DNA from: Deltaproteobacteria bacterium
GTDB taxonomy: Bacteria; Bdellovibrionota_C; UBA2361; OMII01
Assembly: GCA_947488865.1 (NCBI GenBank)
Contig: CANLCB010000004.1
Coordinates: forward strand, 1 to 49,133
DNA: 49,133 nucleotides
Reading direction: 5' to 3'
The translations under genes were made by a program, and so were the position numbers. This document shows, piece after piece, positions 1-49,133 of this stretch. The number at the start of each line of letters is the position of its first letter. The first letter of the stretch is position 1. The notes beneath the pieces were generated by a model. That model was not told the origin of the DNA. It made no database searches and saw nothing but the letters and a program-made list of their open reading frames with translations.

Positions 1-851
1 AGCTCCTCAGAAGCCTGCTTCTCAAGCTCTTCCTTAATCTTTGCCTTGAGGGCGTCAACCGTCTCAACTCCCATGCCAAGAGTCTTAACAACCTCATCGG
101 TAAGCTCTGGCATGTTCTTGGTGAAGATACCGTGCAAGGTGATCTTGTGAGCGAGCTGCTTGCCTCGGAGCTCTGGGTTAGCGTGATCCTCGTCAGCCTT
201 GGTCTGAATCTCTTTCGTATCTCCAACCGTCATCCCAACGACCTGCTCTTCAACGTCAGCGGAAAGACGACCAAGTCCAAGCTCGTCAACGAAAGGCTCT
301 GGTCGAGAGAACTCACCACCTTCTGCCTGTACGGATACCGAGAGAGCGACAACGTCCTTCTTCTGAGCGTCCTTACGATCCTCGATCGGCTTGAGCTCAG
401 CCTTAGCTTCGCGCAAACGCTCCAGAGAATCAGCGACATCCTTCTCGCCAATCTCCTTTTTTCCAACCTTAACAGAACGGTTGAGGTAATTTGAGATTGA
501 TGGTTGTGGGTACAAAGCTACCTTCGCGGTGAACTCAAGCGCCTTCGCTGGCTCAACTTCCTTCAAATCCACCTCTGGCTCACCGACAACCTCTAATTTG
601 TGCTGCTCAAACGCGCCACGAAGAGACTCGTTGATCAATCGATTAGCCACATCGTATCGAATACGATCGCCCATCATGCGCTCAACCATTTGACGAGGAA
701 CTTTGCCAGGACGAAATCCTTTGATCTTCGCGGTCTTGCTTACCTGCACGATGGAAGTCTCGTACTCCTTCGCGACTCTCTCCTGAGGAACGGTTACGGA
801 GATCTGTTTTGTAACCTCATCGATATCTACAACTGACGACTGAAAATCCAT
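1..851 (-). CDS. tig: Trigger factor, ribosome-associated chaperone (3' end outside window)
   Basis: The visible 283 codons start at an ATG (851) preceded by GGAG and run off the left edge. The N-terminal ribosome-binding domain is clear, with the signature KGFRPGKVPR at about residues 43-52. It is followed by an FKBP-type peptidyl-prolyl isomerase region (about 150-235) and the beginning of the helical chaperone arms. Trigger factor binds at the ribosomal exit tunnel and shields nascent chains. The C-terminal part of the chaperone domain is missing only because the window ends. In many bacteria clpP and clpX follow tig, and they would lie beyond position 1 here. The identification is firm. 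Confidence 0.95.
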   Translation of the reverse strand, partial: MDFQSSVVDIDEVTKQISVTVPQERVAKEYETSIVQVSKTAKIKGFRPGKVPRQMVERMMGDRIRYDVANRLINESLRGAFEQHKLEVVGEPEVDLKEVEPAKALEFTAKVALYPQPSISNYLNRSVKVGKKEIGEKDVADSLERLREAKAELKPIEDRKDAQKKDVVALSVSVQAEGGEFSRPEPFVDELGLGRLSADVEEQVVGMTVGDTKEIQTKADEDHANPELRGKQLAHKITLHGIFTKNMPELTDEVVKTLGMGVETVDALKAKIKEELEKQASEE

Positions 852-1300
852 GATAACTCCGCTTTTCGAATGCGAGGGTGCCAGCGACCACTCAACTGCG
901 ATTAAGGTCACTAACCGGCACGGACACGCTTGTATCTCTGTGTATTAACGTCTTGATGCCGCAGTCATTATTGCAACAAGGCGGCTGATTATATATGCTC
1001 CCAGCGGGTTTATAAAGCCGAACCGCCAGGAAAAGCCGGTCAAAAGATCAGTCTTCCTTGCGCCAGCCTCCCCGCCCAGAGCACTCCCAAAGCTACGCTT
1101 AAAGACTCTAGGATCACTTCCTAAGGTTCCAGGCAAGTGCTGTGAATTGCGGCGAGGCCATTGGTTGCGATTAAATATCCCGTAAGATCAGGTAGATAAG
1201 CTCAAGTCGGAGATTGCCGACAACGGCGACCTGGCGTTACGAGAGAAACCTGGTATATCCAGGACTCGGAACTACTTGGCTTAGTAAGTCCTCATCCTTT
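852..1300. other. Intergenic region between tig and tRNA-Leu
   Basis: No convincing gene is seen in these 449 bases. A 63-codon minus-strand frame (945-1136) resembles nothing known and has no clear ribosome binding site. The promoters of tig (minus) and of the tRNA (plus) should lie here, but no clear -35/-10 pair stands out. A perfect 5-base inverted repeat around TATAT (CCTGG/CCAGG, 1249-1263) lies 38 bases before the tRNA and could mark its promoter region. Confidence 0.5.
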
Positions 1301-1382
1301 GCGGGGGTGGTGGAATTGGCAGACACGCCAGACTTAGGATCTGGTGCCGTAAGGTTTGGGGGTTCAAGTCCCCCCTCCCGCA
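1301..1382 (+). tRNA. tRNA-Leu (anticodon TAG, 1335-1337)
   Basis: A class II tRNA folds completely. The 7-base acceptor stem (GCGGGGG with CTCCCGC, one G-T pair) is followed by a D arm, an anticodon stem CCAGA/TCTGG with loop CTTAGGA, a variable arm, and a T arm GGGGG-TTCAAGT-CCCCC. The discriminator base is A, and CCA is not encoded, so it must be added by a CCA-adding enzyme. The anticodon TAG reads CUA and related CUN leucine codons. The gene is isolated and opposite in direction to both neighbours. No integrase or repeated 3' end is seen beside it. Confidence 0.97.
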
Positions 1383-1526
1383 TTCATTAACAGCAAGCAT
1401 TCATTCGCCGAAAAAATGGCACGGCGTGTTACGACGACGACGCGACCGATCATTACGATCGACTAATCCGCGTCGACGAAACTCTTCTAGGAACGAATAG
1501 TCAGCGAGAACGCGCTCGAGCGAATA

Positions 1527-2042
1527 TTAAGATCCAAACTCTAACTTCAGGTATTCATCTAGACTAGAGATACTCGAGTCCACAAATCGAACAATCCCCT
1601 GCTTGTCGATGACCACCGCGTACGGAATTGAATCTCCCTGATAGTTAAGAAACGCGTCATCCTGCGTATCATTTCCAGAGAATATGTGGGTCATCGTTCT
1701 TAAATCTTGCGCCTTGATACGATCCTTGAGCGTTCCGAAGTTCTCATTCTTGTCGACGCTAATAGCGTAAAAGTCGATGTCCTGGCGCTGCGAGTATCGA
1801 CGAGCTAATTCCTCATACTCAGCGATCGCTGTCTTCGAGTGTTTGCACCAGGTGGCCCAGAATACGAGCACACCGTATCGACCCTGCTGAGCGCTCAACG
1901 GGAACTCGGTACCGTCGAGCAACATCAAACGAGCGTCGGGTGCCGGCTGTCCGATGAGCTGCTTGCCTTTCATCCCCAAGACACCGCAACCACCAAGCGA
2001 CAGCACACATAGGAAGATTAGCAGAGATCGCAACGCTTTCAT
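1527..2042 (-). CDS. TlpA/AhpC-TSA-type thioredoxin-fold lipoprotein with a CxxS active site
   Basis: This is a 171-residue exported lipoprotein: a hydrophobic signal peptide ends in the lipobox LGGC, with acylated Cys19. The rest is a thioredoxin-like domain of the TlpA/ResA type. The motif FWATWCKHS places one cysteine at 66 and a serine (Ser69) where the resolving cysteine of WCxxC should be. The cis-proline segment (DSIPYAVVID) and the C-terminal strand are intact. CxxS thioredoxin folds can hold mixed disulfides or bind thiols but cannot run the usual dithiol cycle. The gene follows the Tad/SctV-like operon after a 65-base gap, so it may belong to it (for example in folding an exported component) or have its own promoter. 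The fold is sure; the partner is unknown. Confidence 0.85.
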   Translation of the reverse strand: MKALRSLLIFLCVLSLGGCGVLGMKGKQLIGQPAPDARLMLLDGTEFPLSAQQGRYGVLVFWATWCKHSKTAIAEYEELARRYSQRQDIDFYAISVDKNENFGTLKDRIKAQDLRTMTHIFSGNDTQDDAFLNYQGDSIPYAVVIDKQGIVRFVDSSISSLDEYLKLEFGS

Positions 2043-2107
2043 GTAAAGTCTCCTTGCGGGGCGAGAATACTATCACTGTAGATCATGCTGACTACGTGCG
2101 TAACCCC

Positions 2108-4546
2108 TTACGACACAGAAGCAGCTTGTGTGCGGTCTCGGATGATAGAGATACGCTCTTCATAGGTCCGACGTACGACAGGATCCTGCTCTCCCTCATA
2201 CGCCTGCTGGATCAGCTTTAGAAGAAGAATGTCGTTAGCTTCTGACAGATATCCCACCGCCTGCGCTCGCACAACAGGGTCGGGATGCGACAATAGGTCA
2301 ATTATATCCGTAGGCTCTAAGATAGGCGCGAATCGTGGAAGAGCCGCCTGCACTACATTTGTAGGAGCGTCGCGAATAATCTGCTGCGCAAAGGCCTGAT
2401 TAGCCGGCTCGACTTCAACTCTGCTGAGCGCCTGCGCAAGCACCTCTTTGCTTACGGTGTTGCGCAACGCCAACGCGGCGATGAGGAACGAATAACGACC
2501 ACTGTCACCCCGGAAAGAGGCCTCTACAAATTCCAGTATCCCCGATACATATCCGTCGCCCAGCGGCTTCGAACGCAAAGCCTCGTAGGCCCTCGCCACC
2601 ATTTCGCTATCCGAGGAGGTAAGAATGACCGCTTGCAAAGCCCGCACCGAAGCAGGGTTATTCCACGCGGCGAGAACCTGAACATTCTCTTTTGAAAGCT
2701 GATTGATCACACCCGACACAAGCGAAGCCCGAACTTCGGTATCCACAGCGCCGACCCGCTGCAACTCTGTTAAGAATATCTCTCCTGGACCACTCGCGAC
2801 GCCTCGAACCTGCGCGAGCTGAGCGACCGTCGCGATGCCAGAGCGCTCTCGCCTTCCCATCTCTTCCAAAAGCCAAGAGATCTCTTGAGGTGAAAGGCCG
2901 GCCGATGGACTGGCACCTTGCTGAACAATACTTTCCGAGAAAAGATCATGCACCTCGGGTAACAAAAGCATCAGAGCCAGGTCGTTGTGAGTGCTCGCGC
3001 CCTCAAATCCAAGCTGCTCGTGCACAGCGCGAACGAATATCTCATGGAACATTTCAGGGTGCCCTCGATCGAGAGCCAACGCGGCCGCCAAGCGCGTCGC
3101 CAGGCTGGGATTCAAATCATAGCCACTGATCAAAAGCTCTTTACGAGCCGAGTCCGACTTCGACGGGTCAAGTAGCTTGAGCCCTAGCATAAGGGCCGGA
3201 CTTTGAGCGCTCTCTGGCCCCATTCCTCGCTGATAGGCGTCCATACGAACGACATCAGACGCCCCCACAAGTCCCATGCGACGGGAGCGCGTAACCATAC
3301 CATTAAAAACATACTCTCTTCGCCGGGGGGAATCCGCCTCGCGAAAGGCTTTTTCCAACACACCTTGAACGAGCGGATCATCCGACATGACCCAACGCGT
3401 CATTTGGGCCTGCTCCTTTTGGCCCACCATCACGACTGCCTCATTTGCAGGGGCGCTTATCGAGTCTCGGTTCAACAATATCACCGCTAGAAACGCGAGC
3501 GCGGCTATGTTCAGGCCAGTCAATACGAATACCACTCGACGTTTCTTTTGAGCGGCTGCGACGTGCGCTGTTTGCTTTATCTGTTTTTCAGGGGCCTTTC
3601 CAATTCCAGAGGATTGCTTGCGCCCACCCGCCGACTGCGTCTCGGCCGGGACAACGGGCTTTTGCATCAGCGATCTTTCCTTCACTTCACTATGAGCGGT
3701 AACTTTTACTGAGGACTCAGAAGCGGCTTCTTGGTCTCTCCCACCGATGACCTTATCACTCTCGACTCCGCCCACGGCGCCCACTACCTCTACCGGAATC
3801 GCTTTTTTCTCCTCGGAGAGTCGAGCCGTTAACGCCTCCGCCTTCAAGCGGAGGTCACTCATGATATTCTCTGATGTCGGTCGTCGGATGCGATTCTTCT
3901 TGCTGTTCGTGGAAGAGGTGCGATTGACGCCTGCCATAGCCGTCAATTTTTCACCGATCTTGCAGAGATCTCGCATATCCGTGGGTTCATCTACGTCGGC
4001 ATCGCTACCGGCCGTAGAGGAACCCGGCTCACTGCTTTCAGCACTTCCATCATGTGTGACCCCGTTATCAAACCGAGGTACGCCCAAGGGAGCGAGCAGC
4101 ACCACATCCCCGGTTCTTGTTACCACGAATGAGGACGGGCTCAGGTCTCCACACGTCACTCCGAGCTCATGCAATCTCTCCACTAAATTAACGCACAAAG
4201 AGTATCGCCTATCGCGCTCGGCGGCGTCAGCGCTCGGATCATCGAGCCGAACTCGGCTCACATGCTTGACCACGGCGTAACCATATCGCTCAGAGTCTAC
4301 CCCGAACTGGAGAATTGGCGCGACGAATCGAAAACCCCGAAGCTTGGCCAATCGGGCGCAGAACCGGTCTATATCCGTCACCGCTATTGGACGGCGAGTG
4401 ACCCACACAATCTCGGGATCCGCCTTCGAAGAAGTGGACACTCTAAACGCTTCGGCGGCAGGCGTTTCGCTCAACTTCTCGGCGCACGGGAATGCTTCCG
4501 CGACTCTTCCTGGTAACACCAAAAATCCTTTGGACTCCGTCGCCAT
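2108..4546 (-). CDS. Membrane-anchored degenerate kinase-like protein with helical-repeat C-terminus
   Basis: The ATG at 4546 gives 812 residues and lies 20 bases after the stop of the FHIPEP gene; a GTG at 4588 would overlap that gene and is less likely. The first 170 residues follow the layout of a Hanks kinase, but the key residues are gone. The catalytic loop reads CGDLSPSSF (about 132-140) instead of HRDLKPEN, there is no DFG, and there is no VAVK lysine. A charged, low-complexity linker leads to one membrane segment (about 338-358). About 450 mainly helical residues follow, and the end (HPDPVVRAQAVGYL) resembles HEAT repeats. The layout suggests a cytoplasmic pseudokinase joined to a periplasmic scaffold. 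As the next-to-last gene of the Tad locus, it may sense or anchor the phosphorylation module at the machine. No function is assigned from homology. Confidence 0.75.
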   Translation of the reverse strand: MATESKGFLVLPGRVAEAFPCAEKLSETPAAEAFRVSTSSKADPEIVWVTRRPIAVTDIDRFCARLAKLRGFRFVAPILQFGVDSERYGYAVVKHVSRVRLDDPSADAAERDRRYSLCVNLVERLHELGVTCGDLSPSSFVVTRTGDVVLLAPLGVPRFDNGVTHDGSAESSEPGSSTAGSDADVDEPTDMRDLCKIGEKLTAMAGVNRTSSTNSKKNRIRRPTSENIMSDLRLKAEALTARLSEEKKAIPVEVVGAVGGVESDKVIGGRDQEAASESSVKVTAHSEVKERSLMQKPVVPAETQSAGGRKQSSGIGKAPEKQIKQTAHVAAAQKKRRVVFVLTGLNIAALAFLAVILLNRDSISAPANEAVVMVGQKEQAQMTRWVMSDDPLVQGVLEKAFREADSPRRREYVFNGMVTRSRRMGLVGASDVVRMDAYQRGMGPESAQSPALMLGLKLLDPSKSDSARKELLISGYDLNPSLATRLAAALALDRGHPEMFHEIFVRAVHEQLGFEGASTHNDLALMLLLPEVHDLFSESIVQQGASPSAGLSPQEISWLLEEMGRRERSGIATVAQLAQVRGVASGPGEIFLTELQRVGAVDTEVRASLVSGVINQLSKENVQVLAAWNNPASVRALQAVILTSSDSEMVARAYEALRSKPLGDGYVSGILEFVEASFRGDSGRYSFLIAALALRNTVSKEVLAQALSRVEVEPANQAFAQQIIRDAPTNVVQAALPRFAPILEPTDIIDLLSHPDPVVRAQAVGYLSEANDILLLKLIQQAYEGEQDPVVRRTYEERISIIRDRTQAASVS

Positions 4547-4566
4547 ACAAGAGCATTCCAATAAAA

Positions 4567-6675
4567 CTATCGAGTCGCGAGACTCCACACTCCCACTTGC
4601 TGCACAGGCACGCTTGGGTCGAGTTCCTCAAAAGTTGTTACGAACAAAGGATGAGTATACATCCGCACGAGCGAGAGAACCTTCTCCTTAATTTCCTGCG
4701 AGCACAGCAAGGCTATTGGTAAAACCCCATTCTCTAGGGATGGTCGCAACACCACAGAGAGTCCGTTGTGCAAAGCCGACAAGTCCGTGTCATCCAACGC
4801 GAGTGGAAGCGAACGGCCACCAAAATCGGCGTCAGCCAAGAGCTGCTCCACTTCTGGAGCTATCGAGACTACGTGCAAACTTTTGCCTGCCCCGATAAAG
4901 CGCCGCAAAACCTGTCGTCGTCTATTACTTCGCAAATGGTGCACCACTTCGGATATGTCCACCGCGCTGTCGCCACCCATCGAGATATTTTGAGACACGC
5001 AATATGACGAAACTCCCTCAATAATTCCCCTAAAATCTCGGATGCTCACTCCTTGGCGAACAAGCTCATTGAGAAGCTCAGCGATCTTTGGAATTGGCAA
5101 GAAATCTTTCCCGAACCCCTCTTCGATCAATCCGGGATGTCTCTTTTCGACCGCTCGCAACATTGAGTGAACGTCTGTTACCGACAAGAACTCTTCTGGA
5201 TGCCTCAAGCAGAAGCTCGCGACCCGTAAAGCGACGTACTCAAAAAAGTCCCGAGCCCTAAACCCTGCCGCCTCCACTATCGCTCTGGCTCGAGGGGATG
5301 CCGCTGTCCAAAATACTCGGTGGCCTGACACCGGATGCTCTTCTTCCCTAACAACGGTTAACCCTAAGATACGCGCCTGAGAGCTCGAGATCTCCATGAA
5401 GGCCCCATCAGCCACCACTCCTCCGGAGAGCATTTCCACCCCGCCCCTGCTCACGCGAAACGCGCCTGATGGAAGCCTGTCGCTCATCCGAACACTGATT
5501 TCGGGCAAAGATATTCCCACATCGTTGTAGAACTCTTCCTTGAACGAGGACCACGCCGCAAGATGTTTAGAGGCACTCGACCGATAGAGTCGAAAAAGAG
5601 TGACACGATCAAGCTCAATAACGAGCGAGTCGTCATACGCGTCTACCTCTCCAGCTCCGCCTACCCCTTGCGATATTACGGAGCCCCGGCGGAATTCGGC
5701 GGAGGGCATTGAACTGCTCGGCATTTCACGTTCCTTTCGGATCAGCCACACGCCAGCCCCGGCAGCGATGCCCGAAACCAAAACGAAAGGAAACGCTGGA
5801 ATCCCTGGAAGAGCCGCGAACACCAGAAGGATTACAGCGGTCACCACGAGAGTTGTCGGCTGTGAGAAGAGCTGAGTTCGGAGGTCCATTCCAAGACTGG
5901 TCGAGTCTGACGAGGAAACCCTCGTGACAATAATCCCCGCGCAGATCGAAGTAAGGAGACTCGGTATTTGGGTTACAAGGCCGTCACCAACCGTGAGGAC
6001 AGTGTAGGTTTGAATCGCGTCTTGAACACCGAGTCCCGACGCTATCCCCATGTAAACGCCGCCCACAATATTTACTATGATAATGAAGAATCCGGCGACC
6101 GCGTCTCCCTGGACGAATTTCATGGCTCCATCCATAGAACCATAAAGCTGAGACTCAAGGCGAAGGTTGTCGCGTTTTTTTCTCGCATCATCGGCGGAAA
6201 TCACACCCGCCCGCGCGTCGTTATCAATAACCAGCTGCCGCCCCGGCAAAGAGTCGAGGAAGAACCGAGCCGCGACTTCGGAAACGCGAGTGGCTCCCTT
6301 CGCGATTACAATGAAATTCACGACAGTGACGATGGAGAAGATGATGACACCAACGACCACCTCGCCACGAATGAGAAACGTTCCAAATGCCTCAATTACC
6401 CGTCCAGCGTCCCCTTGGCTTAGAATGAGCCGCGAAGACGCGACGTTCAGGCCCAGTCTAAATAACGTGCTTAAAAGCAAAACGGTTGGGAACGTATAGA
6501 GCGTGGCTGAATTTGAGACATAGAGCCCCACCAAGAGGAGCAAGATTGAAAATGAAATATTTACCACTAAAAGAAGATCGAGCAACGGCGTGGGAAGAGG
6601 CACGATGAGCATGGCGGCGATAGCCACGACAAACGCGAGCAGAACAACCTCTGAGTATCGAATGCGGCGAAACAT
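4567..6675 (-). CDS. FlhA/SctV-family (FHIPEP) export gate protein inside a Tad locus
   Basis: The 702 residues match the full length of the family. About seven or eight membrane segments occupy residues 8-315, and a cytoplasmic export-gate domain occupies about 340-702. The cytoplasmic loop carries the family signature: KGATRVSEVAARF (126-138), LPGRQLVID (143-151) and YGSMDGAMKFV (178-188). The form SQLYG.MDGAMKFV is nearer to type III secretion SctV than to flagellar FlhA, which has ADFYGAMDGASKFV. These proteins form a nonameric ring that admits substrates and chaperones to the type III export channel. No other type III genes (SctR, S, T, U, N or secretin) are in the window. The gene lies 26 bases after tadC in the same direction, so it is probably co-transcribed with Tad genes. 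The family is certain; the role here is open. Confidence 0.93.
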   Translation of the reverse strand: MFRRIRYSEVVLLAFVVAIAAMLIVPLPTPLLDLLLVVNISFSILLLLVGLYVSNSATLYTFPTVLLLSTLFRLGLNVASSRLILSQGDAGRVIEAFGTFLIRGEVVVGVIIFSIVTVVNFIVIAKGATRVSEVAARFFLDSLPGRQLVIDNDARAGVISADDARKKRDNLRLESQLYGSMDGAMKFVQGDAVAGFFIIIVNIVGGVYMGIASGLGVQDAIQTYTVLTVGDGLVTQIPSLLTSICAGIIVTRVSSSDSTSLGMDLRTQLFSQPTTLVVTAVILLVFAALPGIPAFPFVLVSGIAAGAGVWLIRKEREMPSSSMPSAEFRRGSVISQGVGGAGEVDAYDDSLVIELDRVTLFRLYRSSASKHLAAWSSFKEEFYNDVGISLPEISVRMSDRLPSGAFRVSRGGVEMLSGGVVADGAFMEISSSQARILGLTVVREEEHPVSGHRVFWTAASPRARAIVEAAGFRARDFFEYVALRVASFCLRHPEEFLSVTDVHSMLRAVEKRHPGLIEEGFGKDFLPIPKIAELLNELVRQGVSIRDFRGIIEGVSSYCVSQNISMGGDSAVDISEVVHHLRSNRRRQVLRRFIGAGKSLHVVSIAPEVEQLLADADFGGRSLPLALDDTDLSALHNGLSVVLRPSLENGVLPIALLCSQEIKEKVLSLVRMYTHPLFVTTFEELDPSVPVQQVGVWSLATR

Positions 6676-6701
6676 TTCCTTTCAGGCCCTCACCTACTAC
6701 T

Positions 6702-7619
6702 CTATCCACCCATTCCCTTAGTCATGCTTGTACCAAAGCCGACCAACAAAATGATAATAAACCCTAAAAACACCAGCCCCACCGGAGCGGTAGCGATAAG
6801 CTCAAGTTTTTTTATCTTCTCCTCCACCCGAGTTTCTCGAGCTGAGGAAACCGCCTCAGAAAGGTCTTGCAGCTGCTTTGAGATCTCACCACCATACCTC
6901 GCGACCTGCGCGAGGGCTTTGAAAGAGTGCTGAATGTCGTTATTTCCCGACAGCCGCCCCACCTCTTGCAGAGCGTCCTGCAAGCTAACGCCTGATTTTA
7001 TGAAAAACTGCGCGTATCGAAGAAGTTCGGTGACCGGATTATGCGTATCGCGCTCGTCCGCCATCTCTACGACACGAGCCAAACAAGGTCCAATATCGAG
7101 CGAGCTACTTACACCGATCGAGACCTGCTCTATCACCAGAGGTAGATAGAACATGATGTCTTCGTCTCGTCGCTTTCGCTTCTTCTCCAGGGTTTTCTTA
7201 GGTATCAGGGTCCCAAGAATCACGGCCCCCAATGGCATCAGCAACAAGTGTTGGGGCCGACCTGTGAACGTGGCTAGCAATAGAGCAACGACAGCGAGAC
7301 AAACTGGCAACAAAATCTGCAATCGGCGAAAGTCCTGCTTTTGCTTATCCGAGAATAGGCCAGCGTAGAACATCAATTCTTCATACGAGGGATCCCCTGA
7401 TTTTCTGGGGGATTTTTTTTGAGTCTCGTCTATCGGCAGTCCGATGTCGTCGACCTCTTCGAGACTCGCCGGAGGGGCGCTATCCTCCAAGTCCAGCCGT
7501 TGTTGCATCAACCCGCGCAAATTTTCTCGCCGTGACGTGGAGCGGATATAGCGATAGCCGAAAGCGAATACCATCACTACGGCAACCACGGTGGCTGGTA
7601 TGATCATCCAAATATCCAT
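6702..7619 (-). CDS. tadC: TadC-like inner-membrane platform protein
   Basis: This 305-residue protein has a T2SSF-type domain in its C-terminal half (about 155-290) and membrane segments near residues 5-22, 105-140 and 278-298. The stretch from PLVIEQVSIG to GEISKQLQDLSEAV has the GspF/TadC pattern. TadB and TadC form the inner-membrane platform on which the TadA ATPase drives pilin assembly. The linker after the first membrane segment is charged and low in complexity. The gene starts six bases after tadB and is followed 26 bases on by the SctV-like gene. The family is clear, and the name TadC is given by position after TadB. Confidence 0.88.
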   Translation of the reverse strand: MDIWMIIPATVVAVVMVFAFGYRYIRSTSRRENLRGLMQQRLDLEDSAPPASLEEVDDIGLPIDETQKKSPRKSGDPSYEELMFYAGLFSDKQKQDFRRLQILLPVCLAVVALLLATFTGRPQHLLLMPLGAVILGTLIPKKTLEKKRKRRDEDIMFYLPLVIEQVSIGVSSSLDIGPCLARVVEMADERDTHNPVTELLRYAQFFIKSGVSLQDALQEVGRLSGNNDIQHSFKALAQVARYGGEISKQLQDLSEAVSSARETRVEEKIKKLELIATAPVGLVFLGFIIILLVGFGTSMTKGMGG

Positions 7620-7625
7620 AACGCC

Positions 7626-8621
7626 TTACACTCGAATGTTTGTCACTTGGCGAACCCAATACATTCCCGTCAAGATGAGCGCCAAACCGACTTGAGCTAC
7701 CTTTTTCGCTCCGGGGTCTGTCCATGTTACAGTCACGCAGTCGGGCCACGCGAAGTACAAATACAACTCCAGCGAACTCAGGATTCCCAAGATAAAAAGG
7801 ATAGAGCCCCGTTGAAGTCCGACAGCCGCGTTAGCGGAACTTCGGAAGTATTGTCGTTTTCGAACCTGACGAGCCAATCGATCCAAGGTATCGGAGAGGT
7901 TTCCTCCGACACGCCGACTTAACGTGAGCGCCTGAACAAATAGTTCGATCTCGGGATGGTTAATATCTTCCCCAAAAGAACCAATAGAACGCTCCTCACT
8001 TACTCCGAGGCGCAAACGCTCTAACATTAGCTCCACCTCCTTCCGAACAAGAGAAGAGTCCTCAAGATTGGTCGCGGCAGCCTCAAGCCCCTGGATTGGA
8101 TTGAGGCCCGTCTTGAGCATTCCAACTAAGGAGAGCAAGAACGCGGGATAGTCCTTATCGAATTTATCGACTCGTTGCTTGATGCGTCTATTAATAAGCC
8201 AGTTAACAAATAGGGGGCCTGCCATCAGAGACATGGCCTGAATCACGGACTCAAATAGTTGACTCGTTACAATGACGGCGGCGCTCGTCACCCCAAAAAT
8301 CGCCAGGGATACCATATAAGGAGGTACGTGGGAGAGTTGTGCGTATTTGAGTCGCTTTTGGAGCGTCAGCTTATTATCGAAACTTTTAAGGGTATTATCG
8401 GCCTCGTTATCCTCGCTGTCCTTAGTCTCGGACTCGTCCGATCGCGCCTCCTCTAACTCTAGCCGGGCCTCGTGAATACTTCGATGCGTCGCCGCCATTT
8501 CGCGGATACTCTGCCGCATCGCGACCTCAGCGGAACCGGAGATCCCAAGAATATCCCGGCCTAGGTATACAATAAGCCCGACTGTACCAAGCGTAAGCAG
8601 CAGTATGGGCAAAGCAGCCAT
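7626..8621 (-). CDS. tadB: TadB-like inner-membrane platform protein
   Basis: The 331-residue protein has a T2SSF domain at about 160-290, including GMLKTGLNPIQGLEAA and SRRVGGNLSDTLDRLA, the paired glycine-rich turns of GspF-like proteins. It has membrane segments near the N-terminus, around 108-140 and at the C-terminus. The start codon follows the tadA stop codon without a gap (TAG then ATG), which indicates translational coupling of ATPase and platform. It would sit in the inner membrane and transmit ATPase movement to pilin extraction. Confidence 0.9.
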   Translation of the reverse strand: MAALPILLLTLGTVGLIVYLGRDILGISGSAEVAMRQSIREMAATHRSIHEARLELEEARSDESETKDSEDNEADNTLKSFDNKLTLQKRLKYAQLSHVPPYMVSLAIFGVTSAAVIVTSQLFESVIQAMSLMAGPLFVNWLINRRIKQRVDKFDKDYPAFLLSLVGMLKTGLNPIQGLEAAATNLEDSSLVRKEVELMLERLRLGVSEERSIGSFGEDINHPEIELFVQALTLSRRVGGNLSDTLDRLARQVRKRQYFRSSANAAVGLQRGSILFILGILSSLELYLYFAWPDCVTVTWTDPGAKKVAQVGLALILTGMYWVRQVTNIRV

Positions 8622-10163
8622 CTATCGTTTTCCTCCCAGAGGTGAGCTTGGCTTTACTTGCGCGCCGAAGGTTATCTCTTGAGGAGACTCTCCGAGATGT
8701 ATGCCATCCGCCTTCAGCTGCTCATCGAAATTGCTGGTCCAAGAGTCAACTCGCCACACCGGTCGAGCCCCCTGCTTCATCAGTGTGAACATTGGTCGGA
8801 TTTGAATGGTACCTTCGACGAAATGCCCAACCTCTATGATTTCGGCGATGCGCGGCTTACCCGTCGATTTTTCTCGGATGAGCCACACCACACAGTCAAC
8901 CGCGAGGGCGATCTGTTGTCGAATAATGTCTATCGCGACAGATTTTTGCGCTCGCCCAAGGAGGCTCTCTAGTCGTACAAGAGTTTCACGAGCGTTTCGC
9001 GCGTGGATTGTCGACATTCCGACGTGACCAGTTTGCGCGCTCTCAAGAAACGCCTCAGCCGCGAATGGAGTTCTCATCTCTCCCAGGATTACCCGAGTGG
9101 GGGTCATTCGCAGAGTAGTTTTAATGTGCTCTTGTAGAGTAACCTCGCCGACACCTTCCGCGTTAGCCGGTCGCGATACGAGAGACCGGAAGAACGGGTG
9201 GCTAAAATTCAACTCCGGAGTATCCTCTACCGCGACGATGGATTCGTCCGGTCCGAATTGGGTCGCAAGACATTTAATGAGGGTGGTCTTTCCAGTTCCG
9301 GTCTCGCCCGCGATCATCATGGTCGCCAATCCGCTACGCACGAGACACGCTAGGTAATTTACGATCAGCGGCGGCGCCACTTGATAGGATACGATATTCT
9401 CGAGAGCCACCTCCGACATTCGGGGAACTCGAATACAGAGGAGTGGTCCACGTTGACCGCATACACTTTCGTGCACCGCGCAAATTCGTGTCCCATTCGG
9501 GAACGAAGCGTCTACAGTGTGCTGTTGCGTCGTCAATGATTTTCCCAAGCGAAGCAACAACCGATCAAGAAAGGTCACATAGGCTTGATGATTCGGCCAG
9601 CTTAATCCAGTCGCCTCACTTACCTTACCACGTTGTAGTACGACCGATTTGTAATCATAGACGTGAATGTCTGTGACTTCTCGGTTGTCGACGAGCGGCT
9701 GTAGCACTCCCCATCCGATCAGGTCCTTCTGCAAAGAGATGATGATATTCGCTCTCTCGATATCATCAATGTTCTCTCCACGTTTCTTGAGAACTTTATC
9801 CACAGCTTGAGCGATGACACGCTCAGTGGTCGCCTGATTTGTCATTTGCTGCTGCAGCGCTGGGTCGCTACCAAGCTCTCGACGCACCTCTCGCATCACC
9901 GTGGACGCCGCTGGAGAGAGTTCTCCGCTTTTGGCGACTTGCGCTCGAGGCACGGGCTTAGTCACCTCCGCCTGCTTCTGTGTCATTTCGCCCGGCTGCC
10001 GGACCAACGGAGCTTGCTCCGAGCCGGGGTCCGGCGATGGAAGAGCGTCGTGCTTTTGAGTGAGTTCCTGTATGACAGCACGAGACGGCAACCTGGTCTG
10101 GGTGCCACGGGTGGAGAAGAGCCCTAACAAGCCCTCTTTATTGTCTTTGTCCGAACCAGACAT
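8622..10163 (-). CDS. tadA: TadA/CpaF secretion ATPase
   Basis: This is a 513-residue hexameric-type secretion ATPase of the VirB11/CpaF branch. An N-terminal extension of about 110 residues, rich in charge and proline, precedes the conserved helical N-domain (110-170) and the ATPase core. The Walker A motif GETGTGKTT is at 286-294, the Asp-box (VEDTPEL) at 312-318, the Walker B region (RVILGEMR) at 357-364, and the conserved STIHA at 384-388. It powers Flp pilin assembly from the cytoplasm. AGAGGA lies just before the ATG. A 236-base gap with no gene separates it from cpaB upstream, so a second promoter is possible there. Confidence 0.96.
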   Translation of the reverse strand: MSGSDKDNKEGLLGLFSTRGTQTRLPSRAVIQELTQKHDALPSPDPGSEQAPLVRQPGEMTQKQAEVTKPVPRAQVAKSGELSPAASTVMREVRRELGSDPALQQQMTNQATTERVIAQAVDKVLKKRGENIDDIERANIIISLQKDLIGWGVLQPLVDNREVTDIHVYDYKSVVLQRGKVSEATGLSWPNHQAYVTFLDRLLLRLGKSLTTQQHTVDASFPNGTRICAVHESVCGQRGPLLCIRVPRMSEVALENIVSYQVAPPLIVNYLACLVRSGLATMMIAGETGTGKTTLIKCLATQFGPDESIVAVEDTPELNFSHPFFRSLVSRPANAEGVGEVTLQEHIKTTLRMTPTRVILGEMRTPFAAEAFLESAQTGHVGMSTIHARNARETLVRLESLLGRAQKSVAIDIIRQQIALAVDCVVWLIREKSTGKPRIAEIIEVGHFVEGTIQIRPMFTLMKQGARPVWRVDSWTSNFDEQLKADGIHLGESPQEITFGAQVKPSSPLGGKR

Positions 10164-10399
10164 TCCTCTGCCCCCTTAGATAGGTGTTCCCAGTTGGACA
10201 ATCGGCCTGATTACGTTTCCGGATAAGAGATTTGCGCTAAAAAGGGCGTAAAATAACAGTGGTTTAAGAACTAAGTCGTGGGATTGGCGGCCTGATAATA
10301 GGTCAAGGGCTCCTCAAACACTAGGCTGACCACAAAGTTTCGATTCAGTGAGCCAACAGTATCGTGAACGTGCGGGATACCCCCCCCCAACAACACGTT

Positions 10400-11275
10400 T
10401 TAGTCCTTTGTATCGAGAGATTCCTGAGGAACCAGTTTTCCGTCGATTATGGCGAAAACCCGGCTCCCAACTTTAACGGTGCCTTCGCGCCCCGGAACAG
10501 GCGTCCCTTGGCGGGATGGGATGCCAAAAACAGCGTCTATCGAGACGGTGGTGCTCTCAGCAGACTCAACCGTCTCCTCGTCACCTCGCAAGGAGAGGCT
10601 CATCTGACCAGCGGTAGAAGCGAGCTGAATCTTAGCGGCCTCCTCCACAGTTACCATGATGGTAATAGTCGTAATATCACCTTTCCCTTTCGCCGCGGCT
10701 ATCTGCCCTGCCGACAACACCTTAGCGTTCTGCACGACCATCGTGATGACCGGTTTTCCATTCAGCTGGGACGCTAACATTACGTCAACCTTCGCTCCCG
10801 CTCGTACCCAGCCTTCGACATTCGACACATCATCGACCGCTATGGATACCGCCCGAAATCCATCGGGAATATTTGCCTGTATTTCATTGATGGGAGCCTT
10901 CGATGTCATGTACTCCGCAAGGAGGGGCTGTCCAGCGGCGATAAATGAAGCAGCATAGGCCCCTCGAAGTTTGTCGAAGGATGTAATCAAAGTGGTAGTT
11001 CCGACAGCAATGGCGCGGGTTTCTTTGCGAAATTTCGACGGGTCAAGAGCAGCTCCCGCTTCTATCTTCTCTGCCGCCACGAGGCAGTCAACCATGTTGA
11101 TAGAGGGAGGCGCGGGTGTCGGCACGACTTGCGGCTCGATCAAGGGGGGCTCTGAACGCAAAAGAAGTGCAGAGGCGCCAATAACGAGTACGAGAAAAGA
11201 ACCTAGAGCTACTATCGTCGGTGAAATGGACGATTTTGATCGCACTGTCGTTCGGCTGTTTCGTGCCGTTGGCAT
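10400..11275 (-). CDS. cpaB: CpaB/RcpC Flp pilus assembly protein
   Basis: The 291-residue protein has one N-terminal membrane segment (about 22-40), a short proline-rich spacer, an SAF-type domain (about 62-125, starting CLVAAEKIEAGAAL) and the RcpC/CpaB domain (about 138-240, with GFRAVSIAVDDVSNVEGWVRAG). CpaB/RcpC is a periplasmic, membrane-anchored part of the Tad machine thought to work with the outer-membrane secretin CpaC/RcpA. The secretin gene is usually next to cpaB but is missing here. It lies 64 bases after the third pilin gene. Confidence 0.93.
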   Translation of the reverse strand: MPTARNSRTTVRSKSSISPTIVALGSFLVLVIGASALLLRSEPPLIEPQVVPTPAPPSINMVDCLVAAEKIEAGAALDPSKFRKETRAIAVGTTTLITSFDKLRGAYAASFIAAGQPLLAEYMTSKAPINEIQANIPDGFRAVSIAVDDVSNVEGWVRAGAKVDVMLASQLNGKPVITMVVQNAKVLSAGQIAAAKGKGDITTITIMVTVEEAAKIQLASTAGQMSLSLRGDEETVESAESTTVSIDAVFGIPSRQGTPVPGREGTVKVGSRVFAIIDGKLVPQESLDTKD

Positions 11276-11339
11276 GCGCTTCCTTTACATTTGTTACGCA
11301 CGAGGCGTAACGGGTTCCGACCGAACGAGTCCTGGCACT

Positions 11340-11501
11340 CTATTTGATGGTATTGCTGAAATTGGTGAGCTTTGTGGTGATGCCTACACCCATGCTTTTT
11401 GTCGCCGCTAGCGTCAATAGTGCCAAAAAGGCGATTAGAATCGCGTATTCCACTATGGAATTGCCCTTTTCGGTTCGCTCTTTATCACTCGCGGTTAACA
11501 A
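11340..11501 (-). CDS. Divergent Flp-type pilin with TTG start
   Basis: This 53-residue gene is easily missed. It begins with TTG at 11501, nine bases after a perfect AAGGA; no ATG is available in frame. The product has a 13-residue leader ending in EKG, then NSIVEYAILIAFLALL. This is the class IV Flp prepilin pattern, with cleavage after glycine and the invariant E-Y five and six residues on. The hydrophobic core and the polar tail (TKLTNFSNTIK) match the two pilins upstream in layout, but few residues are shared. It could be a minor or tip pilin. It sits between the major pilins and cpaB on the same strand. Confidence 0.82.
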   Translation of the reverse strand: MLTASDKERTEKGNSIVEYAILIAFLALLTLAATKSMGVGITTKLTNFSNTIK

Positions 11502-11589
11502 AACCCAATATCCTTCAACAAACCAGGTGTCGAAGCTTGCCTCGACACCTACGTACGGTTTGGAAATTAACGAATCAGTCGCTAACTTC

Positions 11590-11766
11590 TTATTTGATAG
11601 CGGTGTTAATAGCGGTGAACTGATTGTTCACCTTAGTTCCCAAGGCGCCTACCGCAGAAATCGCGACAACCGCAATCAAGGCCACCAGGAGAGCGTACTC
11701 CACGAGGGACGCGCCCTTCTCTTGACTGTGTTGGGCTTCAGCTACTTTATTATTTACATTGTCCAT
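11590..11766 (-). CDS. flp: Flp-type major pilin, copy 2
   Basis: The 58-residue prepilin starts at the ATG at 11766, preceded by GGAG. The leader ends QEKG, and the mature protein begins ASLVEYALLVALIAVV, with the glycine-cleavage site and the Glu-Tyr pair of Flp pilins. The mature sequence is nearly the same as copy 1, with a few substitutions (SAVGALGTKVNNQF against TAVGTLGTKVSSQF), while the leaders differ. The gene begins 31 bases after copy 1, a tandem duplication. Processing needs a TadV/CpaA-type prepilin peptidase, which is not in this window. Confidence 0.96.
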   Translation of the reverse strand: MDNVNNKVAEAQHSQEKGASLVEYALLVALIAVVAISAVGALGTKVNNQFTAINTAIK

Positions 11767-11797
11767 TGTATCTCCGTATAACTCAGTGGGTAACTTA

Positions 11798-11974
11798 TTA
11801 TTTGAGCTGGCCCTGAATCGCATTGAACTGAGAGCTCACCTTAGTTCCCAAAGTGCCCACAGCGGTAATTGCCACAACCGCGATCAACGCGACCAACAGA
11901 GCGTACTCCACGAGGGATGCGCCCTTCTCGTTTAGGCCCTTAACGTCAATTTTTTGACTATCTATATAATCCAT
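11798..11974 (-). CDS. flp: Flp-type major pilin, copy 1
   Basis: The 58-residue prepilin starts at ATG 11974, preceded by GGAG. A longer reading frame to 12112 has no pilin-like sequence upstream and is not used. The leader MDYIDSQKIDVKGLNEKG is hydrophilic. The mature part starts ASLVEYALLVAL and ends GTKVSSQFNAIQGQLK. It is the first pilin of the tandem set and has a 182-base leader region after cpaE. That region probably holds a pilin promoter or control site, although no clear sigma-54 (GG-N10-GC) or sigma-70 signature is visible. Confidence 0.96.
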   Translation of the reverse strand: MDYIDSQKIDVKGLNEKGASLVEYALLVALIAVVAITAVGTLGTKVSSQFNAIQGQLK

Positions 11975-12156
11975 GTTGTCTCCGTTATTAAAAAACCATT
12001 TCGACTCTTTGTCGTCTCCCCCACAAGACCAACTTCGCTGGTAGAGGCGTTTAACAAGATTCGCAAATCCCCAGTAAATGTTAACTGGGCGATCAGGTCG
12101 GCACAAGAACATTTTTCATCCCCTCAACCTCACAACCTACGTAGTCAGTAAATCCC

Positions 12157-13443
12157 CTAGCTGTGCGCTCCCTCAGACTTCTTAGAAAAGATCCGCTGAA
12201 ACCAACGGGGAGCTGACATTGAGGTCTTCTCGCCTGACTCATCAAGCGCACCCCCAGCATTGTCAATCGAACCGGTACTCACATCCCCCAGCAGCCCCAA
12301 CTCTCGCGATATTTGCTCTAATACCTGCCGAATTTGCTTATTGCCCATACTGTAAAGGGTCTTTCCTCTGCCCGGCCAAAGTGACGCTTTGGGATCTCGA
12401 GGGATTGCTGGCAGACGCCACGGCGCCGATCCAAGCTTGTGCGCGGGCTCCAGCTCCGCGGCCATCTCCTGGACACTCATGAGGGCGCCCGAGGCCGGAT
12501 TAACGACGAAGGTTATGCGCTCTGGATTTCCCACAACAGACTTCACAAACGAGAGAAAGCGATCGAGGGCCGTCAATCCCAAAACGGTGTCATCAATAAC
12601 GACAAGCACCGCGTCGGCGATGCGAACAAGAGCGCCAGTCGCGGGCCCAAGTCGACCAGCGGTATCGATGAGAACAACATCATTATCCGCTCGAGAAACT
12701 TCGGCGATTCGCTGCGCGATGGCCATTCCGTCCGTGTGGCACACGAGGTCCATAGCGTCAGCGAACCGTTCGGGGGTCGTGAGCAACCCAACGTCCTGAC
12801 CAATCGGAATGAGCGCGTTGCGCAGCGTATCTCGATCTATTTCCTGCGCACCAGTCATCCACGCGCTCACAACTTTTTCCTCGGGGCCGTACGCGTTGAG
12901 CCCTCGACTCAAGTCTCGAGTTTCGACATCCAGATCCCACAGCATCGTACGGCGACCATACTCACTGCACACATCGGCGAGCGCCGCGGCGATCGAAGTC
13001 GCGCCAACTCCCCCTTTCGCGTGCGTCACCACAACGATCTTCCCTTCATGAGTCCTACCGTCTCGACGAAACTCGGTGTTAATCGCCACCAACTCCTGAA
13101 GGAAGTCCAGCGGAGTCGCGCTGTCGGGGAATACCTTTCGAACTCCTGCGGAATGCGCGAGTCGAAACGCTCCTCCACCGTAGGCACTGTCCGATACAAA
13201 CATGATCATTTGAGCCCATGGCGCAAGCGAGCTCGCCTGCCGCGCTATCGCGATTGCGGTATCTCCAAGGCCAGATCCGACGACGATAACATCGACATCG
13301 GCAACTCGTTGGGCAAAGTCTTTATCGCTTGCCAATTTAACCTTAAGGTCAAGCATCTCCAAATCGCCCCGACTAAACGACTTTATTCGTTTAGCGCAGA
13401 GCGCCTGAGCTTCGGTCGTCTTATCTACTATGAGCAATTTCAT
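12157..13443 (-). CDS. cpaE: TadZ/CpaE-like ParA-family ATPase-fold protein
   Basis: The 428-residue protein has a receiver-like N-terminal domain (about 1-115, starting KLLIVDKTTEA) and a MinD/ParA-type domain from 134. The deviant P-loop reads KGGVGATS (143-150), so the usual lysine before the threonine is an alanine. This is common in CpaE/TadZ proteins, which often bind ATP weakly or act as dimeric localisation factors. Later motifs (WDLDVETRDLSRGL, VLIDTAGRLGP) follow ParA. TadZ positions the Tad machine, commonly at a pole. The gene is 12 bases after the kinase gene, so kinase and localisation factor are probably made together. Confidence 0.92.
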   Translation of the reverse strand: MKLLIVDKTTEAQALCAKRIKSFSRGDLEMLDLKVKLASDKDFAQRVADVDVIVVGSGLGDTAIAIARQASSLAPWAQMIMFVSDSAYGGGAFRLAHSAGVRKVFPDSATPLDFLQELVAINTEFRRDGRTHEGKIVVVTHAKGGVGATSIAAALADVCSEYGRRTMLWDLDVETRDLSRGLNAYGPEEKVVSAWMTGAQEIDRDTLRNALIPIGQDVGLLTTPERFADAMDLVCHTDGMAIAQRIAEVSRADNDVVLIDTAGRLGPATGALVRIADAVLVVIDDTVLGLTALDRFLSFVKSVVGNPERITFVVNPASGALMSVQEMAAELEPAHKLGSAPWRLPAIPRDPKASLWPGRGKTLYSMGNKQIRQVLEQISRELGLLGDVSTGSIDNAGGALDESGEKTSMSAPRWFQRIFSKKSEGAHS

Positions 13444-13455
13444 GACACTTTTCTT

Positions 13456-14922
13456 TTAAAAATGAAGTTTCGCTAGCAATGACGGAGCAAACAGTTTCAA
13501 AAACATAAAGCCACACCCTATCCCTACCGCAGCCGCTATTCCCAACGCGAGCATGTCGCCAAAAATCGCCTTAGTACCCGAATTCTGTCGGGGGCGACCT
13601 TGATGTCGCTTGTCGCGATATCCGTGACGAGTTGGTAGCCCAGAAGGACTTCTCCACGACTCGGATACTACATCACCAGCGGAACCAAGTGTCGGTCTCG
13701 ATGGGCCACTCGAAGGTCGTGACTCCATGTCTGTTTCCACCGCGTAATCCACAAACGAGGCGCTCAAAATTTCAGTCGCTGGGGACGTCACGTCCTCGAC
13801 AACTCGCCTCTCCGAAATATCGAAATCCGCGATATCATCGTCTGGCATGGAGTTTCGTCGCGCTTTCTCGCTTCCGCCGGCGACCATTACTTCCGCGGAG
13901 CGAACGGCGCTATTCACTCGACCACTCTTTCCACTGTTTTTCGGCTCCACCGAGCCGGCGGCTTTCTGCGTAGGCTCTTCCTCGAACTTAAAGACCGGTC
14001 CCTTACGCTGGGACTGCCCTAATTGATTCGGCACAACAGCAGCTCCACCCGAGGCGCCCGCGATACCCAATTTAGCCGCGAGAGTTTGCAGGTCGTAAAA
14101 CATTTCAATCGACGCCTGATACCTGTTCTCCGGATCTCGCTGCATAGCTTTCAAAATTATCGCGTCCAACTCAGCAGGACAGTCAGGTCGCAGCTTGCTT
14201 GGTGGCTCAGGATCGGTCTTAAGGCGCTTCGTCATGGTGGCGTAAACGCTTTCTCCACGAAACGGAGGCTCTCCAGTAACCATTTCGTACGCAAGTATAC
14301 CGAGGGCGTATATATCCGACCTCCAATCAACCTGCGATTTCAGCATGTACTCGGGAGCGACATAATCAATGGTACCGACCACCCCGCCGTGCTCGGTGAG
14401 CTTTGGACCGTGCCTGTTCCGAGCAATTCCGAAATCCGCGATTTTAACATTCCCTTCTTTAGTAAGTAGGATGTTCTCAGGCTTTAAATCTCGATGAACT
14501 ATGTCGGCGTCATGAATAGCTTGGCATCCTGCCGCCATCTGCGCCAACAGACGGACAATTTCGGCGATCGGCATTCGCTCATCACTCGACAACCTCTCCG
14601 CTAAATCACCACCCCCCACATACTCCATGGTATAGGCGACCAGATCTCTATCGGTGAGATACTCGTACGCGCGAACCACATTAGGATGGGAAACTCCATA
14701 CGACGCTAAGATCTCGTTTTTGAAGCGCGCTGAGGACACTTTGTCCTCAGCCACCTCAGGAAACAGAACCTTTACCGCGACTATCTGCCCTTGAAGCTCT
14801 CGATGCCGGCAAGCGTACACCAGTCCCATGCTGCCTTTGCCGAGGCATTTGACTACCTCATACTTTCCTCCTAGCACCGTACCGGGCTGGAGAGTAATCG
14901 AATGTTCTTCCGACATGCTCAT
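13456..14922 (-). CDS. Hanks-type Ser/Thr protein kinase with C-terminal membrane anchor
   Basis: A complete kinase domain covers residues 21-285: glycine loop GKGSMGLV (28-35), VAVK with Lys51, helix-C Glu70, catalytic loop HRDLKPEN (143-150), DFG (163-165) and APE (189-191). A linker of about 150 residues rich in Ser, Arg and Lys follows. A single membrane segment (about 458-477) ends the 488-residue protein with only a short tail outside. It is an active-looking PknB-like kinase without extracellular PASTA or sensor domains. Its place between the FHA gene and cpaE, 15 and 12 bases apart, suggests that it phosphorylates the FHA partner or Tad components. Confidence 0.95.
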   Translation of the reverse strand: MSMSEEHSITLQPGTVLGGKYEVVKCLGKGSMGLVYACRHRELQGQIVAVKVLFPEVAEDKVSSARFKNEILASYGVSHPNVVRAYEYLTDRDLVAYTMEYVGGGDLAERLSSDERMPIAEIVRLLAQMAAGCQAIHDADIVHRDLKPENILLTKEGNVKIADFGIARNRHGPKLTEHGGVVGTIDYVAPEYMLKSQVDWRSDIYALGILAYEMVTGEPPFRGESVYATMTKRLKTDPEPPSKLRPDCPAELDAIILKAMQRDPENRYQASIEMFYDLQTLAAKLGIAGASGGAAVVPNQLGQSQRKGPVFKFEEEPTQKAAGSVEPKNSGKSGRVNSAVRSAEVMVAGGSEKARRNSMPDDDIADFDISERRVVEDVTSPATEILSASFVDYAVETDMESRPSSGPSRPTLGSAGDVVSESWRSPSGLPTRHGYRDKRHQGRPRQNSGTKAIFGDMLALGIAAAVGIGCGFMFLKLFAPSLLAKLHF

Positions 14923-14937
14923 GAATTACCTTGGCGC

Positions 14938-15957
14938 TTACGCCTCATCGACACCTAACAAGCACACGTGAAATTTTCTCTCTCCGAAGAAAATTATGTC
15001 GCCATGAGAAGCGTTCGCCTTATCACCTGAGAGAAACTCCTCCCCTTCCCCATTTGCGCGACGAATCCGCGTACCCGCCTCAGAGAGCTGATCGAGAACT
15101 TGCAACACACTGCCCTCCGAGACTCTCATGATCGCGTGCATAGGCGACACTGAAGCATCTGGAATGAGCAAACAACTACCGGACGCCTCTTTGTTACAAG
15201 AGATAATCAATCGCCCCGGTCGTAGCTCTACATATGAGCCGTTCGGATTGTGATCAAAAGATATAAGAAACCCTATCAAACGCCCCTCGCTCTTCCAAAA
15301 GATCTGTTCATGCGATGATGTCATAGCGACCTCCTTTTTGGGCTCACGACTCTCGAAAGTTTCTTTTACGGGCACCGGGACCTCCGATACCGCCGGCACC
15401 TCCTCATGCTGGACAGGAGTCGGCGCGACAAAAGCGCTCGGGCGCACAATCCTACCTACCGATACCGCCGCGGCCTTGGGAGGCTCCGGCTCACTGGCCC
15501 CGACGACATCCTCTTGAAAATCAAACGGATCACTATCCTCCGCTTGAGCCACCACCTCTGATTCGTTCGTCGGAGGCAACATAGCTTCGAGAGGCAAATC
15601 AAAGACATCATCAAGCGCCTCCATCGCGGTCGCGGACTCCGATGGCTGCTCCTCTTGTACATTCAGGTCCACGTATGGATCTTCGTAGGGCTCAACCGCT
15701 TGGAATGAGTCCGCCTCCTCTGGCTCGTCCTTTTCCCCACCAGGAAACGCATCCAACAAGGAATCTTCGATTCGTCGTCGAGCCTCTACATCCCCACTAG
15801 CTTTAGCCTCTCGGAGAGCCTTAAGGTCGGAACGAATTTGATGGGAGCGTCCGCCATCCACAACCATGGTGCGATTACGCGCTCGATTTGCCTGAGAGCT
15901 ATCACCATCGTCAGATAGTCTGAACAATCCTTTTTGAGAGCGGTTTTTATCTTCCAT
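14938..15957 (-). CDS. FHA-domain phosphothreonine-binding protein
   Basis: The 339 residues fall into a long acidic, low-complexity N-terminal region (1-215) and a C-terminal FHA domain (about 225-337). The domain holds GR at 248-249, the phosphopeptide-binding SPMH at 271-274, and a C-terminal strand FGERKFHVCLLG. The usual N-G-T/S loop is replaced by EAGT near 293-296. FHA domains bind phosphothreonine, and in type VI secretion a Fha protein links a kinase (PpkA) and phosphatase (PppA) to assembly. Here the FHA gene lies between a kinase and a PP2C gene with gaps of 11-15 bases. No membrane segment is present, so the protein is cytoplasmic. Confidence 0.88.
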   Translation of the reverse strand: MEDKNRSQKGLFRLSDDGDSSQANRARNRTMVVDGGRSHQIRSDLKALREAKASGDVEARRRIEDSLLDAFPGGEKDEPEEADSFQAVEPYEDPYVDLNVQEEQPSESATAMEALDDVFDLPLEAMLPPTNESEVVAQAEDSDPFDFQEDVVGASEPEPPKAAAVSVGRIVRPSAFVAPTPVQHEEVPAVSEVPVPVKETFESREPKKEVAMTSSHEQIFWKSEGRLIGFLISFDHNPNGSYVELRPGRLIISCNKEASGSCLLIPDASVSPMHAIMRVSEGSVLQVLDQLSEAGTRIRRANGEGEEFLSGDKANASHGDIIFFGERKFHVCLLGVDEA

Positions 15958-15968
15958 ACTTTTAATAC

Positions 15969-16940
15969 CTAGCTTTGCTTACTCTCGATAAACAGAAAGG
16001 CGGCGGCCGCTACACACGCGAAGATGACGCTCAACATCGAAACACACGCGATATGCAGAACAAAGGGCCACGGAGGCCTGTTAGCCGCGACGCGCTGACG
16101 CGTACGGGTCTTTAGCACTTGATCCCAGTCGGCCGGAGGCTCTCGCGAGACGACTCCATCGACCGGAATTATCATCACTGAGATGTTGTCGAATCCTCCC
16201 CGCGCGTTTGCCAACTCAACGAGCTTTTGACATGCTTCGTTTGGCGGGAAGAAGGTCACCATACTGGCGATCTCCTCGTCAGATACGAGTCCATACAAGC
16301 CATCTGAGCAGAGGAGCAGAATATCACTGTCCTGCCCGGCTCGAAGCGGCGACCGCCACAAGCGTTGCGCCGGAACGGAAAGCTCAACCTTCGTTCCCAG
16401 GCAATGCGTTAAAAGGTGAGCGTCGGGATGAGAGAGCGCCTCTTCTGGTTCAATTTGCCCCGCGTCAACCATTCTTTGCACGACGGTGTCGTCGACAGTG
16501 AGCTGTGAAATCTTCCCGTCGTGGATACAATACGCTCGAGAATCCCCAACGTGGGAAACGACCATCTCGATTCCGTCGATCATCGTGGCCACGACGGTAG
16601 TCCCCATGGATATAAATTTCTGGTTTTGCCTGCGCAGCACAACCGCTCGATTCCCCTCGTCGATCGCGCCTTGGAGGATTGCGCCGGGATCGGCGCATTC
16701 ATGCCCATCGATGAAGCGCTTCATGGCGTCAAGAGCAAGCTGCGCGGCAAACTCGCCGCCAGCGACTCCTCCCATCCCATCAAGCAGAATCCAAGCCGTC
16801 CCCGAGCGGCTTGCAATAACAGCAACTCGATCCTCATTCACCTCTCGCTCTCGACCAACGTCGGACACGTTCGCGTCGCCCCATAACGAATGAGGCGCGT
16901 TTTTAGAATTATGTGAGGTGCCTTCGAGAATCATCTTCAA
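15969..16940 (-). CDS. PP2C-family Ser/Thr phosphatase with C-terminal membrane segment
   Basis: The 323 residues contain the PP2C metal-binding and catalytic motifs: NED (35-37), LLDGMGG (52-58), SHVGDSRAY (129-137), CSDGLYGLV (211-219) and GGFDNISVMI (248-257). The protein ends in one membrane segment (about 291-318). It would remove phosphates from Ser/Thr targets of the co-encoded kinase near the inner membrane. It is the first gene of the Tad locus, so the promoter should be upstream of 16940. The AT-rich stretch near 17070-17120 is the best area to look, but no standard promoter with good spacing was found. Confidence 0.95.
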   Translation of the reverse strand: MKMILEGTSHNSKNAPHSLWGDANVSDVGREREVNEDRVAVIASRSGTAWILLDGMGGVAGGEFAAQLALDAMKRFIDGHECADPGAILQGAIDEGNRAVVLRRQNQKFISMGTTVVATMIDGIEMVVSHVGDSRAYCIHDGKISQLTVDDTVVQRMVDAGQIEPEEALSHPDAHLLTHCLGTKVELSVPAQRLWRSPLRAGQDSDILLLCSDGLYGLVSDEEIASMVTFFPPNEACQKLVELANARGGFDNISVMIIPVDGVVSREPPADWDQVLKTRTRQRVAANRPPWPFVLHIACVSMLSVIFACVAAAAFLFIESKQS

Positions 16941-17509
16941 ACCTGAAAGAGCTCGGGCGACTTGAAGAACATCGGCCGGCCCAATCTCGCGCAGTCATGG
17001 CGTCGCGATCGGCTATACCGTCCAAATTCCCCTAAGCTCCCAAAGGTTGGGTCGGCAGGATCCCTCTCAAGCTAAATAGTTTGATTTTCCCGTTTTTTGT
17101 GAATTTATAAGAAAAACCACCAGCGCAAACATTCCAATGAGTTGCGGCTCCTCTCATCATTTTCAAAACTCCATTCCACGCGAATCTCGGTCCCGAAAAG
17201 GCGCGCGACCTAAGTGAAACATGGAGGGAGCTGCCTCCGTTCAAGGGCAAGCCCGGAAACCCATCGCGTTAGCCCATCGAGAAGCCACGCCGTGAAACTC
17301 ATGCTAGCTTCACGTTGGGCTACTTTGCAGGCAAAGCGGCCACCACCACGCCCGCAACCTGTCGAATAAAGACCCTCTTTCTAAACAAGCTCATCTCTAT
17401 TCTTTCGAATATATTTGTCGAAGCGTACACTTATGGCAGGTATTCGTTGCCCTGTGGGCAAGCTCACTCTATAACGCTGTCGGGAGCCATATCGGACCAA
17501 GCCCGGCAA
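16941..17509. other. Intergenic region between divergent Tad locus and small membrane-protein gene
   Basis: These 569 bases separate the leftward Tad locus from rightward genes. The AT-rich part at 17070-17120 is a likely promoter zone for the leftward operon. A 72-codon minus frame (17032-17250) and the upstream part of a plus frame (17315-17509) look like chance frames. No cobalamin riboswitch box was found ahead of the adenosyltransferase gene. Confidence 0.5.
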
Positions 17510-17818
17510 ATGATGCGGTGTGGATCCCCCAACGAACATACGGACGTACGCCTAATCGTGACCAATAGATTCCAACCAAACCTGATTCTCTACTTGCTCG
17601 CCGTTGCCGCAGTGGTTTTGCTGGCGCCCTATGTAGGCGTTCATATCGCGACCACCCGCCCCACACCGCACCGAGAAGACAAGCCATTGGCGGCATTGAA
17701 AGAATCTTCCGAAGCTGAGAGTACGAACTCAGCGGAGGGCGACACAACTGCGGAACCGTCAGCAACTTCGCGCGGAGAGGGCTTGGCTGAGATTGAGCAA
17801 CTGTTAGGACATAAATAG
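17510..17818 (+). CDS. Small single-pass membrane protein, unknown
   Basis: With the ATG at 17510 the protein has 102 residues. A polar N-terminus leads to one membrane segment (NLILYLLAVAAVVLLAPYVG) and a hydrophilic, Glu/Ser/Thr-rich tail ending EIEQLLGHK. The open frame extends upstream to 17315, but that part looks non-coding, and no strong ribosome binding site decides the start; a GTG nearer the membrane segment is also possible. The stop lies 12 bases before the cobalamin adenosyltransferase gene on the same strand, which suggests co-transcription. No family is recognised. Confidence 0.55.
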   Translation: MMRCGSPNEHTDVRLIVTNRFQPNLILYLLAVAAVVLLAPYVGVHIATTRPTPHREDKPLAALKESSEAESTNSAEGDTTAEPSATSRGEGLAEIEQLLGHK

Positions 17819-17830
17819 AGAGATCGAGTC

Positions 17831-18424
17831 ATGGTAACACTAAGCAAAATCTACACTCGTACCGGAGATGATGGAACCACTGGCCTCGTAGGAGGAACGC
17901 GCGTAAAAAAAACGGCTGCACGGGTGCAGGCCTATGGAGACCTTGATGAACTTAACGCTCATATCGGCCTATGCGTTACCCTCGCCTCGCAAAAGGGCAT
18001 CACGGCAATCGCTAGCAACCTTTCAATCATCCAAAATGAATTGTTCGATCTCGGATCGGAACTTGCCTGCCCTCAAGGAATCGCCGGCCCAGGAATTCCC
18101 TCCACGTCCCCCGAACAGGTCACGAAACTAGAGGAGCTTATAGACGTGCTCAACAAGGATCTTCCCGCCCTCAACTCGTTTGTGCTCCCTGGCGGCTCTT
18201 TACTCAACGCTCATTTGCACATCGCTCGTACGATATGCAGACGAGCCGAGCGTTCAATTCTATCCCTCCATGAGGACGAAAGCGTACCTGAGGCGACCAG
18301 ACATTACATAAACCGATTGAGCGATCTGTTATTCGTTATGAGTCGGGCGGCGTCTACACACGAGGGAATTAAGGAGTATTTGTGGGTGCCTGGTGGAACG
18401 AGGCAACCTGCTCGGCAACAGTAG
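17831..18424 (+). CDS. PduO-type ATP:cob(I)alamin adenosyltransferase
   Basis: The 197-residue protein carries the PduO/MMAB signature: YTRTGDDGTTGLVGG (8-22) for ATP binding, and RVQAYGDLDELNAHIG (31-46). The helical bundle contains ARTICRRAER, which supplies the conserved arginines, and FVMSRAAS near the end. It transfers the 5'-deoxyadenosyl group of ATP to reduced corrinoids to make coenzyme B12, as used by methylmalonyl-CoA mutase and similar enzymes. Its last 56 bases overlap the 3' end of the convergent DUF2231 gene. Confidence 0.95.
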   Translation: MVTLSKIYTRTGDDGTTGLVGGTRVKKTAARVQAYGDLDELNAHIGLCVTLASQKGITAIASNLSIIQNELFDLGSELACPQGIAGPGIPSTSPEQVTKLEELIDVLNKDLPALNSFVLPGGSLLNAHLHIARTICRRAERSILSLHEDESVPEATRHYINRLSDLLFVMSRAASTHEGIKEYLWVPGGTRQPARQQ

Positions 18425-18869
18425 ACAATCGAGGCTGGGACATTACACCAACGCCGTGTTCAAAAACGAGACTCCCACCGAGGCCACCCGAAATGATGGC
18501 GAGCGCGAATTGAAGCATGACCGTCAACGCGTAAAAAGCTCGCATCACAGTCTTTCCGTATACCGCGCGTGAAGAAACCAAGTAGAACACCGCCAGCGCG
18601 ATTGAGTTAATAAGTAACAATCTGCCGAAGGCGTGATGGGAGCCCAGAGTATTAGCGATGTCTGGCGCAAGCTCTCGCAGAGGCGCGCTGGCTTGATATC
18701 CGGAAAGGAACGTCGCGAGCGTACTCGCTAACGACGAGAAAACAAGAAACTTGCGCACCGACTCAAGCCGCTCAGGACTCCCGCGAAACAAACAGAATAA
18801 TTCCACGCAGACTAAGAGAGCGCCGCAAGAGAGGGGGAATCCACTAAGGGGCGGATGGAGCGGAATCAT
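18369..18869 (-). CDS. DUF2231-family membrane protein
   Basis: The 166 residues form four membrane segments. The opening IPLHPPLSGFPL and the end GGSLVFEHGVGV are characteristic of DUF2231 predicted membrane proteins. The histidines in HPPL, in GSHHAFGRL and in EHGVGV suggest a possible metal- or haem-related role, but the function of the family is not established. It overlaps the cobalamin adenosyltransferase gene tail to tail by 56 bases, so the two could interfere in transcription. It is transcribed away from the RsbU gene upstream by a gap of only 57 bases. Confidence 0.8.
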   Translation of the reverse strand: MIPLHPPLSGFPLSCGALLVCVELFCLFRGSPERLESVRKFLVFSSLASTLATFLSGYQASAPLRELAPDIANTLGSHHAFGRLLLINSIALAVFYLVSSRAVYGKTVMRAFYALTVMLQFALAIISGGLGGSLVFEHGVGVMSQPRLSTVAEQVASFHQAPTNTP

Positions 18870-18909
18870 CGCGTTTCCTAAAAAGCTGGCCAGGTTGAGG
18901 CCGTGTCTA

Positions 18910-18938
18910 CGCTCAGGATAGTAGCCCTACGCTGAGCG
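18910..18938. other. Perfect 7-base inverted repeat across the RsbU stop codon
   Basis: CGCTCAG (18910-18916) and CTGAGCG (18932-18938) can form a hairpin that includes the stop codon of the receiver-RsbU gene. No T-run follows on the minus strand, so it is not a typical terminator. It could stabilise the 3' end or limit read-through into the DUF2231 gene. Confidence 0.4.
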
Positions 18939-20078
18939 TTTGAGAAGGAGGAGCGTTACATCATCACGAATCAGACGTTCGCCCCGGAATTCGTCAAAGA
19001 CGTCAAGAATAGAAAGGAGAATATCGCTACAGGAAGCCTCTGGATTCGAAGCAAGAAGCGCCTCGGAGAGGCGTTGCAAGCCAAAAGCGTCGCCAGACCT
19101 GTCCTGCGCTTCGGTGATACCATCCGTGAACATTAACACGGCGTCTCCGACTTCCAGCCGGTCTTCGACCAACGCGTATGTAGAGTCTTCAAAGAAACCC
19201 ACGGCGAATCCGTCACCGAGAATCTGGGCTACCGTTTGCGATGAACGCCGAAGAAGCAATGCCGGTGGATGACCTGCTCTCGCCCATCGCAACGCTCCTG
19301 TGCTCGGATCGTACAAGCAACTCCCCATAGTCACGAATCGCCCCGATGGGATTTGTGGTGCCAACAACCTATTCATCTCTCCGAGCAGCTCATCCGGTTG
19401 CTCACGTGCCGCGGCGGTCATGGCGAGTTTGGCCATACTACCGATAAACGCCGCGGAGAGTCCGTGCCCTGATACGTCAGCAATCTGGAGAGAAACTTTT
19501 TTATCCGCGGTCTGCGAGGCGAAGTACCAGTCACCTCCCACCTCATCGAGAGGCTGATACGAAACCGCTAAGTCCACACGCGCATCTCTCGGTAGATTTC
19601 GCGGAAGGAGGCTCTGCTGAATGGAGCGAGCTTCATCTAATTCCTTTTTGAATCGTAGATTATTATCTCGCAACGAGGCGTTAATCTCGGCGAGCGATCC
19701 CTGCCGTTCATCAGTACCAGCTAACTTCCGAAGCCGGAGCATCATGGCAATGCGGCTCGCCAGGGTCCCCACGGTAAACGGCGCTTTAATAACTTCAACA
19801 GGCGAAGCGACTTCGCCGTTTTTGGTCGCCTCGAAATCTTCCTCGGAAATGCACACGATTGGCACGGAGCGAGTATTTTGTTGAGAATGAAAAAATGAAC
19901 ACAGCTCCCCGACGTCTCCCATGACTCGACCGTCAATGAGAATAAGATCGAGGCTGGTGTTTGACACGAAGTCAGGAAGAGAGATCTGATCAGTGGGCTC
20001 TATGACCGAATATCCCAGCTTCTGAAGCAGGGTCGGCAATGAATCGTTATCCCTTCCTAGGAAAAATATTGAATCCAT
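18927..20078 (-). CDS. Response regulator with RsbU/SpoIIE-type PP2C phosphatase output
   Basis: The 383-residue protein has a receiver domain (1-120) with the likely phosphate acceptor Asp49 (LILIDG) and a lysine in VIKAPF. A coiled-coil linker (about 130-155) leads to a SpoIIE-like phosphatase (about 160-380), with the motifs ARSIQQSLLP, GGDWY, ADVSGHGLSAAF, ARAGHPPALLL, FTDGITEAQ and DDVTLLLL. Such proteins dephosphorylate anti-sigma-factor antagonists in partner-switching systems. The acidic pocket at the receiver start (GRDND) is unusual. No RsbV/RsbW-like antagonist or anti-sigma gene is in the window, so its target is encoded elsewhere. Confidence 0.93.
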   Translation of the reverse strand: MDSIFFLGRDNDSLPTLLQKLGYSVIEPTDQISLPDFVSNTSLDLILIDGRVMGDVGELCSFFHSQQNTRSVPIVCISEEDFEATKNGEVASPVEVIKAPFTVGTLASRIAMMLRLRKLAGTDERQGSLAEINASLRDNNLRFKKELDEARSIQQSLLPRNLPRDARVDLAVSYQPLDEVGGDWYFASQTADKKVSLQIADVSGHGLSAAFIGSMAKLAMTAAAREQPDELLGEMNRLLAPQIPSGRFVTMGSCLYDPSTGALRWARAGHPPALLLRRSSQTVAQILGDGFAVGFFEDSTYALVEDRLEVGDAVLMFTDGITEAQDRSGDAFGLQRLSEALLASNPEASCSDILLSILDVFDEFRGERLIRDDVTLLLLKRSA

Positions 20079-20236
20079 GAATGCTTCCTTGAGGATAGCC
20101 TCTCAAGGCATCCCTCTATCCGAGAGGAAGAGTCGGCCGGAAGTAGGACAGACTGCAGATTTCGGCGCTCTTTCTACGAAAATCTCCGGTTCAAATGAGC
20201 TCTCGCCATTTCACAAAGAAAAGTCAGCTAGTTAGG

Positions 20237-21481
20237 TTATTTCTCGGGGAGTGCCCCCACTCGGAGGGGAACGAGGGAAACCTGATGATACCAAAGCCAC
20301 ATGTTGTCCAACTTCTTAAGAACCTCATCAGTCTTGTTTGTGGCGAACTCAAGATAGAGCGTTACCGGGGCTTCGAAATCAGCCTTGGTGAGCGGGAATG
20401 ACACCTCCCCTTTCTTGCCATCTGGTGTGCGCGCGATCCTCACGATCTCAGTCGAGAATTGCTCGAATCCAGTTTGAGAGGCCACCGAAAAAGCCAAGGG
20501 ACTAAACCCTCGGTAGTGGTAGTTAGGATCGCGCAACTCTAAGGCTATTCGTAGATTTTGCGAGACAGCTTCACAACCAATAACTTTCACTGATACCGCA
20601 GGCGGCGCATGAACAGCTCGATGTATATTGAACGCCATCACCAGTAAGGCAATCACAAATACCTTGGCACCCGCTTTAGGGGAGAGAAGATTAAACCAAC
20701 TCGCTTTCCCCTGAGCCTCAAGAGTCTCGAGTCGTTCTCGACGGTACGGGCCCAACCCGGCATCCCGCCACTCAGAATCTCCGAGGGTGCGCAATCCAAC
20801 TCCCAAACCCGTGTAAATGCTCAGAAGCCAGAAGAGCCCCTCCGTTGCCGCGCCCACCGCAGCCCACTCAATCGATCGACCATCGGGAGAAGGAATCGCG
20901 ACGATCCAAGTGACCAAAGAGGCAATCGCTATTGGCGCCATTAAGGAGCGCAGGGCGCCCCCTATATCCCTCCGGCTCAATTCTAGGGTAGTTGAAATTC
21001 CTTGACGTAGCGAAACGCCAAGCAATCCGTAAGAAACAAAATAGAAATAAAAACGGAACCACCAATAGATACCTAAAATAAGAAGCACTACGATGGGAAA
21101 GGAGACGGCTGATGTGAGCTCTATCAAGAACAGCGGCATCATCAACGCCCCCCACACGAGAAATCCCGCTACTACCATGCGGAGGGTCAGCATAAAGGAC
21201 CGCACGCTGCTCTTGCACTCTCGACCTAAAATACGTCTCCACCGCGCGACAACGAACGCAAGCACGCCAAGCTGCGACAGCCACTTCACAGCCTCGAGCC
21301 CCCAACTTTGAGTACGAGACAGCGGATCCAGCACCGTTTCGGCCACTCCGCCAAACGAAGCAAGCATCAAGAGAGGAACGAACAACCCCACGTCTCTTCG
21401 CAGCATGCCAGCCGCAAGGGCGAAGGCGTCATGCGCGCGCGTTCGAACTGGAATGGTATATTCTGAATTTAGGGCACTCAT
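20237..21481 (-). CDS. Polytopic membrane protein with C-terminal soluble domain, unknown
   Basis: The 414 residues contain about six or seven membrane segments (residues 25-265), then one at about 273-290, followed by a soluble C-terminal domain of about 120 residues that is probably periplasmic. The middle part (SLRQGISTTLELSRRDIGGALRSL) resembles the pattern of DUF975/YciC-like proteins, but the match is by eye only. No catalytic motif is seen. It lies 84 bases after the degenerate Rieske lipoprotein on the same strand and has no clear ribosome binding site before the ATG at 21481. The function is unknown. Confidence 0.7.
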   Translation of the reverse strand: MSALNSEYTIPVRTRAHDAFALAAGMLRRDVGLFVPLLMLASFGGVAETVLDPLSRTQSWGLEAVKWLSQLGVLAFVVARWRRILGRECKSSVRSFMLTLRMVVAGFLVWGALMMPLFLIELTSAVSFPIVVLLILGIYWWFRFYFYFVSYGLLGVSLRQGISTTLELSRRDIGGALRSLMAPIAIASLVTWIVAIPSPDGRSIEWAAVGAATEGLFWLLSIYTGLGVGLRTLGDSEWRDAGLGPYRRERLETLEAQGKASWFNLLSPKAGAKVFVIALLVMAFNIHRAVHAPPAVSVKVIGCEAVSQNLRIALELRDPNYHYRGFSPLAFSVASQTGFEQFSTEIVRIARTPDGKKGEVSFPLTKADFEAPVTLYLEFATNKTDEVLKKLDNMWLWYHQVSLVPLRVGALPEK

Positions 21482-21565
21482 TAAAAAAGCCTATGCGCTC
21501 GCCACAATCAATGAGCCATCGTAGAACAACCACAACAACCACTCAATCAGCAGTTCGGGAAGCAG

Positions 21566-22108
21566 TCATCGATCTACAGTTTCACTCACTTGGGTGGGTC
21601 GTAATTGCGACGGGAAAGGAAGTCTCCATGTGGAAGGGACCTCCTCTCCCACCTTCACATACAGTATCTCCGACGGGGCATAGTAGAAGTCCTTGGCGGA
21701 GCGTAATTCGAAAAATGGTAAAGAGGCTTTCGCTGGACCGTGAAGCACGGAACCATCATTGGCGTAGGTACTCTCAGAGTACGAGGAACCCCAGCGTGGA
21801 GCTTCCGGAGCTTCAATCCGGAACAGCGCCGAAAGGTCGTACGTACAAGCCGTACTCATGGCCGAAAAGCCTTTACCGTCAAACCGAAGAAGGATTTTTT
21901 GTTCAGTGAGGTGGGTTTCAGGCTGCCGAGCAAGCTCATCTATGGGACCGAGCCGAAGCATTCCTGGCGGTCGAGTCTGCCCCCTATCTCGGCACCCCGT
22001 TACTATAACGAGGCTGAAGAAGAGGACGGCTAATGCTCGACAAGAGCGGAGTCGCGCGCCCTCGTTGGGCCTTTTCCCTTGCGAAGCTGAGCAGATTATT
22101 GAAGCCAA
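21566..22108 (-). CDS. Lipoprotein with a degenerate Rieske-like domain
   Basis: The 180-residue protein has a signal peptide ending in VTGC (acylated Cys39). Residues 80-150 follow the Rieske pattern: GFSAMSTACTY at 80-90 matches FsAisaiCTH, and DGSVLHGPAKASLPFFEL at 118-135 matches the GxVlxGPAxxpLp segment. In a Rieske protein the [2Fe-2S] cluster is held by CxH and CxxH. Aligning on GPA, only Cys88 remains: His is Tyr90, the second Cys is Ser108 and the second His is Ser111. The cluster is therefore almost surely absent. It may be a structural or binding domain derived from a Rieske protein. The start overlaps the end of the small gene upstream by 13 bases. Confidence 0.75.
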   Translation of the reverse strand: MASIICSASQGKRPNEGARLRSCRALAVLFFSLVIVTGCRDRGQTRPPGMLRLGPIDELARQPETHLTEQKILLRFDGKGFSAMSTACTYDLSALFRIEAPEAPRWGSSYSESTYANDGSVLHGPAKASLPFFELRSAKDFYYAPSEILYVKVGEEVPSTWRLPFPSQLRPTQVSETVDR

Positions 22109-22386
22109 GGAAGCTCGTCTTCAAGGTTCTTGAGGACATCCCTCAGTCCGATTCCAGACGGAGCGATAACAACACCGCCATCAACCTGGCGAGCTATCTT
22201 CCCCAAAAACTTCTCCTGATCAACATCCGACTCCGCCACCTTAACCTTCTTCACGCGGTCGGCACCGATGAGTTCGAGATCTTCTTCAAGAGTGTCTTTC
22301 TCGTGCGAGAGGATCACAAGCCGATGGCCGTTGATGCACACGAGAGCTGGCTTTTTACCTGTGTAGGGAACGAAGAAATTCTCCAT
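22096..22386 (-). CDS. Small protein of unknown family
   Basis: Starting at ATG 22386 (GGGA six bases before) the product has 96 residues and does not overlap the lyase gene. An upstream in-frame ATG at 22461 would add 25 residues and overlap it by 40 bases. It is soluble, with several short strand-like stretches (KKPALVCINGHRLVILSHE, VDGGVVIAPSGIGL) and charged helices. No family is recognised. It is squeezed between the lyase and the Rieske-like lipoprotein, and its end overlaps the lipoprotein start by 13 bases, so the two are probably translated in a coupled way. Confidence 0.7.
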   Translation of the reverse strand: MENFFVPYTGKKPALVCINGHRLVILSHEKDTLEEDLELIGADRVKKVKVAESDVDQEKFLGKIARQVDGGVVIAPSGIGLRDVLKNLEDELPWLQ

Positions 22387-22421
22387 AACTATCCCAAGGT
22401 TAATCACGACCGAGGCACTTT

Positions 22422-23375
22422 TCAACGGGTGAAAGGTAGCTTTTGGCCGGAATGTTTCCATGCTTGATATATTTGGCCAGGCAAGGCTTTTTCAAGCAAT
22501 GATTCAGCTAACTGCCCGGCCTTGCATACCTTATTGAGGTCGATGCCCGTTTTAATCCCTAAAGAACCACATAAATAGACAACATCTTCCGTGGCAACAT
22601 TTCCTGAGGCGCCAGGGGTAAACGGGCACCCCCCCATCCCCCCAACAGAGGTCTCAAAAATAGAAACCCCCTCCAACAACCCGGCGTACGTGTTCGTGAT
22701 GCCCAACCCCCACGTATTGTGCAGATGGAGAGAAACAGAACACCCGAAAGACCGCAGCGCACGGATAGATTCTCGAACTACGCGAGGGTTAGCCACGCCG
22801 ATAGTATCCGCCAAGCAAAGTTCTCGAAACTGGACTCCAAGCTTCGAGCACTCGTCAACATATCTGCGAACCACTCCCTCAACCTGGGTCGTGGTTATCT
22901 CTCCCTCAATTCCACACCCAAACGCCGTAGAGATCATTAACCCATGAAGCTCTTTTCCACTCTTTTTAAAAAGCTCAACCCATTCTGGAACTTCAGCCAA
23001 CGACTGTTCTAGTGTCGTATTACTATTCGTTTTCAGAAACGAAGCGCTCGGAGACGTATACAGCCAACCCTTATTGCGTAGCGTTGAATGCTCTTCGGCA
23101 CGCGCAAATCCTTTCTGATTCAGATAGAGAGCGGTAAATGCAACATCGTCTTTATGAGGCAACGCGGCCACCACCTCAGCGGCGTCCGCCATTGTGGGCA
23201 CACGATCCGGTCTCACGAAGGAGGCAACTTCAATCTCTTGGAGCCCGGCGTCCACAAGCGCGTTAATCAAAGCGAGCTTTGACGTTGTAGGGACAACGAC
23301 GGGATGGATTTGGAACCCCTCGCGAGGACCCACCTCACGAATAGTCACCTCTGAAGGGATATTATTTTCAACCAT
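22422..23375 (-). CDS. Hydroxymethylglutaryl-CoA lyase family enzyme
   Basis: The 317-residue TIM-barrel enzyme is of the DRE/HMGL-like family. IREVGPREGFQ (8-18) holds the metal and substrate acids, and SFVRPDRVPTMADA resembles HMG-CoA lyase. LADTIGVANP and SLHLHNTWG carry the metal histidines. GGMGGCPFTPGASGNVATED contains the cysteine of the flexible catalytic loop. The expected reaction is cleavage of 3-hydroxy-3-methylglutaryl-CoA to acetyl-CoA and acetoacetate in leucine degradation. The other genes of that pathway are not adjacent, so a related acyl-CoA lyase activity remains possible. Confidence 0.9.
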   Translation of the reverse strand: MVENNIPSEVTIREVGPREGFQIHPVVVPTTSKLALINALVDAGLQEIEVASFVRPDRVPTMADAAEVVAALPHKDDVAFTALYLNQKGFARAEEHSTLRNKGWLYTSPSASFLKTNSNTTLEQSLAEVPEWVELFKKSGKELHGLMISTAFGCGIEGEITTTQVEGVVRRYVDECSKLGVQFRELCLADTIGVANPRVVRESIRALRSFGCSVSLHLHNTWGLGITNTYAGLLEGVSIFETSVGGMGGCPFTPGASGNVATEDVVYLCGSLGIKTGIDLNKVCKAGQLAESLLEKALPGQIYQAWKHSGQKLPFTR

Positions 23376-23463
23376 GAGAAAGCTTGCGGCGTATCCTAGA
23401 AACTACTCCCTCAGTGTACTCCACTTCTTCGGAATGCGTCACAGGTATTTGTTCACAAGACAG

Positions 23464-24720
23464 TTAGCTGTCTGACAGCACAGGGGCTCTACCAATCTCC
23501 TTGCGAGCGGCCCAGAGATAAAACAGTCCGGAACCGACCATCGCCACCGAAGATAGCTGAAGCGCGTACGCGAGGGCGGACCTTTGATCAAACGCCAATA
23601 CACTCACCAGCACATCCGCGACCTGCCCAATAAGAATAGGACCTAGCGCGCCGCCGAAGAGCTGAATCGCGAAAATAGTTATACCCTGAGTGAACGCTTC
23701 TAGCCCGACGGGGGCTCGTCCAACCAACACCGAGTTTAATGGGGCCGTGCCAGCGAACAACGCGATCTGCGCGACGAAACAGCTCGCCAAAAAGAGTAGC
23801 GGCGAGTTCACCATGAACGCGGTCGATAAGAAGGGCACGCCCATGAGCGTGGTAACGCCGACAAAGAGTAAAAGTCCTCGAATCTGATTTGAGGATTTCG
23901 CCACCAACTTCGACGCCAATTGCCCACCGAACAGAGCGCCAACAAAGCCAGTGACCGCTAAGTTAATCCCGAAGTTTTGAGCCGCGGTCGCCTCGTCAAC
24001 GCCAAGCCCTACAACGTGTCGCACGACAAACATAGCGATCCCGTTAAGGGCGAACGTATTGAGAATGTACCCTATAATAGAGAGGCGTAAGACTGGAGAA
24101 CCAACAATCGCTTTAATCCCAGACAGGAATGAATACGACTCCGCTTTCTCGGACCGCTCTCCATCTTCAGCGGCGATTCGTGAGAACCCGAACGCTAAAA
24201 GCAGTCCAGGAACAACCGCGCCAATGAAAAGCGCTCGCCAGCCCCACGTCGCGGCGATATGGCCACCGGCCACGTACGCCAAGGCTGAGCCCACCGGAAT
24301 AGCCACATAAAAGATCGAGAGCGCGGAATTAAGCGCTACCATGTCAGGAATGCGCCCCTTCAGATAGCTTGGAACTATCGCGCCGAAGCTCGCCTCTCCT
24401 ACGCCAACTAAAGTTCTCGCGACGAAAAAGAGCCCAAAACTTTCGGCAATTCCACTTAATCCAGTACAGAGACTCCAACCGAGAAGTCCAACCGCCATCA
24501 GAACTCGGCGGTCAAATTTATCGCCCAAAAATCCAAAGAGTGGTGAGAAAACAACGTAGCCAAGAACGAAGGCGGATCCGAGCAGCCCCGATTGCTGATT
24601 CGACAGGGCGAACTCGCCCTTAAGCGTCGGCTCCACAGCCTGGACGATGTAACGATCGAAATAATTGAGAATGTTTACGAGGGTGAGGAACGCTAACAGC
24701 CGTAATGGCAACCGGCTCAC
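23464..24720 (-). CDS. MFS transporter, spinster-like
   Basis: The 418 residues form twelve membrane segments. The opening LTLVNILNYFDRYIVQAV and the loop motif GDKFDRRVLM (motif A) are typical of the major facilitator superfamily, and the N-terminal pattern with VGVGEASFGAIVPSYL is close to the spinster-like branch. The substrate cannot be told from sequence. The start is three bases after the stop of the YfgM-like gene, so the two are coupled. It is followed by the lyase after 88 bases. Confidence 0.88.
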   Translation of the reverse strand: MSRLPLRLLAFLTLVNILNYFDRYIVQAVEPTLKGEFALSNQQSGLLGSAFVLGYVVFSPLFGFLGDKFDRRVLMAVGLLGWSLCTGLSGIAESFGLFFVARTLVGVGEASFGAIVPSYLKGRIPDMVALNSALSIFYVAIPVGSALAYVAGGHIAATWGWRALFIGAVVPGLLLAFGFSRIAAEDGERSEKAESYSFLSGIKAIVGSPVLRLSIIGYILNTFALNGIAMFVVRHVVGLGVDEATAAQNFGINLAVTGFVGALFGGQLASKLVAKSSNQIRGLLLFVGVTTLMGVPFLSTAFMVNSPLLFLASCFVAQIALFAGTAPLNSVLVGRAPVGLEAFTQGITIFAIQLFGGALGPILIGQVADVLVSVLAFDQRSALAYALQLSSVAMVGSGLFYLWAARKEIGRAPVLSDS

Positions 24721-24723
24721 GAC

Positions 24724-25551
24724 CTACCTCTCTTCCGAATTCATTCCGCTAATAAATCTCATTTGCGCCGGAAAACGACTGATGAGAGAGGTGGCTATCT
24801 CATTCGCCTTTTGCTTTTCGGCGTCTGTTTGCGCGACGAGGCGCACAGCGTTACCAGCTTGAACAGCGGCGAATGTTCCACGCTCAGCAAGACCAGTAAG
24901 TTGATCACGAGCGAAAACAACATGAGACTGAGAATCGAGAAGCGATCGCGCTATCGCGAATGTTACTAACTCCGCCGACATCCGTTCAGGGGAATTCGGC
25001 TTACCAACCGTCTCCCACGAGACCTGCGCTAAAACAGCCTGAGCCTTATCGAACTCCTTGGTCTGAGCGAACATGAGCCCCTTGTACATGGAGGCCAACA
25101 AATTAAAAGGTTTTGGACCAACAAGCGCGTCCGTCATCAGCACGAGCTTATCTCGAAGAGAAGAGATCTCTTTCTGAGACTCGTCGATCTTCTTCTGAGT
25201 GTCCTCTTTTACCTTGGCGTCAGTCGCCGCATTCTTCTCTGTCTGAAGAGCGGCGAGCGCCCCCTCTTTGGCGACCAGCTCATCGTAGCTCGATTGAATC
25301 TCATTAAGGCTCTCCGTTGCCTCTGCCTTTTTTTGAGCCGCGATTGAGGTGTACTGATTGTAGCCGATCATGGACACAGCTACGGCGACCAACATCACAG
25401 CCACCACCTTCCAGTTCTTGGACATCCATCGGGCAAAGGGGTCGTTCTGAGCGGCCGCGGCAATAGCGGGATCTTCGAATATATTCTTATTCGCAAGGTT
25501 GCGAGACTCAGGAGCTTGTTTTGAAACTGGACTTACGGTCACGACACACAC
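24724..25551 (-). CDS. YfgM/TPR_21-like membrane protein
   Basis: The 275-residue protein has a cytoplasmic N-terminus with WMSKNWKVVAVM leading into a membrane segment (about 48-66). A coiled coil (75-140) follows, then a helical TPR-like region (145-265). This layout matches YfgM and TPR_21 proteins, which attach to the SecYEG translocon and periplasmic chaperones in E. coli; the coiled-coil insertion is longer than in YfgM. The start used is a GTG at 25551, and other GTG codons follow in frame, so the N-terminus may be shorter. Assignment is by layout more than by sequence identity. Confidence 0.72.
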   Translation of the reverse strand: MCVVTVSPVSKQAPESRNLANKNIFEDPAIAAAAQNDPFARWMSKNWKVVAVMLVAVAVSMIGYNQYTSIAAQKKAEATESLNEIQSSYDELVAKEGALAALQTEKNAATDAKVKEDTQKKIDESQKEISSLRDKLVLMTDALVGPKPFNLLASMYKGLMFAQTKEFDKAQAVLAQVSWETVGKPNSPERMSAELVTFAIARSLLDSQSHVVFARDQLTGLAERGTFAAVQAGNAVRLVAQTDAEKQKANEIATSLISRFPAQMRFISGMNSEER

Positions 25552-25649
25552 TCTCTCGAAGGGCGCGGATAGACGCGCGGTTACTCTTCTCCTTGGAGTT
25601 CGTAGCAGAGCGAGGGGTAAAAGTACAGGTGAAACCGGCCCGGAAGCCC

Positions 25650-26243
25650 CTACATCTTGTACTTGAAATCGTCAGGATCGAGCTGCTGGAGAATCTCTTC
25701 CCACTTGTCCTTATCTATGGCCTGGAAATCTTTTGAAGACTCCTCCTCAACCGACGCCTCGCCCTCATCTGGCGGCGGCTGCGGCTCTGTATGCGGAGGG
25801 GGTGTCGGTGGCATCTGCCCCTGTTGCGACGCGAAGGCTATGCGAGCCTGGTCCAACACCTGCTGAGATACATAAATTGGGGCTGATGCGCGAAGAGCCA
25901 TCGCGATCGCGTCACTCGGACGGGAGTCAAGAATAAGAACCTTATCGCCCTGCCCTAACACCAGCTCCGCGAAGTAGGTCGACTCCTTCAATTCCGTAAT
26001 AACAATACGCTGAACAATTATTCCTAGCTCTTGGAGCAGGTCATAGAAGAGATCGTGTGTGAGCGGCCGAGCCATCGCGAGCTGCTTAATAGCGCTGGCG
26101 ATCGAGGTAGCCTCGGTAATACCGATCCAGATCGGCAACGTGATCGATCCAGACTCGTCTTTTAACACTACAATTGGAGCTTGAGTGGCCGGGTCCATTA
26201 CCAACCCTCCCACAAACATCTCCACAGCGGCCTCATTAACCAT
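25650..26243 (-). CDS. Bifunctional nuclease family protein (DUF151)
   Basis: The 197-residue protein has the DUF151/BFN core at 8-138: DPATQAPIVVLKDESG, LPIWIGITEATSIA, RPLTHDLFYDLL and LDSRPSDAIAMALRASAPI are all family signatures. A low-complexity Pro/Gln/Glu tail (about 140-197) follows. Members have been reported to cleave RNA and DNA in vitro; the role in bacteria is unclear. The gene lies 141 bases after miaB, a neighbourhood familiar from deltaproteobacterial genomes. Confidence 0.93.
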   Translation of the reverse strand: MVNEAAVEMFVGGLVMDPATQAPIVVLKDESGSITLPIWIGITEATSIASAIKQLAMARPLTHDLFYDLLQELGIIVQRIVITELKESTYFAELVLGQGDKVLILDSRPSDAIAMALRASAPIYVSQQVLDQARIAFASQQGQMPPTPPPHTEPQPPPDEGEASVEEESSKDFQAIDKDKWEEILQQLDPDDFKYKM

Positions 26244-26275
26244 GAACCAACCTCAGCTCTCTCGATAAGAAGTAC

Positions 26276-26293
26276 ATACTATTGACATAGTAT
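26276..26293. promoter_or_regulatory. Inverted repeat ATACTAT-N4-ATAGTAT upstream of the DUF151 gene
   Basis: Two perfect 7-base arms flank TGAC, 33 bases before the DUF151 start codon. The position and AT-richness suit an operator or a promoter element. No regulator gene lies nearby, and the repeat is seen only once here. Confidence 0.4.
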
Positions 26294-26384
26294 ACCCCCA
26301 GCACACTTATGGGACCACGCGATTTTTTGCGCTAACCCCTTTGGATCATGCCATAAACGGGTTTTAGGGGGGACTTACACCAAC

Positions 26385-27782
26385 TTAGCGCGCCGTGGCG
26401 GGCTCTCCTAGAAGGGTATAACGCTTCTGAGCGGTGATCAGTGTCGGAACAATAGCTCCAAGCTTCAGTCCCTCAAAAGGCGCGGGAAAGTTCACCACAG
26501 TGTTCTGAGAGATCCTGCCTTGGAAGCAGTTTTCATCATGCTTTGAGGTGCTATCAATAAGGACATCAACGGTCTTTCCAACCCAGGGGCTCAAGCGATC
26601 AGCCATGATGAGAAGCTGCTTTGCTTGCAACACCTGCAATCTCCGCAGCTTCTCCTCTTGAGTTATCAACTCAGGCATAGCGGCGGCGGCAGTGCCCGGA
26701 CGCGCAGAGAACGCGAACGAATAGCTCAAATCAAATTGGACAATGTCCATGACTTCAAGCGTCTGTTGAAAATCCTCCTCGGTTTCCCCAGGGAATCCAA
26801 CGATAATGTCCGTCGTTATAGCCATGTCGGGAACCCGACTCTTAAGGTCCTCGATGATCTTGAGATACTTCGAGCGACGATAGTTCCGATTCATGAGCTT
26901 CAAGATGCGGTCGCTACCAGACTGAAGAGGCATATGCACATGCCGGCAAACCTTAGGGTTTGAACTGACACATTCAATGAAATCTTTTCGTATCTCTTGC
27001 GGATGAGGGCTCGTAAATCTGATCCGCTCCACGCCATCAATCGCGGCGATCCTATCAAGAAGATGCACAAACGAAATTCGGGGCGTCAGATCAAGGCCAT
27101 AAGAATTGACCGTCTGACCGAGCAGCACGATCTCTTTGCTACCTCGATGCACCGCGATTTTGACCTCGCGCTCAATTTCGTTAATGTCTCGCGAAACCTC
27201 TGGGCCGCGCGTCGTCGGCACGATGCAATACGTGCAGCTCTTATTGCATCCACGACTAATTGAGATGAAGGCCGTTACGTTGTTACTCTTTCCGTTTTTT
27301 GAGGGATTGTTTTCCGCGAACCCCAGCGGTAACTCCTCCCAATCTTCGCGATAGTTCACCGCTACTTGGGGCGGAGCGCCTTTTTTTCGAAGCTGAATGA
27401 GCGAGGGAACGAGCGAGAGGTTGTGAGTGCCGAACACGAAATCGACATTTCTTCCCTTCTTAAGAATTGCCTGCCCTTCCTGCTGAGCGACGCAGCCACA
27501 CACTCCGATCATCAAGTTGGGGTTGCTTTCCTTTAACCCCTTCATTTCCCCGAGCATGCTGTACAGCTTCTGCTCTGGCTTTTCTCTCACGCTGCAGGTG
27601 TTGACGAGCACTAAGTCCGCCTTCTCCGCGGAATCAACGGGTGTGTAATCTTTCTCTAGGATCTTGTAGAGCTTCTGGGTGTCGTGCTCGTTCATCGCGC
27701 ATCCGTAGGTACGGATGTACACTCGCTGCTTATCGTCACCGCTCGGTGTTTGAGTCTCAGGTTGAGGTCGCGTTTCGCTCAT
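26385..27782 (-). CDS. miaB: tRNA-2-methylthio-N6-dimethylallyladenosine synthase MiaB
   Basis: The 465-residue enzyme has the three domains of methylthiotransferases. The N-terminal MTTase domain binds one [4Fe-4S] cluster through Cys28 (YGCAMNEHD), Cys63 (NTCSVREKPEQ) and Cys97 (CGCVAQQEG). The radical SAM domain has Cys179, Cys183 and Cys186 in RGCNKSCTYC. A C-terminal TRAM domain ends the protein. NTCSVREKPEQ and VPTTRGPEVSR are characteristic of MiaB rather than RimO or MtaB. It adds the methylthio group to i6A37 in tRNAs that read codons starting with U. Confidence 0.97.
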   Translation of the reverse strand: MSETRPQPETQTPSGDDKQRVYIRTYGCAMNEHDTQKLYKILEKDYTPVDSAEKADLVLVNTCSVREKPEQKLYSMLGEMKGLKESNPNLMIGVCGCVAQQEGQAILKKGRNVDFVFGTHNLSLVPSLIQLRKKGAPPQVAVNYREDWEELPLGFAENNPSKNGKSNNVTAFISISRGCNKSCTYCIVPTTRGPEVSRDINEIEREVKIAVHRGSKEIVLLGQTVNSYGLDLTPRISFVHLLDRIAAIDGVERIRFTSPHPQEIRKDFIECVSSNPKVCRHVHMPLQSGSDRILKLMNRNYRRSKYLKIIEDLKSRVPDMAITTDIIVGFPGETEEDFQQTLEVMDIVQFDLSYSFAFSARPGTAAAAMPELITQEEKLRRLQVLQAKQLLIMADRLSPWVGKTVDVLIDSTSKHDENCFQGRISQNTVVNFPAPFEGLKLGAIVPTLITAQKRYTLLGEPATAR

Positions 27783-27831
27783 GGCACTCGCCGTCGTCCG
27801 AATTTCTACTCTGGGCGATACGAACCTCCCT

Positions 27832-28671
27832 CTACTCTGAGCGGAAGGAAGCGATTCGAACGACCGGCTGTGGAGCCACCTGCGCCGTTGGCGGAACTAG
27901 CTTCTCAAGCGATATCTTGAAACGCTTTGTGCCCCCTGGAGCCAGGCGGAGGTTAGGCACCTCCACGCGCTTCTCATTCTCGAGAATTTGGGTGGGCAAA
28001 TCAAGGTTAGGTGGCGTTCCAAAGCCGGCAACAATCACCACATCCTTAACGATCGAGCTACCCGAATTGAACAATTCTCCCGTAATTGTGAATGTTACCA
28101 CACACTCATCAGGAGTACTGCACGACCCCCCTGGGAGGCGGTGCACCTCCATATTTCTGAGTGCCAGGAACTGCTTATTCTCCTTAACCGGGGCAGTAGG
28201 GGAGCCGGCAAATGGCTCAGCGTCCTTCCCCCACAAAACTTCTAATTGATAACTGGTAACCCCCTGCACAGGAATCGCGAGAGAAAAGGTTTGAGCCACT
28301 CCCTTTTGCAGGATCAACGCGGCTGGAGCGCCCTGAGGTTGGTCTTGAAGGATATCGCTCATCTTGTGATAGGAAACCTTTCGCTGCCCCGAGCGATCAA
28401 GCGCGGCCAGTCGAACCACCACCGCGTCCGCTGGCCATGAGCTCTTTGGAAGCACTCGTCCTTTAACTACAAGGCGTTGTCCGTCATTCTGCTCGTCAAC
28501 CACCTCGAGGACAAAAGGGGTAACATCAGGGTCAATGCCCGATGTCGCCTCTAGAGCGACACCACCAATATTTTTTAGCTCCTTCTTCGGTCCGAAGATA
28601 CCCGAACAACCTTGGAGCGCGAGCGTCGCGACAACAAAGAAAGAGAAAGATTTAGACAACGAGATGTTCAT
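27832..28671 (-). CDS. Putative lipoprotein, unknown
   Basis: The ATG at 28671 gives 279 residues with a good lipoprotein signal (MNISLSKSF, then LALQGC). A longer frame upstream would put 27 charged residues before the signal and is rejected. The mature part is beta-rich: a middle section (DEQNDGQRLVVKGRVLP) and a C-terminal section (CVVTFTITGELFNSGSSIVKDVVIVAGFG) look like immunoglobulin-like or FN3-like folds. Two cysteines near CSTPDEC may form a disulfide. It lies 20 bases after another lipoprotein gene. No family is recognised with confidence. Confidence 0.78.
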   Translation of the reverse strand: MNISLSKSFSFFVVATLALQGCSGIFGPKKELKNIGGVALEATSGIDPDVTPFVLEVVDEQNDGQRLVVKGRVLPKSSWPADAVVVRLAALDRSGQRKVSYHKMSDILQDQPQGAPAALILQKGVAQTFSLAIPVQGVTSYQLEVLWGKDAEPFAGSPTAPVKENKQFLALRNMEVHRLPGGSCSTPDECVVTFTITGELFNSGSSIVKDVVIVAGFGTPPNLDLPTQILENEKRVEVPNLRLAPGGTKRFKISLEKLVPPTAQVAPQPVVRIASFRSE

Positions 28672-28691
28672 TACCGTCTTCTGAGCTTTTA

Positions 28692-29159
28692 TCAGCCCTC
28701 TTGAATAGTACGATCGACGAGCTTCCACCCTACTCCTGTCTCGAACTTCCATTTCTGCTCTTCAACACGGGTGGTCACTACGTACACGGGGATCTTATAA
28801 AATTTGGTTTTCACCTCTACAGTCGCCGCTCGAGCGCTATCCTCCCAAGTTACGTTAGTTACCTTGGAATCAAATACTCGCTCCTCTTCTGAGGCGTCCT
28901 TAAACTGCGGGGATAGTTTGAGTTGCGACTCGTCGGCGACATACGACACAGCTTCAGCGCGATTTCCCCACACAACAGCCGCGTTAAACTTCTTCACCCT
29001 CTCATTTAATAATGCCATTCGATCGCCTTCGGTTGCGCCAACCTCTTTGAAGGCCTGAATGAATGGAACCAGCACGCAACCAGAGGCACCAACGGCGATC
29101 CCGGCCGCCATCGCGATTAGGAAAACATTGATACGCCTATAGACTGTGCTTAAACGCAT
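28692..29159 (-). CDS. Putative lipoprotein, NTF2-like in layout, unknown
   Basis: The 155-residue protein has a signal peptide with lipobox ASGC (Cys28). The remaining 127 residues run helix then several strands (ARAATVEVKTKFYKIPVYVV and EQKWKFETGVGWKLVD), a layout like NTF2/SnoaL or other small binding folds. The start codon directly follows the stop of the small gene at 29160, which shows tight coupling. With the lipoprotein downstream it may form an envelope pair. Confidence 0.75.
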   Translation of the reverse strand: MRLSTVYRRINVFLIAMAAGIAVGASGCVLVPFIQAFKEVGATEGDRMALLNERVKKFNAAVVWGNRAEAVSYVADESQLKLSPQFKDASEEERVFDSKVTNVTWEDSARAATVEVKTKFYKIPVYVVTTRVEEQKWKFETGVGWKLVDRTIQEG

Positions 29160-29462
29160 TTACTTCACCTCTTCCGGCTCGGAACTACCAAAGAAACCCT
29201 GCACAGCCTTCTTCAAGCGTTCCCAATCTCGTTGCGGTAAATAACTTCCGGGCTTACGGGTCGGCTTGCGAGACTCTTCCACAAACGCCTTGTCAGGCGG
29301 AAGGATATTTTCAGACCTAAGATTCGTGACTAACTCTTGCATCTCGGTCACTTCTTGAGCGGTCGGAGGCTGAAGACGTTTCCTGATGTCGTGAGCCGCG
29401 ACGAGGACTAGCGCCCCCGAGAAAAGGCATATCATCATGAAAAGCGAGAAGCGGTGGAGCAT
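29160..29462 (-). CDS. Small membrane-anchored protein, unknown
   Basis: The 100-residue protein starts with a hydrophobic segment (about 4-24, FMMICLFSGALVLVAAH) without a lipobox or clear cleavage site, so it is probably an anchored inner-membrane protein. The rest is hydrophilic, with a Lys/Pro-rich middle and an acidic end. No family is recognised. It is the first gene of a run of three envelope genes followed by miaB after 49 bases. The terminator of the polysaccharide operon stands just upstream. Confidence 0.68.
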   Translation of the reverse strand: MLHRFSLFMMICLFSGALVLVAAHDIRKRLQPPTAQEVTEMQELVTNLRSENILPPDKAFVEESRKPTRKPGSYLPQRDWERLKKAVQGFFGSSEPEEVK

Positions 29463-29524
29463 GACCGAGAGGTTAACTCAGCCTATGCGTCCTGGAAAGG
29501 AGCCAAACTCTTAGAATGCGTCAC

Positions 29525-29558
29525 AAAAAAACCTCGCCAGCGGCAGGTAGCAGGCGAG
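29525..29558 (-). terminator. Rho-independent terminator of the polysaccharide operon
   Basis: Read on the minus strand, CTCGCC (29558-29553) and GGCGAG (29538-29533) form a stem with a 14-base loop followed by a run of seven T (29531-29525). It starts 19 bases after the stop codon of the sugar transferase gene. Confidence 0.85.
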
Positions 29559-29577
29559 AGAGGGTTGTTACACCCTC

Positions 29578-30981
29578 CTAATAGGCGTTGCGATTCTTGA
29601 ATCCCCTAAACAGGGTAAGCCACAAGATCTTCAGATCAAAGAAAAGAGACCAGTTCTCAATATAATAGAGGTCGTATTCGATTCGTTTGTCGATGGACGT
29701 ATCACCTCTCCACCCATGGACCTGGGCCCACCCGGTAATTCCGGCCGGAACTTTGTGTCGGAGCATGTACCGCGGGATGCGACGTCGGAACTCTTGGATG
29801 TACACAGGACGCTCTGGGCGAGGGCCTACGATAGACATATCCCCCCGCAAGACATTGAACAACTGAGGCAGCTCATCGAGACTCGTAGAGCGCAAAAGAC
29901 GGCCGAGAGGGGTAACACGAGAATCTCCTGGCTTGGTCCATCCCGGCCCCGCGCTCTCCGCGTTTGTGTACATCGTTCTAAACTTAATGATTTTAAACGA
30001 CGTTCCGTCGAAACTGACCCGCTCCTGCTTGAAAAGCACCGGCCCTCTTGAGGTGCACTTCACGAGGAGAGCTACAAAAGCCATCAGCGGGGAGAAAAGG
30101 GCGAGAAGCGCAGCCCCCAATGTGATGTCGACGGTGCGCTTGGTAAAGAGGTTAATACCGTCCAGCGGAGACTCTTGAAGACTTATGACTGGCAAGCCCT
30201 CAAAGTTCTCGATCGCGCCACCCAGGCTTGCGAACTGATACAGGTCTGGAATGATTTTTATATCCACAATGGAGTCTTTAAGCTGCTCCATGATCGTCGG
30301 CAGAAGCTGATGATCTTCCAGCGGGAGCGCCACCACAATTTGGTCTAAATCTGTTCGACCTACGAATTTTCCAAGGTCGGAATAGCACCCCACAACGGGA
30401 ATCCCCCCGGCTGCTCTACGCTCCTTACCCTCTTTAGAGAGACAGCCTAGAAGCTGAATGCCGAGCTCTTGATGGAGACGAACCCTGCTCGCCAAATCGC
30501 TCGAGACCTTGCCGGCCCCGACAACAAGCATGTAGCGCAAGTTGTACCCTTTTCGACGAACCTCTCTGAGAAGGAAGCGCAACGTAGTTCGCTGACAAAT
30601 CGTGAACAAGGTAGCCAGCGCCCAGAAATATACGAACACAAGTCGAGAGAACTGAACACTCTTCTCGCGGAAAAGATAGGTGATCGAAATGAGCAGAAGG
30701 ATGGATAGAGCGTTAGCGTTTACAAGAACCCAAAATTCGTGAGTGCGTCGCACACCACGCATCGGCCGATACAACCCCATTCGCCGAAACACGAATCCCC
30801 AGATAAGCCAAATAAAGATCGTCATGGAGAGATAAGGAGCGAACTCTGGAACACCCTTATCGACAGGAACAAGATTGGTGCTAAAACGAAGGAAATACGC
30901 CACGACCCAAGCGATACTCACGACCAGCAGGTCGCTCATCATGAAAAGGTACTCAAAAAGCTGGCGTTTCTGCTTTAACAT
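29578..30981 (-). CDS. WcaJ-type undecaprenyl-phosphate sugar phosphotransferase
   Basis: The 467-residue protein has an N-terminal region of four membrane segments, a soluble CoA-binding-like domain (about 140-255), a further membrane hairpin and the C-terminal bacterial sugar transferase domain (about 278-462). The catalytic domain shows KRTVDITLGA, FKIIKFRTM, STSLDELPQL, GDMSIVGPRPE and PGITGWAQVHGWRG. It starts polysaccharide synthesis by moving a sugar phosphate (often glucose or galactose-1-P) onto undecaprenyl phosphate. Its start overlaps the upstream glycosyltransferase by seven bases. Confidence 0.94.
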   Translation of the reverse strand: MLKQKRQLFEYLFMMSDLLVVSIAWVVAYFLRFSTNLVPVDKGVPEFAPYLSMTIFIWLIWGFVFRRMGLYRPMRGVRRTHEFWVLVNANALSILLLISITYLFREKSVQFSRLVFVYFWALATLFTICQRTTLRFLLREVRRKGYNLRYMLVVGAGKVSSDLASRVRLHQELGIQLLGCLSKEGKERRAAGGIPVVGCYSDLGKFVGRTDLDQIVVALPLEDHQLLPTIMEQLKDSIVDIKIIPDLYQFASLGGAIENFEGLPVISLQESPLDGINLFTKRTVDITLGAALLALFSPLMAFVALLVKCTSRGPVLFKQERVSFDGTSFKIIKFRTMYTNAESAGPGWTKPGDSRVTPLGRLLRSTSLDELPQLFNVLRGDMSIVGPRPERPVYIQEFRRRIPRYMLRHKVPAGITGWAQVHGWRGDTSIDKRIEYDLYYIENWSLFFDLKILWLTLFRGFKNRNAY

Positions 30982-32186
30982 TCCAATCCTTCCGCACGCG
31001 ATAACATCTCCGAAGCGCGCGTTCTTTCAGGCATGAGGCCCAGAGACGAGGCGAAGCGTTCCCAGGCGGCAAAAAAACTCGAATAACTAAATTCCCGAGC
31101 TCGGGCCCGAAGGGTCAACCCGTCAAACAGATGCTCGACATCACAGAAAGACTCTACCGCCTCGATAACAGCTTGAGGATCGCCATAGCGCTCTTTAGGG
31201 ATAAATACACCGCTGTGCTTTTCGGGAACAAGCTTTGAATCGACACCAGGGCGATACCCCACTATGGATGCCTTTAGCCCTCCAGCTTCAACACCAATCA
31301 CAGGACGCCCCGCGGCCAAGCACTCCACCGGAACGATTCCAAAATCCTCAATGCCCGGAAACACCAGAGCTCGGCATCGCCGGTAACTTTCCCACAGAAA
31401 CGCGTCACTCACCCTTCCGAAGAATCGAACATTCGGCCCCGCTAACGACTTCAACGCGTTAAGCTCAGGGCCTCCACCGACGATCCACAATGGGAGCTTC
31501 AAAGCATTAAACGCTCGGACCGCGACATCGATCTTTTTGTACGGAACAAGCGCGCCAGCGCACAGAAAGAACGACCCAGGAGACGAGGAGAATACCTCTT
31601 GCTCCGCTGGCGTGAGGGTCTCAACGTTCTCACTCTCCATCCGGACTGGTGGTTGGATAACGACCGAAGAACGTCCGTAGTAGCGCCGGATTCGCGCACT
31701 GATGAAGGAACTGATGGCGACAAAACGCGTAACAGAACGAGAACCCGCGACGTCCCATCCACGGAGGTACGAAATCAACGGAAGAGCCAGGTAAAAGAGA
31801 AAACCAGGCAGATAGGACGTAGCCTGGTCCCAAATGTACCGCATCGGAGTGAAGCAGTAACATACGTGAGGAACACCCGCGGGCACGCGAATGTTCTTAG
31901 CTGCCGCGTGACTGAGCGAAATGATAAGGTCGTACCCTCTCAAATCTAACGAGCGAGCCGCGAGCGGATAAAAAGGAAGAAACGCTTTGTAGAGACGTCG
32001 GATTCCCGGAATCCGATTGAGAAAAGAGGTCCCCTTTACTCGCCTATCAATTTGCGCCGACGTAGTACCAGGCACATGAACAAGCGTGAAGATGTCCGCG
32101 TCAGGATAGATGCACAAGAAAGCCTCAAGGCAGCGCTCTCCGCCCCGCATACCCGTAAGCCAGTCGTGAACGAGCGCTACTCTCAT
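30975..32186 (-). CDS. Glycosyltransferase family 4
   Basis: The 403-residue GT-B enzyme opens with RVALVHDWLTGMRGGERC, a phrase common in exopolysaccharide mannosyl- or galactosyltransferases of the GT4 family. The C-terminal domain carries the E-x7-E signature EDFGIVPVE followed by CLAAGRPVIGVEAGG. The donor sugar cannot be told. It overlaps both neighbours: its ATG lies in the ATGA of the upstream gene's stop, and its stop overlaps the sugar transferase start. Confidence 0.92.
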   Translation of the reverse strand: MRVALVHDWLTGMRGGERCLEAFLCIYPDADIFTLVHVPGTTSAQIDRRVKGTSFLNRIPGIRRLYKAFLPFYPLAARSLDLRGYDLIISLSHAAAKNIRVPAGVPHVCYCFTPMRYIWDQATSYLPGFLFYLALPLISYLRGWDVAGSRSVTRFVAISSFISARIRRYYGRSSVVIQPPVRMESENVETLTPAEQEVFSSSPGSFFLCAGALVPYKKIDVAVRAFNALKLPLWIVGGGPELNALKSLAGPNVRFFGRVSDAFLWESYRRCRALVFPGIEDFGIVPVECLAAGRPVIGVEAGGLKASIVGYRPGVDSKLVPEKHSGVFIPKERYGDPQAVIEAVESFCDVEHLFDGLTLRARAREFSYSSFFAAWERFASSLGLMPERTRASEMLSRAEGLEC

Positions 32187-33343
32187 GCCCGATTCCTCGA
32201 AGATAGAACCGACTCATAAGCCTGTTTCACCTGCGCCGCGACGCACGCGCACGAGAACGTCGCGAGGTGAGCTTTATTTACGCCACGCGCGTCGGACATT
32301 CCCCGCTCCGCGCCAGAAGCCATCGCTTGAGCGAGAGAAGCCACCGAGAAATCTCGGGCTATTATGTCTTGATCAGTGACAAGTTCGGAGAGGGCAGGAA
32401 CCGGACGACTCACCACGGGGGTCCCGACTGCCTGGGCTTCGATCGCTGGAAGGCAAAAGCCTTCAATGAGCGATGGAACAACCAACGCAAGGGCATGGGT
32501 CAAATACTGCTGAAGCTTTTGAGTAGGAAGCGCGCCCACCACTGTAACGCCCTGAAGAAGATTAGCGGACCCTTCCGCCAGCAACAGCTTCTCCATCTCT
32601 TGGGTGCCATATCCGGCGAGCACAAGCTGCGGACAAACCTCAAACGCTCGTCGCCACGTCGCGCCCTCCCGATACATAGCGTAAGCCGCTAGCAAATCCT
32701 TGAGGCCTTTGTGCGGCTTATTGTTAGAGAACAAGGAGAAGAAGTACGATTTCCGCCGCTCGCTCCCATCACGGGCGAGAACGGCCTCAGTCAACGCTGG
32801 AGCTATAGCGTTTGGAATAAACCGAACTTTGGACTCGTCCACCTTCGCAAGCGTTAACAGTTCACTACGAGTATGTCGGCTTACGGTGATAACAGCGCTC
32901 GCGCGCTTAACCGCCGAGGTGATTAACCGGCGCGCGATCCACGGGTAGTAAAACTTCTCAGGATGCGAGATGTGTATTAAGTCGTGAACCGTGACTACCG
33001 AGGGAATTGAAACCCGATACGGTAAGACATAATGGGGCGCGTGAAAAACATCGAATTGATTAATGCCAACCCTGCGGGGAAGATTAACAAGCTCATCGAG
33101 GGAGTACGGTCGAGCCGGATCCTCTATCCAAGTAACATTTGACGACAGTCCCGATGATTGTTGAGAAGGCTCACGGATAATGACCGAGAGGTCCACGCCA
33201 CCGACACTCAGCAATCCCTTGATTAGGTTCTCAGTGTAGACACCAATGCCACCATCCCCCAACTTGCGCCCATCCAGAAGAAGGCGAATGGGTTTCGCGG
33301 GCGAGGCTTCCGCCTGAACTAGTTGGCTACTTTGCGCTGCCAC
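32183..33343 (-). CDS. Glycosyltransferase family 4
   Basis: The 386-residue enzyme starts with GTG at 33343, inside the end of the GT2 gene. The donor-binding domain has PSLIEGFCLPAIEAQAVG, with the E-x7-E motif. The N-terminus RLLLDGRKLGDGGIGVYTENL and HDLIHISHPEKFYY resemble mannosyltransferases of the WbaZ type. It is probably cytoplasmic at the inner membrane and adds one sugar to the lipid-linked repeat unit. Confidence 0.9.
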   Translation of the reverse strand: MAAQSSQLVQAEASPAKPIRLLLDGRKLGDGGIGVYTENLIKGLLSVGGVDLSVIIREPSQQSSGLSSNVTWIEDPARPYSLDELVNLPRRVGINQFDVFHAPHYVLPYRVSIPSVVTVHDLIHISHPEKFYYPWIARRLITSAVKRASAVITVSRHTRSELLTLAKVDESKVRFIPNAIAPALTEAVLARDGSERRKSYFFSLFSNNKPHKGLKDLLAAYAMYREGATWRRAFEVCPQLVLAGYGTQEMEKLLLAEGSANLLQGVTVVGALPTQKLQQYLTHALALVVPSLIEGFCLPAIEAQAVGTPVVSRPVPALSELVTDQDIIARDFSVASLAQAMASGAERGMSDARGVNKAHLATFSCACVAAQVKQAYESVLSSRNRA

Positions 33344-34308
33344 GGTGCACCGCCATCAACATCTAGGCCCGTGAACACTCGTCGCACTACGTACGTCTTC
33401 TTGCTCTGAGACTCATAGTAGGTCCGCGCGAGAACTTCGGCGAGAAGGCCGAACACCACGAACTGCAAGCCAACTATCACCATCATAACGGCGAGAGAGA
33501 GGAGTGGTCGATTGCCCATCGGAACATGATGAAAGAACCGTTGATAGGTCATCACCGCGAGCAATCCAGTTCCCATGATGCCAGAAAAAGCACCCACTAC
33601 ACCGAAGAGGTGGATGGGTCGCTTGGAGTATCCAAGAAGGAACTTCACGGTTATGAGATCCAAAACAACGCGAATCGTGCGCGAGATACCGTACTTTGAC
33701 GTACCGAACTTTCGCTCTCGGTGATTCACAGGAACCTCAACGATCCGAGCGCCCATTTCGTTCGCAAGAGCTGGAATGAACCGGTGCATCTCTCCATAGA
33801 GACGAAGTCCGCGAGCGATATCTCCTGTCATCGCCTTCAGCGTGCAGCCATAATCGTGAAGGCGCACGTCAGTTGCCCACGAGATCAGACGATTCGCGAT
33901 CATGCTCGGGAGCCGTCGACTGACGAACTTGTCACGACGAGATTTTCTCCAACCACATACCAGGTCATATCCCTCATCGAGCTTTGCCACCATTTGAGGA
34001 ATCTCTTTCGGGTCGTTCTGCAAATCACCATCCAACGCGATGACTATGTCGTATTGGGTATGATCGAATCCGGCGGACATCGCCGCGGTTTGTCCGAAAT
34101 TTCGTCGAAGCTGGATGAGGCGAAGATGAGGGTCAGAGCCGGCGCTTTCGAGAAGAGTAGCTACCGTGGAATCTTTTGAACCATCGTCAACGTAGATGAT
34201 TTCGTAGGGAAGGCCAGTACCTCGAAGTACGCCGGAGACCTCACGAAATCCCTCCGCGACATTCAATTCCTCGTTATACACCGGAATGACTACTGATATG
34301 CCTCGCAT
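33319..34308 (-). CDS. Glycosyltransferase family 2, DPM1/GtrB/ArnC-like
   Basis: The 329-residue protein has a GT-A domain (1-230) with VVIPVYNEE, the metal-binding DGDLQNDP, and QLRRNFGQTAAMSAGF. Two C-terminal membrane segments (about 235-305) follow. This is the plan of polyprenyl-phosphate hexosyl- or aminoarabinosyl-transferases such as GtrB and ArnC, which load single sugars on undecaprenyl phosphate for later transfer in the periplasm. It is the first gene of the four-gene polysaccharide operon. Confidence 0.92.
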   Translation of the reverse strand: MRGISVVIPVYNEELNVAEGFREVSGVLRGTGLPYEIIYVDDGSKDSTVATLLESAGSDPHLRLIQLRRNFGQTAAMSAGFDHTQYDIVIALDGDLQNDPKEIPQMVAKLDEGYDLVCGWRKSRRDKFVSRRLPSMIANRLISWATDVRLHDYGCTLKAMTGDIARGLRLYGEMHRFIPALANEMGARIVEVPVNHRERKFGTSKYGISRTIRVVLDLITVKFLLGYSKRPIHLFGVVGAFSGIMGTGLLAVMTYQRFFHHVPMGNRPLLSLAVMMVIVGLQFVVFGLLAEVLARTYYESQSKKTYVVRRVFTGLDVDGGAPWQRKVAN

Positions 34309-34458
34309 ATCCCTCCTCTCACAAAAACTCAGGAGCCAGATGGTATCACAGCGTCAGGGCTAAACACAGGGGCCTCCTGATTTCCCCTGGCGCCAAAAAA
34401 ACAGTCCAACCCACTGATATAGCATATAAAAACAACCAACTGTCATTTGGGCGGCTAT

Positions 34459-34490
34459 AAAAAGTGGGGGGCAGGCCCGTTATGCCCCCC
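34459..34490 (-). terminator. Rho-independent terminator after the DinB gene
   Basis: On the minus strand GGGGGGCA (34490-34483) pairs with TGCCCCCC (34473-34466) across a nine-base loop. A T-rich run (34463-34459) follows. It lies 27 bases beyond the DinB stop codon and separates that pair of genes from the polysaccharide operon. Confidence 0.85.
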
Positions 34491-34516
34491 TTGGACCGCA
34501 ATGTGCCCTGGGGCGC

Positions 34517-35005
34517 CTAAATCAACACGGGCTTTCCTAACGCCCGTCGAATGACCGCCAGCTGGCCCGCGTGCATCAACTCATGCCCACCTATCGTTAG
34601 AAACACCGAGCTAACACGAGGCGCGTAACTTCTCATAAACTCCGGGGCTGGCTGGCCTAGGCGTTCGTCCGACAACTGAAGGGCTACCGCAAGGGTGGCC
34701 TCGCGCTGCGCGGCCATGAGCTTCCGATATTCCTCAACACCGAGGAACTCCGAATCCGAGGCAAAACCACCGTCTTTCGAATGTCGCGCTAAAAAGGTCT
34801 CGGACAGGGCGGGACTACTGCCAGGAGAAACGCCCTCTATCATCTTGTATTCCGAGGCGAGCAAGTGCCCCAACTGCCATGCGGCGTGATGAGCTGTCGG
34901 CACTGGCCGTACAAGGATATCCGCGTCTGTCATGTCGCTCATGTACGAAGAAAGCACAAAACGAGAGGTTCCCAACAGCTCCTGAACCGTATCAAAAAAT
35001 TTCAT
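34517..35005 (-). CDS. DinB/YfiT-family putative metal-dependent protein
   Basis: The ATG at 35005 gives 162 residues and is preceded by AAGGAG with good spacing. The longer frame to 35101 lies inside the DCC gene and is rejected. The four-helix DinB fold shows HHAAWQLGHL near the start and GGHELMHAGQLAVIRRALGKP at the end, which contain the three histidines that usually bind a metal. Members act as thiol-dependent transferases or have unknown roles. The ribosome binding site overlaps the stop codon of the DCC gene, so the pair is coupled. Confidence 0.9.
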   Translation of the reverse strand: MKFFDTVQELLGTSRFVLSSYMSDMTDADILVRPVPTAHHAAWQLGHLLASEYKMIEGVSPGSSPALSETFLARHSKDGGFASDSEFLGVEEYRKLMAAQREATLAVALQLSDERLGQPAPEFMRSYAPRVSSVFLTIGGHELMHAGQLAVIRRALGKPVLI

Positions 35006-35007
35006 CA

Positions 35008-49133: not shown

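What the first reader, a model, noticed from the sequence alone, without database searches (positions are those of the whole stretch)
4567..16940. Tad pilus locus with an embedded SctV/FlhA-type export gate
A FHIPEP-family gene (SctV-like signature SQLYGSMDGAMKFV) lies 26 bases after tadC in the same direction. It is within a run of Tad genes led by a kinase, FHA and PP2C set. FHIPEP proteins normally work only in flagella or type III injectisomes, whose other parts (SctR, S, T, U, N) are absent here. Either the protein has been recruited into a Tad-type machine, or its type III partners are encoded elsewhere and share regulation with Tad. I know of no described Tad system that uses an export gate protein. 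This is my best candidate for a new system.
Basis: partly seen in the sequence, partly recalled or inferred. Interest (0 to 1): 0.78.

Follow-up and report, generated by a model that had tools for sequence, protein, structure and literature searches.

The report
Tad pilus operon fused to needle-less T3SS
In a little-known group of environmental bacteria the genes of a pilus motor and of a stripped-down type III export machine lie together as one unit, and the odd export-gate gene seen in the window is the seam between the two, which suggests that two machines usually described apart work together.

Summary
A full-length FHIPEP/SctV gene (4567-6675, minus strand) lies 26 bases after tadC in a Tad run led by PP2C, FHA-like and kinase genes. 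It is no stray gene: of 45 held genomes of the phylum, 41 carry this SctV, and 37 of the 41 have it directly after tadC; two have no Tad gene beside it and two contigs end there. Its proteins form a group of their own (22 rows, 100/99), apart from flagellar FlhA, a second T3SS of the same genomes, Myxococcota SctV and injectisome SctV. In nine genomes of other orders the same-strand run goes on from Tad through SctV into a T3SS cluster (FHA proteins, then SctJ, SctO, SctQ, SctR as far as contigs reach). In the window's order that cluster lies elsewhere, without this SctV. It looks needle-less: no secretin or SctN in it, SctU short. No secretin could be assigned to either half. Precedent: the M. 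xanthus Kil (Tad) pilus works with a needle-less T3SS*, from separate loci. I read this as a genetically fused Tad-T3SS machine. Physical coupling and role are inferred; the window's own genome shows only the Tad-SctV half.

The parts
15969..16940 (-). PP2C-type Ser/Thr phosphatase, first gene of the run
   Evidence: Pfam PP2C E 1.6e-11; NCBIfam Stp1 family E 3.8e-62, 210 bits, under its cut-off of 230; same place in relatives whose contigs reach it
14938..15957 (-). protein with a C-terminal FHA-like domain
   Evidence: FHA E 0.0056, below the cut-off; by eye its C-terminus resembles the FHA protein of the T3SS cluster; same place in relatives
13456..14922 (-). Ser/Thr protein kinase with HRDLKPEN and DFG motifs (read by eye)
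   Evidence: Pkinase E 3.1e-55; sequence
12157..13443 (-). CpaE/TadZ-type ATPase
   Evidence: AAA_31 E 7.4e-13; the name CpaE rests on family fold and position
11798..12112 (-). Flp pilin 1
   Evidence: Flp_Fap E 4e-11
11590..11823 (-). Flp pilin 2
   Evidence: Flp_Fap E 5.1e-11
11524..11551 (-). terminator-like hairpin (12 pairs) just after the pilin genes, possible attenuator
   Evidence: pattern scan; 21 such sites found in the stretch against 16.3 expected, so weak
10400..11275 (-). CpaB/RcpC
   Evidence: RcpC E 1.3e-18
8622..10163 (-). TadA/CpaF motor ATPase
   Evidence: T2SSE E 2.3e-31; TadA-family model E 7.1e-62, under its cut-off
7626..8621 (-). TadB platform protein
   Evidence: T2SSF E 1.4e-12
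6702..7619 (-). TadC platform protein
   Evidence: T2SSF E 4e-12
4567..6675 (-). SctV (FHIPEP) export-gate protein of the fused T3SS
   Evidence: FHIPEP E 1.3e-171; tree position; core columns kept
2108..4588 (-). probable membrane pseudokinase with a C-terminal HEAT-repeat domain, overlaps the end of sctV
   Evidence: HEAT_2 E 1.7e-7; model with kinase-like fold, long helix 341-375 and helical solenoid; Foldseek to kinases; orthologue after SctV in relatives
1527..2042 (-). TlpA/thioredoxin-like lipoprotein, last gene of the unit
   Evidence: AhpC-TSA E 5.1e-16; same place in many genomes of the order

Best explanation
[quoted passage not shown] The composite order is PP2C-FHA-kinase-CpaE-Flp-CpaB-TadA-TadB-TadC-SctV-pseudokinase/HEAT-FHA2-FHA(SctD-like)-SctJ-small protein-SctO-SctQ-SctR-SctS-SctT-SctU-TPR. 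In the window's order the run has broken after the pseudokinase, so SctV stayed with Tad while the rest lies elsewhere. Most likely mechanism (inferred): the TadA/B/C motor builds a Flp filament, and an inner-membrane T3SS export apparatus (SctJ ring, SctQ/SctO platform, SctRSTUV gate) co-assembles with it and passes cytoplasmic substrates to the periplasmic side. The pilus then carries or pushes them out, in place of a needle. The kinase, phosphatase, FHA proteins and membrane pseudokinase switch assembly, perhaps on contact. A role in contact-dependent killing, as for Kil plus T3SS* in Myxococcus, is the leading guess. Shown: gene content, order, conservation, separate phylogeny. Inferred: shared transcript, physical coupling, transport path, role.
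For: The tadC-sctV adjacency is kept in 37 of 41 genomes that have this SctV, 26 of 26 in the order, with gaps of -14 to 329 bases. In nine genomes of other orders one contig shows both tadC-sctV and sctV-pseudokinase-FHA2, running on to SctJ in eight, SctQ in six and SctR in four. Pfam identifies the T3SS genes of G021: FliP E 9e-52, FliQ 9e-14, FlhB 7e-23, FliMN_C 5e-15, FliJ 2e-10, YscJ 4e-17, FHA/YscD. In the genus the same genes form a cluster without SctV (G004:C74); in G042 the two halves lie on one contig about 63 kb apart. SctV rows form one side of a branch, 100/99, and SctR of this system lies apart from the other FliP-family proteins, 98/96. Core columns invariant across the 12 aligned flagellar, T3SS and Tad-linked proteins are kept in the window's SctV. 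Kil and T3SS* work together in M. xanthus (PMC12075869, PMC10433427).
Against: No experiment. The window's own assembly shows no second FliP, FlhB or FliR, perhaps because it is 70% complete; six of 28 genomes of the order show no clear third FliP, one of them a weak partial match only. In G041 the C-type SctR-S-T-U-TPR genes lie back to back with the sigma-SctJ-SctQ-SctV genes of the other T3SS (system B) (L312), so pairing with SctV of system B is not excluded there. G012 and G013 keep SctV-pseudokinase without a Tad gene beside it. G016 and G039 have a C-type SctR cluster but no SctV of this group was found. SctT is assigned mainly by position. No secretin could be assigned, so the route across the outer membrane is open. 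The SctV is not close to the Myxococcota SctV tested, so the Myxococcus likeness may be convergence or wrong. Outside the phylum 0 of 75 SctV loci had a TadA match nearby.
Confidence: 0.7

Rival explanations
1. Co-regulated neighbours: Tad and the T3SS are two separate machines that merely share a gene run and its kinase/phosphatase control; SctV never touches Tad parts.
For: Gene order alone cannot show contact. G012 and G013 keep SctV-pseudokinase without adjacent Tad genes. In the order SctV and the other T3SS genes sit apart and still coexist.
Against: The tadC-sctV junction is kept in 26 genomes of the order and 11 outside it. No secretin could be assigned to either set. In M. xanthus the comparable pair co-localises and the T3SS* is recruited by Kil (PMC12075869).
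Confidence: 0.22
2. SctV was recruited alone as a new subunit of the Tad platform.
For: In the window and its order SctV is the only T3SS gate gene in the Tad run.
Against: In other orders SctV is followed directly by a T3SS core, and in the genus a T3SS cluster without SctV exists. G012/G013 have SctV without Tad beside it.
Confidence: 0.04
3. A decaying relic: a T3SS losing its parts, kept by hitch-hiking in the Tad run.
For: SctU lacks its C-terminal part; no needle, secretin or ATPase seen in the cluster; SctR and SctT are divergent.
Against: Mostly open frames and a conserved gene order across the phylum (four SctV copies show one stop inside the matched stretch, and some sit at contig ends); core FHIPEP residues kept. 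The relic view was argued for the Myxococcus system and rejected (PMC3459982, passages), and experiments later showed a function (PMC12075869).
Confidence: 0.04

Closest known systems
Myxococcus xanthus Kil (Tad-like) pilus plus needle-less T3SS* (PMC12075869: abstract, passages, sections 16-17; PMC10433427: passages)
   Same: A Tad pilus motor paired with a T3SS core that lacks secretin, needle and translocon; FHA proteins in the Kil clusters.
   Different: In M. xanthus they are encoded in separate clusters (mxan_3102-3108 and 4648-4661 against mxan_2434-2464), Kil has a secretin KilC and the T3SS* cluster has SctN/SctL. Here Tad and T3SS lie in one run in several genomes, no secretin could be assigned, SctN is elsewhere, and SctV sits on another branch than the Myxococcota SctV tested.
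Tad / Flp pilus systems
   Same: TadA, TadB, TadC, CpaB, CpaE and Flp genes.
   Different: RcpA/CpaC N-terminal domain found in 0 of 45 genomes; an added SctV and pseudokinase/HEAT gene.
Myxo-type non-flagellar T3SS of Abby and Rocha (PMC3459982, passages)
   Same: Early-branching T3SS without secretin.
   Different: Not described as joined to Tad genes in the passages I saw; the SctV proteins here branch apart from the Myxococcota ones tested.
Flagellar and injectisome export gates (FlhA, SctV)
   Same: FHIPEP family, full length, conserved core columns.
   Different: Below the curated cut-offs of both NCBIfam models; own group in the tree.

Membership tests
FHIPEP / SctV export gate | Full-length FHIPEP domain with conserved core | tested here: met
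   E 1.3e-171 over 2-656/657; invariant columns kept
FHIPEP / SctV export gate | Curated NCBIfam cut-off for SctV or FlhA | tested here: not met
   559 of 692 bits (SctV), 506 of 772 bits (FlhA); so it is filed as FHIPEP family, not as the NCBIfam equivalog
Tad pilus system | TadA, TadB, TadC, Flp pilin, CpaB, CpaE | tested here: met
Tad pilus system | Own outer-membrane secretin (RcpA/CpaC type) | tested here: not met
   PF13629 in 0 of 45 genomes, control rings in Caulobacter; PF00263 at most two per genome in 44 of 45 (none in G012), three in G000; in G004 the two lie among PilMNO-like and Gsp-like genes by eye; not checked so in the other genomes, bar one copy in G017
Tad pilus system | Prepilin peptidase and TadE/F/G minor pilins | not tested
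   no genome-wide search made; none matched among the window ORFs scanned
Non-flagellar T3SS | SctR, SctS, SctU, SctJ, SctQ, SctO together with SctV | tested here: met
   G021 by Pfam, others by similarity; not seen in the window's own genome
Non-flagellar T3SS | SctT | tested here: inconclusive
   no Pfam match; hhalign probability 35, E 4e-4
Non-flagellar T3SS | SctN ATPase in the cluster | tested here: not met
   FliI/SctN family over cut-off at most twice per genus genome; the second, lower-scoring kind in 9 of 12; in G004 it lies with SctL on another contig
Non-flagellar T3SS | SctU with C-terminal autocleavage domain | tested here: not met
   FlhB match 2-235 of 335 in G021; seven of seven aligned proteins end before it
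Kil/T3SS* predation pair | Tad pilus plus needle-less T3SS in the same genome | tested here: met
   in relatives; not in the window's own incomplete genome
Kil/T3SS* predation pair | Orthology of SctV to the Myxococcus T3SS* SctV | tested here: inconclusive
   five Myxococcota SctV fall on the other side of a 100/99 branch; the tree is unrooted and I did not check that they belong to the T3SS* locus
Kil/T3SS* predation pair | Assembly at prey contact, prey killing and lysis | not testable with these tools
   needs culture or microscopy

The most novel reading that the evidence does not exclude
A single envelope machine in which a T3SS export gate is built into, or docked on, a Tad motor that has no secretin of its own: the Flp filament takes the place of the T3SS needle, and a membrane pseudokinase with a HEAT-repeat domain joins the two. 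This would be a separate lineage of export gates devoted to pili, beside flagella and injectisomes.
Probability: 0.3. Interest if true: 0.9.

Novelty: new variant of a known kind. Interest (0 to 1): 0.75.

Why it matters
How a Tad pilus and a needle-less T3SS cooperate is an open question in Myxococcus, where the genes are in separate clusters. A lineage that keeps both in one gene run gives independent genetic evidence that they form a unit, names the seam (TadC-SctV-pseudokinase) where contact should be sought, and gives a minimal parts list. It also adds an FHIPEP branch outside flagella and injectisomes, useful for the debate on how type III export was re-used. No listing from the term searches pointed to a paper on such a fusion; I opened four of the listed papers, in part, and the library lacks most subscription journals.

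Tried and rejected
Rejected: stray or chimeric contig (adjacency in 37 of 41 genomes). Rejected: the SctV as the flagellar one, since a FlhA above its cut-off lies beside FliP/FliR/FlhB on contig C48. Thought less likely, not excluded: the SctV as partner of the second T3SS (system B), which has its own shorter SctV beside SctJ and SctQ (G000:C18, G004:C30); in G041 the two T3SS clusters lie back to back.

Led nowhere: TadA in 21 genomes behind loci gave 7 with a match, 26-30% identity. In the 80 loci, only the 5 of this phylum had a TadA match, 0 of the other 75 (loci reach at most 10 kb each side, many less). The promoter scan was below expectation (5 found, 10.2 expected). Rfam gave only a tRNA. 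The profile comparison for SctT was weak. The search for CpaC-type N-terminal domains found none in 45 genomes.

Rows dropped: the first tree took 82 of the 149 FHIPEP proteins collected. Of those 82, 46 went into. Left out were the four long rows L298-L301, the two G012/G013 rows (L282, L283; they fell among the Tad-linked SctV), L303 (same genus code as L265), and 29 others, to keep the run short. The SctR tree took 44 of the proteins listed. The confidence of the best explanation was lowered from 0.72 to 0.70, and that of the relic reading from 0.05 to 0.04, when I checked the report: the first because I had left out the G041 arrangement.
Full report
What is there. The window is the whole of contig C4 of a 1.47 Mb, 86-contig assembly rated 70% complete. 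On the minus strand, from 16940 down to 1527, runs a gene series: PP2C, FHA-like, kinase, CpaE, two Flp pilins, CpaB, TadA, TadB, TadC, SctV, a pseudokinase/HEAT protein and a TlpA-like lipoprotein. TadC and SctV are 26 bases apart; SctV and the next gene overlap by 22 bases. The SctV is a complete FHIPEP protein that falls under the curated cut-offs of both the SctV and the FlhA model. It keeps the columns invariant across flagellar, injectisome and related gates in a 12-sequence alignment.

Three FHIPEP proteins per genome. The genome has three: this one, a flagellar FlhA on C48 and a shorter one on C18 beside SctJ and SctQ. By identity the same three kinds occur in all 12 genomes of the genus, some copies as fragments. 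FliP occurs up to three times per genome. In G004 (97% complete) the three FliP genes lie in the flagellar cluster (C39), in a cluster I call B (C60, with FliR, a split FlhB, and genes with weak SctI and FliK matches) and in a cluster I call C (C74). Cluster C holds two FHA proteins, SctJ, a small protein, a coiled-coil SctO-like protein, SctQ, SctR, SctS, SctT-like, a short SctU and a TPR protein, but in the stretches fetched no SctV and no ATPase. B has its own SctV with SctJ and SctQ on C30. So the orphan SctV in the Tad run fits the SctV-less cluster C.

The link is seen directly in other orders. The phylum as held has 45 genomes, one class. This SctV was found in 41 of them: 26 of 28 in the window's order (G040 as two fragments, G003 split over two contigs; G034 and G039 without) and 15 of 17 outside it (G014 and G016 without). 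In all 26 of the order, and in 11 of the 15 others, SctV directly follows TadC: 37 of 41. Of the four others, G012 and G013 have SctV-pseudokinase with no Tad gene beside it (G012 with TlpA too), and the contigs of G015 and G021 end at SctV. In 11 of the 15 genomes outside the order SctV is followed by the pseudokinase and then FHA2 of the T3SS (G015, G017, G019-G027), and in nine of them both sides are on one contig (all but G015 and G021). G020 shows CpaB-TadA-TadB-TadC-SctV-pseudokinase-FHA2-FHA-SctJ-small-SctO-SctQ-SctR-SctT-SctU-TPR (SctS not called there); G021 shows SctV through SctR-SctS-SctT-SctU and TPR; in G026 the run stops at SctQ. Of the 20 contigs of the order that run past the pseudokinase, none shows this continuation; there the C cluster lies elsewhere, in G042 about 63 kb away on the same contig. 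A third FliP of the low-scoring, C kind was found in 22 of 28 genomes of the order, plus a weak partial match in G032; I did not look at the neighbours of all of them. For the window's own genome it was not found; the assembly is incomplete.

Results that do not fit so well. In G041 the C-type SctR-S-T-U, small and TPR genes lie back to back with the sigma-SctJ-SctQ-SctV genes of system B (L312), so in the order the two T3SS may not be cleanly apart. G016 and G039 have a C-type SctR cluster but no SctV of this group was found. No SctV locus outside the phylum, 0 of 75, had a TadA match nearby.

Trees. With 82 FHIPEP proteins, the Tad-linked ones, plus the two from G012/G013, lie on one side of a branch with support 99 (quick tree with some long rows). 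With 46 of those rows, long ones left out, 22 Tad-linked SctV form one side of a branch with support 100/99, against flagellar FlhA, B-type SctV, Myxococcota SctV and other T3SS SctV. For SctR, C-type proteins from the order and from the Tad runs are separated from B, flagellar, Myxococcota and other T3SS SctR at 98/96, though they are not shown to be one clade and three rows are very long.

A stripped T3SS. Pfam on G021 confirms SctR, SctS, SctU, SctQ, SctO/FliJ, SctJ and FHA/YscD-like proteins; SctT had no match and only a weak profile match to FliR. SctU ends before the C-terminal domain in seven of seven proteins aligned. The FliI/SctN family passes its cut-off at most twice in a genus genome; 9 of 12 genomes show the second, lower-scoring kind, which lies with SctL on a separate contig in G004 and beside a SctL-like gene in the four others looked at. 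Secretin domains: at most two per genome in 44 of 45 genomes (none in G012), three in G000, one of them at a contig edge. In G004 one lies among PilM/N/O-like genes and the other among Gsp-like genes; these names come from my reading of the sequences. The CpaC-type N-terminal domain was found in 0 of 45 genomes while the control rings in Caulobacter. So I could assign no secretin to either half.

The seam protein. The gene after SctV encodes a kinase-like domain that has lost the HRD and DFG motifs (read by eye), a long helix at 341-375 that fits a membrane span, and a helical solenoid. The model has mean pLDDT 76.7. The Foldseek rows shown are nearly all protein kinases at E about 1e-4 with low query TM-scores, one being Cex1p; Pfam sees HEAT repeats and, in G022, a weak kinase match. 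It follows SctV in every contig that runs past SctV.

What it works like. In Myxococcus xanthus the Kil Tad pilus forms at prey contact and recruits a needle-less T3SS*, which is needed for prey lysis and for three of four pilus tips to kill (PMC12075869: abstract, passages, sections 16 and 17; PMC10433427: passages). Those papers give separate loci for the two. Abby and Rocha (PMC3459982, passages) place the Myxococcales T3SS at the base of non-flagellar T3SS, without secretin. A paper on bradymonabacteria (PMC11509652, passages) reports both systems in those predators. The 2021 and 2022 reports behind this were seen only as citations or recalled. The system here has the same two halves, but joined in one gene run in several genomes, with a gate on a different branch. 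Common ancestry of the two pairings is therefore not shown; convergence is possible.

Judgement. Shown: a conserved Tad-SctV-pseudokinase unit and, in nine genomes of other orders, its continuation into a needle-less T3SS. Inferred with fair confidence: functional coupling. Guess: contact-dependent killing. None of the listings from my term searches pointed to a joint Tad-T3SS operon; I opened four papers, in part.

Names. The phylum's name was not given by any tool.

Noticed in passing
G000:C18 (L006:1139-6771) and G004:C60 (L119:13544-17452): A second non-flagellar T3SS (B): sigma factor, SctJ, SctQ and a shortened SctV in one place; SctR/S/T, a SctU cut into two genes with a large sensor kinase between, and genes with weak SctI and FliK matches in another.
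   Followed up: partly
L312:6926-16000 (G041:C31): C-type SctR-S-T-U-TPR genes lie back to back with the sigma-SctJ-SctQ-SctV genes of system B.
   Followed up: no
L263:1-1600 (G032:C2): fliP-, fliQ- and fliR-like genes, the first scoring like flagellar FliP, lie a short way upstream of the PP2C-FHA-kinase-Tad-SctV run in this genome.
   Followed up: no
L320:10130-14663 and L321:10334-14500: G012 (1.2 Mb, the smallest genome held) and G013 keep SctV-pseudokinase, with TlpA in G012, and no Tad gene beside it.
   Followed up: partly
window:18927-20078: SpoIIE-type phosphatase, with a receiver-like N-terminus by eye, just upstream of the run; another possible phospho-signalling part.
   Followed up: no
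window:39295-43772: Two long genes (521 and 920 aa) without a Pfam match at E 0.001.
   Followed up: no
L151:9285-11173 (G004:C29): The second SctN/FliI-type ATPase and a SctL-like gene lie apart from both T3SS clusters, near a flagellar hook-like gene (by eye), so the two T3SS may share one ATPase.
   Followed up: partly
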